Shown: piece by piece, positions 1-64,000 of the stretch | Layout: each line of letters opens with the position of its first letter | Numbering within the stretch: the stretch's first letter is position 1 | Assembly (NCBI RefSeq): GCF_016907925.1 | Contig: NZ_JAFBCZ010000008.1 | Span: 124,001 to 188,000 of the forward strand | DNA length: 64,000 nucleotides | Origin: Herpetosiphon giganteus | GTDB lineage: Bacteria > Chloroflexota > Chloroflexia > Chloroflexales > Herpetosiphonaceae | Reading direction: 5' to 3' | Program-made: the position numbers and the translations under genes | Notes under the pieces: model-generated | Seen by the model: the letters and a program-made list of their open reading frames with translations, nothing else | The model's database searches: none | Told to the model about the DNA's origin: nothing

Positions 1-313
1 GCTCGAAATGCCCGAACGGATCACCCGCCTCCCGTACAGTGAGGAAATTCTGACCTTCCGCTTCAGCAATATCGACCCGAATGACTTCTGGCTCGAAACT
101 GAAGAAGATGGCGTGTTGCGTGTCCACGGCGAGAAAATTGAACGGCTTGTTTCAATGACGAACTTTGCCCAAAGCGAATCGCTTGATCGGCTCCAACGGG
201 TGTTGGAAGCGATGGGCGTTTCAGCAGCCTTGTTTGCCGCTGGTGTACGCCATGGCGATCCTGTGCGGATTGAAAAAGCTGAGTTGTTATGGCAAGACGA
301 GTCGATTGGATGA
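1..313 (+). CDS. obg: Obg/CgtA GTPase, C-terminal part only
   Basis: The reading frame is already open at the left edge, so only the last 103 or so residues of a longer protein are present. They match the OCT domain that ends many Obg/CgtA GTPases: the spaced elements VHGEKIERL, TNFAQSESLDRLQR and GVRHGDPVRI are typical of it. Obg is a ribosome-associated GTPase needed for 50S assembly and stress control. Its N-terminal glycine-rich fold and its G domain lie outside the window. The TGA stop overlaps the preferred ATG of the next gene (ATGATGA), which suggests translational coupling. The family call rests on the OCT domain alone. Confidence 0.8.
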   Translation, partial: LEMPERITRLPYSEEILTFRFSNIDPNDFWLETEEDGVLRVHGEKIERLVSMTNFAQSESLDRLQRVLEAMGVSAALFAAGVRHGDPVRIEKAELLWQDESIG

Positions 314-1791
314 TGAGCGATTGGTCGACCAGCCAACCGATCTTTTCGCGTCGCGATGTGCGTCAAACCACATCGCGGCTGGCTCTGACCATGCTCGATG
401 GATGTTTGATTCTCGCAGCCTTTGCCCTTGCGCACTGGCTGCGCTATGATGTCCGCTTAGGCCGCGATATTTACGACCCAGCTTCCTATCGCCAGTTATC
501 GGCCTTCTACCCGATGATGTTGGTGTTTATGCTGACCCTTAGCACAACCCTGCACTGGCGCGGATTCTATCGTTTACCCCGTTCTGCCTCGGCCTTCGAT
601 TCGTTCAGCATTATCGTCACCAGCACCACAATTGCGCTCGCCCTCACCGTCATGTGGCTATTTATCAATCGCGCCGATTTATGGTCGCGCTTGATTATGG
701 TCTTTGTCTGGTTTTGTGTGATTGTGGCCCTAACCTTTGGCCGGATTGGGTTGCGCATGCTGCGGCGTTGGGCTTGGCGGCGCGGCGTAGGCTTAGAGCA
801 AGTGGTGGTTGTTGGCAATCGCGGCCTCGCCAAACAGGTGATGGAAGAGCTGCAATATACCCTCGATCATGGCCATCATTTGTTGGGCTATGTCGAAGGC
901 CCGCCCGATGATCGCGACGATGTGGCCGCCCCAGGCGAGCAATTTCGGTGGCTTGGCGCGCTCGGCCAATTTGAACAAATTATGCGTCAGCGCCACGTCG
1001 ATCAGGTGATTATTGCCCTGCCATTTTGGGCACATACCAGCCTGCCCGAAGTTGTGCGCATCTGTCGCAAGTTCAATGTTGAATTTCGGGTTGCTCCCGA
1101 TTTGTATGAGCTAAGTTTTGATCGGGTCAGCATTCAGCGTTTGAGCACAATTCCCTTGTTGCGCTTGAAGAAAAATGTTATTCGCGGCTGGAATTATGTT
1201 TTCAAACGCACCACCGATCTGCTGCTGATCGGGCTAACCGCGCCAATTTGGGCCACAATTTGGGGCATTGCCGCCTTGATGATCAAGCTTTCTGCGCCCC
1301 AAGCGCCAGTTGTGTTTCGCCAACCACGTATCGGCAAGCATGGCAAGCCGTTTATGGTCTACAAATTGCGCACGATGGTGCCGAATGCAGAAGCGCTCAA
1401 AAAGACCTTGATGGCGCAAAATGAGGCCGAAGGCGCGCTCTTCAAAATCAAAGACGATCCGCGGGTCACCAAAATTGGCCGCGTGCTGCGCAAACTGAGC
1501 ATCGACGAATTGCCGCAACTCTACAATGTGCTGCGTGGCGAGATGAGCTTGGTTGGCCCACGCCCGCAAGTGCCCGATGAAGTGGCCCAATATCAAGAGT
1601 GGCACTATCGGCGCTTGGAAGTTACGCCCGGCCTGACTGGCTTGTGGCAAGCCTCAGGCCGCTCCAACACGACCTTCGACGATATGGTGCGCTTGGATAT
1701 TTACTACACCGAGCATTGGTCCCTCTGGCTTGATGTGCGCATTATGATTATGACCATTCCGGCGGTGCTCTTCGGTCGCGGCGCATACTAA
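310..1791 (+). CDS. Polyprenyl-phosphate sugar-1-phosphate transferase (exopolysaccharide initiation)
   Basis: This is a membrane enzyme of the WbaP/WcaJ/CpsE family, which moves a sugar-1-phosphate from a nucleotide sugar to undecaprenyl phosphate and so starts exopolysaccharide or O-antigen synthesis. Four to five hydrophobic segments lie in roughly the first 140 residues. A CoA-binding-like Rossmann segment follows (VVVVGNRGLAKQV), then another membrane segment and the catalytic bacterial sugar transferase domain, with YKLRTMVPNA, LSIDELPQLYNVL, MSLVGPRPQVP and GLTGLWQASGR. The length of 493 residues is normal. I chose the ATG at 310 because it overlaps the obg stop; an in-frame ATG at 289 would add seven residues. 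No other polysaccharide genes are adjacent, so the sugar is unknown. Confidence 0.9.
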   Translation: MMSDWSTSQPIFSRRDVRQTTSRLALTMLDGCLILAAFALAHWLRYDVRLGRDIYDPASYRQLSAFYPMMLVFMLTLSTTLHWRGFYRLPRSASAFDSFSIIVTSTTIALALTVMWLFINRADLWSRLIMVFVWFCVIVALTFGRIGLRMLRRWAWRRGVGLEQVVVVGNRGLAKQVMEELQYTLDHGHHLLGYVEGPPDDRDDVAAPGEQFRWLGALGQFEQIMRQRHVDQVIIALPFWAHTSLPEVVRICRKFNVEFRVAPDLYELSFDRVSIQRLSTIPLLRLKKNVIRGWNYVFKRTTDLLLIGLTAPIWATIWGIAALMIKLSAPQAPVVFRQPRIGKHGKPFMVYKLRTMVPNAEALKKTLMAQNEAEGALFKIKDDPRVTKIGRVLRKLSIDELPQLYNVLRGEMSLVGPRPQVPDEVAQYQEWHYRRLEVTPGLTGLWQASGRSNTTFDDMVRLDIYYTEHWSLWLDVRIMIMTIPAVLFGRGAY

Positions 1792-1801
1792 AGACGACAT
1801 G

Positions 1802-1926
1802 CCCTCACCCCAAACCCCTCTCCCGTGGCGCGGGCGAGGGGCTTTTTATTGTGGTTCTTGCGCAATTCGTTAGCAAAAATGGGTGCACCCCCTCGCCCGC
1901 GTGGAGTGGGAGCGGAGAGTGAGGGG
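1802..1926. repeat. GC-rich inverted-end repeat element, copy 1
   Basis: The left end reads CCCTCACCCCAAACCCCTCT and the right end is a decayed inverse (GGGAGCGGAGAGTGAGGGG). The middle carries the family signature TTCTTGCGCAATTCG and CCCCCTCGCCCGCG. The same layout recurs near 6.6, 13.7, 23.2 and 35.2 kb. It fills most of the gap before the PLD gene. Confidence 0.8.
1815..1847 (+). terminator. Hairpin terminator formed by a GC-rich repeat
   Basis: CCCCTCTCCCG (1815-1825) pairs with CGGGCGAGGGG (1831-1841) with one mismatch, and CTTTTT follows. It lies 24 bases after the sugar-transferase stop. It is also the left half of a dispersed repeat, so termination may be a by-product of repeat insertion. 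Confidence 0.6.
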
Positions 1927-2017
1927 AATTTAATAACGTGCTATAGTGGTGGCATTGGAATTGCGACAAGCAGGCTTGGCCTCATCGATACGAGGTCGAA
2001 GCTGCGAAAGGATCGCT

Positions 2018-3271
2018 ATGCGTTGGCTCAAGGCTGGGTTGTGGTTTCTGACCGAGTGGGTAGTTTCGCTGCCGCGCTTGCTGCTTGCCAGCATTGTGGC
2101 TCAATTGAGCTTGATGGGAGCGCTCATGGCCTATGCCAAGTTGCGCAATCGAAGTGTTGAAAATACCTTCCCGCAGCTTGATTTGCCACCAATCGATTTG
2201 GGCGAGCATACCGTGCAACTATTTGATGATGGTGGCTCGGTGTTTCGCCAAATGTTGTTTGATATTTCCCTAGCCAAAGAATCGATCTTCCTCGAAAGCT
2301 ATATTTTCGAGCGTGACGAGGTTGGTTTTGCCTTCAAACGGGCCTTAATTCGCAAAGCCCGCGAAGGCGTTAAGATTTATGTTACCTTCGATGGCATTGG
2401 CACGCTGCACGTTCCCGAGCGCTTTAAGTTGTTTGGCAAACGCCGCAATATTCGGGTCTTTGAATTCGGGCGGCTCAAATCGATTCGCTCATTCTTCGAT
2501 ACCAATATGTGGATTCGTACCCACCGCAAAATTTTGGTTATCGATGGCAAAATTGGCTATTTGGGTGGCATGAATATTGGCCGCAACTATGCCCGCACCT
2601 GGCGCGATACTCATTTGAAAATCGAAGGCCCAATGGCCGCCAACATTGCCGAAGAATTTATCGCACTTTGGAATAAATACAATAAAAAGCACAAGATTAA
2701 ATTAAGCTACCCAACCACTAGCAATGAGCATGTTGGCATTTGTGCCAATGATCCAATCGAATATCAATTGCCAATTCGCCAAACCTATCTTGATGCAATT
2801 AATGATGCCAAGCATCATATTTATATTTCAAATGCCTACTTCTTGCCCGATCCACTGATTCGCGCAACCTTGATTGATGCAGCCAAACGCGGGATCGATA
2901 TTCAAATTATGGTTCCCGAAATTTCGGATAATATCGTGGTCGATTGGATTTGTCGCGGCTTGCTGGGCGAATTGATGGAGCATGGCGCACGCGTGTTGCT
3001 CTATCGCGGCACGATGATTCACGCCAAAACCATGACCGTTGATGGCCTGTGGTCAACCGTCGGCAGCGCCAACTTAGATACGCGCAGCTTGGCAGCCAAT
3101 TACGAAATCAACGCCACGATCAAACATCCAGCCTTTGCGCGCCAAATGGAAGCTATGTTTTTGAACGATCGCGCCCAATCTCGCGAAATCAATTATCAAG
3201 CTTGGCGCAATCGCTCAATCTTCGTCCACCTTGGCGAACAAGTGCTCCAACCAGTGCGAGGACTGTTCTAA
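2018..3271 (+). CDS. cls: Cardiolipin synthase-like phospholipase D family enzyme
   Basis: This membrane-bound PLD-superfamily protein carries two HKD motifs: HRKILVIDG in the first half and HAKTMTVDG in the second, each followed by the usual glycine/asparagine pattern (GGMNIG, GSANLD). That pair is the active site of bacterial cardiolipin synthases, which join two phosphatidylglycerols or a PG and another phospholipid. One hydrophobic N-terminal helix (about residues 5-40) anchors it. The open frame extends upstream to 1946, but a good AAAGGA site at 2007-2012 sits five bases before ATG 2018, giving 417 residues. It stands alone between repeats. A different PLD substrate cannot be excluded. 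Confidence 0.85.
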   Translation: MRWLKAGLWFLTEWVVSLPRLLLASIVAQLSLMGALMAYAKLRNRSVENTFPQLDLPPIDLGEHTVQLFDDGGSVFRQMLFDISLAKESIFLESYIFERDEVGFAFKRALIRKAREGVKIYVTFDGIGTLHVPERFKLFGKRRNIRVFEFGRLKSIRSFFDTNMWIRTHRKILVIDGKIGYLGGMNIGRNYARTWRDTHLKIEGPMAANIAEEFIALWNKYNKKHKIKLSYPTTSNEHVGICANDPIEYQLPIRQTYLDAINDAKHHIYISNAYFLPDPLIRATLIDAAKRGIDIQIMVPEISDNIVVDWICRGLLGELMEHGARVLLYRGTMIHAKTMTVDGLWSTVGSANLDTRSLAANYEINATIKHPAFARQMEAMFLNDRAQSREINYQAWRNRSIFVHLGEQVLQPVRGLF

Positions 3272-3523
3272 AAGTATGAAGGATGAATTATGAGGGAAGA
3301 ACGTTAACGCAGAAAATTCATGGTTGTGGCTAAACAAAGGCTCTTGACTGAATGTATCGAGCCAAGAGCCAAAATAGTGTTTCTCTGCGCCTCTGCGTTA
3401 AACATCTGATCCACGAAGCACACAAATATCGCAAAGGGCATGAAGGATGGGATTTCATCCCTCATCCCTCATAATTCATCCCTCATCCCTCATAATTCAT
3501 CCCTCATCCCTCATAATTCATCC
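3272..3523. repeat. Intergenic repeat debris ending in a 21-bp tandem repeat
   Basis: Positions 3454-3516 hold three identical 21-bp units (TTCATCCCTCATCCCTCATAA), and a fourth begins at 3517 and runs into the stop codon of the ABC permease. Upstream, 3390-3440 contains CTCTGCGTTAA and CCACGAAGCACAC, fragments of another repeat family that recurs at 14.5, 21.1, 35.1 and 55.9 kb. No gene is seen here. Confidence 0.85.
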
Positions 3524-4651
3524 TTAGCGTGCTTCCCACTTGAAGAAGCGGATTGAGAGCACGGTCATCACTACTAGCCAACCAAGTTGCACAACAAGGT
3601 TGATCATCGGCGTATTAATTGGCGGGGCGTTGATCATCACTTGCTTCAAGGCATCGACCGTATAGGTCAATGGGAAGGCCTTAACCACCACTTGCAACCA
3701 ATCGGGCAAGCCTGTGACGGGAAAGAACACCCCCGAGAGAAACAACATTGGGAAGTTGATTAATTGGGTGATGGCGTTGCCGCTTTCTTCGGTTTTGGCA
3801 ATCGCCGCCACGAAGAAGCCAATTGCAATAAACATCAAAATGCTCAGCAACAGCCAGCCCAGCAAGGCCACGATACTACCCAAAATTGCTACGTCAAACA
3901 TCAGCTTGCCAACTGCGATAATGATGATTGTTTGCAGCAAACCAATCGTCAAACGCATGGCCACATAGCTCACCAACAACATCCAGCGGGGCAATGGCGT
4001 TGCGTTGAAGCGCTTCAACACGCCTTGGGTACGCATGGCGATCATTGGTTGCGCGGTGGCAAACAAGCCAAGTTGCATAATCGACATAGCCAAAATCCCA
4101 GGAACTAAGAGATCAATCCCACGGATTTGGCTTGAAAGCACCGATTGCACTTGCATCGTCAACATTGGCTTAGATTGGGTAATGCCTTGGTCAACCGATT
4201 GGACAATATTATCAACCACGCCTTGGAAGAAGGGTGCAAAGACTTGGCTTGATTGATCGACCTTCACCGTGACGCTGGCTGGTTGGCCACTGGTGATACT
4301 ATCGCTCAGGCCAGCTGGAATAATCACCAAGGCTTGGAGATCGCCTTTTTGCAATTGGCTTTCCAAATCGCTGGCGCTACCACGGCTGAACTTCATGTCC
4401 GAAAAGACGTTTTTATCAGCGTCTTGGCCTTCAGGCGTTTGGGTCAAGCCTTCGATTGCGCTGGCAAGCTGCGGACCGATTGGGCCTTGATCTTCCAAGA
4501 CAATCCCGACTTTTTCGTCAAATTTGCTGCCGCCACCATAGAGCAAGCCGAAAATGCTAATAAAAATTAGCGGAAACAAGATGGTGAAGAACAGCGCCAT
4601 GCGGTCGCGGGCAAATTCGCGCCATTGTGATAGATATAATTGCACAAACAT
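3524..4651 (-). CDS. ABC-2 type exporter permease
   Basis: A 375-residue membrane protein of the ABC-2 (YhgE/DrrB-YadH) type. One transmembrane helix lies near residues 20-40. A soluble extracytoplasmic domain of about 130 residues follows, then five or six helices in the C-terminal half, including the conserved stretch NFPMLFLSGVFFPV. Such permeases pair with one ATPase to export drugs, lipids or polysaccharides. The ATPase gene lies 19 bases upstream on the same strand, so the two form an operon. The substrate cannot be read from sequence. The stop codon lies within a tandem repeat. Confidence 0.9.
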   Translation of the reverse strand: MFVQLYLSQWREFARDRMALFFTILFPLIFISIFGLLYGGGSKFDEKVGIVLEDQGPIGPQLASAIEGLTQTPEGQDADKNVFSDMKFSRGSASDLESQLQKGDLQALVIIPAGLSDSITSGQPASVTVKVDQSSQVFAPFFQGVVDNIVQSVDQGITQSKPMLTMQVQSVLSSQIRGIDLLVPGILAMSIMQLGLFATAQPMIAMRTQGVLKRFNATPLPRWMLLVSYVAMRLTIGLLQTIIIIAVGKLMFDVAILGSIVALLGWLLLSILMFIAIGFFVAAIAKTEESGNAITQLINFPMLFLSGVFFPVTGLPDWLQVVVKAFPLTYTVDALKQVMINAPPINTPMINLVVQLGWLVVMTVLSIRFFKWEAR

Positions 4652-4670
4652 GAGGTAATTGCTCCCACAC

Positions 4671-5585
4671 TTAGTCGCGAATCCGTCGACCAGTCAATTT
4701 CAAAAACACATCTTCCAAAGTTGCGGCGCGAATTGTAAAGCCGCGCAACTCGGTTTGCTGTCGTTCAACCAAGGCCATCAAGGCATTTGTCGTACGCGCC
4801 ACGCCCTTTGAGTAGATCGTGGTGATGCCATTTTCGTTTTGCACCCGCTCCACGCCTGGCAAATTCGCGAGCAAGCTTTCGGGCAATTGCTCGTCGTTGG
4901 AAAATTCCAAGGCGGTTTCATCGAAGTTATCGTGGATAAGTGCTTGCGGTTTGCCCAAGGCGATAATTTTGCCGTGGTCAACCACCGCCACCCGATCGCA
5001 CAACCGCTCAGCTTCTTCCATATAGTGGGTAGTCAAAAAGACGGTTTTGCCGCGTTTCTGCAAGTTGGACACAACATCCCACATCGAGCGCCGCGCCTGC
5101 GGGTCAAGCCCAGTTGTTGGCTCATCAAGGAAAATAATATCGGGGTCGTTGATCAAGGCAATTGCCACTGCTAAGCGTTGACGTTGGCCACCAGAGAGTG
5201 CTTTCGAGGGTGTGTTAACTTTTTCTTCTAAGTTAACCAAGCCAATCACTTCATCAATAGGCAAGGTATTTTTATAAAACGAGGCAAACAATTTAACTAA
5301 TTCGCGGGTGGTAAGTTTTTGAAACAACGAGGTTGTTTGCAGTTGAATCCCAATTCGTTGCTTGATTGGCTCGACATTCTTCACAACATCGTGGCCTAAA
5401 ACATGAATGCTGCCACCATCGGGCTTGCGTAAGCCTTCGATCATCTCGGTCGTTGTACTTTTGCCTGCGCCGTTTGGCCCAAGCATCCCAAAAACCTCGC
5501 CATTCGCTACGTCGAAACTAATTCCATCGACGGCTCGCAACGGGCCATAGATTTTAACGAGGTTCTCAACCTGAATTGCGGTCAT
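4671..5585 (-). CDS. ABC transporter ATP-binding protein (DrrA/CcmA type)
   Basis: This is the ATPase of the adjacent ABC-2 exporter. It shows Walker A GPNGAGKST, signature LSGGQRQRL, Walker [16 protein letters not shown] and the switch histidine in FLTTHYMEEAERL. The C-terminal 80 residues match the extension seen in drug and lipid exporter ATPases (LEDVFLKLTGR). I chose ATG 5585 because GGAG lies about nine bases upstream; the frame extends seven codons further to 5606. It is the first gene of a two-gene operon and is divergent from the methyltransferase across a 149-bp gap that must hold both promoters. Confidence 0.92.
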   Translation of the reverse strand: MTAIQVENLVKIYGPLRAVDGISFDVANGEVFGMLGPNGAGKSTTTEMIEGLRKPDGGSIHVLGHDVVKNVEPIKQRIGIQLQTTSLFQKLTTRELVKLFASFYKNTLPIDEVIGLVNLEEKVNTPSKALSGGQRQRLAVAIALINDPDIIFLDEPTTGLDPQARRSMWDVVSNLQKRGKTVFLTTHYMEEAERLCDRVAVVDHGKIIALGKPQALIHDNFDETALEFSNDEQLPESLLANLPGVERVQNENGITTIYSKGVARTTNALMALVERQQTELRGFTIRAATLEDVFLKLTGRRIRD

Positions 5586-5734
5586 AAACAGTCGCTCCAC
5601 ACACACCTAGTTAGCCAACTCTTCGCAAGTTGGCATTGCATTCACCATCTTCATGTGATAATTCTAGGTGCTAATACGATATATGATAACAGTTCGTTGC
5701 ACATCGCCCTTAAGCATTAGAAGGAGCAGCAGCA

Positions 5735-6439
5735 ATGCATGAACAGGATCTCGTTCGCCATTATGCCACTATTCCGGTTGGAACTAGTTTTGTGCGCCCC
5801 GTTGATGTATTACACTTGCTTCAAAGCCAGCCGATTCCTGCCAAGCCGCGCATTTTTGATGTTGGTTGCGGCCAAGGCCAATTGGTCATTGCCTTAGCCC
5901 AAGCCTGGCCCGATGCCGAAATTATTGCAATTGATCTTTCGCCTGAGCAAATTGCCAAAGCTCGCCAGGCCGCTGCTCAAGCAGGCATCAACTCGATTCA
6001 ATTTGGCGTAGCCAATTGGCGTGATTTTGATTTGCCATGTAGCGGCATCGATATTATTTTGGCAACCCAAGTTATTCAATTTATGCCCGATGAACATGCC
6101 TTCGTGGAATATCTGGCCGATGCGCTGGCCCTCGATGGTCAATTGCTGTTGCGCAGCGTTTTGTTGCCCGAAGAAGAGCCTGGGCGTTCGTTTGTCGAGC
6201 AGGTCGTTCGCCAATGGATCGACTATTCGATTCGCTTTTATAGCGAGCGCAATTTAAGCGAATTGCTGCGCGAATGTGGCCTGAGCCGCCTGCGGATCGA
6301 TAAAGAAGAAATGTGGCTCGACACGCTCTCCGCTGAGCGCCAAACCATCCTCAACACCGCGCTCCGCCAGCATGGCTTCAGCCTCGATGATGTGCAACAG
6401 TGGTTTTGGGCTGGCACCATTGCTGGAGTACGGCGTTGA
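5735..6439 (+). CDS. SAM-dependent class I methyltransferase
   Basis: A 234-residue Rossmann-type methyltransferase. Motif I (FDVGCGQGQL) binds SAM, the acidic residue of motif II is in IIAIDLS, and motif IV appears around IDIILATQVIQF. A strong AAGGAG site precedes the ATG. The substrate is unknown; the fold resembles UbiE/trans-aconitate methyltransferases, which act on small molecules. It is a single gene facing a long repeat-filled gap. Confidence 0.85.
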   Translation: MHEQDLVRHYATIPVGTSFVRPVDVLHLLQSQPIPAKPRIFDVGCGQGQLVIALAQAWPDAEIIAIDLSPEQIAKARQAAAQAGINSIQFGVANWRDFDLPCSGIDIILATQVIQFMPDEHAFVEYLADALALDGQLLLRSVLLPEEEPGRSFVEQVVRQWIDYSIRFYSERNLSELLRECGLSRLRIDKEEMWLDTLSAERQTILNTALRQHGFSLDDVQQWFWAGTIAGVRR

Positions 6440-6820
6440 TAGGGATGAAAGATGAGGGATGAGGGATGAAGAGCATGCCCTCACCCCAACCCTGCGATCA
6501 TCCAATAGGCGAGGGACTGCATGTGGTGGTTTTAAGATCCCCTCACCCCAACCCCTCTCCCGTGGCGCGGGAGAGGGGCTTTCATGCTGGGGTTCTTGCG
6601 CAATGCGTGGTAAAAACGGTCGGCTCCCCCTCGCCCGCGTTTTCGTGGGAGCGTGAGCTTTTACAAGGGTAGGTGTTAAGAAGCCCTCACCCCAACCCCT
6701 CTCCCGCCCAGCAGGCGAGGGGCTTTAATATTGTGGTTCTAGCGCAATTCATCGGTGAACCACGGATGCTCCCCCTCGCCCGCGTTTTCGTGGGAGAGGG
6801 GGTTGGGGGGTGAGGGCTTC
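6440..6820. repeat. Cluster of GC-rich repeat copies (one truncated, two longer)
   Basis: A short GATGAGG-type repeat at 6443-6473 leads into a truncated copy (about 6478-6516), a second copy with a degraded right end (about 6539-6660) and a nearly complete copy (6684-6816). The last has CCCTCACCCCAACCCCTCTC on the left and its inverse on the right. Middle parts share TTCTTGCGCAATGCG and TAGCGCAATTCATCGG. Short open frames here are by-products of the repeats. Confidence 0.85.
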
Positions 6821-6871
6821 TTCCAAAAACCACAATCGCGAACGGCCCTGAAATCGCCGTGTGAAATATGA

Positions 6872-6933
6872 TACAATTGACGTGACGGACTGCATGAGTC
6901 AGCCCGCCAGCAAAACCAACGGGGGGCTTTTTT
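6872..6933 (+). promoter_or_regulatory. mqnC promoter -10 and hairpin leader overlapping the ribosome-binding site
   Basis: A TACAAT -10 candidate lies at 6872-6877. The predicted leader of about 50 bases contains a small hairpin (6888-6900). A second hairpin pairs AGCCCGCC (6901-6908) with GGGGGGCT (6921-6928) around one G-G mismatch. Six T residues follow (6928-6933), and ATG comes four bases later. The G-run is also the only ribosome-binding site, so the hairpin could act as a terminator or block initiation. No known riboswitch class was recognised. Confidence 0.45.
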
Positions 6934-6937
6934 AATT

Positions 6938-8137
6938 ATGAATGTACAAGTGCTTCTTGAAAAAGCAGTCAATGGTGAGCGTCTTTCGGCTGAGGAAGGC
7001 CTGTTTTTGTATCGTGAAGCTGACCTGCTGGATTTAGGCATGGCTGCTGATGCGATTCGCCAACGGCTTGTGCCCGGCAATTTAGTTACGTATCTCGTTG
7101 ATCGCAACGTAAATTATAGTAATGTTTGTACGACCAATTGCCAATTCTGTGGTTTTTATCGCCCATTGGGCCACCCAGAAGCGTATGTGCAAACCTACGA
7201 ACAAATTGGTGCTCGCTTAGCCGAGCTTGTCGAATATGGCGGTACGCGGGTTTTGATGCAGGGTGGTCACCATCCTGAATTACGAATTTCGTGGTATACC
7301 GGCCTGCTGCGCTATTTGCGCGAGCACTATCCCAGCATCGAGCTTGATTGTTTCTCGCCTTCAGAGATTGACAATCTAGCCCAAGTTGAAAACATGAGCA
7401 TTCGCGATGTGCTGATTACGCTCAAGGAAGCTGGCTTAGCTGGGGTTCCTGGCGGTGGCGCAGAAATTCTCGACGATGAAGTGCGCCAACGGGTTAGCCC
7501 GCTCAAGCAAAGCGCTGCTGGCTGGCTCGAAGTCGAAGGCACTGCCCAATCACTTGGCATGGCCACAACCGCCACGATGGTGATTGGCTTTGGCGAAACC
7601 CTCGAACAACGCATGAATCACTTTATGAAATTGCGCGATTTGCAGGATGTTTCGTTGCGCGAATACAACAATGGCTTTATTGCCTTTATTTCGTGGACTG
7701 TCCAGAAATCGGAGTTGACCTCATTGGGTCGCTCGAAGTTCTCGGATGACTACGGGGCAACCGCTGCCGAATATTTGCGCCATACCGCTATGGCGCGGAT
7801 TATGCTCGACAACTTCAAGCACATTCAGGCTTCGTGGGTCACCCAAGGGCCAAAGATTGGCCAAGTGTCGCTGAAGTTTGGCATCGACGATTTTGGCTCG
7901 ACTATGCTCGAAGAAAACGTGGTTTCAAACGCCGCTCACGACACCTACCAATGTATGGGCGAGCGCGAAATCCATGGCTTTATTCGCGATGCTGGCTTTA
8001 TTCCAGCCAAACGCGATACCCACTACAACTTGATCAAAGCCTATGAAGACCCCAAAGATAGCGAAAGTGTGCCATCGATGGGCATCAAACAGCCACGTCA
8101 AGCCAAGCAGGTCGAAATTCCTTTAGCGGTGAAATAA
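6938..8137 (+). CDS. mqnC: Cyclic dehypoxanthine futalosine synthase, radical SAM (menaquinone synthesis)
   Basis: MqnC closes dehypoxanthine futalosine to its cyclic form in the futalosine route to menaquinone. The protein has 399 residues. The radical-SAM cluster motif CTTNCQFC (CX3CX2C) follows VTYLVDRNVNYSN, the pattern of MqnC; MqnE and CofH have related but different lead-ins. Further support comes from QGGHHPEL, SPSEI, GVPGGGAEIL and ATMVIGFGETLEQR. No other mqn genes are nearby. The start at ATG 6938 is fixed by the purine-rich GGGGGG before it. MqnC is preferred over CofH because no deazaflavin genes are present and the N-terminus fits. Confidence 0.88.
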   Translation: MNVQVLLEKAVNGERLSAEEGLFLYREADLLDLGMAADAIRQRLVPGNLVTYLVDRNVNYSNVCTTNCQFCGFYRPLGHPEAYVQTYEQIGARLAELVEYGGTRVLMQGGHHPELRISWYTGLLRYLREHYPSIELDCFSPSEIDNLAQVENMSIRDVLITLKEAGLAGVPGGGAEILDDEVRQRVSPLKQSAAGWLEVEGTAQSLGMATTATMVIGFGETLEQRMNHFMKLRDLQDVSLREYNNGFIAFISWTVQKSELTSLGRSKFSDDYGATAAEYLRHTAMARIMLDNFKHIQASWVTQGPKIGQVSLKFGIDDFGSTMLEENVVSNAAHDTYQCMGEREIHGFIRDAGFIPAKRDTHYNLIKAYEDPKDSESVPSMGIKQPRQAKQVEIPLAVK

Positions 8138-8148
8138 CCTTTAACGCC

Positions 8149-8187
8149 AACGCCATGGATGCTTGGGCATTCATGGCGTTTGTATTT
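8149..8187 (+). terminator. Hairpin terminator after mqnC
   Basis: AACGCCATG (8149-8157) pairs with CATGGCGTT (8172-8180) across a 14-base loop, and TGTATTT follows. The stem is perfect but the T tract is weak. It lies between the mqnC stop and the next start. Confidence 0.55.
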
Positions 8188-8209
8188 AAGCACTGATTGG
8201 CTGAATCGT

Positions 8210-9781
8210 ATGCTTACCTGTCGCCATGTTTCCAAGCAATTTGGTACGCTGCCCGTCATCGATGAGGTGAGCTTTGATCTTGCGCCAGGCGAAGTGGTGG
8301 GCCTAACTGGCCAAAGCGGCGCTGGCAAATCGGTGCTGGTACGCCTGTTGGCGGGCTTGGAAAAACCCGATACTGGCGTGATTTCCACCCGTGGTCACTT
8401 GATCAACTCAACCCAAACGGCATTTCGGGCTGGCCTTGCAGTGATTCATCAACAGCCAGTGTTGGTTGATCATCTGGATGTGGCAAGTGCAATTTTTTTG
8501 GGCCACGAGGTTGGCCGCAATTGGCTCGGCTGGCTCTCACTGCCCAATCAGCGCCAGCACACGCATATGGCACGCCAAATTTTGGCCCAACTTGGCATGG
8601 AATTGCCATCGTTGCGCACCCATGTTGGCAATTTATCCAGTGAGCAACGCCAAATGGTGGCGATTGCCCAAGTGCTGATTCGCAAGCCGCAAGTGGTGAT
8701 TATCGATGAGCCAACGGCGCTGCTACGCTACGAATATCAACAAAAATTGCTCGAATTGATTCGCGAATGGCAGGCGCAAGGCGTGGCGGTGCTGTTTAGC
8801 AGCCAAAATCTCGATCATCTGTTTGCGGTCAGTAATCGCATTTTAGTGCTGCGCCGTGGCCGCTTTGTGTTTGAGGCAGCGACCGAAAAAACTAGCCGCG
8901 AAGAAGTTGTGCGCGCTCAAATCGGCGCGCGCGATCAGCAGCATCTTACGCCAATTATTTGGGCTTTAGAAAATTACCATCGCGCCAGCCAACAAGCAGA
9001 GGCCTTGCGCCAAAGCCAATCCAGCCTAGAGCACGATTTAGCCAGCCAGAATCAGCTTAACCGCCAATTGATTGGCCAGCTTGATCAACAAGTGAGCAAC
9101 CTCGACCGCGCCAACGCAGCCTTGCAAGAAGCTCAACGGCGGTTGCTTTCCGAGCGCGAAGGCGAGCGCAAAGTGCTGGCCCGCGAGCTACACGACCAAG
9201 TGATTCAAGATTTGGTGAGCCTGAATTATGATATTGATAATTTGCGCAGCCAAATTGACGACCCTGAGCAAGCCAGCCTTGGGCTTGATGATTTGCGTGA
9301 CAACATTCGCCAACTGGTGAGCACGGTGCGGGCAATTTGTGGCAACTTGCGCCCGCCAACCATCGATAGCCTTGGCGTGAATGCAGCCATTCAATCGTTT
9401 GTACGCGATTGGAGCAGCCGCAGCGGCATCGAAGTACAGCTTGATCTTGATGACGATTTGGAGCGCTTGCCAGAAATGCTCGAAATTTCTGCTTTTCGTA
9501 TGATTCAAGAAGGCTTGAGCAATGTGCGCAAACATGCCCAAGCCAGCAAAGTTGGCATCAGCCTGCGCTCAACCGCTCGCCGCACCCTCTTGTTGACGAT
9601 TGCCGACAACGGGCGCGGCTTGCAAGCAGAGATTAATTTGGCGGCGCTTGCCAACGCAGGCCACTATGGTTTATTGGGCATGAGCGAACGGGTGGCGCTG
9701 GTTGGCGGGCGTTTTCGGGTGCATAATCGGGCTGGCGGCGGCCTCATCCTCGAAATCGAAATTCCCTATCAGCCACTTTAA
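8210..9781 (+). CDS. Fusion of a sugar-type ABC ATPase with a NarX/DesK-type histidine kinase
   Basis: Residues 1-240 form one ABC ATPase resembling the first half of RbsA/XylG sugar importers. Walker A is GQSGAGKSV, a degenerate signature appears in NLSSEQRQMVAIA, and Walker B is VVIIDEPTALL. A coiled-coil stretch (about 255-320) leads to a HisKA_3 phosphoacceptor box, ARELHDQVIQDL. The HATPase domain has an N box at EGLSNVRKHA and G boxes at DNGRGL and GHYGLLGMSERV. No membrane segment is seen, so it is cytoplasmic. No permease, binding protein or response regulator is adjacent. ATG 8210 starts the ABC domain in the usual place; the upstream extension to 8159 is unlikely. Its TAA stop overlaps the TAA of the convergent rnhA. 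Confidence 0.85.
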   Translation: MLTCRHVSKQFGTLPVIDEVSFDLAPGEVVGLTGQSGAGKSVLVRLLAGLEKPDTGVISTRGHLINSTQTAFRAGLAVIHQQPVLVDHLDVASAIFLGHEVGRNWLGWLSLPNQRQHTHMARQILAQLGMELPSLRTHVGNLSSEQRQMVAIAQVLIRKPQVVIIDEPTALLRYEYQQKLLELIREWQAQGVAVLFSSQNLDHLFAVSNRILVLRRGRFVFEAATEKTSREEVVRAQIGARDQQHLTPIIWALENYHRASQQAEALRQSQSSLEHDLASQNQLNRQLIGQLDQQVSNLDRANAALQEAQRRLLSEREGERKVLARELHDQVIQDLVSLNYDIDNLRSQIDDPEQASLGLDDLRDNIRQLVSTVRAICGNLRPPTIDSLGVNAAIQSFVRDWSSRSGIEVQLDLDDDLERLPEMLEISAFRMIQEGLSNVRKHAQASKVGISLRSTARRTLLLTIADNGRGLQAEINLAALANAGHYGLLGMSERVALVGGRFRVHNRAGGGLILEIEIPYQPL

Positions 9782-10488
9782 TCCTTGTAGCCTTCATCGA
9801 TTGGCAAATTGGGCTGGCGCGAAGCCTGCACCGCCAAGCGATCGCAGCGCTCGTTATCCTTGATGCCTGCGTGACCCGGCACTTGCACCCATTCAATCGT
9901 ATGGCCTTGGGCTAGCTCAAGCAAGGTCTGCCAAAGATCAGGGTTTTTGACTGTGCCCGTGGTTGTGCGCCAGCCATTTTTGCTCCAGCGCTCGGCCCAA
10001 CCTTTTTGCATGCCATTTATCACATACGACGAATCGCTAAAAACCACGATTTTGCTAGGCTTAGGCACTGCTTGCAAGCCGGTAATCACGCCCATCAACT
10101 CCATGCGATTGTTGGTTGTGCGAGCAAAACCGCCAGTTAATTCGCGAACTGTCGCGCCAGAACGCAGCACCACACCATAGCCACCAGGCCCAGGATTGCC
10201 ATTGCTGCCGCCATCGCTAAATATCACAACCTTGCCATCAGCCAAGGCCTTTTGCGGATCGATCGCCAAGCTCATAGGCGTGAGATCGACGTTTTGGGGA
10301 ATGTGTTGCGGCGCGCGGCCAGCCCGCTCGCGATACCACGCTTCTGCATCGGCAAAACTGGCAAAACCCTTGAATACTGCCTGATCGATACCTTTAACTT
10401 GGGCTTCGGCCCCATCGTTGCCAAACCATTCGCTATAAATGCCTGGTTGGCGACCCTTGACCACTGCATAAAATTTACGTTTTGCCAC
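9778..10488 (-). CDS. rnhA: Ribonuclease HI with N-terminal hybrid-binding domain
   Basis: This enzyme cuts RNA in RNA-DNA hybrids. An N-terminal domain of about 50 residues (KRKFYAVVKGR, IYSEWFG, YKGF-like core) is the viroplasmin/hybrid-binding module seen in eukaryotic and some bacterial RNases H. The catalytic domain follows, with FSDGGSNGNPG (first Asp), RMELMGV (Glu), VFSDSSYV (Asp) and PGHAGIKDNERCD (His and last Asp). The start is a GTG at 10488 with GAGG five bases upstream, giving 236 residues. It lies 7 bases after the broken ATP-grasp gene and probably shares its transcript. Confidence 0.9.
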   Translation of the reverse strand: MAKRKFYAVVKGRQPGIYSEWFGNDGAEAQVKGIDQAVFKGFASFADAEAWYRERAGRAPQHIPQNVDLTPMSLAIDPQKALADGKVVIFSDGGSNGNPGPGGYGVVLRSGATVRELTGGFARTTNNRMELMGVITGLQAVPKPSKIVVFSDSSYVINGMQKGWAERWSKNGWRTTTGTVKNPDLWQTLLELAQGHTIEWVQVPGHAGIKDNERCDRLAVQASRQPNLPIDEGYKD

Positions 10489-10495
10489 ACAATCC

Positions 10496-11308
10496 TCATA
10501 ATTTATTGAGCAAACGAGCTGCCAACAATCCACGGGCAGCCTCGGGAAATCCAGCCAAGCCGGGGATTTCATTGCATTCTAACACCCAAAACGTGCCCTG
10601 TTGATCTTCAATAAAATCAATCCCAAGAATGTCGGCCTTGAGTTGCTGCATCACACGCTGGCTATATTCCAAAATTTCGGCTGGTGGCTCGATAAGCTGG
10701 TAGCTATTAGTTGCCACATTTGCCCGCCAACCACTGCTGCGCCGTTGCATAGCCCATACTTGGTCGCCAATCAATAAGCAGCGAATATCGCGCACATACT
10801 CAATGTAGGGTTCGCTGCTGCAATAATCGGGGCTAACAAAACTTAAATCGCAAAATTCGGCCCATTGTTAAGCAGTTTGAATCCGCATTTTGCCATAGCC
10901 AGCATGATAACTGCCAATTTTGGCGACAACAGGCAAATCTGGCTGAATTCGCTCGATCATGCCATCGCCTAAGCTAATGGTTTGGGGCAGTACTGGCAAG
11001 CCCAAGCGTTTGAGCATGGCGAGCATCGCCAAACGATCATAACACGCTAGCAGAACATTGGTTGGGTTGACACATGGAATCGCAGCAAAATCGAGCAGCG
11101 CTAACAGCCTTTGCTGCTGTGGCTCTGGGCGAACTGCGCCTAACCGCCACAACACAGCCTCAACCTGAATCCGCCGATTTTCGCTAAATGCCCAAACCTG
11201 ATTATCCTGAACCAGCCATTTAGTTTGGTTTAAGCGACATTGAACAACATCATAGCCAGCCAAATAATCTGACCAATCGCTTTCGCCGTGAATCACCACA
11301 ATCGCCAT
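10496..11308 (-). pseudogene. ATP-grasp (RimK-like) ligase interrupted by an in-frame TAA
   Basis: One frame runs from ATG 11308 (AGGAG seven bases upstream) to 10496, broken only by TAA at 10868-10870. The N-terminal part has DRLAMLAMLKRLGLPVLP and VVAKIGSYHAGYGK, the preATP-grasp and ATP-lid region of RimK-type carboxylate-amine ligases. The part after the stop has LGIDFIEDQQG and FWVLECNEIPGL, which hold the Mg-binding Glu and Asn. Both halves are needed, so the gene is inactive if the stop is real. A CAA to TAA change would explain it, and so would a sequencing error. The substrate is unknown. It sits in a tight operon between a lipoprotein gene and rnhA. Confidence 0.75.
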
Positions 11309-11328
11309 CACCATGCTCCTGAAATTGT

Positions 11329-13473
11329 TTAGCGGCGTTGCTGAGCAAAGCGCGACCAGCCAGTTGTTTCGCTGGCATTGGCAACGCTCTGTAGCAAGCG
11401 CTGGGCTGCGGCAGATTGACCATTGTACTCCAGCGCCAACGCCTGCAACACCAATTGTTCGTGCTCTGCCCAAATATTTTGTGGCTCAAACAGCGCCACT
11501 ATTTCGAGCGCAAGCGCTGGATCGTCGCTGCCAAATAAGGCCGCATACAACATAGCGATTGATGGATCGTGGTGCTCATAACTAAAACCATTGGTGAGAT
11601 TAATCGGCACTGGAACCTGCTGCATCAGCATTCCAGCACGCAATTCATATTCAACATGGTTGGGTTTTGGCTGTTGCCCAGCAGCATTCGGCAAATACTC
11701 AGCGCTGAGTCGCTGCGTGCCGTCAGATTGTGGGGCTAAACTCAACGTGGCTGTGTAGAAGCTCGTTCCTTGATACTGGGTAACTCTGTTCTGCCAAAAG
11801 CGTCCATCAGACCATGCGACCAATGAAAAATAGTCACGATACTCAAACAGCCATTCTGGCGCGCCATCAGCATCCAAATCGGTGATCGAAACCGCATTTG
11901 GGCGGCTGAGAAAATAATCAGGATCGCTCAAACTGGTTAGGTCTGTGGCATTAGGCCACGGTTGGTTGGCATACACCGGCTGATAGCCAGCCTCAGTCGT
12001 CATAAAAACCCACGGCGTATAGATCCCAAGCCAATCAACAACTCCCAGCGGATCGTTGCGGCCATCGCCATTTAAATCGTAGTTTTCACTGAGCGATTGC
12101 AATGGTAAGCCGAGCGCCGCAAACTGCTCGGCCAACGGCACGGCCTGATTCCAAGTTTGGAGCGGTAGCAACGTCCGTGGGTGGCAAAGTGGTAGCCAAT
12201 CAAATTCGTTGAAAGGATAGCGATCAAGCATTTCGCGTTGATAGCCTTCCATAATCGATGGGCGTTCGGCGGCCAGCAATTCGCACCATTGGCTGATTGA
12301 GCCGTTGAAGCTCGTAAGCTTAAAATCATGCACCACCGTTGCTGCCAAAGCGTGAGGAAACCGCGCTAAAAGTCTATTCCAAGCAGCTTGTGCTGCCGCG
12401 TGATCGTGTTTGAGCAGCTGAATAATCCCAATTCGAAATAGCGCAATTGGCCGCGCATCCTGCAGAGTTTGATTATGACCATACTCTGCACTCCCATCGG
12501 ATAGGGCTGCTGCTTGTTCAAGCTGCGCGATTGCTTGATCAAAGTGCCCAAGCACGGTCAAGCCATGAGCATAACGCAACTGCGCGCCGATGGTGTTTGA
12601 GTAGGGGCCAGATGGTGCGGCAAGCTCAGCAGGAGCCAAATATTGCCCATCAAACGCATAGCGTACCTCCGCGCTGCTGACATTTAGTTTGCCATCAATG
12701 GGCGTTAGGCTCAAATCGCTGGTATTCGCTTCAATCGGAAATAAGGCTTGTGGCCTGCCAGCTTGCCATGTCCAAGCATACATTTTCCCAGAACAAGCAG
12801 AGCCACAATAGCTTGAGCGAACCAATAATTCTGGCTGCGCATCGCCAGTCACATCGCCAAGCTGAATCTCTGCGCCTGAATCATTTTCATAACTCAGTAC
12901 ATGTTCGCCGACCCATGTATCTTGCTGCCAGTGCATCCAGCGCAGTTGGCCAATGGCGTTTGGCGAGCCAGAAATTGAGCCACTAAGCAGATAATCTTGG
13001 GTTGAATCGCCATCCAAATTGGTGGGCATAATCGTGAGCTTGCCAATTTCCAAGGCTGCTGGCTGGGTTGGTGCAAGCGCATGCGGCAGATCAAGGGCCA
13101 GAAATTCAGCCTGTGCCCAGCCAGCAAAGGCCCACGTAATGTCGAAAGCCTGCGGATCATCAGCGCCAAGCTCCATGCTGGGCTGGCCCAAGCTGATAAT
13201 TCGTCGCCAAAGCGCCAGTGCTTGGGGATTGGTTGGATTACGCTGAAGATAATCGGCGATCAATACAGCCAAGGGCTTGCCACAGCCGCGGGTTACTGGC
13301 TTAGCACAAAAATCGCTTGGCGCAGCGCTCAGCAGCAATTCGGCAGTGGTTGGTGTAGTTGAGGTGACACTAGGGGCTAAAACTGGCGGGGTTGGGTTTG
13401 CGTTGGTTGAAGTACAAGCGGTTAATCCTAGAATCAAGCATATGCACAGGCTCAGCCGAACAAGCAGCAGCAT
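11329..13473 (-). CDS. Large lipoprotein with FG-GAP-like and TPR-like segments
   Basis: A 714-residue protein with a lipoprotein signal: a hydrophobic N-terminus ending in LTAC, lipidated Cys20. A low-complexity Ser/Thr/Pro stretch follows. Aspartate-rich loops of the FG-GAP/calcium-binding type recur: NLDGDSTQDYL, DVTGDAQPELL, DLNGDGRNDPL and DLDADGAPEWL. Helical repeats between them (AIAQLEQAAALSDG, AAWNRLLARFP) look like tetratricopeptide units. It is probably displayed on the outer face of the membrane, with an unknown role. ATG 13473 has GGAG five bases upstream. It heads the operon lipoprotein, ATP-grasp, rnhA. Confidence 0.75.
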   Translation of the reverse strand: MLLLVRLSLCICLILGLTACTSTNANPTPPVLAPSVTSTTPTTAELLLSAAPSDFCAKPVTRGCGKPLAVLIADYLQRNPTNPQALALWRRIISLGQPSMELGADDPQAFDITWAFAGWAQAEFLALDLPHALAPTQPAALEIGKLTIMPTNLDGDSTQDYLLSGSISGSPNAIGQLRWMHWQQDTWVGEHVLSYENDSGAEIQLGDVTGDAQPELLVRSSYCGSACSGKMYAWTWQAGRPQALFPIEANTSDLSLTPIDGKLNVSSAEVRYAFDGQYLAPAELAAPSGPYSNTIGAQLRYAHGLTVLGHFDQAIAQLEQAAALSDGSAEYGHNQTLQDARPIALFRIGIIQLLKHDHAAAQAAWNRLLARFPHALAATVVHDFKLTSFNGSISQWCELLAAERPSIMEGYQREMLDRYPFNEFDWLPLCHPRTLLPLQTWNQAVPLAEQFAALGLPLQSLSENYDLNGDGRNDPLGVVDWLGIYTPWVFMTTEAGYQPVYANQPWPNATDLTSLSDPDYFLSRPNAVSITDLDADGAPEWLFEYRDYFSLVAWSDGRFWQNRVTQYQGTSFYTATLSLAPQSDGTQRLSAEYLPNAAGQQPKPNHVEYELRAGMLMQQVPVPINLTNGFSYEHHDPSIAMLYAALFGSDDPALALEIVALFEPQNIWAEHEQLVLQALALEYNGQSAAAQRLLQSVANASETTGWSRFAQQRR

Positions 13474-13853
13474 ACAATCTCCTCGTGGTTGATGAGGTCT
13501 CAGCTTGCACTCTAGCAGGCCAGTAGCAGCCCAACAATGATGAGCAAATGATGCTGCAATGAGTTGATCCCCTCACCCCAACCCCTCTCCCACTGAACGC
13601 GGGCGAGGGGGAGCATCCGTGTTTCACCGATGAATTGCGCTCGAACCATGGCGTTAAAGCCCCTCGCCCGTGCGCGGGAGAGGGGTTGGGGTGAGGGGAT
13701 CTTAACAACCGACCCTCACCCCCCAGCCCCCTCTCGCACTGAACGCGGGCGAGAGGGAGCATCCGTGTTTCACCGATGAATTGCGCTAGAACCACGCAAA
13801 AAAGCCCCTCGCCCGCTGCGTGGGAGAGGGGTTGGGGTGAGGGGAATTTCAAC
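13474..13853. repeat. Two adjacent copies of the GC-rich inverted-end repeat
   Basis: Copies lie at 13569-13698 and 13713-13844. Each is about 130 bp and has CCCTCACCCC at the left and its inverse GGGGTGAGGG at the right. Both contain the internal segment GAGCATCCGTGTTTCACCGA, the reverse complement of the segment in the 6.7-kb copy, so these two are inserted in the opposite internal orientation. The remaining 13474-13568 holds the lipoprotein promoter region. Confidence 0.85.
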
Positions 13854-14318
13854 CTATTTATTGAGCAACTTCAACGCACCGCTGACGCTATCGGCGGGGC
13901 TAATTTTGCCTTGTACATCGAGCAAATAGCCATTTTCATCGATGATAAAGTGCGAGCGGGTTACGCCCATATATTTTTTGCCATACATCGATTTTTCGCC
14001 CCAAACGCCATAGGCTTCGGCCAAGCTATGGTTTTCGTCGGCAACCAACAAAAATGGCAGATCAAACTTGGTTTTGAATTTTTGGTGCGAGGCCACCGAA
14101 TCAGGGCTGACCCCAATCACCACCGCGTTTTTCTCTTCGATTTGCGGATAGGCATCGCGAAAACCACAGGCTTGGGTTGTGCAGCCTGGGGTATCATCTT
14201 TGGGATAAAAATAGAGTACCACCCGCTTGCCACGGAAATCACTCAAACGAATGGTTTCGCCATTGTCGGCGGGCAGTTCAAATTCGGGCGCAAGATCGCC
14301 AACATTTAAAGTTGTCAT
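13854..14318 (-). CDS. bcp: Thioredoxin-dependent peroxiredoxin, Bcp/PrxQ type
   Basis: This small cytoplasmic peroxidase reduces hydrogen peroxide and lipid hydroperoxides. The active site reads TPGCTTQAC, with peroxidatic Cys46 and resolving Cys51 five residues apart, which is the PrxQ spacing. The family core [24 protein letters not shown] and [10 protein letters not shown] is intact, and 154 residues is the usual length. It is a single gene on the minus strand, its stop directly against a repeat copy. Confidence 0.95.
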
Positions 14319-14691
14319 CAGCTAAAGCCTCACACAAAAAGAGTCAATTAGCATTATTGTAGCCTGTTTTACGCAAGGATGAAGGATGAATTATGAAGGA
14401 TGAATACCGAAAATCAGAAGTCAGAGGGCAAAAGTCAAAAGACAAAAAGAGCCTAGGGATCAGGGATCAGGGTTCAGGCCATACGATACACAATCTTCGC
14501 GCTCTTCGCGTCCTTCGTGGTTACCGTCCTTTAACGCAGAGGCGCAGAGGGAAGTATGGCTCTAGGCTATTGACTTGTGGCTTTGGGAATTATTGACATA
14601 CCAACAATTGTTCCGATAGCCTATAGCCATCAGCCAATAGCCTCAGCTTCGTGTTCCTTCGTGCGCTTCGTGGTTAAAAAAGCTCTATGTT
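14319..14691. repeat. Degenerate short-repeat tract with pieces of the CACGAAG family
   Basis: Positions 14377-14403 carry GGATGAA-type repeats, and 14405-14475 a run of near-heptamers (CAGAGGGCAAAAGTCAAAAG, GGGATCAGGGATCAGGGTTC). Positions 14495-14550 have CTTCGTGGTTACC and TTAACGCAGAGGCGCAGAGG. Positions 14615-14710 have TAGCCTATAGCCATCAGCC and TCTATGTTCTATGCTCT. No coding potential beyond chance frames is seen. Confidence 0.75.
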
Positions 14692-15318
14692 CTATGCTCT
14701 CTGTTCTATCAAAGCCCACAGCTCAGCCACATGCTCGACCATGCCGTGATCCCAGGCTGGCGTGTGCAGAGTTACATAGCTGCGTGATTGGGCAAAGCGC
14801 TGGCTTTGTTCGTGGCTTACACTCTCATCCTGCGTACCATGCACAATCAAAATCGGCATGCTGCGCTCAAAATCATCGCTGTCGTAGGCTGCTGCATCTT
14901 CCAGCAAGCCATAATGGACAGAACGCATCGCCTGATCACGATAATTGTAATATTCAAGCCAGCCGCTGGTTTGCCATTGTTGCAGCGTTGCCTCGCCCAG
15001 CATTGCGCGGCGATTTTGGGCAAAATAGAGCGCTGGAGCGAGCAAAATCAAACGTTCAATTTGCTGCATTTGAGCAGCGGCATGCAAAGCCACCAAGCCA
15101 CCTAAACTTGAGCCAAGCAAACACCATGGCTCAGCAGAAGTACCAATTATTTGCTGTAAATATTCAATTTGGGCACTGATAGTTAAGCGTTCAAACGAAG
15201 GTCGATTCAAATCGGGAACCACTAATTCGTGGCCTTGGGCGGCAAATTGCTGGCTAAACCAACGAGCTTTTTGCGAATTCGGCCCCGACGCAAAGCCATG
15301 ACAATACAAATAGCGCAT
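14692..15318 (-). CDS. YqiA/UPF0227-like alpha/beta-hydrolase (esterase)
   Basis: A 208-residue minimal alpha/beta hydrolase. It starts with the family's YLYCHGFASGPNSQKA and has the nucleophile elbow GSSLGG, an Asp region at LIVHGTQDESV, and a C-terminal WDHGMVEH that supplies the histidine. E. coli YqiA is an esterase for short acyl esters; the physiological substrate is not known. I chose ATG 15318 (AAGGA six bases upstream) over TTG 15324. It is divergent from purF across a short shared promoter region. Confidence 0.8.
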   Translation of the reverse strand: MRYLYCHGFASGPNSQKARWFSQQFAAQGHELVVPDLNRPSFERLTISAQIEYLQQIIGTSAEPWCLLGSSLGGLVALHAAAQMQQIERLILLAPALYFAQNRRAMLGEATLQQWQTSGWLEYYNYRDQAMRSVHYGLLEDAAAYDSDDFERSMPILIVHGTQDESVSHEQSQRFAQSRSYVTLHTPAWDHGMVEHVAELWALIEQRA

Positions 15319-15385
15319 GCTCAATCCTTTGCAGCTTCAGATTGCAGGCATTGTAAATCATGTGGGGAATCGCCCCGAACAGTTG

Positions 15386-15391
15386 TATAAT
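15386..15391 (+). promoter_or_regulatory. Candidate -10 box of purF
   Basis: A perfect TATAAT lies 64 bases before the purF start, in the gap between divergent genes. No convincing -35 hexamer is found at 16-18 bases upstream. Confidence 0.45.
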
Positions 15392-15454
15392 GCTTACACG
15401 ATCCGTCGCACGACGCGGCGACAACCGTAGCTTGGAATCAAGGAAGGGCTAACC

Positions 15455-16861
15455 ATGTTCAGTGATTCGCCCCACGAGGAATGCGGCGTTTTTGGGATTT
15501 ACGCTCCCGACGAAGATGTAGCACGTATCACATTTTTCAGTCTATACGCTTTGCAGCACCGTGGTCAGGAAAGCGCAGGGATTGCGGTTTCCGATGGCAA
15601 GACCATCAATACCCACAAAGAAATGGGCTTGGTATCGCAGATTTTCGATGAGCGTTCGCTGCGCCACCTCAAAGGTCACATTGCGATTGGCCATACCCGT
15701 TACTCAACCACTGGTTCATCACAAGTAATTAATGCCCAACCATTTACGATGCATACGTTGCTTGGCCCACTGGCAGTTGGCCACAACGGCAACCTGACCA
15801 ATGCCGGTTCGCTGCGCCGTCAACTGATGGAACGCGGGGTCGGGCTTATGACATCTTCCGATAGTGAAGTTGCAACGATGCTGCTTGCTGGCCTTGAAGG
15901 TAATACCTGGTCGCAACGCATCGATGCCTTTACCAATTGTGTCGAAGGTGCCTATTGTCTGACCGTCTTAACCCGCGATGCGCTCTACGCCGTGCGCGAC
16001 CCATGGGGCTTGCGGCCTTTGTGCCTTGGCCGTTTTGGCGATGCTGGCTGGGTCGTTGCCTCTGAGTCGTGCGCCTTCGATACGATTGGCGCTGAGTTTA
16101 TCCGCGAGATCGATCCAGGCGAAGTTGTGCAGATCGATCGCGACGGCCCACGCACAATTGCCAAACATCCTGCGCCACAGCAAGCGTTTTGTTTGTTCGA
16201 ATATATCTATTTCTCGCGCCCCGATAGCTTTTTGCAAAACCAATTGATTCACGAAGTGCGCATGCGTTTGGGCCACGAATTGGCTCGCGAAGCGCCAGCC
16301 GATGCCGATGTAGTAATTGGCGTGCCCGACTCGGCCTTGCCCGCTGCGCTAGGCTTTTCGCAAGCAAGCGGTATTCCCTATGGCGATGGCTTGATCAAAA
16401 ATCGCTATATTGGCCGCACCTTCATTCAGCCCGACCAACGGCTGCGCCAGCAAGGGGTTGCGCTTAAGCTCAATCCATTGCCGAATGTACTGGCAGGCAA
16501 GCGGGTCATTTTAATTGACGATACGATTGTGCGTGGCACAACCAGCGGGCCAATTATCAAGCTGTTGCGCAAAGCTGGAGCTACCGAAGTCCATATGCGG
16601 GTCTCGGCTCCGCCAATTCGCCATCCATGTTTTATGGGTGTTGATATGGCCACTCAGCCGGAATTGATTGCCTTCAACAAAACCGAGGCCGAGATTTGCG
16701 AAAGTATCGGCGCTGATTCGTTGGCCTATCTTTCAATGGAAGGCTTGATTCGCGCCACCCGTCGCGATGCCAATGGCTTTTGCGGCGCATGCTTTACTGG
16801 CAAATATCCCTTCCCCATTCTTGAAGCAGGCAAGGAAATTTTCGAACTGACCAGCGTTTAG
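15455..16861 (+). CDS. purF: Amidophosphoribosyltransferase (purine synthesis, first step)
   Basis: PurF makes phosphoribosylamine from PRPP and glutamine. The N-terminal glutaminase starts after a nine-residue propeptide, exposing Cys10 (HEECGVFGIY). Then come YALQHRGQESAGI, HNGNL and SDSEV. The C-terminal PRPP site is VILIDDTIVRGTT. Cysteines in NGFCGACFTG, with CLFEYIYF and HPCFMG, match the four ligands of the 4Fe-4S cluster in the Bacillus-type, proteolytically matured enzyme. The length is 468 residues. AAGGAAGGG precedes the ATG. It is monocistronic, closed by a strong hairpin. Confidence 0.96.
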   Translation: MFSDSPHEECGVFGIYAPDEDVARITFFSLYALQHRGQESAGIAVSDGKTINTHKEMGLVSQIFDERSLRHLKGHIAIGHTRYSTTGSSQVINAQPFTMHTLLGPLAVGHNGNLTNAGSLRRQLMERGVGLMTSSDSEVATMLLAGLEGNTWSQRIDAFTNCVEGAYCLTVLTRDALYAVRDPWGLRPLCLGRFGDAGWVVASESCAFDTIGAEFIREIDPGEVVQIDRDGPRTIAKHPAPQQAFCLFEYIYFSRPDSFLQNQLIHEVRMRLGHELAREAPADADVVIGVPDSALPAALGFSQASGIPYGDGLIKNRYIGRTFIQPDQRLRQQGVALKLNPLPNVLAGKRVILIDDTIVRGTTSGPIIKLLRKAGATEVHMRVSAPPIRHPCFMGVDMATQPELIAFNKTEAEICESIGADSLAYLSMEGLIRATRRDANGFCGACFTGKYPFPILEAGKEIFELTSV

Positions 16862-16870
16862 CTTAAACAA

Positions 16871-16910
16871 AAAAGCAGCCAGCCATGGTTCATGGCTGGC
16901 TGCTAGTTAT
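16871..16910. terminator. Bidirectional terminator between purF and the anti-sigma operon
   Basis: A perfect 13-bp stem (GCAGCCAGCCATG at 16875-16887 with its inverse at 16891-16903) closes on a three-base loop. The minus-strand transcript gains a TTTTTTG tract, so it best serves the sigma/anti-sigma operon. The plus-strand tail (TAGTTATTTT) is weaker but usable for purF. Confidence 0.85.
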
Positions 16911-16911
16911 T

Positions 16912-17691
16912 TTAGGCATCGATGGTGCCGACCGCCAGCGGATTTGAGGTTGGCTGCTGGCTCCCGCCAGCTGGCTCGACCGTAATCCCGAGCAAGTTTT
17001 CAGCTCCCGTCGAAGGCAAACGCTCAATCCAAATCAAGGCATCGCCACTGGTATTAACATCAAATACTTCCATACTTTGCGGCGTGCCATCGGCAATTAG
17101 CCAGAGTTGATAACTTTGGTTGGCTGCCAAGGGCGGCAAATGGCTGGCGCTGAGATAGCTTTGGCCAGTTTGGGGATTGACGATAATATTGATTGAGCCG
17201 CCAGCCATGCCCGTGCCAGTATCGGCCAAAGGCACTAATTGCGTGCCCGATTTGGCAAGCAGCTCAGTTAATTGTTGATTTTCGGCAATCAATGGCTGCA
17301 AACTAGCAACTTCATTTTGCAATTGCCAGATGCGCCCGCCCAAGCCAGCCAAAAGCACCAGAAAAATAGTGAGAGCGGTTGCAATTAAATAGTAGCGCCG
17401 ACTAAACAGGCTAGCCAGCCACGATTGACGCTTGGCAGGCTTGGGCGTTGGCTTACTTGCCACCACATTTGAGGGCTTGGCTAAACGCTCGCAAAACCGC
17501 TCATAGGCCCCTTCAGGCGGCTCACGTTGCTCGACGCTCCAGCGCAAAGCTTGGGCAACTTGTTGATATTGAGAATAACGTTGTTGCGCTTGGCTATTTG
17601 AGGCCAAATAATCCTCAACCTCTGCTGCCTCATCAGCAGGCAAAGCACCAAGTGCATACAATTCGATAAGTTCATCACGATGGTCAGTCAT
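16912..17691 (-). CDS. RskA-family membrane anti-sigma factor
   Basis: This 259-residue protein probably binds and inhibits the ECF sigma factor encoded just upstream. The N-terminal part (HRDELIELYALGALPADE) is the sigma-binding domain of the RskA type, though the usual zinc-binding HXXXCXXC is absent and ASNSQAQQR stands in its place. One transmembrane helix (about residues 106-128) follows a basic stretch. The outer domain carries GQSYLSASHLPP and YQLWLIADGTP, typical of the RskA C-terminal domain. ATG 17691 lies inside the sigma gene, whose stop overlaps by eight bases, so the two are translationally coupled. The upstream extension to 17721 is rejected. Confidence 0.9.
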   Translation of the reverse strand: MTDHRDELIELYALGALPADEAAEVEDYLASNSQAQQRYSQYQQVAQALRWSVEQREPPEGAYERFCERLAKPSNVVASKPTPKPAKRQSWLASLFSRRYYLIATALTIFLVLLAGLGGRIWQLQNEVASLQPLIAENQQLTELLAKSGTQLVPLADTGTGMAGGSINIIVNPQTGQSYLSASHLPPLAANQSYQLWLIADGTPQSMEVFDVNTSGDALIWIERLPSTGAENLLGITVEPAGGSQQPTSNPLAVGTIDA

Positions 17692-18304
17692 TGAATACCC
17701 CTGTTTTGGAGAGAACGGCACGCAGCCGCTCCATGCCCCGACGAATGCGGGTTTTGACCGTCCCTAAAGGTTCACCTGTTGTTGCGGCAATCTCCAAGTG
17801 GCTCAAACCACGAAAAAATGCCAATTCAATTGCTTGTTGTTGGGATTCGGGCAAACTACGCAAGGCATCACGAACCTTCCCAGCTTGTTCATGCTGGATG
17901 GCTTGATCGGTCATATCAGGTTGGTTTGGGTCGGAAATGAGGCCGAGCATGAGTTCACTGGCTTCAGCATCGACAGCTTGAGGCCGCCGGCTGCGTTTGC
18001 GAACTGCATCAATCGCGACGTGATGGGTCATCCCTAAAACCCATGAGCCAAAACGACCTCGTTGTGCGTCGAAGCTCCCTGAATAGCGCCAAACTCGTTC
18101 GAGAACATCTTGCATCACTTCTTCGGCATCGGCTTCGTTGCCTAAAATCCGCAGTGCCAACGAAAAAATGGGTCGTGCATAACGCTCATACAATGTTTCT
18201 AAGGCTTGGGTGTTGCCTGCGGCTAGCTGCGCAGCCAACGCTAAATCAGCCTGATCACCCGATGCCACGGCCCGTGCCGTCTGAGAAGCTGGTTGATTTG
18301 CCAC
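17684..18304 (-). CDS. ECF-type RNA polymerase sigma factor
   Basis: A 206-residue group 4 sigma factor with region 2 (YARPIFSLALRILGNEADAE, VMQDVLERVW, GSWVLGMTHH) and region 4 (LPESQQQAIELAF, TGEPLGTVKTRIRRG). It resembles the SigK/RskA-partner subgroup. The start is a GTG at 18304 with AAAGGA five bases upstream. It is released when the membrane anti-sigma factor encoded downstream is inactivated, probably by regulated proteolysis. The stimulus is not evident. The AT-rich 715-bp gap upstream may hold its autoregulated promoter. Confidence 0.93.
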   Translation of the reverse strand: MANQPASQTARAVASGDQADLALAAQLAAGNTQALETLYERYARPIFSLALRILGNEADAEEVMQDVLERVWRYSGSFDAQRGRFGSWVLGMTHHVAIDAVRKRSRRPQAVDAEASELMLGLISDPNQPDMTDQAIQHEQAGKVRDALRSLPESQQQAIELAFFRGLSHLEIAATTGEPLGTVKTRIRRGMERLRAVLSKTGVFND

Positions 18305-19019
18305 TGAAATCCTTTCTTATCTTATGTTCGTCATCCAACAAAAAATGGATGCGATGGGTCATAAAGATAATCAGTATGCATCCAGACTAATTGATTTTGA
18401 CGTATAGCTATCATCCAAACCATTTGTGCTTGCACAACCCTTTTAGCTGCCCTCAATAATTAAATAAGTTTTGATTTTGTTAATCATTACGTTAATTTAA
18501 TTATTTGATGTTAACATTTGTAATTAAATGAATCTTTTTACAAATGAGAACGTTCACATGCAACGATTAATCAGTAATCGCTTAATCACAGCAACTGTTG
18601 ATTAATCATCGCAAGCAATGAGTAATAATGCTTGCTGAGGTAGCAGATTAATCGGCTGGTAGAATAGTGGCTCGTTAAGCAAAAGCTACGCCACCAAATC
18701 CACAAATATGCAAGGATCTACGTTAATCTGGTTCAATTCGGATGTTGCTATCAGGAAGGATACAATTGGTGGGCGGTGCAAGGAGTGATCAGGCGTGATT
18801 GCCCACTAAGGCTTGATGAATTTCCAATCTATCCGCCGCAATTCTAGCGATTCCCCGCAATTTCTGCAAGTGCCACTTTGCGCCTGCGCTGCCCCTATTT
18901 CAGCATTGCTGTACTTCTTGGCCTAAACTGCTCCAATCTAGCTTCTTTTAGTCATTGAAATAAGCGATCAAGCCTAGCTATGATTATTAAAATTATTTAA
19001 TTAATCAGGAGTTATGCTG
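18305..19019. other. AT-rich 715-bp intergenic region with three GATTAATC palindromes
   Basis: This gap between the divergent sigma operon and the lectin gene has no coding frame. Three exact GATTAATC copies lie at 18565-18572, 18600-18607 and 18646-18653, and a hairpin pairs GCAAGCA (18611-18617) with TGCTTGC (18629-18635). The sequence before 19020 carries AGGAG at 19007-19011, eight bases from the ATG. A GGTTCAATTC string near 18729 is not part of a tRNA. Confidence 0.5.
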
Positions 19020-21035
19020 ATGGATCTAAAGTATCGTCATTGGCGGCTAGGGCTGCTGATCAGTTGCCTTGGCAGCATGCTGTTGGCTGGCTCGCTGAGC
19101 CAAGCATCATCCGCCGCCGAGCCGCTTGCACTCAACGCCGAGGGCTACACCACCCGCAGTTTTGGCAGCGTCAGTTTTGAAGGCATCAGCTATCCCGTCC
19201 AAAGCAACGTCGCCAACGAGTATCTTCCCAGCACCACCCATTCGTACAGCGATTTGGGCAGCTATTATTTGGTCAATAGTGATTACAGCTTACCTAACGT
19301 GCCCAACATCACAACTGGCGTATTGTGGTCGACAGGCAACAAAAACCGTGGTTGGGCAATCAATAGCGAGTATGATATTCGGGCTTTGGTGCAAGCTAAT
19401 GGAGGTTTGTACGCACCCTACCAGACCATGCCTGGCTATCAATTGGGGCCTTGGAATGCCAGCACGCCCTGTTGTGGCTGGACATTGCAGCGCAATACCA
19501 CAGGCTTTTATATCCAAGCAGATGGCAAGGTGCGCGTGCCCAAAACCCCAGCCGCCGCCCAACAAACCTGGGATGCCAACCAAAGTCTGACCGCCATCAA
19601 TACCACCAACGAAAGTATTGCCGTCACCGATGTGATGTTTCCTGGTGACGAGGATTATTACGCGGGCAACACCTATTTGCCGCGCTCAGCTGGTGTGCTA
19701 ACCGCCAAATACAAACATTATGACAATCGCAATACCCACATTTATTGGGGCTTGAAGGGCCAGCATGTGCGCGATGTGGAAGATTGGGAAGCAGACGCAC
19801 CTGGCGGTAGCAAACGCAAAATCTACACTGGTGGCTTCAAAATCGACGAAAGTGATAACGGCCAAGTTTGGGCTGGCATTTCGCATGGCAACGAATTTGT
19901 CGATCTCAATTTGCAGCCCAGCGTCAGCGCCCAGCAACTCTACAAAGTTGAGCTTTGGATTCAACGGCCAACGGGCATGGAATATTGGGGCGGCCTGAGT
20001 TATCAGCAGGGCGCTGATGGCAAATGGCGCGCGTTTGGCGATGGCAGCCACGTGACTAATTGGGGCAATGGCACGTTTGGCTTGGTGGCAACCGCCTATC
20101 GCAACCGCAACGAACGGATCTTGCTGGTCTATCGCGCCTTGCCTGGTGGCGATAATCCGCCAACTCCAACGCCGCCACCACCGCCACCAAGCAACGCCGC
20201 CTATTTCAACCTGATCAATCGCAGCAGCGGGCTATGTTTGGATGTTGACAATGCGAATAGCGCCGATGGCACCAAAGTGCAGCAATGGACATGCAACAAC
20301 TCAAATGCCCAGCAATGGCAACTGCGGCTTGCAGAAAGCGGCTATTATCAACTGGTTTCGCGGGCAACTGGCAAATGTTTGGATCTGGCGGCGTGGAGCA
20401 CTGCCGATGGTGGCATTGCCAATCAATGGGCCTGTGGTAGCAACCAAGCCAATCAGCAGTGGAATTTGCAAACCGTCAGCGATGGCTGGGTGCGAATCGC
20501 CAACCGCAACAGTGCCAAATATCTCTCAATCGTCTATGGCTCGGTCGAACCTGGCGCGGCGACCCATCAATGGCCTTGGCTGGGCAATCCCGACCAACAA
20601 TGGCGACTTCAGCCAGTTGGCACGCTGCAGATTGCCAACAAAAACAGCAATAAATGTGTTGATGTCGCCAATAATAACAGCGCCGATGGCACGAATATTT
20701 TGCAATGGCCCTGTTACGCTGGGGCTGCGCAGCAATGGCAATTTCAGCATAGCGATAATGGCTATTACAAGCTGCGACACCCAAGCAGCGGTAAAATGCT
20801 CTCAGTTGCTGGCGATTCGAGCGCCGATGGAGCCAATATCCATCTCTGGGCGGAGGTCAGCAACCAAAGCCAACAATGGCGGCTTGAATTGCTCGACGAT
20901 GGTTTTCTGCGTTTTGTTAATCGAGCAACGGGCAAAGTTATTGATGTAGCTGATGGCAGCAGCGCTGATAATGCCAATATCCAGCAATGGACATGGAATA
21001 GCAGCGCCGCCCAACGCTTCAAACTGACGAATTAG
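19020..21035 (+). CDS. Secreted protein with two C-terminal ricin-type lectin domains
   Basis: A 671-residue exported protein. A signal peptide (basic DLKYRHWR, hydrophobic core, cleavage near ASSAAEP) is followed by an unassigned domain of about 350 residues, rich in aromatic residues, with YKVELWIQRP and FGLVATAYRNRNE. A proline linker (PTPTPPPPPP) leads to two beta-trefoils (about 392-533 and 537-671), which carry six QxW-type repeats (QQWQL, QQWNL, QQWRL, QQWQF, QQWRL, QRFKL). Such lectins bind galactose or xylan. I chose ATG 19020 because AGGAG lies eight bases upstream; ATG 19014 is too close. It may be a glycan-binding exoenzyme of a predatory or saprophytic organism; the catalytic activity, if any, is unknown. 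Confidence 0.85.
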   Translation: MDLKYRHWRLGLLISCLGSMLLAGSLSQASSAAEPLALNAEGYTTRSFGSVSFEGISYPVQSNVANEYLPSTTHSYSDLGSYYLVNSDYSLPNVPNITTGVLWSTGNKNRGWAINSEYDIRALVQANGGLYAPYQTMPGYQLGPWNASTPCCGWTLQRNTTGFYIQADGKVRVPKTPAAAQQTWDANQSLTAINTTNESIAVTDVMFPGDEDYYAGNTYLPRSAGVLTAKYKHYDNRNTHIYWGLKGQHVRDVEDWEADAPGGSKRKIYTGGFKIDESDNGQVWAGISHGNEFVDLNLQPSVSAQQLYKVELWIQRPTGMEYWGGLSYQQGADGKWRAFGDGSHVTNWGNGTFGLVATAYRNRNERILLVYRALPGGDNPPTPTPPPPPPSNAAYFNLINRSSGLCLDVDNANSADGTKVQQWTCNNSNAQQWQLRLAESGYYQLVSRATGKCLDLAAWSTADGGIANQWACGSNQANQQWNLQTVSDGWVRIANRNSAKYLSIVYGSVEPGAATHQWPWLGNPDQQWRLQPVGTLQIANKNSNKCVDVANNNSADGTNILQWPCYAGAAQQWQFQHSDNGYYKLRHPSSGKMLSVAGDSSADGANIHLWAEVSNQSQQWRLELLDDGFLRFVNRATGKVIDVADGSSADNANIQQWTWNSSAAQRFKLTN

Positions 21036-21042
21036 GAGTTTG

Positions 21043-21279
21043 TTAACCACGAAGGACACGAAGAACACGAAGAATTAATTACTTGGATTATTGTGTTTTT
21101 ACAAAACCTAAGTATTCAACGAACCCAACATTCGTGCTTTTCGTGGTTAAATTTCATCCTTCAGCACGTTGTTAACCACGAAGAACACGAAGATGAATTA
21201 ATTGAATTATTGTGCTTTTACAAAACCCAAAATATTCAACGAACCCAACATTCGTGCCCTTCGTGCTCTTCGTGGTTAA
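21043..21279. repeat. Tandem pair of a 108-bp element with inverted ends
   Basis: Copies lie at 21043-21150 and 21172-21279. Each starts TTAACCACGAAG and ends CTTCGTGGTTAA or the near match CTTTTCGTGGTTAA. They share the middle TATTCAACGAACCCAACATT and an ACAAAACC segment. A 21-base spacer with TTTCATCCTTCA separates them and recurs after the second copy. They lie between convergent genes and may help end transcription. Fragments of the ends occur elsewhere in the window. Confidence 0.85.
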
Positions 21280-21300
21280 ATTTCATCCTTCATCCCTTCG

Positions 21301-22326
21301 TTATGCAACTGCTAATTCTGGATCCAAGGCGGCGATCAAACGGCGAACTTGTTGCATCAATTGGGCAAAGTTGAGGTGGTTGAGTGATTGAGGGCCGTCG
21401 GATGAGGCGCGGTCGGGGTCGTGGTGAACTTCGATCATCAAGCCATCTGCACCAGCTGCCAAGCCTGCTAAGGCCATTGGCGCAACCAAGTACCATTTGC
21501 CAGTGCCATGGCTGGGGTCGGCAATTACTGGCAGGTGGGTGCGACGCTTGGCGACGGCCACAGCATTCAAATCGAGGGTGTTGCGGGTGGCGGTTTCGTA
21601 GGTGCGAATCCCACGTTCGCAGAGAATCACATTGCGATTGCCAGTTGCGAGGATGTATTCAGCGGCCAGCAACCATTCTTCGACGGTCGCTGAAGGCCCG
21701 CGCTTGACCATAATTGGCTTGCCAGTTTGGCCTGCTTCTTCCAAGAGGGCGAAATTTTGCATATTGCGAGCGCCAAGCTGAATAATATCGGTGTAGCGGG
21801 CAACCAATTCAACATCGCGGGTGTTGAGCGCTTCGGTGATGATCGGCAGGCCGGTTTCTTCGCGGGCTTGGGCCAAAATCTTCAAGCCCTCTTCGCCCAA
21901 ACCACGGAAGGCGTACGGCGAGGTGCGTGGTTTGAACGCGCCACCGCGGAGGATGTTGGCTCCTGCTGCTTTGACCGCGTGAGCCGTGCTCAACAATTGC
22001 TCAGCGCTTTCAACGGAACAAGGGCCAGCCATCACGACTGGCGTACCGCCGCCAATTTCCAAATCGCCAACCCGAATCACCGTGTTATGTTGTTGGAACT
22101 CGCGGCCAGCCAGTTTGTAGGGGCGGGTGATGCGCAACGTGGTTTGCACGCCGCTCATTGATTGCAATTGTTCTTCCAAGCCAGCTGGGATTTTTGCGCC
22201 AACCACCCCAATCACAATTCGCTCTTCGCCTTCGGATAAATGGCCCTTGAGATTATTTTCAGCTAAGCGGGCCAAAACAGCGTCACGGTCGGTCAGATCA
22301 GCGTGCGATTTCATTACAACGATCAT
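21301..22326 (-). CDS. aroF: 3-deoxy-7-phosphoheptulonate (DAHP) synthase, type I-beta
   Basis: This enzyme condenses phosphoenolpyruvate and erythrose 4-phosphate in the first step of aromatic amino-acid synthesis. An N-terminal ferredoxin-like regulatory domain (about residues 1-70) precedes the barrel, as in Thermotoga DAHP synthase. Barrel motifs are [45 protein letters not shown] and [12 protein letters not shown] 22326 has GGAGG nine bases upstream, giving 341 residues. It lies 72 bases after aroH. Pairing with chorismate mutase in one operon suggests shared control by aromatic end products. Confidence 0.93.
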
Positions 22327-22398
22327 GGTCAAATGCCTCCAAATTGACAAACCCAAATACCAATACCAAATACCAAGGTGGACGGCTGGCAGCCAAAT

Positions 22399-22803
22399 TT
22401 AGGCTGGTTGCCAGGTGGGCATGTTCAACAACGCTGTTGATTGAGCGCGCTCAGGGCGCAATTTGGCGGCATCGCCAAGATAGCAATGTATGATTTCGCT
22501 GGGTTTGCGGCTGGTATTCCACAACATCAGCACCCGAATACACATCGATAAACTGCCAGGCACATCCATTTCGTGGGCGCAAAGCATCGCCAAGTCGTTC
22601 CAACCAAGCTGGCGAGCGGCCAAGGCAGGGAATTGTGCGTTGAGATTGGAGGATGTGGTAAAAAAGACACATGCAACATCGTCAAGATCGATCTCGTTAG
22701 CCTGAACCATGGCCAACAACAACTCACTGGTTGCGGCGAGCACAGCCTCTGACGTATTTTCCACTGCCACCGTCGCACCGCGAACTCCACGACAAACGAG
22801 CAT
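22399..22803 (-). CDS. aroH: Monofunctional chorismate mutase, AroH class
   Basis: This enzyme turns chorismate into prephenate, the branch toward phenylalanine and tyrosine. The 134-residue trimeric-type sequence matches Bacillus AroH: CRGVRGATV (active-site Arg), ATSELLLAMV, FFTTSSNLNAQFPA, EMDVPGSLSMCIRVLM (Arg and Cys of the site) and HCYLGDAAKLRP. The start is ATG 22803, six bases after GGAGG. The same frame is open for another 75 codons upstream. The residues 5' of Met are not part of the AroH fold and overlap a hairpin leader. Confidence 0.92.
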   Translation of the reverse strand: MLVCRGVRGATVAVENTSEAVLAATSELLLAMVQANEIDLDDVACVFFTTSSNLNAQFPALAARQLGWNDLAMLCAHEMDVPGSLSMCIRVLMLWNTSRKPSEIIHCYLGDAAKLRPERAQSTALLNMPTWQPA

Positions 22804-23009
22804 AGCATCCTCCAATTGAAGCACAACAAAAAGCGCGGAGCTTGTCGCTCCGCGCCGAAGGTTCTTCCAAAAATCAGTAAAGGTGTGTCTAATCCTTCGT
22901 AGGCAGCGACAACTCAATATGGCAGCTAAAGTAATAAAAATAGCTGCTAAAGAATGCATATGAGTTATAGCTGTTGAAAGATTGCATGGCTGACAAAACC
23001 TTGTGTCAA
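22804..23009 (-). promoter_or_regulatory. aroH-aroF promoter and terminator-type leader (attenuator candidate)
   Basis: On the minus strand, TTGACA (23009-23004) and TGCAAT (22986-22981) are 17 bases apart. The leader of about 170 bases contains a hairpin (22922-22947, 7-bp stem). An intrinsic terminator follows: GCGCGGAGC/GCTCCGCGC with a five-base loop (22833-22855) and TTTTT. It ends 25 bases before aroH. An upstream segment (22905-22912, TTGTCGCT in the RNA sense) is exactly complementary to AGCGACAA of the terminator arm and loop. A frame from ATG 22959 contains HTFTDFW shortly before the terminator, with two Phe codons and one Trp codon. Confidence 0.6.
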
Positions 23010-23028
23010 TTACGATTGGCGCGAGCAT

Positions 23029-23398
23029 ACCACATTGCTCGCCATTTCGTCAAGTATCAATTTTGAGCAACAAACTTAACAATCTTGCGAAGGATGAAGG
23101 ATGAGGTGTACTGGTTCATTGGGTTGGCAACGAGTGGCATGCCCTCACCCCCAGCCCCTCTCCCACTCAACGCGGGCGAGGGGAGCACGGGCCACGTGGT
23201 TCTCCCTCGCCTCAAGGATAAGGGAACTACTCTTGTTTGCATCAATCCTTGCCGAACGATCAAATTAAAGCCCCTCGCCCGTCGGACGGGAGAGGGGTTG
23301 GGGCGAGGGCTGATCCGCTATATTCTATGTTTTCCGATCCCCATTATCCAATCCCTGATCCCTATGCTCTATGCTCTATGTTCTATGCTCTATCCCCG
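23029..23398. repeat. GC-rich inverted-end repeat, long copy, and short-repeat tail
   Basis: The element at 23142-23309 is about 168 bp, longer than other copies. Its ends CCCTCACCCCCAGCCCCTCT and GAGAGGGGTTGGGGCGAGGG are kept, and the middle differs. GGATGAAGGATGAGG lies before it (23089-23103), and ATCCCTGATCCCTATGCTCT with TCTATGTTCTATGCTCTATC after it (23349-23396). It lies downstream of the arginine decarboxylase gene. Confidence 0.8.
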
Positions 23399-25114
23399 CT
23401 AGGCACTTGCCGCAAAACGACTGGTGCGCAAGGTTGATGGCGCTTGGCGACGACGAGCAGCGCGTAATGGCCGCACAGGCAATTGCTCACTCACCACGGC
23501 AGTGCGCACTGGCAGCGGCTTGCGGGCTGGTTGCTCGATCGTGGCGATGCTATAGCCCAAGGCGCTCATTTGAGCCATCAAGTTTTGCGGTGCAATCTCG
23601 CGCATCACCAATTGATCGCCATCTTGCTCGATGATAATGCGGCGCATTTCTGGGTTCAAACAGTGGTGTGCGCCACCTTTGCCGCCAATCATGGCTTGGT
23701 ATGCACCAACGCCACAAACCGCCAACACCATGCCTGCTTGGAATTCAGGCAACATCAAGGCTGGGCGATGCGAACGTGGATACAGATCGTCAGAATCGCA
23801 GGTGCGGCGGCCACCCAAACGCACTGCTTGCACCGCTGTATCCCAGCCATCCAAGGGCACAACCACAAATTCTTGATCAACAATCAAGGTATCTGGGGCC
23901 GAAACCATCAATGAGCCATTCAACAAATACCAAGGCTCAATTGCGCCAGCTTCTTTTACCCGACCAACTTCAATCAAATACAGATTGTGGTTGGCAACGG
24001 TGTAGCGGCCACATTCGGCGATGATCATGGGTGCTGCCACGCCATGTTCAGCACAAATTGCCTGGGTATTGGCCATCAAGTTGGTCAAAAAGCCAACATA
24101 ATCAAATTGGAAATTCAAATCGTAGCCCGAGGTTGGCATGCCGCCGCCAAAATTAAACATCGTCAAGCTTGGGGTAGCACTGGCCAAAGCAGCATAGGCG
24201 TTGGCGGAACGCGCCAAACGGGCTTCCCATGCGGCAGCATCCTCAATTTGCGAGCCAACCATGGCGTGATAGACCACCAATTGATGGGCTGTTCCAGCCA
24301 AACGTTGAGCAACAAGCTGCATTTCTGCGGGCGTTAAGCCGAAGCGCTCTGCTCCAGCATGGTTGCGATCCACGACTTCAGGGGCGTGGCGCTCACGAAC
24401 ACCAAACAACATTGGTTCACGGCTGTGAGTCAACATATAATCAAGTTCATCGAGATCATCAAGCACTGTCACGACCCGTTCGTAGCCAGCGTGGCGCAAG
24501 GCCAAGATCCCATCGAGATACATCGGCTCTTTCGAGCCATTACAGAAGATATAGCGATCTTCGGAAAGCACGCCTTGCCGCCAGAGATGGTGGGCAATCA
24601 CCACATCGGCAGCAGCCGAGGTTTCGTAGTGAGCACCAGCATTCAAGGCTGTACGCACCACTTCTTCCGAAAAATTGGCCTTGGTAGCATAGGCATACAA
24701 GAACGAGCCTGTATAGCCTGCTGCTGCCTGTGCGGCCATCGCATAATCAAGCATATTCTGCACCTGCGTCGTAATTTGCGGGCAGAACGAAACCTCAAGG
24801 GGCGCACCAAATTGCTCAACCAATGCACCCAGATCGACCGTATCGCCCAAGAGCAAGCGCTCATTGCGGCGCGTTAGAAAATCGGTCAAAGCCCCAGCAC
24901 CCGAAAAGCCAAATGAATCATTCAGGTAGCCAGCATAGGTTTGCTCGATCAACTGGACATGTCCCTCCAAGCCGTGATAGCCACGACGATAGTGCTCAGC
25001 CACAACAGGGGACTGAGAGAACAAAGTACAATCAAAATTAGCGGTGTTCGTTCGTGTGTTTATTGACGGAGACTCCCAAGTGCATTGCCCATTTTTTGGG
25101 CATAAAAAAACCAC
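23399..25114 (-). CDS. speA: PLP-dependent arginine decarboxylase-like enzyme (fold type III)
   Basis: A 571-residue member of the alanine-racemase-fold decarboxylases, closest in pattern to biosynthetic arginine decarboxylases that make agmatine for polyamines. The PLP lysine is in YAYATKANFSEEV. Other marks are ETSAAADVVIA, FCNGSKEPMYL, FNFGGGMPT (phosphate-binding glycines), AECGRYTV, CDSDDLYP and GAYQAMIGGKGGAHHCLNP. The last 50 residues are basic and look disordered. The start is uncertain: GTG 25114 is the first possible, but it has no clear ribosome-binding site and a hairpin covers it. GTG 25003 or a TTG between them would also fit. Diaminopimelate or ornithine specificity is less likely. 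Confidence 0.75.
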   Translation of the reverse strand: MVFLCPKNGQCTWESPSINTRTNTANFDCTLFSQSPVVAEHYRRGYHGLEGHVQLIEQTYAGYLNDSFGFSGAGALTDFLTRRNERLLLGDTVDLGALVEQFGAPLEVSFCPQITTQVQNMLDYAMAAQAAAGYTGSFLYAYATKANFSEEVVRTALNAGAHYETSAAADVVIAHHLWRQGVLSEDRYIFCNGSKEPMYLDGILALRHAGYERVVTVLDDLDELDYMLTHSREPMLFGVRERHAPEVVDRNHAGAERFGLTPAEMQLVAQRLAGTAHQLVVYHAMVGSQIEDAAAWEARLARSANAYAALASATPSLTMFNFGGGMPTSGYDLNFQFDYVGFLTNLMANTQAICAEHGVAAPMIIAECGRYTVANHNLYLIEVGRVKEAGAIEPWYLLNGSLMVSAPDTLIVDQEFVVVPLDGWDTAVQAVRLGGRRTCDSDDLYPRSHRPALMLPEFQAGMVLAVCGVGAYQAMIGGKGGAHHCLNPEMRRIIIEQDGDQLVMREIAPQNLMAQMSALGYSIATIEQPARKPLPVRTAVVSEQLPVRPLRAARRRQAPSTLRTSRFAASA

Positions 25115-25500
25115 GTGTCATGGCGACATTTGGCTTAAGCACTGGGCATAAAAAACCTGCCCAATTGTGGCAGGTGAGGAGATAGACAGAGAACCATTGC
25201 TAGTCTGCTAGCAAGATTTCAATACTCACCAACCTAAATTGAGGGAGGTTCAGCACAGCGCCGCGTAATTTGTCGCAGCGTGCAAAAATTCTGTCTACCG
25301 TTCATATAGCCTCGTTGAAAGCCCGCTCGGAAGTCAAAAACCAGCGCTCAAAACAATGTGATGCGCCCCAGAAAACAACCACCACTCATCGTTCCAATTG
25401 ATGCAGCGACCTGCTGCCGATGAGCGCCGAGAAGGCACGGAAACCGTTGGTGAATTTTGATCACCGTTGCATATTTTAGCGTACTTTTGGTGCTTGTCAA
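25081..25500 (-). promoter_or_regulatory. Strong promoter and long structured leader with terminator before the arginine decarboxylase
   Basis: On the minus strand TTGACA (25500-25495) and TAAAAT (25478-25473) are 16 bases apart. About 350 bases of untranslated leader follow. A 10-bp closing stem pairs 25290-25299 with 25181-25190. It encloses three hairpins: 25253-25283, 25231-25250 and 25197-25214 (a perfect 7-bp stem). Just after it, CCTGCC/GGCAGG (25156-25174) and six T residues form an intrinsic terminator. A last hairpin (25086-25102) overlaps the first codons. The layout resembles an aptamer plus expression platform. No known riboswitch consensus or T-box sequence was recognised. Confidence 0.55.
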
Positions 25501-25552
25501 ATAAGAAATTTGTATAATTGTGCCCAACCAAATGTGTGATACTTGAATCGAG

Positions 25553-26713
25553 CTACATTGCCGTAACTGGAGCTAACTGAAATGCAGGCACAATCAATTG
25601 GAAACACGATCCTTGCCCTTGAATACTTTCAACCATAACATCGCCACCTAAAAGTTTAGCTAACGAACGGCTAATCGCCAACCCCAAACCTGTGCCGCCA
25701 TAGCGAGCGGCGGTCGATTGCTCGGCCTGCACAAACGGTTGAAATAAATTAGCAACTTGCTCGCTGCTCATGCCGATGCCGCTATCGGCAATCTCGAAAT
25801 GCAACCAATCGCCATCGCGCTTTGCCCGCAAGGTAATTGTGCCTTGTTGGGTAAATTTGGCTGCATTGCTCAATAAGTTAAGTAAGATTTGGCGCAGCTT
25901 TTGCACATCGCTGTGCATTAAACCCACATTCTCAGCAATATCCAGCACCAAACGATTGTTATTTTTGGCGATTTGCGGCTGGCAATATAGCACTAAATCA
26001 TCGATTAGCTCATGAACATGAAAATCTTGGCCAAACAATTCCATGCGTCCGGCCTCAATTTTCGCCAAATCAAGCATATCATTGATTAGCCCCAACAAAT
26101 GCACACCAGCATTGTGAATAACCTTCAGGTCTTGCTCGTAACTGGTTAATTGCTCAGCAGCAGCATCTTCTTGCAACAGCTCGCTATAGCCAATAATTGC
26201 ATTCAGCGGCGTACGCAACTCGTGGCTCATCATGGCCAAAAATTGGCTTTTTGTGTGGTTTGCCAACTCTGCATCTTCTTTGGCAGCGAGCAGCGATTGC
26301 TCGATTTGCTTGCGTTGGCTAATTTCGTTGGCCAACAATTCGCGCTCACGCTCAAGCTCGCCAGTTTGGGCTTGAATCGTTGTGAGCAACGACCGCAACC
26401 AACCAATCATGCCAATCATCAGGCCGCTCATCAGCGCTGGCGGCCATAATGCGCGCAACTGCACCCACTCCATACCAGCCCAGCGCAGCATCCACAAGGT
26501 AATCGATAGGCCAATGACTGTCGCCGCCAAGCCTCTGCGCCAACCAAACGACCATGCAACCAAGCCAATCGGAATCAAGACAAATGCTCCAATCGTGCCA
26601 CCAACTAAGCGATAAAGCCAAGGAAAGGTAAGCAAATAAATCACGACAATGATCAGAATTGTCGCAATTCGGTAGAGCTGATTGATCGATTGGTTAATTG
26701 TTTGGCGTTTCAT
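25553..26713 (-). CDS. Membrane sensor histidine kinase
   Basis: A 386-residue kinase. Four hydrophobic segments within residues 15-110 form a membrane module without a large outer loop. A coiled coil (TGELERERELLANEI) leads to the HisKA box MSHELRTPLNAIIG and then the HATPase domain: the N box (LLNLLSNAAKFT), G1 (DSGIGMS), F box and G2 (YGGTGLGLAIS). There is no receiver domain, and no response regulator is adjacent, so it is an orphan. ATG 26713 is preferred over TTG 26722. It lies 17 bases after a DUF2721 gene, probably in one transcript. Confidence 0.9.
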   Translation of the reverse strand: MKRQTINQSINQLYRIATILIIVVIYLLTFPWLYRLVGGTIGAFVLIPIGLVAWSFGWRRGLAATVIGLSITLWMLRWAGMEWVQLRALWPPALMSGLMIGMIGWLRSLLTTIQAQTGELERERELLANEISQRKQIEQSLLAAKEDAELANHTKSQFLAMMSHELRTPLNAIIGYSELLQEDAAAEQLTSYEQDLKVIHNAGVHLLGLINDMLDLAKIEAGRMELFGQDFHVHELIDDLVLYCQPQIAKNNNRLVLDIAENVGLMHSDVQKLRQILLNLLSNAAKFTQQGTITLRAKRDGDWLHFEIADSGIGMSSEQVANLFQPFVQAEQSTAARYGGTGLGLAISRSLAKLLGGDVMVESIQGQGSCFQLIVPAFQLAPVTAM

Positions 26714-26730
26714 ACATACCAATTCTAGCC

Positions 26731-27120
26731 TTACTCATCAAGATCGGCAATTTCGAGGCTAAGCGCATCGATCGAAACCTGAATTTCGCGCAACGACAAG
26801 CCCAGCGAGGTCAACAATAGCAATAAACTGCCCCCAAAGGTCAATTTGCCCAAAAAGGCTTGGCCTGCAAACAACACAAACATACACAGTACGCAGAAGA
26901 AAAATGCTGCTACGCCGCAAATTTGCATGCTGCGAATAATCCCAATCCGATAGCGCAAATTTTCCAGTTGGCCACGAATCCGTGGGTCGCGATCAACTTT
27001 ATAGCGGCCTTTGAGTTCGCGCATTAACGATGCAATTGAGAGAAAGCGATTGGTATAGGCCAAAAACAGCAACGAAATTGCTGGAAACAACAGCGCCGGA
27101 GTGGTAAACGTCAATTCCAT
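26731..27120 (-). CDS. DUF2721 family membrane protein
   Basis: A 129-residue protein with three hydrophobic segments and the family's opening TTPALLFPAISLLFLAYTNR and the basic stretch LENLRYRIGIIRSMQ. The function is unknown. It lies just upstream of a membrane histidine kinase and probably in the same operon; a shared role is only a guess. Confidence 0.8.
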   Translation of the reverse strand: MELTFTTPALLFPAISLLFLAYTNRFLSIASLMRELKGRYKVDRDPRIRGQLENLRYRIGIIRSMQICGVAAFFFCVLCMFVLFAGQAFLGKLTFGGSLLLLLTSLGLSLREIQVSIDALSLEIADLDE

Positions 27121-27236
27121 AATGAGCCTGCTTTGATGCTAAATCGAACCTCATAACCAGTCAGTTTAGCACTTTTAGCGCAAGCAATTGGAAAAAGCAG
27201 CACAGCTTACAGCACGCGATTAATCACAATTAACGC

Positions 27237-27256
27237 CAAAACCGCCCATTCGGGCG
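27237..27256 (-). terminator. Terminator after the EspG-like gene
   Basis: On the minus strand CGCCC and GGGCG (27243-27256) form a five-base stem with a four-base loop, followed by GTTTTG. It lies 30 bases past the stop of the gene ending at 27286. The stem is short and the T tract moderate. Confidence 0.45.
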
Positions 27257-27285
27257 AATGAGCGGCTTGGTACAGGCGAGCGAGC

Positions 27286-28071
27286 TTACGAAAGTGACTC
27301 ATATAAGAGGCCGCCAAGCCCCATATAATCGATACCCTTCAGTTGATAGCGTTCAACCTCAAGGTCGGTTTGGGTCATCAAGAACGAGCCAAGTTCATTT
27401 TTGAACAAGGTATATTCGCGGGCCATGGCATGGCTGCCGCTATATTGAATTGTCACAAAAACCGTGGTTGTGGAGGGCAAGCTAAACATGCGCACCAACA
27501 ACTCGGCTTCGGTTGGAGTTACACCGCTGCGTACCAACGTATCTGCTGATTGGGCGGTTTGGCCTTGTTCGGCCAATTGGCGGGCCATCACCAGTTTTTC
27601 GCGGCTAATATCGACGTGGAGGTTAACTGCTGCAGTATTGGCTGCATAATCGCTCAATTGAAACACCGTTTCGATCAAGCGGTCAAGATTGGGCATCTGC
27701 GCGAGGTTGTGAACTTCGGGGTTGATCACCGTATGCACGACCAAAAATTCATCGCGTACATGGCCAAAACCTTGAAGCACCACCCCATCTGCACGAGTAT
27801 GATAAACCACCAGTGAGCGTTGTGGATACGCGCAACTTGCCACAACTCCAAGTAAATCTCGAACAATTAATAGTTGACCATTTTCATCGACCGCCGCAGC
27901 GTTGCGAGCACGGAGCGAATGTTCAGCCTGCAACAACTCCAAAGCGCGTTGATTCTCATCGGCGGTGGTCGCTTCGACACCCATCAAAGCCGGAGCTTTT
28001 AAGAGTGCACTAATTAACAGCAGTTCACTCCGTGAAAGTGTCACTGCGACCAAGGGTTGGGGGGTTGTCAT
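27286..28071 (-). CDS. Unknown protein, possibly EspG-like partner of a WXG100 protein
   Basis: A soluble 261-residue protein without signal peptide or membrane helix. The layout recalls EspG, the cytosolic chaperone of type VII (ESX) substrates: an opening VTLSRSELLLISALL, a helical region with RALELLQAEHSLRARNAAAV, then strands (YPQRSLVVYHTRADG) and a late domain with TVFVTIQYSG. The likeness is at the level of pattern only and needs a profile search. The context supports it, since it is the third gene of a minus-strand group led by a WXG100-hydrolase. ATG 28071 has GGAG about eight bases upstream. Confidence 0.45.
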   Translation of the reverse strand: MTTPQPLVAVTLSRSELLLISALLKAPALMGVEATTADENQRALELLQAEHSLRARNAAAVDENGQLLIVRDLLGVVASCAYPQRSLVVYHTRADGVVLQGFGHVRDEFLVVHTVINPEVHNLAQMPNLDRLIETVFQLSDYAANTAAVNLHVDISREKLVMARQLAEQGQTAQSADTLVRSGVTPTEAELLVRMFSLPSTTTVFVTIQYSGSHAMAREYTLFKNELGSFLMTQTDLEVERYQLKGIDYMGLGGLLYESLS

Positions 28072-28082
28072 GCCCTAATCTC

Positions 28083-28727
28083 CTACGGTACAACCGCAAA
28101 GGTACTGTCAATTGCAATAGGATTGGAATATTGCTGTTCCCATGCGTGGCCCGAAGCATTGCGATCATCGACTCCACGCTGGCGCGATTCACGGGTGTTC
28201 ACCGCAATCCGTTGGATCGTTGACCATTGCGCTTGTTCATTCGGGGCGATGGGAATTACAAATGAACGCTGATTGAGATTACTAACTTTTAATGCCTCTA
28301 ACCAGTTCGCTTGATTTGGTTCTTCCCGTTCAAATTCGATCGTGGTGAGTTCGCCATTAATCTCTGCATCGACTAAGCCCACGATCAGTCGATAACCATC
28401 AATTTCGAATAAAGCCGTTTGCAAAGGCGCATCGGGAAACTGGCGACTCAAGGCTAGCGAAAAGACTGCTGCGCCTGCATGAGGCTCAAGATAGGCCACG
28501 GTTGTGGGCTGGCCTGCTTGGGTTTGAGCCTGAATTAAGCTTAAACGCCGATACCGTGGGTTGTCACCCAACCACGGACTGATATCCAACGTGCCAATTG
28601 TCTGAATCGACTGTTCGTCGAGGCCGCTACGCACGGCCTCGGGAACAGCACTTGATCCACATCCAAAGAGTGATGCCAACAAACCCATTGCAAGCATCCT
28701 CCACCATACTCTGCACACAAGCTTCAT
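28083..28727 (-). CDS. Lipoprotein of unknown function
   Basis: A 214-residue protein with a lipobox (ASLFGC, lipidated Cys23) after a short hydrophobic stretch. The mature part shows no recognised domain; it is mostly beta-type with VAYLEPHAGAAVFSLAL and IDGYRLIVGLVDAE. ATG 28727 lies three bases after the stop of the WXG100-hydrolase gene, and no separate ribosome-binding site is seen, so translation is probably coupled. It may act at the membrane together with that exported enzyme. Confidence 0.65.
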   Translation of the reverse strand: MKLVCRVWWRMLAMGLLASLFGCGSSAVPEAVRSGLDEQSIQTIGTLDISPWLGDNPRYRRLSLIQAQTQAGQPTTVAYLEPHAGAAVFSLALSRQFPDAPLQTALFEIDGYRLIVGLVDAEINGELTTIEFEREEPNQANWLEALKVSNLNQRSFVIPIAPNEQAQWSTIQRIAVNTRESRQRGVDDRNASGHAWEQQYSNPIAIDSTFAVVP

Positions 28728-28730
28728 GGG

Positions 28731-30005
28731 TTATTTCAGATATGGTGCAACTTCGGGATAGCTGTTTTTAATGATGCTAACCACGTCGTTGCTGGTCCAA
28801 TAGGAGTTGTGATTGCTAATTGGGTTGCCCGCATTCGCATTGGTCGTAAAGTAGTTAATCCCTGGATCACGGAAGCCACGATCGGCACCGAGCACTCCAG
28901 GTACAACTAATGGCAACGACTTCGGCGCGAGAATCCCAGTCATCAACCCGGGCGTGATGAAATTGCGGCCTTCGTCGGAGCGAATCCATGGCTGGCCAAT
29001 GTAATCGCCCTTGTCACTAATGCTGAGGAACTTGGCATGTTGCATTGCCCGATCAGCGTTCGCCACTGGCGACCCCATCGTGACCACCCCGGAAACATCA
29101 ACGCCCATGTTATTTTCGAGCATTGGTGCAAGATTGCTAACAACCGCACCACCACCGCTATGACCAAGCAGCATCACCGATTGGCCAGGCAGCAATGGGT
29201 TGCGGGCAAGATCTTGCTTGATAAAGTTGTAGCTTTCTTGGGTATACTTGCCCTGATCTTGCATCGTATACTCTTGCACAACTTCGCTAACCCCAACGAC
29301 GGTATTGAACAGCTGTGAGCCACCGTTGATCAGGCCTGCACCTGCACCAGTAACTTTGTTGATCGCGCCAGCACCCAAACCAGTCAGCCAATCAACTGGC
29401 GACAATAACCCACCATGATTGGTCCCTTTGAGGTCGGTTCCTTTCAGATCGGTCACATAGTTGGTGTTGTAGATAGCAGGCATCGCCTTAACTTGGCTTG
29501 GATCGTAGCCGTTGGCGGCTAACAAACGGGCCAGTTCTTGCGGGCCGCCACCTGGCGTACCATCAGCCTCGGTCGCATTAATCCCATTGACAATGTACAT
29601 GCGTGGTGGTGGCAATTGGTTGCCAGCCGCCGAGCCTGCTGCAAAGCCTTGAGCCGCAGCGCTGAACGATGTCGACCCATTGCCTGCACTCGCGCCACCA
29701 TCGCCAAACGTGATGACCTTCGAAGCTTCTTGTTCAGCTTGCTGAAACACGCTGCTAATTTGTTGGGTCACAGTTTGGGCTTCCCGCAATACACTGGTTA
29801 GACGTTGCATAACGGGAAAGATTTCCGACTGCATTTCGTTAAAAAATGCCTTGGCCGCATCACCCATCCATCCGCCATTTGCTAAGCTATCATAGCTCTG
29901 GCGAATCTGGCTGTTGATTTGATCAACTACCTCCGATTGCTTGCCAAACCGACTTGCAACTTGAGTGAGTTGGTCATACTGAGCTTGAACGATTTCAGCT
30001 CCCAT
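28731..30005 (-). CDS. WXG100-domain protein fused to an alpha/beta-hydrolase (putative exported lipase/esterase)
   Basis: Residues 1-100 form a helical hairpin of the WXG100/ESAT-6 type. The turn motif W46-M47-G48 (GGWMGDAAKAF) lies between two amphipathic helices with many Gln and Ser. A Gly/Ala/Ser linker (about 101-130) leads to a hydrolase domain with nucleophile elbow GHSGGG (Ser283), acidic residues in ISDKGDYIGQP (332-334 region) and a late histidine in NHNSYW (His399). DLKGT occurs twice in a row near residue 190. WXG100 domains mark substrates of type VII-like secretion, so the hydrolase is probably exported. AAGGAG lies seven bases before ATG 30005. It heads a group of three genes. 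No EccC-type ATPase is in the window. Confidence 0.75.
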   Translation of the reverse strand: MGAEIVQAQYDQLTQVASRFGKQSEVVDQINSQIRQSYDSLANGGWMGDAAKAFFNEMQSEIFPVMQRLTSVLREAQTVTQQISSVFQQAEQEASKVITFGDGGASAGNGSTSFSAAAQGFAAGSAAGNQLPPPRMYIVNGINATEADGTPGGGPQELARLLAANGYDPSQVKAMPAIYNTNYVTDLKGTDLKGTNHGGLLSPVDWLTGLGAGAINKVTGAGAGLINGGSQLFNTVVGVSEVVQEYTMQDQGKYTQESYNFIKQDLARNPLLPGQSVMLLGHSGGGAVVSNLAPMLENNMGVDVSGVVTMGSPVANADRAMQHAKFLSISDKGDYIGQPWIRSDEGRNFITPGLMTGILAPKSLPLVVPGVLGADRGFRDPGINYFTTNANAGNPISNHNSYWTSNDVVSIIKNSYPEVAPYLK

Positions 30006-30369
30006 GCCAATACTCCTTAAAAGTGCGCTTCAACCCCTGGAATATTCTTACTCTCGTAGACCGAATGTGGGGTAAAAAACCGAAATGTAGCAGTATCATC
30101 GTATAAAAACAGACTTACGTCAAGATCTTTCTTAATAAAAAGCTCGAATCTAGCACCTAGCTAGTTAGTTATTGTTAAGTTTTATTGGTAGCTTAGTAAA
30201 ATTTGGCTGATTGAAGCCCCTACGAGCCTACCAAACCGTTGCAAGAACAAGACCATGCAGCAAGCAAAAACCCCATGCTCATTTGATCATGGGGCTTGAA
30301 TAGAGCTTAAACGAACGGCCTAGCTCGTTAATTTCTAAAGCACTATTAATAATTGCGCAAGTTTAACCA
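30006..30369. other. Intergenic region between pentapeptide and WXG100 genes
   Basis: No coding frame is seen. The part near 30005 must hold the promoter and ribosome-binding site of the WXG100-hydrolase gene. The middle (30110-30220) is AT-rich. The far end contains the pentapeptide gene's terminator. Confidence 0.5.
30266..30294 (-). terminator. Intrinsic terminator after the pentapeptide gene
   Basis: On the minus strand CCCCATG (30294-30288) pairs with CATGGGG (30277-30271) over a 10-base loop and is followed by TTTTTGC. It lies about 75 bases beyond the stop of the gene ending at 30370. Confidence 0.75.
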
Positions 30370-31107
30370 TTATTGGGCAGAGACTTCGCCACTCTTTGCC
30401 AAAAATTCCAACATCCAATCAGCATCGTGGCGTTGGCTACCATCGGCTTCGGGGCTAGCATCAAACCAGCCAGTAAAACGTCCAGCTTCAAGCACCACAT
30501 CGTTGGCCTGTAAACCAGCAACCGCCAAATTTTCAAAACTTTTGAGCTTGCGTAAACTTGCTGCGTTCAAGCTCGCGCCGCGCAAATCGCTGTTATAGAG
30601 CGTCGCAAAATCAAGGATGGCATGATCAAGCTGCACCCGTCGCAACGAACTGCGACCAATATTCAGCCGAATGCCATTGATATAACTAAAGATTGCTTGA
30701 TCGAAAACACTGGTTTCAAAATCTGTTTTGTTGAGGTCGGCATAGGCTAGGTTGGCTTGGCTAAAATCGCTCATTTTAATAATCGCACTGCTCAGATCAG
30801 CCTGCTGCCAATTGCTTTGGCGTGCATCAACCTGCTTACAAAAGCTCGATCCAAAGCAGGCTTTGGCCAAATTGGCTGCTTGCAAATCGACCTGTTTCAG
30901 TGTTGCGCCAAAAAAATTACAACCGCGCAAATCACAGCCTGCCAAAACTACATTTTCCAACTGCATCCGCACGAACGAACGGCCACGCAAATCCATGCCG
31001 CGCAAATCGCAATTGCGTAAGCTTATGGCTTCGCCAAGCTGCTCCTGCAACCATTCGGCATGGGCTTCGAGCAGTTGATCAAGTTTTTGTTGCGAAAAGT
31101 AGCGCAT
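30370..31107 (-). CDS. Pentapeptide repeat protein
   Basis: A 245-residue cytoplasmic protein. About 25 residues of amphipathic helix precede a run of A(D/N)LXX-type pentapeptides (NCDLRGMDLRGRSF, GCDLRGCNFFGATL, QANLAYADLNKTDF, NSDLRGASLNAASL), which fold as a right-handed quadrilateral beta-helix. A short tail follows (about 205-245). Some relatives mimic DNA and protect gyrase, but most have no known job. I chose ATG 31107 because GAGGG lies seven bases upstream; TTG 31113 is less likely. It appears monocistronic. Confidence 0.88.
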   Translation of the reverse strand: MRYFSQQKLDQLLEAHAEWLQEQLGEAISLRNCDLRGMDLRGRSFVRMQLENVVLAGCDLRGCNFFGATLKQVDLQAANLAKACFGSSFCKQVDARQSNWQQADLSSAIIKMSDFSQANLAYADLNKTDFETSVFDQAIFSYINGIRLNIGRSSLRRVQLDHAILDFATLYNSDLRGASLNAASLRKLKSFENLAVAGLQANDVVLEAGRFTGWFDASPEADGSQRHDADWMLEFLAKSGEVSAQ

Positions 31108-31142
31108 CACCAATCCCTCATTAGCTAGCTAACGACCTATAA

Positions 31143-32416
31143 TTACTTAGCTGAGATGTGTATGCGCTGTTCGATAAGCTCGACTGCGCGGCTAATGCCT
31201 TGCTCTGCTTGCAGGGTTTTGGCCATGGCTTGGGCCTTTTGCTGCATTCGAGGCGTATTTGCTGCTTGGGCAATCGCCCATGCTAAGTTCTCTGCCGTTA
31301 ATTTGTTGCGCGGAATGGCTTTTGGGCCTAAACCCAAGCGCTCAATCCGCTGGCCCCAACGCAGTTGATCGCCCAAATGCGGCACGATTACTGTTGGTAA
31401 GCCAGCTGCAAGGCTCGCGCAGGTTGTGCCCGCCCCGCCATGATGCATCGCCACTTTAACATGACGGAACAGCATTTCGTGCGGCGCAGCGCCAATTCGA
31501 AAGACAGTTTTTGGGAGTTCGATTTGACCCAAGCCCGCCCAACCAGCTTGGATAATTGCCCGCTGCCCGCTATGCGCCACGGCCTTGAGCAACAATTGGC
31601 TAAAGGCATCGGGGTTGGCTCCAGTCATGCTGCCAAAGCCGATATAGATTGGGGTTGGCCCAGCAGCCAAAAATTGCTCAAGCTCAGTTGGCATTTGCCA
31701 CGTTTCATCGGGCGGCAAGCGCCAAAAGCCCACCGTTTGAATATTGGCGGGCCAATCATGGGGATGCGGAATAATCGCTGGGCTAAAACCTTGAATAATT
31801 GTGGTTTTACGCAAGCGTTGCAAATATTCGGCCCTGGTTTGGGCTGGCAATTTGAGGCGCTGTTGACGAAATTGATTCAAAAATTTGCCGCCAATTTGCC
31901 AAGGAAATGGTTCAATTATCAAGCGCCCAAACCAATAATTAAGCCAGCTATCATGGTTTTGAGCAGCGGCGCGACGCTCGATGGCCCAGAACGGGTGGCT
32001 AACATGGCTGGTTGCAACGGCGCACTGATATGCACCAAGCCCAAAACCTCGGCCAAGGTCACCGCAAAGGTATCTGAGGTAAAACTGCTGATTAACACAT
32101 CGCAATCTTGGGCAGCCTGCCATGCATCCTCAATCATCGTCAGCGCATGTTGCGCCAACAAGCGGCGCATCGCTTGCATTTGCTTCATGGGATTCGCGCC
32201 ATGTTTGACCCAATCGTTGCCTTGGTCGCTCAGCATAAGTTGCTGAATATCGACCCGTGCAATTGCCACCTGCAAGCCAAACGATTCGACCCACGCCTGA
32301 AAATTGCTGCTGACCAAAAGCGTCACCGGATGGCCGCGCTGTTGCAAGGCCAAGCCCAAAGCAAGCATCGGCTGCACATCGCCGCGCGTGCCCAACGCGA
32401 TGATTAATATTCTCAC
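31143..32416 (-). pseudogene. UDP-glycosyltransferase (MGT/GT1 family) with a 1-base frameshift
   Basis: The N-terminal half reads from GTG 32416 (AGGAG seven bases upstream): ILIIALGTRGDVQPMLALG, FSSDTF-like acceptor region, PLQPAML, then meets TGA at 31919. The C-terminal half lies one frame back and carries the donor-binding signature: IYIGFGSMTG, AAPHEMLFRHVKVAMHHGGA, GTTCASLAAGLPTVIVPHLGDQ. Restoring one A in the CAAAAC run at 31957-31960 joins the two as LLKNHDSWLNYW, a smooth family sequence. So a one-base deletion, or a sequencing error, splits an enzyme of about 425 residues that would glycosylate a lipid or natural product. Its start overlaps the esterase stop by four bases. Confidence 0.8.
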
Positions 32417-33246
32417 ACGCTGGCTCCTAAGACAAAGGCCAAAGGCAATTCGGCTCGTTCGCGCCACGCTTGCTCGGAGTGACCAGCCCCAATAAATTTT
32501 TTGGTCAGCCAATCGTCGCCTTGGCGATAGCCCGCCGCGTGCATAAAGCCATCCATCTCGCGTTGAAATGGCTCGTATTCTGCATCAAGATCTTCGGTGC
32601 CAAAATCAAAATAGATTCGGTGCTCGCCTGGCTCAGGTAAGCGCTTGCCAAACCATTCAACCAATGCACTACCGCCAATTGGCCAGTGGGTTGAAAGGCA
32701 GCCTGCATTGCCAAAAACCTCAGGGTATTGCACCAAGGCATAGAGCGAGATCAAGCCGCCCATACTTGCGCCCATCATACTGGTAGCTTCAGGCTCAGGG
32801 TCGGTGCGATAGGTTGCATCAATTTGCGGCTTGAGTTCGTTCACAATCCAAGCCAAATAGTGCTCGGAAAGTGGCTCGCCGCCAACCGCAGCCACAAATT
32901 GGGCTTGCATCGCTTTGCTGCTGCTGTAAAACGGCTTGGCTGGCAAGTAGTCGCGAATCCGCTGCTCGCTATTCCAAATGCCAACCACAATCGCGCCATT
33001 AATCGTTTGGCTGGCAATCAAGTTTTCAATCGCCTCATCAACGCCCATATCAATCCCGATGTAGGCCAGCGCCGGGTCAAACAAGTTCTGGCCATCGTGC
33101 ATATAAATCACAGGAAACGTTTCTTCGGAGCTATGGTAATTGGCTGGCAACCAAACATCAACGTGGCGTGGCAAGAGGCCAGCAATCGCTACATCAGCGT
33201 AGCGTTCTAAAAATCCCGTTGCATCAGATAATTCAATCGTTTGCAT
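32413..33246 (-). CDS. Esterase of the esterase-D/enterochelin-esterase-like family
   Basis: A 277-residue alpha/beta hydrolase of the putative esterase family (Fes/EstD fold). It has the strand VIYMHDGQNLFD, the nucleophile elbow GASMGG, an acid region in IYFDFGTEDLDAEYEP, and the histidine in IGAGHSEQAW. No signal peptide is seen, so it is likely cytoplasmic. GAGG lies six bases before ATG 33246. It lies between an unknown protein and a glycosyltransferase in one operon, and may release acyl or ester-linked products that the glycosyltransferase handles; that link is inferred. Confidence 0.88.
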   Translation of the reverse strand: MQTIELSDATGFLERYADVAIAGLLPRHVDVWLPANYHSSEETFPVIYMHDGQNLFDPALAYIGIDMGVDEAIENLIASQTINGAIVVGIWNSEQRIRDYLPAKPFYSSSKAMQAQFVAAVGGEPLSEHYLAWIVNELKPQIDATYRTDPEPEATSMMGASMGGLISLYALVQYPEVFGNAGCLSTHWPIGGSALVEWFGKRLPEPGEHRIYFDFGTEDLDAEYEPFQREMDGFMHAAGYRQGDDWLTKKFIGAGHSEQAWRERAELPLAFVLGASV

Positions 33247-33260
33247 AGATACCTCATCAA

Positions 33261-33770
33261 CTAATCGAAACTCTTGAGCATTGTTTTGATCAACTTAATT
33301 GCTGGCTTTGATGGCAGCCTCGAACCAAGCCAAACCACTTGCTGCATGCTGCTATAGCTCCGTGGATTGAGCAAAACCATCGAGCGATAATAGCCATTAC
33401 TCGGTGTCGAAAATGGCAATTGGACTAACTTCATACATTCAGCGCTAAATGGACGGGCACTGACTGCAATCGTCATTGCATTGGGAATATGCAGCCGCAG
33501 TATGCGCTGACGCGGAAAATTGGCCTCGACGACCGTTAATTGAGCAAGATTCGCCTGCTCTAAAACAGAGGCTTGCTGGTCCAAAGGAATCGCCAACCGA
33601 TCAAAATCCCAAAATGCCAAATCGCTGGTCACTTTGCCAATCAATGGCAGGGCTTCAACCCAACGCACATGCACATCGGCTGCTTGGGAGTTGTGCTGAA
33701 TTGGACAGCTGTATTGATAGCCATGCTGCGTCAACCAGCTGCGTAATTGGTCAAAGAAGTAATAATTCAT
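33261..33770 (-). CDS. Unknown protein, coupled to an ArsB-like transporter
   Basis: A 169-residue soluble protein with no motif I recognise. It opens NYYFFDQLRSWLTQHGY, with strands such as VHVRWVEALPLIGKV and a basic C-terminus (SKPAIKLIKTMLKSFD). ATG 33770 overlaps the transporter's TGA as ATGA, so translation is coupled; the longer start at TTG 33788 is therefore rejected. A role with the transporter or the following esterase is possible but not shown. Confidence 0.6.
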   Translation of the reverse strand: MNYYFFDQLRSWLTQHGYQYSCPIQHNSQAADVHVRWVEALPLIGKVTSDLAFWDFDRLAIPLDQQASVLEQANLAQLTVVEANFPRQRILRLHIPNAMTIAVSARPFSAECMKLVQLPFSTPSNGYYRSMVLLNPRSYSSMQQVVWLGSRLPSKPAIKLIKTMLKSFD

Positions 33771-35026
33771 GCCATGAGCCACATCCAAAGCGTGCCAATT
33801 AATAATGATGGTAGCACAAAGATCAAGCCCAATTTTAAGTATTCTTTAGCACTAATTTCAATCCCTTTGCGCCGCAGAATGACGAGCCATAGCATGGTTG
33901 CCAAAGAGCCAACAATCGTTAAATTCGGGCCAAGATCGGCTCCGAAAATTGTGCCGTAGATCAAGGCTGGCGCAGGTTGGGTTGGCAAATGCTCAAGCGT
34001 CGAGGTCATCACCAAGGTCATCGGCACGTTGTTGATCATATTCGAGCCAAGCGCACTGCCGAAAATCACCCGTGCAATGTTGCCCAAGCTGGCTCTGCTG
34101 CCCTGTAACAAACTCGCGCCGAAGCGCTCAGTCCAACCCAAGTGCTCGATTGCCCGCACCACCAAAAACATGCCGCTAATAAAGCCAAACAAGGCTGGCG
34201 AGAGTTCATGCAAGGCTTGCTTGGGCTTGAAACTACCAGCCCACCAGCTCAGTGCTGCCAAAAGCGCCGCGCCCGCCAAGGCCACAAATGCCAATGGCAC
34301 TTGCCAAAGCGAACCGCCAACATAGGCAAGCGCAATCAATGCCAAGCCAACGAGGGTTGCGCGATACAGTTTGGGGTTGGCAATTGTAAAATCATCAAGC
34401 AGCGCCAAATCATAGCTCCCCTGCAAATCACGCCGAAACAACCAAGCAAATAGCCCAATGTTCCAAGCAATGCACACCAGCGATGGCACTAACAAGTAAG
34501 TCCAATATTCCATCAACTCGCAATTAAAACGCGTCAGCACCAGAATATTGATTGGATTGGAAACTGGCAATAAGGCCGAGGCTGTATCGGCGATAAAGGT
34601 ACAGGCAAACATAAATGGCAAGGCTCGCAAGCGCAAACGGCTGGTCAACGTCCAAACCACCGGCGTGAGAATCAAGGCAGTCGCATCGTTGGAAAGCACC
34701 GCCGTGATTAATGTGCCAACGAGAAAGACCGCTACATATAAACGCTGGGCTGAACCATTGGCCCAGCGCGCAGCATACAACGCCAACGCTTGAAACACCC
34801 CTGCTTGCTCGGCAAAAAAGGCAATTAGCATCAAGCCCACAAAAAAACCATAGACATTCCACTCACGGGCCAAGGTTGGCACAAGCTCGTTGAGCGGCAA
34901 AATGCCAACCAAGAGCATGGCTAGTGCGCCAAGTAAAGCCACCCAAGCTTCCGAAATCCGACGCGGACGAACCATCACGCCCAAGAGCGTGGCTCCAAAA
35001 ATTGTTCCACCAAGCAGCAGTTGCAT
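33767..35026 (-). CDS. ArsB/SLC13-type membrane transporter
   Basis: A 419-residue protein with about 11 transmembrane helices, of the ion-transporter superfamily that holds ArsB, NhaD and CitM. Conserved parts fit ArsB best: VLSNDATALILTPVVW, TASALLPVSNPINIL, SNMINNVPMTLVM and GADLGPNLTIVGSLATMLW. ArsB exports arsenite or antimonite. No arsR, arsA or arsC is nearby, so another anion or ion is possible. It is the first gene of a four-gene operon joined by start-stop overlaps. Confidence 0.8.
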   Translation of the reverse strand: MQLLLGGTIFGATLLGVMVRPRRISEAWVALLGALAMLLVGILPLNELVPTLAREWNVYGFFVGLMLIAFFAEQAGVFQALALYAARWANGSAQRLYVAVFLVGTLITAVLSNDATALILTPVVWTLTSRLRLRALPFMFACTFIADTASALLPVSNPINILVLTRFNCELMEYWTYLLVPSLVCIAWNIGLFAWLFRRDLQGSYDLALLDDFTIANPKLYRATLVGLALIALAYVGGSLWQVPLAFVALAGAALLAALSWWAGSFKPKQALHELSPALFGFISGMFLVVRAIEHLGWTERFGASLLQGSRASLGNIARVIFGSALGSNMINNVPMTLVMTSTLEHLPTQPAPALIYGTIFGADLGPNLTIVGSLATMLWLVILRRKGIEISAKEYLKLGLIFVLPSLLIGTLWMWLMA

Positions 35027-35371
35027 GATCTTCCTACATTAAACGAGGCTTTAAGCATCAAGCGCACTCTTTAAACGCAGAGGCGCAGAGCCATTCTGGC
35101 TATTGACTTACGCATGACAAAAGCAACCCCTATGCCGATAATTTTATGTTCTATGGGTATTGGTTCATTGCTTTAATCATTCCATGATCCCCTCACCCCC
35201 TAGCCCCCTCTCCCGTCGAACGGGCGAGGGGGAACCAGCCAGTCCGTGCTCCCCTCGCCCGCGTTCAGTAGGAGAGGGGCTGGGGGTGAGGGCATACCAC
35301 TCGTTGCCAATCCAATCAACCAGTACATCTATGTTCTATGCTCTATGTTCTTTTCCCAGCTTTTAAACAGA
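35027..35371. repeat. GC-rich inverted-end repeat and short-repeat debris
   Basis: A compact copy lies at 35189-35292: left end CCCTCACCCCCTAGCCCCCT, right end GGAGAGGGGCTGGGGGTGAG. A TTAAACGCAGAGGCGCAGAG fragment is at 35072-35091, and ATGTTCTATG strings flank the element (about 35145-35155 and 35330-35350). The right flank repeats GGCATACCACTCGTTGCCAA, whose inverse lies beside the 23.1-kb copy, so flank and element may have moved together. Confidence 0.8.
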
Positions 35372-35403
35372 GAAAAACCGCCAACCACAGCGTGGTGACG
35401 GTT
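35372..35403 (-). terminator. Intrinsic terminator at the end of the signalling operon
   Basis: On the minus strand AACCG and CCAC pair with GTGG and CGGTT around a small internal loop (35376-35403), followed by TTTTT. It lies 26 bases past the stop of the hydrolase gene at 35429. Confidence 0.75.
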
Positions 35404-35428
35404 GCTACGAATGATCGTTTTTAAGCGC

Positions 35429-36262
35429 CTACAAATACTCGAATTGGCTCATGCGTCGCCGCCACTCTTCCTTGATTTGGACAGTGTTTGCGCCGCGACT
35501 GGTGAAGAAATCGAGAATTAAGCGATTGAACTGCGAATTGGTTTCCAAAAACGGAAAGTGGGTGCTGTTTTCCAAGGTCAAGACTTGGTGCTCAATCGCC
35601 GCAGTTTCAAACAGTTGGGCATGATCGCGAGCCACAATTTGGTCGTTGCCGCTATAAATGCCCAAGGTTGGCGTTTTGAGCGTTTCAAGGCTTGAACGCA
35701 AATCAGCAGCCAGCACCGAATCAAAAACCCGCTGAATCACCTCGCCAGCGGTGGCGTTGGTATCTTCGAGCACTTCGCGATAGGTATCGTCATCGATTTT
35801 GATATTTTTGAGCAGCTTGTTCCAGGTTTCAGTTGGGTTGGCCTTGCCCATCAAGCGCGAAAGCGTGCTTGGCTTGACCAAGCCACTCAACGGCTCGCCA
35901 TACACCGGCATATTGGAGGTGATGACTTTGATAAAACTGTTCGGAGCTTGTGCCGCCGCCCGAATTGCGACCATGCCGCCAAGGCCATGGCCAACGAGGT
36001 TGGTGCGAACCATCCCCAATTCGCGCATAAAGGCCAATAATTGCTCAACATAGGCATCGATGTTGTAGGTGCCAATCGCGCGATCCGAATCGCCAAAACC
36101 CCAAAAATCGAGCGCGTAGGTTCGAAAGCGATCCGAGACCATCTCCATGGATGGCATCCAATAGCGCCACGAGCCAAGCCAGCTATGCAAGAAGATAATT
36201 GGCTGACCACGGCCAAAAACTTCATAATGCACAACCCGATTTTCGATAAAAATTGCACTCAT
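35429..36262 (-). CDS. Alpha/beta-hydrolase-fold protein lacking the nucleophile serine
   Basis: A 277-residue protein of the classic lipase/epoxide-hydrolase type: IIFLHSWLGSWRYW (oxyanion region), YALDFWGFGDSDR, YSGNDQIV (acid) and NSTHFPFLE (histidine). The nucleophile elbow, normally GHSLGG, reads GHGLGG here, so the catalytic serine is a glycine. The rest of the triad is kept. It may be inactive and act as a ligand-binding or signalling protein. Its ATG overlaps the response-regulator stop as ATGA, so it is the last gene of a large signalling operon, a setting that recalls RsbQ, the hydrolase that activates a stress phosphatase in Bacillus; RsbQ itself keeps its serine. Confidence 0.85.
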   Translation of the reverse strand: MSAIFIENRVVHYEVFGRGQPIIFLHSWLGSWRYWMPSMEMVSDRFRTYALDFWGFGDSDRAIGTYNIDAYVEQLLAFMRELGMVRTNLVGHGLGGMVAIRAAAQAPNSFIKVITSNMPVYGEPLSGLVKPSTLSRLMGKANPTETWNKLLKNIKIDDDTYREVLEDTNATAGEVIQRVFDSVLAADLRSSLETLKTPTLGIYSGNDQIVARDHAQLFETAAIEHQVLTLENSTHFPFLETNSQFNRLILDFFTSRGANTVQIKEEWRRRMSQFEYL

Positions 36263-36639
36263 GCCTGCGTACTCAACAATTCGCGTACCCGACCAATGAG
36301 GGTTGCTGGAGCATAGGGCTTAAGCATATACTCGGTCGCGCCTGATTCCCAGCCTTCATCAATTTCGGTTTTTTGCCCTTTGGCCGACAGCAAAATAATC
36401 GGCGTGGAAGCAAATTGCGGGTGCTTGCGCAACTCGCGACATGCTTCATAGCCAGTCATCTTTGGCATTTTAATATCAAGAACCAGCAACTCTGGCTCAA
36501 CCTGAAGGGCTAGCTCAACCGCTTCAGCTCCATTATGTGCTTCGATCACCTCAAACCCGCCAAGGCTCCGCAGGCTGAAGCTGGTCATAAACAGCACATC
36601 TGGCTCATCGTCTGCAACGAGAATTTTGATCATGCCCAT
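36259..36639 (-). CDS. Single-domain response regulator (CheY-like)
   Basis: A 126-residue receiver domain with no output domain. The acid pocket is ADDEPD, the phosphorylated aspartate lies in LLVLDIKMPKMTG, and the switch residues are Ser in ILLSAKG and Lys in MLKPYAP. AGGAG lies five bases before ATG 36639. It lies 24 bases after the giant kinase gene, which has no receiver of its own, so it is the likely phosphoryl acceptor. Its stop is coupled to the start of the hydrolase gene. Confidence 0.93.
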   Translation of the reverse strand: MGMIKILVADDEPDVLFMTSFSLRSLGGFEVIEAHNGAEAVELALQVEPELLVLDIKMPKMTGYEACRELRKHPQFASTPIILLSAKGQKTEIDEGWESGATEYMLKPYAPATLIGRVRELLSTQA

Positions 36640-36663
36640 CGAAGCTCCTGTGTTCTGCCGATG

Positions 36664-39600
36664 CTAGACCTCATCACGTTCGCCTAAGTCGGGGCGGGGC
36701 TGCATTTCTGGCAGCGAGAAGCTAAATGTACTGCCTTCGCCATAAACGCTTTGCACCCACATATCGCCATTATGCAATTCGATAAACGACTTAGCGATTG
36801 AAAGCCCTAAGCCTGTGCCGCCAACCTCATCACGTAGGGGACTATCGGCTCGATAGAATCGTTTGAACAGGCTCTTTTGTTGCTCTGGTGTCAAACCGAC
36901 CCCGGTATCTTTGACATCAAGCTGGATCATGTTGTCCTCGTTGATGAAGGTGCGGATGATCACACCGCCATCAGCGTAGGTATACTTGATCGCATTCGAA
37001 ACCATGTTCGTTAAGACCTGTCCAATCCGCTTACTATCATACTCGATTAATGGCAATGTGTCGTCAAGTTCAAGCTGTAAGGTCATGTTCTTCTTCTTGA
37101 TCTCAAGGTCCCAAGTTGCCACTATATCGCGCACTAATTGGTTGATATTGCTTGGTGCAGTGTTCAAGACAATCTTGCCTGCTTCCAAGCGCCCAATTTC
37201 GAGCAAGTCTTCAACCAAGCCGACCATGCGCATGGCGTTGGTCTTAACAGTTGTAAGCATTTCGCGCTGCGGGTCGGACATTTGACCAACTGCACCGAGC
37301 AAGAGCAAATCGACAAAGCCGCGAATTGGGGTAAGCGGCGTGCGCAGCTCGTGCGAAACGGTCGCGATAAAGTCGCGCTTGGCGCGGTCGGCTTCAACTT
37401 CACGGGTAATATCGCGCAAAACCACCACAACCCCGAAGCGCGAGCTTTCTTCGCCAACCACCGGTGCAAAGTTGGCCGCAATCGATTGGCCAGGCAATTC
37501 GATCATACTGCGATGCACGCCCTCTGAGCGTTGCACAATTTGAATCCCTTCGTGCAAACCAGTGTAGAGCAGCAAGGCCCGACCTTCTTCGTGCAATTCT
37601 TCTTCGTTGCGCGGCGCGGCAATTACTTGCAAGCTGTTATGCATCACTTCCGAGCGCGGAATCCGCAGCACATCTTCGGCAGCTGGATTATACAGAATGA
37701 TCTTCTCGGTTTGGTGGTCGAGCACCATAACCCCTTCCGAAACACTCTGGAGAATAGCAGCGGTCTTGCTGGCTTCTTCGCGTTGTTGCCACATCGCATC
37801 GGAAAGCCGGTCAGCAGAATCATAAACCAAGGTGTAAAGGTCGGCGTTGTGCAAGGCCGAAGAAACTTCGCCACCAATCGTCGAGAGGAAGCGCAAGTGG
37901 TCTTGGGTAAAGAAACCGATTTCGTTGCTATAGAGCATCAGCACCCCTTGAGGTGCGTCGCTCGAAAGCAATGGCACGGCAATTACCGAGCGCACATCGT
38001 CGCCGCGCCCGCTTTGGGCGTTCGTCCAGCGCTCATCCAGCCACACATCGGAGATAACCACGCCTTCGTTATGCTCGATGATCCAGTTGGCTAAGCCTGG
38101 GTGCTGGAAGCGTACCCGAGTTTCAATCGATTTCAAGCCCAATTCTTCGTTGAGCACCGCATGACAGACCAAATCTTTGGATTCGCGGTCGAGCAAGAAG
38201 ACTGCCCCACGACGGACCATCAAGGCCGAAGCCGCCAAATCGAGGGTTCGCAGCAGCAGTTCATCGCGGTCGAGAGTCGTCCCAAGCTCGGTCGCAATGT
38301 TGTAGAGCGCTTCGACCCGTTCTTTTTCGCCCTTGAGTTCTAAGGTTCGTTGATCAACGATTTCTTCAAGCTCAAGGTTGAAGCGGCGAATTTGATCGAA
38401 CAATTGAGCATTGTTGATCGCTTGGCCAATTTGGGTTGCCAAAATCATCAAGCTCGAAATGGTGCGTTCGTTGAAGGTAAATGGTTCGTCCATCCCCACA
38501 AAGACCACGCCACGCAAGCCTTCGCGCAACATTGGCAAGAAGATCGAGCCGCGCATGCCGATGCTATTGACGAATGGCGCTAAAGTGGCATCGGTGCTGG
38601 CATCAAACAATGCCAACGGATGGCCAGAACGCAATGGCCGCAGAATTTCCATGCTGCCAACATCAAGCTCGTTGGCATTTGGTAACTCCAACTCCATATG
38701 GTCGCGGTTGAGCGCCAACGAGTTGGTGATGGTGTAGCCATCGCCCGAGACCACGATAATCCCGCCAAAATCTGCCCGCGACATTTCAATTGCGCTCGAC
38801 GAGCTGATTGCCATCAATTCGTCGATTTCCAAGGTACTGGCCAAGGAAACGCTGGTTTCTGAAAGCGTCGAAAGTTCGCGCACGCTTTGGCGTGATTCCG
38901 AGAAGAGGCGGGCATTTTCCAAGGCTTGGGCTGCTTGCGAGGCAATCGTCAGCAACAATTGCACCAATTCGTCGCTATAAGCATTGTCTTGCTCATAGCT
39001 CTGAACCGTCATAACGCCTACGACTTTATCCGCTGCAATCAACGGAATGCCCAACCACGAGCGCGCCATCTCGCCAACTTGGTCGACCTTCATTTCGGCC
39101 ATGCGTTCGGCGATGTGTGGGCCTTGCAGCAACAGCGGTTGACGCTTGCGAATTACGTATTCGGTGAGGCCATTCACGCCGCGCTGTGGCAAGACGTTGC
39201 CCGTCGTGCCATGCTCGTAATAGAGCGGGAAGGTCACTTCTTTGTTGCGCTCATCGTACAGCGCCAAGTAGAAGTTTTCAGTATTGACCAACTTGCCAGT
39301 TTGTTCGTAAATCACGCGCAGCAAGTCGTCAAAGCGCACCGTCGAACTTAATGCTTGACCGATGTTATTCAACGTATTCAAGCGTTGAATCGATTGTTCG
39401 CGCTCGGAGAACAAGCGCGCATTGGCAATCGCCGCGCCAGCTTGAGCCGCAACCGTGGTCACAAAGCTCATATCATATTCAGAGAAGGCATATTCCTCGT
39501 AGCTCTGAATATTGATAATCCCAATCACATCGACCCCAACCACAATTGGCACAACCAAATACGATTGTTCAAGCTCGCCGCGGTCGCCAATGCGCATGGC

Positions 39601-42600
39601 GCTTGCTTCGGTCGTTAATTGGGTTTGGGCATCGCGATATTCGTTAGCTTCTTCCGATGTGTTCAGCAACAGCGGCTGGCGATGTTCAATCACCCAGGCT
39701 GGCACCCCAACCGACAAACGGCGCGTGCCGATCGTAACTGGCTCGCCACGATCGTGGGCCTCGCGGAACTCCATCGAGTGGGTTTGCGGATCGTACAAAC
39801 CAATGAAGGCCGTGCTCACATCGACAATTTCACCCAAGCCAGCATACAAGCGCTCTAAGATTTCATCCAAACTAATCGTCGATGTAATCCCTTGGCTGAT
39901 GCGGTTGAGCGTATCCAACTCGCGAATCCGGCGTTCGCGTTCGGTAAACAGCATCGCTTTTTGGACTGCTGCCGACGATTGGTTGGCCAATGATTCAAGG
40001 AATTGAAGCTGGCCACGGCTAAATGTGTTGGCCTGCGGGCTTTGAATCACAATCACACCCAACGGCTGATTGATATTCATGCCATAGGTTTGGCTACCCA
40101 TCGTAATCGACGCGGCGATTACCGATTCTGGCTCGATGGCATCGGGAATGCCTTCCAGCCGAGGTGAGTAGCGTTCGTTCTGCAAATCATGCTTGCTGTT
40201 GAACATCAATGGGCGTTGCTCAAACAACATCGTTTTAAGGAAGTTGTTGCTCAGCACATGTGAAATCAACGAATACTGCTGGCCATTGCTAAACCCAACC
40301 GTGGTCGAAATCATATTGGTTGGAGCATCGTAGAACACGATATAGGCGTTGTCGGTATTGTAGATTTCGGTCAAGCCCTTCAGAATCGAGCTAGCCAATT
40401 CTTCTGGCGAGAGCGTTGCCGTCATCGATTGACTGATCGACGACAAAATTGCCGCTTCGGTTACTTGGCGTTCGCGCTCTGCAAATAAGCGCGCATTTTC
40501 CAAGGCGATTGCGGTTTGGCTGGCAACTGCCTGCAAGAATTGAATGGTTTCGGTGCTAAATGCGCGTGGCAGTGGGCTTTGAATGGTGATAACACCCAAA
40601 ACCATATCGCCAAGCATAATCGGAATCCCGACCCACGAAGCCATCGGCGTATCGTGGCCTAGCAAGAAGCGCGAGGCGTTGGCGGTTTCTTCAATCGAGT
40701 TCAACACAATCGTGCGTCGCCCGCGAATAACCCGACTCAGCACGCCTTCGGCCAGCGCTTGGGGTTCGAGCCGTTCCTCGCGACCGCCGTTCATCACCAC
40801 AGGGAAAGTCAAAATGTTATGATCGCTGTCGTAGAGCACGATGAATGAGTGGCGCGTATCAACCACGCTGCTCAAACGTAGGTGCAATTGGCGCAGCAAG
40901 GTTTGCGGATCAAGCGTCGAGGTGATCGCTTGGGTCACATCATTTAATGCTTGCAGCACCGTAATTTGGCGTTCGCGCTCGACAAACAGACGCGTGTTTT
41001 CAATCGCAATTGCCGCTTGGTCGGCCAAAGCGCTCAAGAGCGCGGTATCATCCTCGTTGAAGGCAGCGCCTTCGCCAGACATCACACTGAGCACACCCAA
41101 CAATTCATTGCGATAGACAATCGGCACACCCATAAAGACCGAGAGGCCATGGTCGCGATTGAATTCGACATGTTGCGAGATGATTGGCGATTGACCATCG
41201 GTTGCACTGGTCGTCAATGGCTTGCGCAATTCGGCGACCGTCCCAACCAAGCCCTCGCCACGTTTGACCCGCAGGCTTTGGACAAAATCGGTTGGCAAGC
41301 CTAACGATGCTACTGGCTGAAGCTCTTCGTCGCCAGTAAACAAAATCACGGTTTCGATTTTGAGTTGGCGGGCCACCAAGCGCACCAAGGTATCCAACAC
41401 TTGAGTTGGCTCGTGAATCGAGCTGAGTGCTTGGCCTGCTTCGAGCAACACCGACAATTCGCCAACTTTGCGGCTCAGCACTTGGGCTTGGCGCTCAGTT
41501 TCAGCAAACAGACGGGCGTTTTCCAAGCCTTGCGAAATTTGATTGGCGATCGTTTGGCAGGTTTCAGCATCGCGTTGGCTGAAGTTGCGACCTTCGACCA
41601 TATGATCAAGCCCAATCGAGCCAACCACTTCGCCCTTGACGATCAACGGCACCAACATCAATGATTGAATGCCGAGTTGCTTCGTCGTTTCGCGAAACGA
41701 TTCGGTCATTTCATGCTCAAGCGGATTGTTGATCACCAATGGGCGGCGATGGCGCTGCATCCAAGGAATCGTGCCGTTATTGGCAACCGGAACCTCGATG
41801 CTGAGATCGCCTTTGGGGAACTCAGCCCGCGTGTAGCCAACTTGCGCTTCGTAATCGAAAATCACCAAGCGCGCTTGCGAAGCATCGGTCACTTGGGCCA
41901 TTTCTTCGACCGCCAAATCGTAGAGCACTTGGGTATCGAGGGTCGAGGCCGTCAAATCAGAAACGTGATTGATCAGCGCCAAACGCTCAGCTTCGGTTGC
42001 TAGTTGATCCAAACCATCTTGGGTTTGGCTATACAACAGCACGTTTTGCATCCCCAAGGTCACCTGATAGGCCACGTTGATCAGCAATTGCAAATCGCGT
42101 TCGTCGAACATTGCTTGCTTGTAGTGTTGCAGCAGCAAAATCCCGAGCGGTTCGTCGTTGTTGGTGAGCAATGGCACGCCCATCAACGATTGCGAAAGCA
42201 CCGTGTCGGCAGAGGCAACCCGTGGATGAATATCCGGGTAGGCCTTCATTTCCTCGTCAACCGACTTGAACAGCAACGGCTGGCGATGCTCCAGAATCCA
42301 CGCGGTCAGCGAGTGCGGCGTAATTGGCGTGGCTTTGGGATAATTGATAATCATGCCACGATCAATCACGAAGCTATGAATCCGTACCGTCAGCTCGCTA
42401 TCGAAGACGCTGAGATTGAAAATATCAATCGGCAAGAACTCACGCAACACGTTATACACGCCCTGCATCAATTCATCGGCGTTCAAGGTCGAGCTGGTTA
42501 CTTGACCAACCCGCCGAATCACATCAAGCTCTTTGATTTGGCGATCGCGTTCGTTGAACAGCTGAACTTTTTGGATGCCCAAGCTGATGTGCGAAACCAC

Positions 42601-45600
42601 GTTGGTCAAGAAGGCCACCGTGCGTTGATCAAAGGCGTTTGGCTGATAATCCTGCAACGAGAGCATCCCAATCGGTGCGCCGTCGCGAGCAATAATCGGC
42701 ACGCCAACCCACGAACGCGGCGATTTGTTCTTGCCCTGAATTGGGTTGGCCATGGGCTGAACGCCCTTTTGCTCCAACTCAGCTTTATTGGTCACATCGG
42801 CCAAAATCAATGGCGCACGATGTTGCACGACCCAGGCGCTCGGGCTGCCAACTCGTGGCTTGCCGCGCGGCGTGCGTTCAGCGGGCACACCTTCTTGCAC
42901 CGCATAGCCATCGATCACTTGGTCGTGCTCAGCATCGTAGATCATCGTATAGAAGACTGGGGCTGAGGTAACTTCTTGCAAGTATTCAGCAGTCAAACCC
43001 AGCATTTCATTCAGATCAAGCGAGGCGCTCATCAACTGACCAATTTGGCTAATCGCATCCAACTCGCGAATTTGGCGTTCGCGGTCGCCGAACAGGCGCG
43101 CATTTTGCACCGCCAAGGCCACTTGGCTAGCGATCGTTTGTAGCAACTCAGCGTCGCGTTCGCTATAGACATTTGGCTCGTAATGCTGAACTGAGAGCAT
43201 CCCCACAGCAGTATCATCACGAATTTTTAGCGGCACGCCAATCCACGAACGCACCCATTTATCGGGATTGCCAAAGCGTTTGATTGTATATTTGCCCTCA
43301 ATTTCTTGGGGCATATCGCGGAAGACCAACGGCTCCAGTGAATTAACGACGTGGGCCGAAGGCGAATTAGGCAAGAGCTTTTCACGTTGTTCTTCAATAA
43401 AGAACTTACCTTCTTCAACATTCACCCGCAGCACAATCTCGCCCAGCATTGGGTCGTAGACGAAGCTATAGAAAACATTTAAATCTAAGATTGTGCGCAA
43501 CGACTCGTACACACCTTGGAGAATTTTCACAAAGTCAAGCGTTGAGTTGGTTAAGCTACCGATTTTATTGATCAGCGCCAACTCACCCAAGCGCGATTGA
43601 CTATCGCCATATAAGCGCGAATTTTCAATTGCCACTGCCAATTGATTAGCAATTGTATCCAGCAAGGCTGCATCACGTTCGCCATAGCGCCCAGCTTCAT
43701 TATGTTGCAGCGAAAGCACCCCGCGCACCGTGCCATCGCCCAAGAGCAGCGGCACGCCAATCCACGAGCGTGGCACATCGGTGCTATTACCCGCTTCTGA
43801 ACGCGGTGGGCTATTGCCATCGTTGGCGAGCAACTCGGCGGTCATGTCGTTGAAGAACAATGTTTCGCGTTGTTTGATGATTCTAGCCATCAACGAGTTT
43901 TCGTTAATTGGCCCATTGACGACATCGGGCATAAAGTGTTCGTCATCAATCGCCAACGATTCGACCACACTATTGCGTTCGGTATCGAATACTGCCAAAT
44001 AGTAGGCCCGAATTGGTAGATTTTCGCGCAACACGTTATAGACTTCACGCGCCAGATCATTGAATTTGAGACTGGTGGTGGCAGCGCGGCTAATGCGGTT
44101 GATAATCGCCAGCTCTGCAATTTGGCGCGAACGTTGATCAAACAAGCGCGCATTTTCAATTGCAATTGCCGCTTGGTTGGCAAAAATTTCCAGCGTTTCG
44201 ACGGTGCGGCGGGTTGGCGCTTCATGGGTAAACGGATCATCGACCGTCATAATCCCAATTAATTCGCGCTCGGTTGAATACAATGGCACCAGCAGTTGAT
44301 CGCCATCGTGCCAAGCACTAGAATCGTTGCCCCGAGTTATATAGTAGGCGCGCCCAATCCGATATTGCGAGTCGAGCAACGGGTGAAGGGTTTCAATTGC
44401 AATCTCTTCATTGCGCAATTGCTCCAAATCGGAGAGCGCCATCCCCGCACCAGCAACCGTGCGCATAATCGTTGGATGGGCTTGATCAATTAGATTGAAC
44501 AAGACCATGCGATAGCCAGCGGCTTCGGTAACGCTAAATGCAATTTGATCAAGCAGATTGCCAAGCTCCATATCGGCGCGCAGCGCGTTGCCAATCTCCA
44601 ACACTTCATTCAAAAGGCTAGCGCGTTGTTGCAACAATTCACGTTGCTTAACTTGCTCTTCGTAGTGTTGGGCATTGCCAATTGCCAAGGCAGCTTGGTC
44701 GGAAACAGCACGCACAAAATCGAGGGCCGCGTGATCGAAGGCATAGCCTTTGGTATCGCCAGCAATAATTGCCCCAGCTACCCGATTTTCATACAAAATT
44801 GGAGCCATGAGCAACGAACGAACTTCGCCCCACTCGACAGTATCGTCGAGCGCGGTCACATCGTCATAAATCAAGGCCTCGGCGCGTTGCATTGGCTCGC
44901 TCAGCAAGCCATTATTGAGCAATGGCAAGGCCAAAAAGCCAGCTTCTTCAGCAGAGCCATAGCCATTTTGGGCAATCACGTGCAGCGATTCATCGTCGTT
45001 GTAGAGCACGACAATCCCATAGCCACAACCAGTTGCTTGGCTAATTTCGGTCAACATTGCTGGCAACAATTGCTCAAGCTGCAAGGTCGAGGTTAGCTCG
45101 CGGCTAATCCGTTGCAGCGCCAAGAGTTCGCGCACCCGTTCGCGCAGCACTTCATCGGTAGCCTCGTAGCGTTGAACATTGCGCAAGGCTTGGGCTGCTT
45201 GAGAAGCAATAATATTCAGCAAGCGCTCATCTTCAGCATCAAAACGCCCAATTGTGCCAGAACCAAGCTCCAGCGTCCCAATCAACTGATCGCCGATCAG
45301 CATTGGCACACCCAAGAATGAGCGGAAGGCCAGGCCACTTGAGGTTTCGTGTGGTCGAATGGGCTTAACAATCTTCTGGCGCTGCAAATCGTCGATCCGC
45401 AAAGTTGAGCGATGACGGGCCAACCAGCCAGTTAAGCCCTGATCGATGCCATACGAGCCGCCCTCGCTGGCGTAATGTTGGCGGGTGCGTGGCGTGGCAT
45501 ATTGGCTATTCAGCACTTGGGTTTGCGGATCGTAGACGCAAATTTCAAGATCGATATTATCAAAGAGCTGGGCAACGCTTTCGCCGATGCTTTCAAGCGC

Positions 45601-47112
45601 AACTTGCAGGCTTACGCCGGAGGTCAATTTAGCGCTCAGCGATTGCAGCACCGAAAGTTCGGAGTTACGGCGACGCTCATCATTTAACAAGCGGGTATTG
45701 CCAATTGCCGTAGCTGCTTGGGCGGCCAAGGTTTGGGCCAAAGTAATTTCGCCGGGGTTGAAGCTGCGCACACGGCTGGTAGTGGTACACAAGAGAATGC
45801 CAATTACCCGCTCCTTGAGCAGCATTGGCAGCCCCAAGGCACTGCGAATTCCACGCGCTTTGAGCCATGAGCGTTGGGCATTAATCCGTGGATCAGTGTC
45901 GATGTCAACAACTGAGACTGGTTGCTGGGTATCAAAAGCAATTTTTAAAATCGATTCGGGCCGCAACTCATAGGTTGCCCCAATCGACAAATCGAGCGAG
46001 TTTGCTGCATCGTCATCGGTAGCTTGGGCCACCAACTCACAGATTTTGCGCCGATCGTCCCAGAGCAATAACAAACATTGCTCGACCCCAAGGGCCAGCA
46101 ATACATTTTCAGTCAAGCGATTGAGAATATGGGTCAGATCAAGCGAGGAGCCAACTGTCAAGCTATTTTCATACAGCAAGTACAATTCGCGTTGGCGTTG
46201 ACGTTGGGCATCGAAGAGCTTGGCGGTGCGCATTGCCAGCGATGCTTGAGCTGCAAACGATTCAAGCAAGGCCAAATCGGCGTTTTGAAAACCGCGCTCA
46301 GGCTCGATATGCACCAGCACCAACACCCCAATAATCGTCTCGTCGGCGCGTAATGGCGCGGCCATCACCGCAGTGAAGTTAATGCCTTCGGGCAGATTAT
46401 CGTATTGTTCTTTGGCTTGGCCATAATTATTGACCAGCATCGGCTTGCCACTTTGGGCCACCGTGCCAGCCACGCCCTTGCCAACCTGAATCCGTGCGCC
46501 ATTCCAATTGGCGGGAAACTGCACAACTTGGCGCAGCTCCAAGTATTGCTGGTTGGAATCGGTCATGTAGACCCCGCCACCAGCAGCGCCAAGCAATTCG
46601 GTAGCTTGAGTAACCAAGGTTTGCAAAAATTCGTCTGCATTCAGCTGTTGCGCCAAGCCCTGCAACGATTCAGTCATTGCGGCAACGGTGCGCTCGCGGC
46701 GGGCAAACTCCTCTTGCAAGGCCACGCCCTGCCACAACGTTGTTAATTGAGCCAGCAACACCGTTAATGGCTCTGGATCTAAGGTAACTGGCGCAACCAA
46801 AACGCCTGGCACTTCGGCGGTGCCAATCGCAAACAGCTGCCAACCTTCTGGCAGCCGAACCTCACTTCCACCATTTAAAACCCGAGCAGGCAACAACCGA
46901 TTGGTTGCGCGTTTATTCATGCCCCATGCGGCCAACAACGAACGTTGCTGACCTAGGCGGAGGATCGCCCCTTGAGCAAACAAGCCGCTTTGTTTGAGCA
47001 AATCGGCACAGCGCTGCGCGAACGTTGGCAAATCAGGCAATTGCTCACGGGCGAGGTGAGCAATGCCTGTTAACACGTGCCAAATTGCGGTGGAAGGAGG
47101 AGAGATTTTCAT
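36664..47112 (-). CDS. Giant cytoplasmic histidine kinase with about 17 GAF domains, a PAS domain and a kinase core
   Basis: A single uninterrupted frame of 10.4 kb encodes 3,482 residues. After a degenerate GAF-like start (1-130), about 17 GAF domains follow at a spacing of roughly 175 residues. Each ends in an AIENARLF-type helix and a linker such as ERERQIRELDAI, and most contain a SWIGVPL-type strand. The linkers form coiled coils that would stack the domains. A PAS domain (about 3115-3235) precedes HisKA (SHELRTPLTPIRG, His3254) and HATPase (N box TNMVSNAIKYT, G boxes DTGVGLT and GGTGLGLSIA). No membrane helix is seen. GAF domains bind cyclic nucleotides, bilins, heme or other small ligands; no bilin cysteine or cGMP NKXnFX3DE motif was obvious. 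The ribosome-binding site before ATG 47112 is weak. Confidence 0.95.
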   Translation of the reverse strand: MKISPPSTAIWHVLTGIAHLAREQLPDLPTFAQRCADLLKQSGLFAQGAILRLGQQRSLLAAWGMNKRATNRLLPARVLNGGSEVRLPEGWQLFAIGTAEVPGVLVAPVTLDPEPLTVLLAQLTTLWQGVALQEEFARRERTVAAMTESLQGLAQQLNADEFLQTLVTQATELLGAAGGGVYMTDSNQQYLELRQVVQFPANWNGARIQVGKGVAGTVAQSGKPMLVNNYGQAKEQYDNLPEGINFTAVMAAPLRADETIIGVLVLVHIEPERGFQNADLALLESFAAQASLAMRTAKLFDAQRQRQRELYLLYENSLTVGSSLDLTHILNRLTENVLLALGVEQCLLLLWDDRRKICELVAQATDDDAANSLDLSIGATYELRPESILKIAFDTQQPVSVVDIDTDPRINAQRSWLKARGIRSALGLPMLLKERVIGILLCTTTSRVRSFNPGEITLAQTLAAQAATAIGNTRLLNDERRRNSELSVLQSLSAKLTSGVSLQVALESIGESVAQLFDNIDLEICVYDPQTQVLNSQYATPRTRQHYASEGGSYGIDQGLTGWLARHRSTLRIDDLQRQKIVKPIRPHETSSGLAFRSFLGVPMLIGDQLIGTLELGSGTIGRFDAEDERLLNIIASQAAQALRNVQRYEATDEVLRERVRELLALQRISRELTSTLQLEQLLPAMLTEISQATGCGYGIVVLYNDDESLHVIAQNGYGSAEEAGFLALPLLNNGLLSEPMQRAEALIYDDVTALDDTVEWGEVRSLLMAPILYENRVAGAIIAGDTKGYAFDHAALDFVRAVSDQAALAIGNAQHYEEQVKQRELLQQRASLLNEVLEIGNALRADMELGNLLDQIAFSVTEAAGYRMVLFNLIDQAHPTIMRTVAGAGMALSDLEQLRNEEIAIETLHPLLDSQYRIGRAYYITRGNDSSAWHDGDQLLVPLYSTERELIGIMTVDDPFTHEAPTRRTVETLEIFANQAAIAIENARLFDQRSRQIAELAIINRISRAATTSLKFNDLAREVYNVLRENLPIRAYYLAVFDTERNSVVESLAIDDEHFMPDVVNGPINENSLMARIIKQRETLFFNDMTAELLANDGNSPPRSEAGNSTDVPRSWIGVPLLLGDGTVRGVLSLQHNEAGRYGERDAALLDTIANQLAVAIENSRLYGDSQSRLGELALINKIGSLTNSTLDFVKILQGVYESLRTILDLNVFYSFVYDPMLGEIVLRVNVEEGKFFIEEQREKLLPNSPSAHVVNSLEPLVFRDMPQEIEGKYTIKRFGNPDKWVRSWIGVPLKIRDDTAVGMLSVQHYEPNVYSERDAELLQTIASQVALAVQNARLFGDRERQIRELDAISQIGQLMSASLDLNEMLGLTAEYLQEVTSAPVFYTMIYDAEHDQVIDGYAVQEGVPAERTPRGKPRVGSPSAWVVQHRAPLILADVTNKAELEQKGVQPMANPIQGKNKSPRSWVGVPIIARDGAPIGMLSLQDYQPNAFDQRTVAFLTNVVSHISLGIQKVQLFNERDRQIKELDVIRRVGQVTSSTLNADELMQGVYNVLREFLPIDIFNLSVFDSELTVRIHSFVIDRGMIINYPKATPITPHSLTAWILEHRQPLLFKSVDEEMKAYPDIHPRVASADTVLSQSLMGVPLLTNNDEPLGILLLQHYKQAMFDERDLQLLINVAYQVTLGMQNVLLYSQTQDGLDQLATEAERLALINHVSDLTASTLDTQVLYDLAVEEMAQVTDASQARLVIFDYEAQVGYTRAEFPKGDLSIEVPVANNGTIPWMQRHRRPLVINNPLEHEMTESFRETTKQLGIQSLMLVPLIVKGEVVGSIGLDHMVEGRNFSQRDAETCQTIANQISQGLENARLFAETERQAQVLSRKVGELSVLLEAGQALSSIHEPTQVLDTLVRLVARQLKIETVILFTGDEELQPVASLGLPTDFVQSLRVKRGEGLVGTVAELRKPLTTSATDGQSPIISQHVEFNRDHGLSVFMGVPIVYRNELLGVLSVMSGEGAAFNEDDTALLSALADQAAIAIENTRLFVERERQITVLQALNDVTQAITSTLDPQTLLRQLHLRLSSVVDTRHSFIVLYDSDHNILTFPVVMNGGREERLEPQALAEGVLSRVIRGRRTIVLNSIEETANASRFLLGHDTPMASWVGIPIMLGDMVLGVITIQSPLPRAFSTETIQFLQAVASQTAIALENARLFAERERQVTEAAILSSISQSMTATLSPEELASSILKGLTEIYNTDNAYIVFYDAPTNMISTTVGFSNGQQYSLISHVLSNNFLKTMLFEQRPLMFNSKHDLQNERYSPRLEGIPDAIEPESVIAASITMGSQTYGMNINQPLGVIVIQSPQANTFSRGQLQFLESLANQSSAAVQKAMLFTERERRIRELDTLNRISQGITSTISLDEILERLYAGLGEIVDVSTAFIGLYDPQTHSMEFREAHDRGEPVTIGTRRLSVGVPAWVIEHRQPLLLNTSEEANEYRDAQTQLTTEASAMRIGDRGELEQSYLVVPIVVGVDVIGIINIQSYEEYAFSEYDMSFVTTVAAQAGAAIANARLFSEREQSIQRLNTLNNIGQALSSTVRFDDLLRVIYEQTGKLVNTENFYLALYDERNKEVTFPLYYEHGTTGNVLPQRGVNGLTEYVIRKRQPLLLQGPHIAERMAEMKVDQVGEMARSWLGIPLIAADKVVGVMTVQSYEQDNAYSDELVQLLLTIASQAAQALENARLFSESRQSVRELSTLSETSVSLASTLEIDELMAISSSSAIEMSRADFGGIIVVSGDGYTITNSLALNRDHMELELPNANELDVGSMEILRPLRSGHPLALFDASTDATLAPFVNSIGMRGSIFLPMLREGLRGVVFVGMDEPFTFNERTISSLMILATQIGQAINNAQLFDQIRRFNLELEEIVDQRTLELKGEKERVEALYNIATELGTTLDRDELLLRTLDLAASALMVRRGAVFLLDRESKDLVCHAVLNEELGLKSIETRVRFQHPGLANWIIEHNEGVVISDVWLDERWTNAQSGRGDDVRSVIAVPLLSSDAPQGVLMLYSNEIGFFTQDHLRFLSTIGGEVSSALHNADLYTLVYDSADRLSDAMWQQREEASKTAAILQSVSEGVMVLDHQTEKIILYNPAAEDVLRIPRSEVMHNSLQVIAAPRNEEELHEEGRALLLYTGLHEGIQIVQRSEGVHRSMIELPGQSIAANFAPVVGEESSRFGVVVVLRDITREVEADRAKRDFIATVSHELRTPLTPIRGFVDLLLLGAVGQMSDPQREMLTTVKTNAMRMVGLVEDLLEIGRLEAGKIVLNTAPSNINQLVRDIVATWDLEIKKKNMTLQLELDDTLPLIEYDSKRIGQVLTNMVSNAIKYTYADGGVIIRTFINEDNMIQLDVKDTGVGLTPEQQKSLFKRFYRADSPLRDEVGGTGLGLSIAKSFIELHNGDMWVQSVYGEGSTFSFSLPEMQPRPDLGERDEV

Positions 47113-47152
47113 GGGCGTTTGTGTTCTTTAGGCACAGGCAGTAACTCCTGGC

Positions 47153-48088
47153 TTAGCGGCCAAATTTCACAGCGCTACGAACTGAACCTTCTTGCAGGTT
47201 GGGCAATGGGCGCACACTTTCAGCCGTTTCGCTGAGTTCACGGATATCGTAGAATGGCCCATCGGCGCTATCGAGCACCCCAATTGAAACCGTCATGAGT
47301 GGCTCTTGGCGTTCAGTACCATCGGCGTTTTTGGCCAAAATATAGCCACGTTTGCGGTCGGGATAGCTGTAGTGCAAGCCAATTTCTTGGTCAAAGCGTT
47401 CGGCAATCCGCTCCATAATCGCTTTAGCCCGCTCAGGCATCGAGGTAATCAAGAAATCCGGCCCAGTCACTAACTGGCCGATGAATTCCTCTTGGCCACC
47501 CAACTCGCTAACAACTTCGTTGATCAACAATGCGCCAAATTTGAGCACATCTTCACCAACGACCGAGCCATAGACTTGGGTAAAGGTATCGAAGCCATTG
47601 ATATGGACGGTTGCGAGCGTCCAGACTTCGGCGGAGAGCAAGCGCCGAAGCTCTTCGTTAATCAATTCGGCGGTTGGCAAGCCAGTGACTGGGTGAGTGC
47701 GGCTTTTTTCGCGGGCCAAGGCCAAGTTATTGCGCACCCGCATATGCACTTCTTCAATATCGAACGGCTTAACAATATAATCATTGGCTTGGACGACCCC
47801 AAGCCCTTCAGCTTTATCGCCGCGTTCGCCACGGGCAGTTAAGAAAATGATTGGAATATGCTTTGTACGGGCATTGGCGCGCAGTGCTTTTCCAATATCA
47901 TACCCGGTCATATCGGGCAAATTCACATCAAGCAAGGCCAAATGCGGCGGCGTGCGTTTCACAAGATCGAGCGCTACCTGCCCGCGCATCGCGGTCATCA
48001 CTTCATAACCTTGCGAGGTGAAGTAAATTTTGAGCAAGCCAGAGATATCGGCTTGGTCTTCGACGACTAAGATGCGTTCTTTGCTCAC
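47153..48088 (-). CDS. Response regulator: receiver domain plus degenerate GGDEF-like domain
   Basis: An N-terminal receiver (about 1-125: VVEDQAD, LALLDVNLPDMTG, FLTARG, IVKPF) is followed by a GGDEF-fold domain that opens HPVTGLPTAELINEEL. The catalytic loop GGDEF is replaced by TGPDF, so cyclic-di-GMP synthesis is unlikely, and the domain may serve as a nucleotide sensor or protein contact. Start choice: the frame opens at ATG 48103, but GGAGG lies inside that start, five bases before GTG 48088, which is therefore the likely start (311 residues). It lies 40 bases upstream of the giant kinase gene, and the two probably form one phosphorelay. Confidence 0.88.
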   Translation of the reverse strand: MSKERILVVEDQADISGLLKIYFTSQGYEVMTAMRGQVALDLVKRTPPHLALLDVNLPDMTGYDIGKALRANARTKHIPIIFLTARGERGDKAEGLGVVQANDYIVKPFDIEEVHMRVRNNLALAREKSRTHPVTGLPTAELINEELRRLLSAEVWTLATVHINGFDTFTQVYGSVVGEDVLKFGALLINEVVSELGGQEEFIGQLVTGPDFLITSMPERAKAIMERIAERFDQEIGLHYSYPDRKRGYILAKNADGTERQEPLMTVSIGVLDSADGPFYDIRELSETAESVRPLPNLQEGSVRSAVKFGR

Positions 48089-48126
48089 AGTATCCTCCAT
48101 CATCGCACGCCGCGTGCGATGCAGCG

Positions 48127-49425
48127 TTAATCACGGAATTGTTCTGCTGGGTACTCATCGGCGACGCGATCGCCCACAGGAATGCGTTGAACGCGGGGAT
48201 CGCGGTCGGGATAGAAAACTGGTGGGCGGGTGTAAATACCACTCGAAACATTTTTAGGAATGACAGAATGATCATCGCCATAAATCAAGACTGTGCCTGA
48301 TTCAATGTTGCGGGCTGGATAAATGACAAAGCCTGAGCCAATTTTACAATTATGGCCAATGGCCGAGCCGATGACTGGCAGGCCAACTTCTTCCAAGCGC
48401 CCGCGATGGAGCGTCTTGATTGGCTTGCCCAGCAAATCGAAATCGGTACAGGTATTGCCAGCCCCGATAAAGGTATTACGGCCAACGACGCATAACTGCA
48501 AACAGGTATTTTGCGCCACCATCGAATTTTCCATCAAGACAGTCATGAACAAGGCGGCCCGGAATGGCAAATAACAACGGTCACTGACCACGCTCAGCAT
48601 CACTTGCGAGCCTTGCATGATGGTGACGTTATTACCGATCAAGCTATTCGTAATCACCACTCCAGCGCCAATATTCACGTTGTTACCGATTTCAGTTGGG
48701 CCTTGAATAATCGCCGATGGGTCGATTGAGCAGTTCTTGCCAATCTTGACCACTGGTGATGATGACAAAAAGTGCTTGCGTTCGATAAACGAGCGAAAGC
48801 CAATCTTCAACTTCAAACGCCAACTGTTGGCAACCTCTTGCTCCAGCTTCCGACCCCATGCAAACACCCCGAGGGGAGAGTTTGTCATGAAAATATGAAC
48901 CCAGCTTTCGATTGAACAAAACGCACGAATTGGCACCTGGAATACCAAATCCCCTTGGTTGGGCGCCATATAGCTTGGAATATGGTAGTAGCCCATCTCC
49001 ATGGCATTGGTATCGATTACCAGCGGTTGTGGATTCGGGACAACGCCGCGAGGGAAATAGTAGAGGTCGGCAATATAATGGTTACCATGCTTGCGAATAC
49101 CCTCTTGTAATCGCAAAGCATGGGCCGTAATCATCGCATCATCAGCAGCAAAAGCCACTTGGCAAGGTTGCCCAGTGGCGCGTGCCTCAGCGATAAACGT
49201 CTCAATGAAATCGCGGTTGAAATAGAGATTATCTTTATGCACCAAGAGTTCATCACTACTTGGTGAAATTTCAGACCAATCGTCTACTTCCGCAACACTT
49301 TGGCAGTGGCGTGCAAGCAGATCACGGTGTAGCAGCCACAGCGGCTTATTGAGAATCCGCAAATCACGCGCTGGTTCTCCAAAGGGAGCGATAAGCGTAG
49401 GATCGCGGAGAACAATCCGTTTCAT
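48127..49425 (-). CDS. Left-handed beta-helix (hexapeptide) protein, GlmU-like nucleotidyltransferase relative
   Basis: A 432-residue protein. The N-terminal 200 residues recall a decayed sugar-nucleotidyltransferase of the alternative GlmU type (PARDLRILNKPLWLLHRD), with no clear pyrophosphorylase LXGGXGTR motif. From about 235 on, hexapeptide turns repeat: IGKNCSIDPSAIIQGPTEIG, IGNNVNIGAGVVITNSLIG, IGNNVTIMQGSQV, IGHNCKIGSGFVI. Such coils carry acyltransferase sites in relatives. ATG 49425 begins the conserved part; the open extension to 49566 is rejected. Its place between a V4R protein and two-component genes suggests a regulatory or envelope role, not proven. Confidence 0.7.
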   Translation of the reverse strand: MKRIVLRDPTLIAPFGEPARDLRILNKPLWLLHRDLLARHCQSVAEVDDWSEISPSSDELLVHKDNLYFNRDFIETFIAEARATGQPCQVAFAADDAMITAHALRLQEGIRKHGNHYIADLYYFPRGVVPNPQPLVIDTNAMEMGYYHIPSYMAPNQGDLVFQVPIRAFCSIESWVHIFMTNSPLGVFAWGRKLEQEVANSWRLKLKIGFRSFIERKHFLSSSPVVKIGKNCSIDPSAIIQGPTEIGNNVNIGAGVVITNSLIGNNVTIMQGSQVMLSVVSDRCYLPFRAALFMTVLMENSMVAQNTCLQLCVVGRNTFIGAGNTCTDFDLLGKPIKTLHRGRLEEVGLPVIGSAIGHNCKIGSGFVIYPARNIESGTVLIYGDDHSVIPKNVSSGIYTRPPVFYPDRDPRVQRIPVGDRVADEYPAEQFRD

Positions 49426-49588
49426 AACGAGTCCCTGCAGCTCAAGACGTTTCGACCACCGAAACCAACTGGGATCTGCTGGTACTATACTCGGATTTTC
49501 ACGAATATGGGCAGCAAACAGATTACAGTTGGATGTCTGTGAGCGTCCTGCTCGTCGCCAGCGCACAGATTGGCAGACTTACATCGTC

Positions 49589-50239
49589 CTAATCTATTGG
49601 CTCCTTGTCAATGGCAAACGCACAGTATGGGTCGCCATTGCGTGGACTTGCAACTTGTTCGACCTTGAAGTTATGACCGCCGGTCACCCACGTCAAGGCT
49701 TCTTCGATAATCCCTTGCGCCAAATAGAAGATCGGGGTGCTATTGCCGCGTCCCCAGAACACTGGTGATTTATCAATGTAATAGAGGAAACGACCCTTTT
49801 GGTCTTCTACCCGACTCGGCTGATCGCTGAAGCGGTCGAATGTTTGAGCTACCGCATTCAAAACGATCTTCATTTTCATGGTCATGGGCATCAGTTTGAG
49901 CGCAAGGTCGGCCATCCCCAATAGTGGGCCAAATTCTTTCAACCCAAGACTAAACGCATACCGTCCGGCCCGCAGTTCCATCCCACGCGCACCCCGTGGA
50001 CCGAACATTGTTTCGGTGGCTTCGCTGATCGTTGCGAGATCAAAGAACGAAAATTCGCGTTTTAAGTCGTTGGGCGGATAGTTATTGACGAGGTGTTTCA
50101 TCCCTGCCATATTTAGCAGCGCATTGACCCCCGTGCGGCCCATAACATCTTCCAAACTGAGAAGATACAATCGTGCGATTTTATTGGGGTAGAACAGGCG
50201 CTCAAGCTCGTCAGACGTATTGGTGCGCTCTTCTGCCAT
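49589..50239 (-). CDS. V4R-domain protein (4-vinyl reductase/hydrocarbon-binding family)
   Basis: A 216-residue soluble protein of the V4R type, known from BchJ-linked proteins and from small-ligand-binding domains of transcription factors such as XylR and DmpR. Features are helical MGRTGVNALLNMAGM, GPRGARGMELRAGRYAF, FLYYIDKSPVFWGR and a late conserved turn GDPYCAFAIDKEP. It probably binds a hydrophobic ligand. AAGGAG lies seven bases before ATG 50239, and a near-consensus promoter lies upstream, so it is the first gene of the long signalling operon. The family call is by pattern. Confidence 0.7.
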   Translation of the reverse strand: MAEERTNTSDELERLFYPNKIARLYLLSLEDVMGRTGVNALLNMAGMKHLVNNYPPNDLKREFSFFDLATISEATETMFGPRGARGMELRAGRYAFSLGLKEFGPLLGMADLALKLMPMTMKMKIVLNAVAQTFDRFSDQPSRVEDQKGRFLYYIDKSPVFWGRGNSTPIFYLAQGIIEEALTWVTGGHNFKVEQVASPRNGDPYCAFAIDKEPID

Positions 50240-50320
50240 GAGTAACTCCTTGCACTATGCTGTGAGCTTCGCAGTGGGGCAACACGGCGTGGTTCGGAAC
50301 GTGGCCCGGCCAGCACGCAC

Positions 50321-50349
50321 ATTGTACATTAAGGCTATACCTTCGTCAA
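50321..50349 (-). promoter_or_regulatory. Near-consensus promoter of the V4R-giant kinase operon
   Basis: On the minus strand TTGACG (50349-50344) and TACAAT (50326-50321) are 17 bases apart, one mismatch from consensus in each box. It lies about 80 bases before the V4R start, so the leader is short. Confidence 0.65.
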
Positions 50350-50409
50350 CACAATGTGCCTTTATAATGCCCCAAATTCACAGTTGCTGTTCACGCTTTG
50401 GGCATACCG

Positions 50410-53268
50410 TCAAGCTAACACGGTTTGAAGGAAACGGCCAGTCCATGAAGCTTGATTCATAGCGACTACTTCCGGCGGCCCAGCCACAACTAGCTGGCCA
50501 CCAGTGTCTCCACCTTCAGGCCCTAAATCGATCACCCAATCGGCGGTCTTGATCACGTCAAGGTGATGTTCAATCACCACAACGCTGTTTCCTGTATCAA
50601 CCAAGCGTTGCACGATCGCAATTAACCGTTCAACATCTGTCCAATAGAGCCCTGTTGTTGGTTCATCAAGAATATACAGGGTTCGGCCTGTCCCGCGACG
50701 TGCTAGCTCTGCCGCTAGTTTTACCCGCTGCGCTTCGCCCCCCGAAAGAGTCGCCGCTGGCTGGCCTAGGGTCAAATAGCTTAACCCAACCTCAACCAAA
50801 CTCTCAAGTTTCCGCGCCAAGGCCGGAATGCGCTCGAAAACGCTTAAGGCTTGGCCAACTGTCATGGCGAGTACATCAGCAATGGTATACCCACGATAGC
50901 GAATATCAAGGGTTTCCCGATTATAACGCAACCCAGCGCATGCGTCGCAGGTCACCGCTAAATCTGGTAAAAATTGCATGGCAATCGTTACCACACCTTC
51001 GCCACGACATTGCTCGCAGCGCCCGCCCTTAACATTAAAGGAAAATCGGCTGGCTCCATAGCCCCGCACTTTGGCTTCAGCTGTCCCAGCAAACAATTGA
51101 CGCAATGCGTCGAAAATACCGGTGTAGGTCGCAGGATTGGAACGCGCTGAACGCCCAAGCGGCGTTTGATCAACCGCAATCACTTTATCAAGTTGCTCAT
51201 AGCCTTCAAGGCTGCGATGCCGACCCACTGCTAGCCGGCTACCATGCAATTCGTTGGCCAGCCGTGGGTAGAGAATCTCATGAATAAAGCTCGATTTTCC
51301 CGAGCCAGAAACGCCAGTAATCGCCACCAAACAGCCTAAAGGAATCGTTAGATCAAGATCTTTGAGATTATGCTGCTTGGCTCCACGTAGCAGTAGTGTA
51401 GCATGGGTTGGCTTTCGCCGTGTTTGAGGCACACCAAGCTGACGTTGGCCAACTAAATAGTGGCCAGTTTGCGAATTGGGCTGGGCCATCAGTTGTTCAA
51501 CTGTGCCGCTCGCAATAATATACCCACCTTGCAAGCCTGCCGTCGGCCCAACTTCAACCACCCAATCCGCCGCCGCAATTATCGCTGGGTCATGCTCAAC
51601 CACCAAAACCGAATTCCCAAGGTCGCGCAGTTGTAATAATGTTTGTAATAAGCGCGCTGTATCGCGTGGATGCAAACCAATCGACGGCTCATCCAACACA
51701 TACAAAACCCCTGATAATCCGGCTCCAATATGGGTGGCTAACTGAATCCGTTGCGCTTCACCACCAGATAAGCTATCAGCAGTGCGCGCCAAACTCAAAT
51801 ATTCTAACCCAACATCACGCAAAAACTGTAAGCGCAACACCAGTTCACGCACAATCGGCGCTGCAATTTGCTGATCGCGCTCGCGCCGCAATTTGTTAGG
51901 CAACGCACTGAGCCACGCAAAACATGCCTCAATCGATAAGCTCGTGATTTGATCAATCGCCCGCCCTTGTAGTGTAACTGCCCGCGCCTCTGGTCGCAAG
52001 CGCGAACCTTCGCATGCAGAGCAAACAGTGCCTTGGCGATAGTGGCTCAGGCCTTCGCGCTCTTGTTCGCTTGCCTGTTGCCAATGTTGGCGCAACCAAC
52101 CAAGCAATCCAGGCCAAGCCTCCAATTGGCGGCGCAAGGTTTTGCTTAAATGCAATTGCTCAGCGCTTGGCAGCGTGCCTTCGAGCCATAAATCTAACGC
52201 CCAGCCCGCCATTGTGTCAACAGGCTGCTCGAGATCGATGGCCAAAGCGTCTGCTACAGCCTGAATTGTTTCTTCCCAATATTGTTGGTTGGTTGTAGTG
52301 CTAGTGCGCAGTGGGTTCAAAAGCAATTCGCCAAGAGTTTGCGCTGCGTAGGATTGTAACAGGTTTCGATCAAAATCATCAACTGTGCCTAAACCATCGC
52401 AAACTGGGCACGCGCCATGCGGGCTGTTAAATGAAAAAATGCGTGGCTCCAACGCTCCGCTAGCCAATGGCCCATGCTCAGGGCAGGCTGCATGCTCGCT
52501 ATAGCGCATCTGCTGACCATCGATCGGCTGAACCAGCAATACGCCAGCACCTGTTTTGAGCGCAGTTTCAACCGAATCGCTCACTCGCACCCGATCAGGA
52601 TGGTCGTTCAAACTGATGGCTTCACTGTGGCGAATAATCAGACGATCAATCACCACCTCGATGCTATGCACCGCATGATGATCTAAATCGATCTGATCAT
52701 CAAGGTCAATAATCGCCCCATCGACCCGCACCCGCACAAAGCCCGCCCGCCGCGTTTGCTCCAAAACCGTCGCATGCGAGCCAATTTCCTCGTTGACCAA
52801 CGGCGCTAAAATCATCAAGCGCGTGCCATCGGGATAGCTCAAAATCTGATCGACGATTTGGCTGGCGGTTTGCTGCTCAATCGAGCGGCCACAAATTGGG
52901 CAATGCGGCTTGCCAATTCGCGCATACAGCAAGCGCAAATGATCGTAAATTTCGGTGATTGTGCCAACAGTTGAGCGCGGCGAACGATTGATTGTTTGCT
53001 GGGCAACCGCAATCGCTGGCGCTAAACCGCGAATGCTATCAACTTCGGGCCGAGGCAATTGGCCCAAAAATTGGCGCGCATAGCTCGAAAGCGATTCAAC
53101 ATAGCGACGCTGGCCTTCAGCATAAATCGTATCAAACGCTAAGGTCGATTTGCCCGCTCCCGATGGTCCGGTAAAAACCACCAATTTGCCTTTGGGAATG
53201 GCTAAATCGATATTTTTAAGATTATGCTGGCGTGCGCCAACAATCTGAATTTGGTCAATTTCAGCCAT
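50410..53268 (-). CDS. uvrA: UvrA excinuclease ATPase subunit
   Basis: UvrA finds DNA damage and loads UvrB in nucleotide excision repair. All marks are present across 952 residues: Walker [10 protein letters not shown] and GVSGSGKSS, signatures [10 protein letters not shown] and [10 protein letters not shown], and Walker [12 protein letters not shown] and [11 protein letters not shown]. The second normally reads GLHFXD, so the Tyr-Trp is unusual. Zinc cysteines lie in [31 protein letters not shown] and CDACAG. ATG 53268 has AAAGGAA about six bases upstream; the frame extends to 53442 into the P450 gene and is rejected there. It follows the P450 gene by 11 bases; uvrB and uvrC are not in the window. 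Confidence 0.95.
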
Positions 53269-53279
53269 AACCGTTTCCT

Positions 53280-54569
53280 TTAAATCCGCTGGATTGTGAT
53301 TAGACCGCCTGATCGCGGTTGGTTGGTTGGCAACCAAACTGGCCGCAAATCTTGATTGGGCACAAGTTGCCAATCGTAGTTGGCGATTAATTCGCGCACA
53401 ACCAAGCGCATTTCGATTTGGGCCAACGCTAAACCGATGCAAATTCGTGGCCCACCGCCAAAACCAACCAAACTATAGGCTTGTTTGCCCTCGTTGCTTG
53501 GGGCTGCAAAACGATCGGGGTTGAACTGGGTTGGATTATGCCACAAACTTGGCATCTGGTGGGTATAAACCGATGAGTACATTGCCAGCCAGCCTTGCGG
53601 CACATGATAGCCAGCATACTCAAAGGCTTCAACCACGCCGCGAAAACCACCAGGCGCGGGCGGGTGTAAGCGCTCGGCCTCGCGCAACACATGATCAAGC
53701 AAACTATGTTGATTAGTACTAATTTCTTGGCGCAAACGTTGCAGAATTTCAGGCTGCTGAGCCAATTCAAGGCAAATCCAAGTCAGCAACGAAGCAACCG
53801 TATCGTGGCCAGCCCACAGCAAGAGCAATAATTCACTAATTAATTGATCGTCGGTCTGATTCGGGTCGGCGTGTAAAAGCAAACTCAAACTATCCAACGC
53901 ATCAGGTTGCAAGCTCAAACGCCGCAACTCGATGAGATAGCTCAAGCTTTGGCGCAAACGTCGCCCAGCCTGTTGCGCCCGATAATAGGGCGTGGCCGGA
54001 ATTGGGTAGGGTACTGGGGTAAACAAGCCAGCGGTAAAGGCCGCAAAATCGTGGTGCAAAGCCTCGGCAATTGGGGCTGGCGTGCGTCCGCAAACTACCA
54101 ACAAGGCCACATCAAAGGCTAAGGCCTGCAAGCGCTCCAATAAACAAACCTGATCGGCAGCGAGCCATGTTTGAATTTGTGCTTGAATGAGCCGCTGAAT
54201 CTGCGGTTGCAATTGTTGCAGCGCTGCATGGGCAAAGGCAGGCTTGAGAATATGGCGTTGCTGATCGTGCTGTTGACCATCAGTTAATGATAAGCCGCCA
54301 CCGATGAGGCGCAGCATTGCGCGGCCCCAACCAGCGCGCCACGAAAAATGCTGGCTTGATTGGCTGAGCATAAAGCGATTGCCCGCTGGCTCCAATAAAA
54401 CAACACAAGGCCGACCCAAAAGATGGGTCGACCAAATCGGGCCATAGCGTTGAGCGCGTTCTTGGGCAAATTGCAATGGGTCAGCGGCCCACTCACGAAT
54501 CTCGCCAATGAGCGGCAGCCCAAACGAACCAGGCGGACAGCCAGCAGGCGGAGCGAAGCGTCGTTTCAC
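53280..54569 (-). CDS. Cytochrome P450 (CYP120-like)
   Basis: A 429-residue heme monooxygenase. The heme loop is FGGGPRICIGLALAQ with the ligand Cys. The I helix carries WAGHDTVAS, the K helix EXXR is EAERL, and the N-terminal proline-rich hinge is PPGSFGLPLIGE. This pattern fits the CYP120/CYP26-like group, which acts on retinoids or terpenoids. There is no N-terminal membrane anchor. It starts at GTG 54569, three bases after the upstream stop, so translation is coupled. No ferredoxin or reductase gene is near, and the substrate is unknown. Confidence 0.93.
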   Translation of the reverse strand: MKRRFAPPAGCPPGSFGLPLIGEIREWAADPLQFAQERAQRYGPIWSTHLLGRPCVVLLEPAGNRFMLSQSSQHFSWRAGWGRAMLRLIGGGLSLTDGQQHDQQRHILKPAFAHAALQQLQPQIQRLIQAQIQTWLAADQVCLLERLQALAFDVALLVVCGRTPAPIAEALHHDFAAFTAGLFTPVPYPIPATPYYRAQQAGRRLRQSLSYLIELRRLSLQPDALDSLSLLLHADPNQTDDQLISELLLLLWAGHDTVASLLTWICLELAQQPEILQRLRQEISTNQHSLLDHVLREAERLHPPAPGGFRGVVEAFEYAGYHVPQGWLAMYSSVYTHQMPSLWHNPTQFNPDRFAAPSNEGKQAYSLVGFGGGPRICIGLALAQIEMRLVVRELIANYDWQLVPNQDLRPVWLPTNQPRSGGLITIQRI

Positions 54570-54572
54570 GGT

Positions 54573-55046
54573 TTAGCGCATAAACTTCAACCCAAAACGC
54601 CCAACCAAACCCAAGCCAATCAAAGCCACACCCAGCCATAACCACGTATTTGAGGTTGATGGGCTGCTGGTGACCGGCAAAGCAACCGGAGCGGGTTTGA
54701 CCACACCGGTATCAGGCAAGGTTACTGGTGGCATTGGGGTAGCGGTAGCCGGCACGAGCGTTGCGCTTGGCAAGGCGGTTGCAGTTGGCGCAATCGCGGT
54801 TGGTTCAAGCGTTGCAGTTGGCTCAAGCGTTGGCGCAATTGCGGTTGGTTCAGCAGTAACCACCGGAACTGCGGTTGCAGGTAAACGAGTTGCCGTGGGT
54901 AAGGGCGTTTCTGTCGGCAGCGGAGTAGGCGTTAAGGTTGGACGAGGTGGTTGAGCCAAGCTACTTGCAGCTGCTGGCTGGAGCAATACCAAACTGAGCA
55001 CTCCGAGCATAACGACAGCAAGCAAGCCAGAGAAACGACGAAACAT
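54573..55046 (-). CDS. Pro/Thr-rich exported protein with LPDTG-like sequence and C-terminal anchor
   Basis: A 157-residue protein. A signal peptide (MFRRFSG, hydrophobic core, AAASS) is followed by about 70 residues of Pro, Thr, Ala and Glu repeats (PTPLPTETPLPTATRLP, LEPTATLEPTA), a likely extended stalk. LPDTG occurs before a 20-residue spacer and a last hydrophobic helix (WLWLGVALIGLGLVG) with a basic tail. That order recalls sortase substrates, but the distance from LPDTG to the helix is long and no sortase is in the window. ATG 55046 has GAGAGG six bases upstream; ATG 55082 is rejected. Confidence 0.7.
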   Translation of the reverse strand: MFRRFSGLLAVVMLGVLSLVLLQPAAASSLAQPPRPTLTPTPLPTETPLPTATRLPATAVPVVTAEPTAIAPTLEPTATLEPTAIAPTATALPSATLVPATATPMPPVTLPDTGVVKPAPVALPVTSSPSTSNTWLWLGVALIGLGLVGRFGLKFMR

Positions 55047-55186
55047 AAGCAACCTCTCGACAAAACTGATTTGATGATTCAATTGAACGTTTCGGCGGGC
55101 ATAGCAGCATTATAGCAGCATGCATGCCGAAAACCTATCCATCTTGGGCTGTTTTGCAAAGAGCCTAGCCACGGCGAATTCTTGCA

Positions 55187-55615
55187 CTAGGCTTGGCTAC
55201 TACTTGGAATAATCACCACGGCCAGTTGCACATCATCGGGATTAATTGCTTGCTCGCTATAGAATTTGCGCGCTGCCTCGCTGGTAGCCGATTGCCAGCA
55301 ACGCTCGGCTGCCAAGACAATTTTGTCGACTCCTTGAACTGCGGTAAAACTGGCAAAGGCCATTGGAGCCTCGCTTGGCGCGCCACCAACAATCGCTGGC
55401 GAAGCAAGCACATCAACCTGTTCTACGCCCAACGCTGCATAGGCTTGAGCAATTTCGGCCTCAACATCGGGGGTAATTTCGCCATGCGGCGCTGTATGAT
55501 AAACCGTTGTATTCAAGACAAAGCCAGGAGTCGTCCCAGCTAAATTGAGCGCAGTCAAACCAACCAACGCTGGATCAACAGCACCAGCTTGATCAAGAGC
55601 AATCAGAAACTTCAC
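55187..55615 (-). CDS. Small conserved-looking protein of unknown function
   Basis: A 142-residue protein with no signal peptide or membrane helix and no motif I recognise. It shows alternating strands and helices (KFLIALDQAGAV, DVLASPAIVGGAPSEAPMAF, KIVLAAERCWQSATSE, VQLAVVIIPSSS), so a compact alpha/beta fold is likely. The start is a GTG at 55615 with GGAGG seven bases upstream, which supports it as a real gene. It lies 140 bases upstream of the LPDTG-protein gene on the same strand. Confidence 0.65.
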   Translation of the reverse strand: MKFLIALDQAGAVDPALVGLTALNLAGTTPGFVLNTTVYHTAPHGEITPDVEAEIAQAYAALGVEQVDVLASPAIVGGAPSEAPMAFASFTAVQGVDKIVLAAERCWQSATSEAARKFYSEQAINPDDVQLAVVIIPSSSQA

Positions 55616-56149
55616 AACACGCCTCCATCAGCGAATAAGACAACGATAGTTCATCAGTATTATAACAATCGTTGAGCGGAGGAGTTAGGGCAAAGAGCAT
55701 AGAGCATAGAATATAGAATACGAAGAGTTGAAACCGCGAAGAACGAGAAGGTTGAGTTGGCTATCGGCTGTAGGCTCTTGGCTATCGGAACAAGGGTTGG
55801 GATTTTAAATCAATCTCCGAAAGCCCAAAGTCCAAAGCCCATCGCCACAGATTGACACAGATTGGCTCAGATTATTAATTACTCAAAGACAATAGCCAAT
55901 AGCCCATAGCCATCATTCCTCTGCGACTCTGCGTTGACATTGATCCACGAAGGACACGAAGAGCACGAAGGGAAATGGCTATGGGCTTTGGGTTTCAATC
56001 AATCGCCGATAACCTAATCCTTTTTTCGCCACAAATTGGCACAGATTCTTGGGATTGGGCTATCGGCTGTGGGCTTTTGATTTCTGATTTTCGACTTTTG
56101 CCTTTCGGCATTCATCCCTCATCCTTCATCCTTCATCCTTTACAAAAGC
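55616..56149. repeat. 534-bp tract of degenerate short repeats
   Basis: No gene is seen. Positions 55690-55720 read AAAGAGCATAGAGCATAGAA. Positions 55757-55795 and 56055-56080 have GGCTATCGGCTGTAGGCTCT and variants. Positions 55818-55845 have CCGAAAGCCCAAAGTCCAAA. Positions 55895-55912 have CAATAGCCCATAGCCAT. Positions 55916-55972 have TCTGCGTTGA and CCACGAAGGACACGAAGAGC. The end, 56112-56140, is CATCCCTCATCCTTCATCCT. Each motif repeats with a period near seven and recurs in other gaps of the window. Confidence 0.8.
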
Positions 56150-57733
56150 CTAGCGCAATTCGCGTTTGAGAATCTTGCCAGTGGCGCTGATGGGCAATTG
56201 TTCGTGGAATTCGACGATGCGTGGGTATTTGTAGGCAGCAAATTGATCGCGACACCAAGCCACAACTTCTTCTTCGGTGGCTTCAGCGCCTGGCTTTTTG
56301 ACGATAAAGGCCTTGACTTCTTCGCCAAGTTTTTCGTCGGGCACGCCGAGCACGGCCACCAACGAAACCGCTGGGTGCGTCATCAGCACTTCTTCGATCT
56401 CGCGGGGATAGACATTGTAGCCACCACGCAAAATCATATCTTTCTTGCGATCGACGATTGAGAGATAGCCATCTTCGTCAATCGTGCCAACGTCGCCAGT
56501 ATAGAGCCAGCCATCTTGAATGGCGGCGGCAGTTGCATCGGGGCGTTTGTAATAGCCCTTCATCACGTTATGGCCGCGAATCAGAATTTCGCCTTTTTCG
56601 CCTGCGGCAACTGGATTGCCAGCATCATCGACGCAGCGTACTTCAACGCCCCAGACTGGTTGGCCAACCGTGCCTGGCTTCGAAGGTAGATCGATATGAT
56701 TGAAGGTGGCGATCGGCGAACATTCCGAAAGCCCATAGCCTTCGAGCACTCGCACGCCGAACACTTCTTCGAATTGGCGCATCACTTCAACCGGCATTGG
56801 TGCACCGCCCGATGAGGTTAGGCGCAAGTTGGCAGCAATCGGCGTGGGATCGATCTTATTGGCAGCGATATATTGCAAGAGCGCCCAAAACATAGTTGGC
56901 ACGCCCGTCCAGAGATTGACTTTATCGCGCTCCATTACGGACAGAACTGTAGCTGGCTCGAAACGCGGCAGCAAGGTCAGGGTTGCGCCAGCAAAAATAT
57001 TGGCATTCATCTGGGCGGTTTGGCCGGTTGAGTGAAAAAGTGGCAAGGTAATCAACACCACATTCGAGCCATCGAGGCTATTATCAAGAATTGGCCAGGC
57101 CAAATCGCGGGCAACCATGGCATTGAAAAACATATTGGCGTGGCTGAGTTCTGCGCCTTTGGGCTGGCCAGTCGTGCCTGAGGTATAGAAAATTACCGCC
57201 GTATCGTCGGCCTTGGTAGGGTGGGTCGTAAATGTTGGAGCCTGATTGTACATCAATTGGCCCAAGGTTTTGACCCCTTCGATGGGCGATGGCGCAGCAG
57301 GATTGACGGTCAGCACGATCATGTGCTCGCAGTTTTCAGCTTGATCAAAGCCAGCTTTGCCCATTTGACCCAATGGCAATTCGGCAGTGCCCTCGAAACA
57401 GAAGAAGGCCTTCGCATCGCAATCGTTGAGGTGATAGGCGATTTCGCGCGGCTTCAACATAATATTCAAACAGACGATCACTGCGCCAACTTTGAGTGCA
57501 GCGTAATAAACCATGGGAAAATAGGGCAAATTGGGGCACGACAGCGCCACATGATCGCCAGGCTTGATGCCAAGCGCCAGCATGCCATTGGCAATTTGGT
57601 TGGTCATAGCATTCAGCTGGGCATAATTGAAACGCATATCGTTGAAAATGAGGGCAGTGCGGTTGGGGCGCTTGCGGGCGTGATCATCGAGCATTGTGGC
57701 CAAATTGAGCGTCGTAGCCGTCTGGGGAATCAT
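56150..57733 (-). CDS. AMP-forming acyl-CoA synthetase (long-chain fatty acid CoA ligase type)
   Basis: This enzyme activates a carboxylic acid through an acyl-adenylate and joins it to CoA. The 527-residue sequence has the AMP-binding signature YTSGTTGQPKGAE, then LPLFHSTG, EGYGLSECSP, WLYTGDVGTID (Asp), DRKKDMILRGGYNVYP (hinge) and the catalytic Lys in TGKILKREL. Its closest pattern is the FadD/long-chain ligase group. ATG 57733 has AGGAGG eight bases upstream; TTG 57736 is less likely. It is separated by 54 bases from an upstream response regulator. Together with the enoyl-CoA hydratase upstream, it suggests fatty-acid degradation. Confidence 0.92.
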   Translation of the reverse strand: MIPQTATTLNLATMLDDHARKRPNRTALIFNDMRFNYAQLNAMTNQIANGMLALGIKPGDHVALSCPNLPYFPMVYYAALKVGAVIVCLNIMLKPREIAYHLNDCDAKAFFCFEGTAELPLGQMGKAGFDQAENCEHMIVLTVNPAAPSPIEGVKTLGQLMYNQAPTFTTHPTKADDTAVIFYTSGTTGQPKGAELSHANMFFNAMVARDLAWPILDNSLDGSNVVLITLPLFHSTGQTAQMNANIFAGATLTLLPRFEPATVLSVMERDKVNLWTGVPTMFWALLQYIAANKIDPTPIAANLRLTSSGGAPMPVEVMRQFEEVFGVRVLEGYGLSECSPIATFNHIDLPSKPGTVGQPVWGVEVRCVDDAGNPVAAGEKGEILIRGHNVMKGYYKRPDATAAAIQDGWLYTGDVGTIDEDGYLSIVDRKKDMILRGGYNVYPREIEEVLMTHPAVSLVAVLGVPDEKLGEEVKAFIVKKPGAEATEEEVVAWCRDQFAAYKYPRIVEFHEQLPISATGKILKRELR

Positions 57734-57787
57734 CAATGAAACCTCCTAAAAAGCCATAGAAAAATCTACCACCGCACTGCCGAAACC

Positions 57788-58168
57788 TTAGTTTGTCAGC
57801 GCCGCAGCAATTGTTGATTCAATTTCGTGAATATCAAAGGGTTTGGTGAGATAGCGCCAGCAGCCCGCTTGGAGCGCTCGATCGCGGTCGTGGCTATGTG
57901 CCCGGGCGCTCACGCCAGCTACCCGCAGTTGGTCATGCTGAGGATGGTTGCCCAAGTGGCGCAGAAATTCAAAGCCATCCATCTCGGGCATCATCATATC
58001 CAGCAAAATGAGGTTTGGCAGTTTGGATTGATCTAAAAGCCAATTAAGCGCTTCTCGCCCATTGGTGGTTTCCACAATCTCGCAATCGGCATAATCCTCG
58101 AGAATTTCGCGCAAAATATCGCGGTTGTATGGATCGTCTTCGACCAGCAGAAAAACTGGTTTGTTCAT
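57788..58168 (-). CDS. Single-domain response regulator
   Basis: A 126-residue receiver domain: acid pocket VEDDPYN, phosphorylated Asp in LILLDMMMPEMDG, Ser/Thr switch in AGVSARA and Lys in LTKPFD. It has no output domain. Its ATG overlaps the TGA of the hybrid kinase gene as ATGA, so the two are coupled and probably act in one phosphorelay. Confidence 0.93.
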   Translation of the reverse strand: MNKPVFLLVEDDPYNRDILREILEDYADCEIVETTNGREALNWLLDQSKLPNLILLDMMMPEMDGFEFLRHLGNHPQHDQLRVAGVSARAHSHDRDRALQAGCWRYLTKPFDIHEIESTIAAALTN

Positions 58169-61100
58169 GGAGTATCCGATTCCTTCAACGGGGCAAACCG
58201 TTGGACTTCAGCAACCAGCTTACGCATACTGAGGGTATGTTTGGTCTGAATGGCTTGCGCAGCTTGGCGCAATTGGCGAATTTCATCGTTGGTTAAGTCG
58301 CGTGCCGTCACAATAATCACCGGAATATTGCGGGTTTCAGGATTGGCACGCAGTCGTTCGAGCAGTTGAAAGCCATCAACCACAGGCATCATCAGATCAA
58401 GCAAAATCAGTTGGGGATAATTGCCCTGTTGAATCAGATCAAGCGCCGCAGCGCCATCATACGAAGCTTGGGTCAGATAGCCATGCTCCTGCAAAGTTGC
58501 ACACAGCAATTCGGCCATATCATAATCATCATCAACAACCAGAATAAAGCCCGATTGGGTTTGCACCCCAAGCAACTGACGAATAATCCGAATCAGAATG
58601 TTGCTATCGATTGGCTTGACAACATAGGTGGAGACCCCAACCCCTGGTAGCTCATTGTATAACGAAGCGTCGCTTGCGATCAAGACGGGAACTTGGGCTA
58701 AATGGTCAATTTCACGCAACGCCGCCAGCGTTTCCCAGCTTTCGCTATTGGGCATCACCAAATCGAGGGTAATTGCTGCTGGTGAATGCTGTTTGGCCCA
58801 GGCCAACGCACTATGCCGATCGGCGGCAACAATCACCTCGAAGCCAGCAGAGTTTAATTGTTCTTCAAGTTGCAGTGCTAAATGTTGATCGTTTTCGATG
58901 ACCAGAATTGTACGCCGCACACCTTGGTTGAGCCGCGCCAGCTGCGTGCCACGGCTGGCTGGCAGCATAATTGTAAAGCTGCTGCCTTGATTTTCGCCAG
59001 CGCTGGAGGCCCATGTGCGACCACCATGCAACTCGACCAATTGCTGAACAATGGATAACCCTAAGCCCGTGCCACCAAAACGGCGGGTTGAGCCACCTTC
59101 GACTTGATAAAAACGATCCCACAGTTTGAGCAGTGCTTCGGTAGGCACGCCAACCCCGTTATCGTTGACCTGAATCAGCACATATTGGCCAGCCAACATC
59201 GGCGGCACTTCGGTATCTAAGGCTTGGGCCAACCATTCAACTTGGCCTTGTTCGTTGATATTTAAGGCCGCTGAAGCCAAGGTAATTGTACCGTGCTCGG
59301 GTGTAAATTTAATTGCATTGCTCAAAAGGTTGGTCACTGCTTGGCCAATCCGCTCAGGATCGATCATCAGCAAGGGCAAATCATCGCTCAATTGCAAAAT
59401 CAGCGTTTGATTTTTCTCACGAATCATCGTTTGCAACATGGACACTTGCTCTTCCAAAAGGCTATTGATGAGCGTCGTTTGGCGTTGCAACTCAATTCGG
59501 CCAGCATCAAGTTTGGCAATATCCAGCAGGTCATTGACCAAGCTCAGCAAACGCTGGCCGCCGGTGCGAATGCCATCAATTTTGGTGGTGTGCCATGGCG
59601 TGAGCACTTCGGTGCGGCGTTTGAGCAACAGCTCGCTATAGCCCAAGATTGCGGTCAGCGGCGTGCGCAACTCGTGGCTCATGTTGGCCACTAATTCTTC
59701 TTTAAGCCGATCAAGCTCTTTGCGGGCGGTCAAATCGCGGGCGACCAGCACAATCCCCTCGATGATGCCATCGCCAGAACGCAATGGCGAGACGCTGACC
59801 TCGTGAATAATCGGCACGCCATCGGAGCGCGCCAAGGCAACTTCAACATCGCGCACGGTTGTGCCAGCCAAGGCTTGTTGCACCGGATGTTCATCGAAGC
59901 CAAGCACATTGCCCTTGGCGGTGCGCCAAACCAAGGTCGTCGAAAGAAAATCGAAGTGACGACCAGCAAAGAATTGCAAGCCAGCCTCGTTAATCCTAGT
60001 TTGATGGCCTCGGCTATCGTAGGCAACCACAATATCATCGATGCTGTCGAAACTGGTTTGCAACTCGTTGGCTTGCTGCTTGAGCAAATAAAATAGTTGA
60101 ATATTTTCGAGCCATGCAGCTAAGCGATCAGCCACTTGACGCACAAACAAGGTTTGGTCGTGGTCGAGCAAGCGTTCGGGCGAATCAGAGGCCGCCGAAA
60201 TCATGCCAACTGCTTCATCTTGAATTTTGATTGGCACTGCAAGATACGAATAGAGCGTAAACGGCTCTAAATGTTCGCGCACTTCGCTAGTCAGATAATT
60301 CGGATGACGTTGCTCAGCTGGCACATTGAAAAGCTCAACCACCTGAGCGCGTTCAGTAAAGATTGGCGAATACAGGCCGTTATCAATTCGAAACTGAACG
60401 CTTTGCACCATTTGGTCGATGTAGGCTTGACGGCTTGGCAATGCATGATACGAAGCCAGCACATCGAGAAACTCTTCGCGTGGCGGCGGAAAACGCAGGG
60501 CAATACTACACCACGTATTCAAGACGTTGCCCACCGTTTGGGCCACAAACGTATAGGCTTCAGCAGGAGTCGGATTAGTGACCAAATAATCGCTAATTTC
60601 GCGCAACACCCGCGACTCGTTGATCCGCACGCCCAAAATACTGTTAATAATTGATAATTGATTGGTATTGAAACTCAACTCATGATTGCTTTGCAGCAGT
60701 TGACTACCTTTATCTTCGATTTCATGAATTAAATGCTGTTGGGTGCGCCAAAAACGCAGTGTGACAAGCATCGAAACCACAATCAAAGCCGAAAGCAAAC
60801 CAATCGAGGCGAATTTGATCCAGTTGTAGGTATCGATTTGGGCGCGATAGCCATCGGATCGTTCGCGCAACTGGATGCGTAAAGTACTGGTTGTATCAAT
60901 TACCGCTTCGATTTGCGGGCGGCCTTGTTCAAGGGTCAATTCGGCCAAAAGCAGATCTTGCTTGGCTACCGAATCCAGCACTGGTTGATAGGTATTGGTG
61001 AGCCATTCGCGAATTTGCTGCACAACCTGAGGCAAGCTAGGATCGGGCGGGTTGAGCGCTAGAACGTCTAAACCCTCGGCCACAATCGCATGCTGTTTTT

Positions 61101-61359
61101 GAATCTCGTCGTAGAAAATCTCCGAGCCGGTAGTGGTATAGCCGCGCAAGTTGTTATGCAAGGCCAACAAGGCGATATGGACATCGTTTAAACGCACCCG
61201 ATAGCTCAGCAAAGATGCATCACGAGCGCTCAGCCGGTTCATGCCAAACGTCAAGAGCGTTGATGCGATGAGCAATACAACGACCAAAACCGCTTGGATA
61301 CTCATTAACCAGACAAAGCGTGAGCGCTGTTGAGCTGAGCTATACGGGGTTGCAATCAC
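58165..61359 (-). CDS. Membrane hybrid histidine kinase (CHASE3-like, GAF, PAS, kinase, two receivers)
   Basis: A 1,064-residue protein. Two membrane helices (about 16-38 and 184-206) flank an outer domain of about 145 residues with the CHASE3 look (NNLRGYTTTGSEIFYDE). Inside the cell follow GAF (about 250-425), PAS (about 435-550), HisKA (SHELRTPLTAILG), HATPase (TNLLSNAIKFT, DNGVGVP, FGGTGLGLSI) and two receivers. In the first receiver the aspartate lies in ITLDLVMPNSESW. The second has VVDDDYD and LILLDLMMPVVDG. The start is a GTG at 61359 with AAGGA about nine bases upstream, three bases after the enoyl-CoA hydratase stop. It transfers phosphate internally and likely to the adjacent single-domain regulator. 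Confidence 0.93.
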   Translation of the reverse strand: MIATPYSSAQQRSRFVWLMSIQAVLVVVLLIASTLLTFGMNRLSARDASLLSYRVRLNDVHIALLALHNNLRGYTTTGSEIFYDEIQKQHAIVAEGLDVLALNPPDPSLPQVVQQIREWLTNTYQPVLDSVAKQDLLLAELTLEQGRPQIEAVIDTTSTLRIQLRERSDGYRAQIDTYNWIKFASIGLLSALIVVSMLVTLRFWRTQQHLIHEIEDKGSQLLQSNHELSFNTNQLSIINSILGVRINESRVLREISDYLVTNPTPAEAYTFVAQTVGNVLNTWCSIALRFPPPREEFLDVLASYHALPSRQAYIDQMVQSVQFRIDNGLYSPIFTERAQVVELFNVPAEQRHPNYLTSEVREHLEPFTLYSYLAVPIKIQDEAVGMISAASDSPERLLDHDQTLFVRQVADRLAAWLENIQLFYLLKQQANELQTSFDSIDDIVVAYDSRGHQTRINEAGLQFFAGRHFDFLSTTLVWRTAKGNVLGFDEHPVQQALAGTTVRDVEVALARSDGVPIIHEVSVSPLRSGDGIIEGIVLVARDLTARKELDRLKEELVANMSHELRTPLTAILGYSELLLKRRTEVLTPWHTTKIDGIRTGGQRLLSLVNDLLDIAKLDAGRIELQRQTTLINSLLEEQVSMLQTMIREKNQTLILQLSDDLPLLMIDPERIGQAVTNLLSNAIKFTPEHGTITLASAALNINEQGQVEWLAQALDTEVPPMLAGQYVLIQVNDNGVGVPTEALLKLWDRFYQVEGGSTRRFGGTGLGLSIVQQLVELHGGRTWASSAGENQGSSFTIMLPASRGTQLARLNQGVRRTILVIENDQHLALQLEEQLNSAGFEVIVAADRHSALAWAKQHSPAAITLDLVMPNSESWETLAALREIDHLAQVPVLIASDASLYNELPGVGVSTYVVKPIDSNILIRIIRQLLGVQTQSGFILVVDDDYDMAELLCATLQEHGYLTQASYDGAAALDLIQQGNYPQLILLDLMMPVVDGFQLLERLRANPETRNIPVIIVTARDLTNDEIRQLRQAAQAIQTKHTLSMRKLVAEVQRFAPLKESDTP

Positions 61360-61362
61360 GAG

Positions 61363-62148
61363 TTATCGTCCTTTCCACACAGGTGGGCGTTTTTGCAAAA
61401 AGGCCTGAAAGCCTTCAAAGCCATCCTCGCTATTAAAAATTTCGCGCTGGAATTCAGCTTCGCGGCGGAGCGCATCGGCAAAGCTTTGATCGTTTTGAGC
61501 CGCCAGCATCGCCTGTTTGCCTCTGGTTAACGCCAAAGGAGCCTGTGCTGCAATCGTTGCAGCATAAGCTTGCACATCGTTGGCAAAATTTGCTTCATCA
61601 AAGACCGCATTGGCCATACCCCAAGCCAAAGCGCGTTCAGCCTCAACCATCGCCCCAGTTAACATCAGTTCCATAGCGCGGCCAAGGCCAATCAACCGTG
61701 GCAAACTATACGTCCCACCACCATCGGGAATTAAGCCAACTTTGATAAAGATTTCTGAGAAGCGGCCACGACTTGATACCAAACGCAAATCGCAGGCCAA
61801 GGCCAAATCCGATCCAATCCCTGCGGCAACGCCATCGACAGCGGCAATAACTGGCCAAGACGATTGGCGAATGCTCAACAAGGTTGGGCCATACGATTCG
61901 GTTAAAACCCGATATACATCATTTGGCGTGCCACCAGATTGCAAGGCTGCCATAATATCGGCCCCTGATGAAAACGCGCCACCAGCGCCAGCAATCACAA
62001 TACAACGAGTGCCATCATCTTCGCAAGCCTCGATCGCTGCCCGCAGCGCGTCCATGGTTGGTTGGTCGACCGCATTGCGGACTGCTGGGCGATTCAGCGT
62101 GAGGGTCGTTACATTATCGGCTTTGCTAATCAGAAGCGTGTCAGTCAT
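61363..62148 (-). CDS. Enoyl-CoA hydratase/isomerase (crotonase family)
   Basis: A 261-residue crotonase-fold enzyme acting on acyl-CoA thioesters. The oxyanion hole is formed by IAGAGGAFSSGADI and AVDGVAAGIGSDLALACDLR. The usual catalytic Glu144-type position falls in GLIPDGGGTYSLPRLIGLG, where Asp replaces Glu, and a Glu164-type residue is not clear. The reaction may therefore be hydration of a special substrate or isomerisation. It is probably the first gene of a run with the hybrid kinase, regulator and acyl-CoA synthetase. ATG 62148 has AAGGAAGA upstream. Confidence 0.88.
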   Translation of the reverse strand: MTDTLLISKADNVTTLTLNRPAVRNAVDQPTMDALRAAIEACEDDGTRCIVIAGAGGAFSSGADIMAALQSGGTPNDVYRVLTESYGPTLLSIRQSSWPVIAAVDGVAAGIGSDLALACDLRLVSSRGRFSEIFIKVGLIPDGGGTYSLPRLIGLGRAMELMLTGAMVEAERALAWGMANAVFDEANFANDVQAYAATIAAQAPLALTRGKQAMLAAQNDQSFADALRREAEFQREIFNSEDGFEGFQAFLQKRPPVWKGR

Positions 62149-62274
62149 TGACGATCTTCCTTTGTGCTAAAGAACGTTGGTGCCAGCGAGGAACGGCAGT
62201 AGTTTGGCCTAATCATAGGCCATCTTACGCAGAGCGTCAACGCAACCAGCCACCACAAAAAATGCTGATTCCGT

Positions 62275-62280
62275 TATAAT
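62275..62280 (+). promoter_or_regulatory. Candidate -10 box of carA
   Basis: TATAAT lies 59 bases before the carA start in the divergent gap with the enoyl-CoA hydratase gene. No good -35 match is found. No pyrimidine-sensing attenuator (PyrR site or terminator) was recognised in the leader. Confidence 0.45.
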
Positions 62281-62338
62281 ACTCGGTTGGTACTCAGTTT
62301 TGGCTGAACCACCCGATTGCTTCTAGCTTGGAGTTGCC

Positions 62339-63469
62339 ATGACACGCGCATTACTGGCATTGGAAGATGGACGCACCTTCTGGGGGCGGGCTGTCGGCGC
62401 ACGCGGCGAACGTGCAGGTGAAGTTGTGTTCAATACCAGCATGACTGGCTACGCTGAAATTTTAACCGATCCGTCGTATCGCGGTCAGTTAGTAACCTTA
62501 ACGGCCTCGCATATTGGCAATTATGGCATTGATCAGCTTGATCTTGAAGCCGCCACACCGTGGGCCGAAGCGCTGATCGTGCGGGCCTTTACCGAGCGTC
62601 CTTCAAATTGGCGTTCCAGCGAATCGCTCAGCGAGCTTTTAGCACGGCGCGGTGTTATGGCCGTGGCTGATCTTGATACGCGAGCCTTGACGCGGCATAT
62701 TCGGGCAGCCGGCGCAATGCGCGCTGTGCTCTCAACCGAAGACCTTGATCCAGCAAGTTTGGTCGCCAAAGCCCAAGCCATTCCAGTGATGGAAGGCCGC
62801 GATTTGGCCAGCGATGTTGGCACGCAAACCAGCTATGAGTGGCACGAAGGCACGCCAACTGATTTCACCACCTTGCAACTGGCGCTGCCTGAAGCAATTC
62901 ATAACCGCCATGTTGTGGTTTACGATTTTGGAGTCAAACGCAACACCCTGCGCCGCTTGGTCGACTTTGGCTGTAAAGTCACGGTTGTGCCAAATCGTAC
63001 CTCTGCCGAAGAAAGCTTGGCCTTAAAGCCCGATGGTGTGTTGATTTCCAATGGCCCAGGCGACCCCGCCACCTTGGAGTATGCAGTGGATACGATTCGC
63101 AATTTAATTGGCCAAGTGCCCGTGTTTGGCATTTGCTTGGGCCATCAATTGATTGGCCAAGCACTTGGCGGCACAACCTTCAAACTGCCATTCGGCCATC
63201 ACGCTGGCAATCACCCAGTTTTTGATACCAGCACCGGCAAGGTACGCATCACAGCCCAAAATCATGGCTTTGCGCTCGATCCTGCCAGCTTGCCCAGCGA
63301 TGTTAATGTGACCGAAGTGAGCGGCAATGATCAAACCTGCGAAGGCTTGCAACACCAGAGCTTGCCTGTTTTCAGCGTGCAATATCACCCTGAAGCTGGG
63401 CCTGGCCCGCACGATGGCGATGAGCACTTCCGACGCTTTATCGCGCTTGTTGATCAACAACGCAACTAA
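62339..63469 (+). CDS. carA: Carbamoyl-phosphate synthase, small (glutaminase) subunit
   Basis: CarA frees ammonia from glutamine for carbamoyl phosphate used in pyrimidine and arginine synthesis. The 376 residues show the N-terminal domain (RALLALEDGRTFWG, FNTSMTGYAEILTDPSY) and the class I glutaminase with nucleophile elbow GICLGHQL, and HPEAGPGPHD with His and Glu of the triad. GGAG lies six bases before the ATG. carB is not adjacent; a strong hairpin closes the transcript after carA alone. Confidence 0.96.
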   Translation: MTRALLALEDGRTFWGRAVGARGERAGEVVFNTSMTGYAEILTDPSYRGQLVTLTASHIGNYGIDQLDLEAATPWAEALIVRAFTERPSNWRSSESLSELLARRGVMAVADLDTRALTRHIRAAGAMRAVLSTEDLDPASLVAKAQAIPVMEGRDLASDVGTQTSYEWHEGTPTDFTTLQLALPEAIHNRHVVVYDFGVKRNTLRRLVDFGCKVTVVPNRTSAEESLALKPDGVLISNGPGDPATLEYAVDTIRNLIGQVPVFGICLGHQLIGQALGGTTFKLPFGHHAGNHPVFDTSTGKVRITAQNHGFALDPASLPSDVNVTEVSGNDQTCEGLQHQSLPVFSVQYHPEAGPGPHDGDEHFRRFIALVDQQRN

Positions 63470-63492
63470 AAAACACTCAGCTTAATGCCAAC

Positions 63493-63530
63493 CCCGCGCT
63501 GATTGTAGCGAATCAGCGCGGGTTATTTTT
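63493..63530 (+). terminator. Intrinsic terminator after carA
   Basis: A perfect 12-bp stem, CCCGCGCTGATT (63493-63504) with AATCAGCGCGGG (63511-63522), six-base loop, followed by TTATTTTT. Confidence 0.9.
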
Positions 63531-63605
63531 AATTCGTGCTTGAAACTGAACCTTTTGGCCCAGCCCTCAGTATAGTTGAGCAAGCATGCATGAGGGAAAG
63601 CTCCG

Positions 63606-64000
63606 ATGAATTCATCTGTTATGACAGAATTTCAGCAATTGCACAGCGAAACACTCGAATCATTGCATAGTCGTTATCACGCAATGGTGCTCCGAACTGC
63701 CTATTTAATTTTGGCAGATTGGGGTCATGCTGAAGATGTCGCCCAAGAGGTCTGGATGCGGGTTAATCGGGCTTTGGTGCGCTTTGACCCTGAACGAGGA
63801 GCATGGTCAACCTGGCTGCACCATATCACGGTAAATTGTTGTTTAAGCACCCGCAAACGGCTAAGCCGCTGGCTGGGCGAACAATTACGACCTGAGACAG
63901 AACAACCGCAAGCGACGACCCTTGATAATTTGTTACGCAGCGAGGAGGAGCAAGTTATCTGGAACGCCATTAGCAACTTATCGTTGAAATTGCGCAGCGT
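63606..64000 (+). CDS. ECF-type RNA polymerase sigma factor, 5' part
   Basis: The frame opens at ATG 63606 (GAGGGA about eight bases upstream) and is still open at the right edge after 131 codons. Region 2 is clear: YHAMVLRTAYLILADWGHAE, DVAQEVWMRVNRAL and STWLHHITVN. The start of region 4 (NAISNLSLKLRS) is just visible. It is a different sigma factor from the one at 18 kb. A regulator gene may follow beyond the window. Confidence 0.88.
   Translation, partial: MNSSVMTEFQQLHSETLESLHSRYHAMVLRTAYLILADWGHAEDVAQEVWMRVNRALVRFDPERGAWSTWLHHITVNCCLSTRKRLSRWLGEQLRPETEQPQATTLDNLLRSEEEQVIWNAISNLSLKLRS

Follow-up and report, generated by a model that had tools for sequence, protein, structure and literature searches.

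A giant multi-GAF sensor kinase within a compact operon

The window analysed here, a stretch of 64,000 nucleotides from the genome of Herpetosiphon giganteus, contains a tightly packed minus-strand gene run in which a very large sensor histidine kinase is preceded by three partners and followed by two. The genes are, in order, a V4R-like protein, a beta-helix transferase-like protein, a regulator joining a receiver (Rec) to a GGDEF-like domain, the giant kinase, a stand-alone receiver and an alpha/beta hydrolase; all coordinates given for these genes and their domains refer to the minus strand. The kinase frame (36664..47112) is single and open, begins with ATG and encodes 3,482 aa, and was characterized using Pfam and an HMM built from the kinase’s own units. 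Pfam identified 17 GAF_2 stretches (whole-protein E 1.9e-238) and 16 GAF matches, plus one PAS (residues 3118–3235), one HisKA (3244–3312) and one HATPase_c domain (3359–3469), while the own-unit HMM delimited 17 units (domain E ≤4e-15 for each) with a start-to-start spacing of 166–186 residues. A preliminary description of this DNA had proposed a 3,482-residue frame with about 17 GAF domains, spaced regularly at ~175 residues and ending in a single PAS-HisKA-HATPase core, all of which is borne out here, with the 17 GAF_2 stretches exceeding its threshold of at least ten GAF-scoring units.

Reading from the N-terminus, the HMM placed GAF units 1 to 5 at 46222..46650, 45694..46149, 45175..45621, 44671..45090 and 44149..44577, respectively. 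Units 6–9 (42040..44076) form an expanded block with ~30% mutual identity, recognized from the HMM, a domain tree and pairwise identities, as was a second related block comprising units 12–15 (38911..40920, 28.5% mutual identity); units 10 (41515..41946) and 11 (40993..41421) lie between the two blocks and unit 16 (38407..38838) follows the second. A 42-residue linker with a signalling-helix (S-helix) signature of the QRT/ERT type (38281..38406), found in the linker survey described below and defined as in PMC1592074, leads to unit 17 (37843..38280), which is the most constrained unit in comparison with H. aurantiacus. The output part consists of the PAS (37408..37761), HisKA (37177..37383) and HATPase_c (36706..37038) domains, and motif inspection indicated that the core motifs are complete in sequence, with the phospho-acceptor His3254 in SHELRTPL and intact N, G1 and G2 boxes. 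The N-terminal region (residues 1–154, 46651..47112) may be a degenerate 18th GAF, as it matched the GAF profile weakly (hhalign 45%); its AlphaFold model (pLDDT 48) was too low in confidence to inform, and a comparison of this region plus unit 1 with sliding two-GAF windows aligned poorly and was discarded. As previously suggested, neither a membrane helix nor a receiver was evident in the chain: the most hydrophobic 19-mers of the kinase fall within GAF beta-strands, and receivers are instead encoded by the adjoining genes on either side.

The GAF units of the kinase displayed no ligand motif that we recognized. None of the 17 contains the cyclic-nucleotide motif NKFDE, hence cyclic-nucleotide-binding GAFs of the PDE/CyaB2 type were rejected. 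The entire kinase holds 8 cysteines, and 12 of the 17 units have none (cf. the chromophore-binding cysteine of phytochrome and cyanobacteriochrome GAF domains).

Partner genes of the kinase

The gene directly upstream of the kinase (47153..48103) encodes a 316 aa response regulator with an intact receiver, whose Asp59 is invariant across 16 relatives, and a C-terminal domain that falls below the Pfam GGDEF cut-off (E 0.0027). Its family profile matches PleD in two stretches and, like PleD-type Rec-GGDEF regulators, it couples a receiver to a C-terminal domain; it differs from them in having one receiver and a degenerate signature, the window regulator reading TGPDF at the GGDEF/GGEEF active site. 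Among relatives the signature is mostly GPDF-like within the order and GGDDF/GGDNF elsewhere. Due to this degeneracy, no known effector activity follows for the regulator.

Further upstream are the left-handed beta-helix (hexapeptide repeat) transferase-like protein (479 aa, 48127..49566) and the V4R/BchJ-like protein (216 aa, 49589..50239). The latter assignment is a weak one, with scores below the curated thresholds for both V4R (14.4 bits, cut-off 31) and BchJ (16.9 bits, cut-off 74.3) and a single, marginal match of its profile to solved structures (MJ1460, E 0.11). Relatives of this protein outside the family carry a conserved CPxCW...C...C cysteine set, most of which is replaced in Herpetosiphon and in another genus of the family, represented by G008 (SPVFW), which looks like the loss of a site for a metal or cofactor. 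Downstream of the kinase, the stand-alone receiver (126 aa, 36259..36639) overlaps by 4 bp the start of the gene for the alpha/beta hydrolase (277 aa, 35429..36262), a conserved operon member. In two checked relatives outside the order, a PigE/acyl-ACP-reductase-like gene lies between the hexapeptide gene and the regulator; together with the operon enzymes it hints at lipid or envelope metabolism, which we regard as a lead only. These genes (L116:2503-3594 and L121:2548-3657, in Chloroflexota outside the order) are thioester-reductase-like and belong to the PigE N-terminal/acyl-ACP reductase family, and their Herpetosiphon relative lies on another contig (C3). The surroundings of the operon include a UvrA-like gene directly upstream (50410-53442), found at the same place in several other genomes of the order, as well as cytochrome P450 and AMP-binding (acyl-CoA synthetase-like) genes (53280-57736). 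The window also encodes a hybrid histidine kinase of 1,064 aa (58165-61359; GAF, PAS, HisKA, HATPase and two receivers), and an equally long frame occurs near the locus in other Herpetosiphon genomes.

Distribution of the locus across Chloroflexota

Every Herpetosiphon genome examined has the locus, as do most of the order members sampled. Orthologues of the kinase were retrieved from all nine genomes searched in the family, and matches at E ≤1e-110 from 65 of 82 genomes of the order, the weakest of which may be other GAF kinases. At the thresholds used, none of the kinase, regulator and hexapeptide genes was matched in one genus of family f3 within the order (G045, G092, G102 and others); genomes of this genus measure ~3 Mb and are poor in GAF domains. 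Relatives of the regulator were found in 71 of 400 sampled genomes, reaching other Chloroflexota classes, and at all 21 loci fetched outside the order a multi-GAF kinase of 1,649–3,264 aa adjoins the regulator (at one locus, L119, the adjoining frame has 2 GAFs and is followed by a 13-GAF kinase). In almost every locus fetched, spanning many Chloroflexota families, the regulator gene immediately precedes the kinase gene, and the sole fetched copy without a multi-GAF neighbour (L129) is a second copy from a member of the order whose full locus lies at another place. The hydrolase, hexapeptide protein and stand-alone receiver accompany the kinase in most of the 21 loci outside the order. In families f2 and f3 of the order, no stand-alone receiver was detected next to the kinase, which the hydrolase follows directly. 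Between 5 and 17 GAF domains are present per kinase among relatives. The count is 17 in both Herpetosiphon and one related genus; kinases of f2 mostly have 13, those of f3 have 9, 13 or 16, those of f4 have 7 or 9, and those elsewhere have 5–14. No kinase found here exceeds the Herpetosiphon number, which is simply the upper limit of this range.

Linker lengths between GAF domains are quantised

Linker lengths, taken between fixed profile positions, amount to 24, 24, 28, 31, 24, 24, 24, 24, 31, 31, 24, 24, 24, 24, 24 and 42 residues for the 16 linkers of the kinase. Across 57 related sequences, 531 of 554 measurable linkers (which are not independent, as the relatives share ancestry) have 24, 28, 31, 42 or 49 residues, i.e., 24 plus 0, 4, 7, 18 or 25, each close to a whole number of helical turns. 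In these sequences the GAF units themselves come in 43 distinct lengths, and the contrast with the five linker lengths implies that insertions and deletions are tolerated inside the domains and not between them. This contrast, along with the agreement among paralogues that are only 21% identical, is a stronger argument than the raw linker count. The order of lengths is conserved as well, with the array opening 24-24-28-31 recurring in distant relatives and the last linker having 42 or 49 residues (a difference of exactly 7) in nearly all of them. The 24-residue linkers are amphipathic and nearly proline-free.

As a control we considered GAF–GAF linkers from other proteins of the genome, where 16 of the 30 listed also have 24 residues, the others having 23, 25, 28, 30, 31, 35, 41 or 42 residues or, in two cases, being very long. 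Since the controls likewise favour 24, the rule is general and the giant kinase an extreme case, and the idea that quantisation is peculiar to it was rejected. Heptad-stepped linkers are also known from PadC diguanylate cyclases (PMC9587094), whose linker lengths, as in the giant kinase, shift in heptad-like steps; compared with these and with S-helix proteins, the giant kinase maintains the rule over up to 16 consecutive linkers per chain and across paralogous and orthologous modules. The preliminary description took the likeness of the linkers as a sign of duplication. The likeness itself holds, but on these comparisons it reflects a strict coiled-coil length constraint, shared with other GAF proteins, and not recent copying. 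Judged from sequence, then, the conserved feature among relatives is the linker spacing and not the module number.

A signalling-helix signature and a two-GAF structure model

An [EDQ]RT signature was found in 51 of 55 last linkers, compared with 7 of 488 other linkers. The 42-residue linker between units 16 and 17 reads QRT in the giant kinase and ERT in most relatives, and by its sequence it has the attributes of an S-helix, namely a coiled coil of ~40 residues, the published ERT signature and a position between sensor and output, ahead of the output part (PMC1592074). Anantharaman et al. (2006, PMC1592074) proposed that the S-helix keeps the domain downstream of it from being constitutively active.

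In an AlphaFold model of units 14–15 (mean pLDDT 82), an uninterrupted 46-residue helix links both GAFs, and the nearest solved fold is the GAF-A/B tandem of PDE5A (TM 0.70). The model was run as a monomer from an alignment of 16 of the kinase’s own domain pairs (pTM 0.62), and the GAF–GAF geometry is for this reason tentative. As regards the tandem-GAF proteins that form parallel dimers (PDE5/PDE6, PDE2A and CyaB2), the two-module monomer model resembles the PDE5A tandem and its long connecting helix; unlike these proteins, the giant kinase lacks NKFDE and has many modules and a kinase output. Based on the 46-residue helix and the PDE5A-like fold, we infer that the protein forms a parallel dimeric rod whose C-terminal end is the kinase, although the parallel arrangement should be read with the antiparallel inter-GAF coils of some prokaryotic proteins in mind (PMC1592074). 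The joining helix of the model, the PDE5A tandem fold and the quantised linkers are all consistent with a rod. Of the earlier suggestion of a rod whose length matters, the rod itself thus fits, whereas a role for absolute length finds no support, as relatives have 5–17 modules.

The kinase also resembles HisKA-type multi-sensor kinases with one to few GAFs, sharing their catalytic core, core-adjoining PAS, GAF inputs and preferred linker length. It differs from them by its 17 GAFs (1–7 in the other sampled GAF proteins of the genome), and by being part of an orthologous locus that extends across the phylum and in which the succession of linker lengths is conserved.

Proposed mechanism and selection on individual GAF units

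The kinase is probably a soluble, dimeric, multi-input rod, predicted to phosphorylate the neighbouring receivers. Its chain comprises 17 GAFs joined by 16 length-stepped linkers, the one between units 16 and 17 bearing the signalling-helix signature, and ends in GAF17-PAS-HisKA-HATPase; a role as a sensor kinase is supported by the intact kinase boxes and by the phylum-conserved Rec-GGDEF-like gene directly upstream. Two such chains would run parallel, with an almost unbroken two-stranded helix underlying each GAF pair in the manner of the PDE5/PDE6 tandems; dimerisation and the direction of signalling are deduced from homologues. Binding of a ligand or partner at any module may tilt this helix or shift its register, and the change would travel down the rod to the signalling helix, a putative gate that holds the kinase off. 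GAF17-PAS would relay it to the DHp bundle, whereupon His3254 would be autophosphorylated and the phosphate passed to the Rec-GGDEF-like regulator next to the kinase, the stand-alone receiver or both. Modules could be gained or lost with helix phase kept, because each brings its own in-register linker.

Selection was assessed against H. aurantiacus, where dN/dS amounted to 0.005–0.12 across all 17 GAF units and to 0.030 for the pooled linkers, which are under stronger purifying selection than nearly all units. The low values in every unit imply that all 17 are held by purifying selection. This bears on the possibility that most GAFs act as a spacer or scaffold of ligand-free dimeric beads, with sensing left to the conserved units (3–5, 10, 11, 14, 15 and 17). 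Such a role would fit the variable unit number among relatives (5–17), the restriction of order-wide conservation to some positions, the lack of NKFDE and scarcity of cysteines noted above, and the far stronger constraint on GAF17 than on the other units (dN 0.003 vs H. aurantiacus). A pure spacer should nevertheless tolerate more change than is seen in the lineage-specific units (dN/dS 0.04–0.11), yet fold constraint alone could suffice to explain these values; on the whole we regard a spacer role as a serious but rather unlikely explanation, and retain the multi-input rod kinase as our working model.

History of the GAF array

A domain tree of 129 GAF units was used to trace the array. The tree was obtained by a quick, non-bootstrapped search and contains long branches; its same-position pairs are robust, its deeper branching is not. 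Every one of the 17 units is placed beside the G008 unit of the same position, and ~10 positions (1–5, 10, 11, 14, 15 and 17) have counterparts in other families of the order, from which it follows that most of the array is old. The mean identity between GAF units of the kinase is 21%; it reaches 30% within units 6–9 and 28.5% within units 12–15, compared with 20.6% for the remaining pairs, and outside the two blocks adjacent units are no closer to one another (19.5% vs 20.6%). At the sequence level, tandem duplication is consequently supported just for these blocks. Unit 5 clusters with units from other kinases of the same genome (support 100), which indicates that exchange with other proteins has occurred too. 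The original proposal of growth by tandem duplication is therefore supported for units 6–9 and 12–15 only, while unit 5 follows the opposite outcome envisaged for such a tree, clustering with other proteins.

Two further proteins of the genome touch on this history. A 1,530 aa protein on contig C36 (L130:1927-6516) has 7 GAFs joined by linkers of 35, 24, 24, 24, 24 and 24 residues, and three of its units cluster together near units 6–9 of the giant kinase. A 732 aa protein on contig C13 (L138:2072-4267) has three GAFs whose linkers, of 28 and 31 residues, match in length those joining units 3-4-5, and its third GAF groups with unit 5. In one genus of the family (G001, L076) the orthologue of the kinase occupies at least two frames instead of one, through either sequencing error or decay, and has its own duplication of unit 14.

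A recent, runaway and selectively near-neutral duplication of one GAF unit in Herpetosiphon could account for the closeness within units 6–9 and within units 12–15, and the separate recent duplication of unit 14 in G001 illustrates that such events occur; it is nonetheless improbable, given the positional counterparts of all 17 units in another genus and of ~10 positions order-wide, the mean inter-unit identity of 21%, and dN/dS that is low throughout. A uniform recent tandem expansion was rejected for most units by the domain tree and pairwise identities. The size of the kinase has varied in evolution through gain and loss of modules, with the helix spacing staying in step. No frame break, the other weakness foreseen in the preliminary description, was encountered: the frame is intact and equally long in five further Herpetosiphon genomes; in H. 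geysericola, H. llansteffanensis and H. aurantiacus DSM 785 (a complete genome) residues 1–3482 are matched at 99, 99 and 94% identity, respectively. A fused or mis-assembled frame has a negligible chance of being the explanation and was rejected, considering the same length in all six Herpetosiphon genomes examined, one of them complete, and the conserved operon position.

Implications

The domain types, the linker rule, the S-helix and the tandem-GAF fold are already known, whereas the number of modules per chain, the phylum-wide pattern of linker lengths and the operon appear undescribed in the literature searched. Our search was limited and included few subscription papers, and within it we found no description of the locus, of Herpetosiphon or Chloroflexus GAF kinases, or of giant GAF arrays. 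A broader reading, which we offer tentatively and hold to be possible more than probable, is that this phylum-wide locus encodes a parallel rod comprising as many as 17 GAF pairs, which would sum many intracellular signals and pass them to a degenerate-GGDEF regulator and to associated lipid- or envelope-related enzymes, modules being freely added or removed as long as the coiled coil stays in register. How conformational signals travel through coiled-coil linkers, and over what range, is an open question for which most studies use one or two sensor domains. A single orthologous family with 5–17 in-register GAFs ahead of the same output core makes the dependence of transmission on distance and linker phase directly testable, and its conserved operon points to an apparently undescribed regulatory system.
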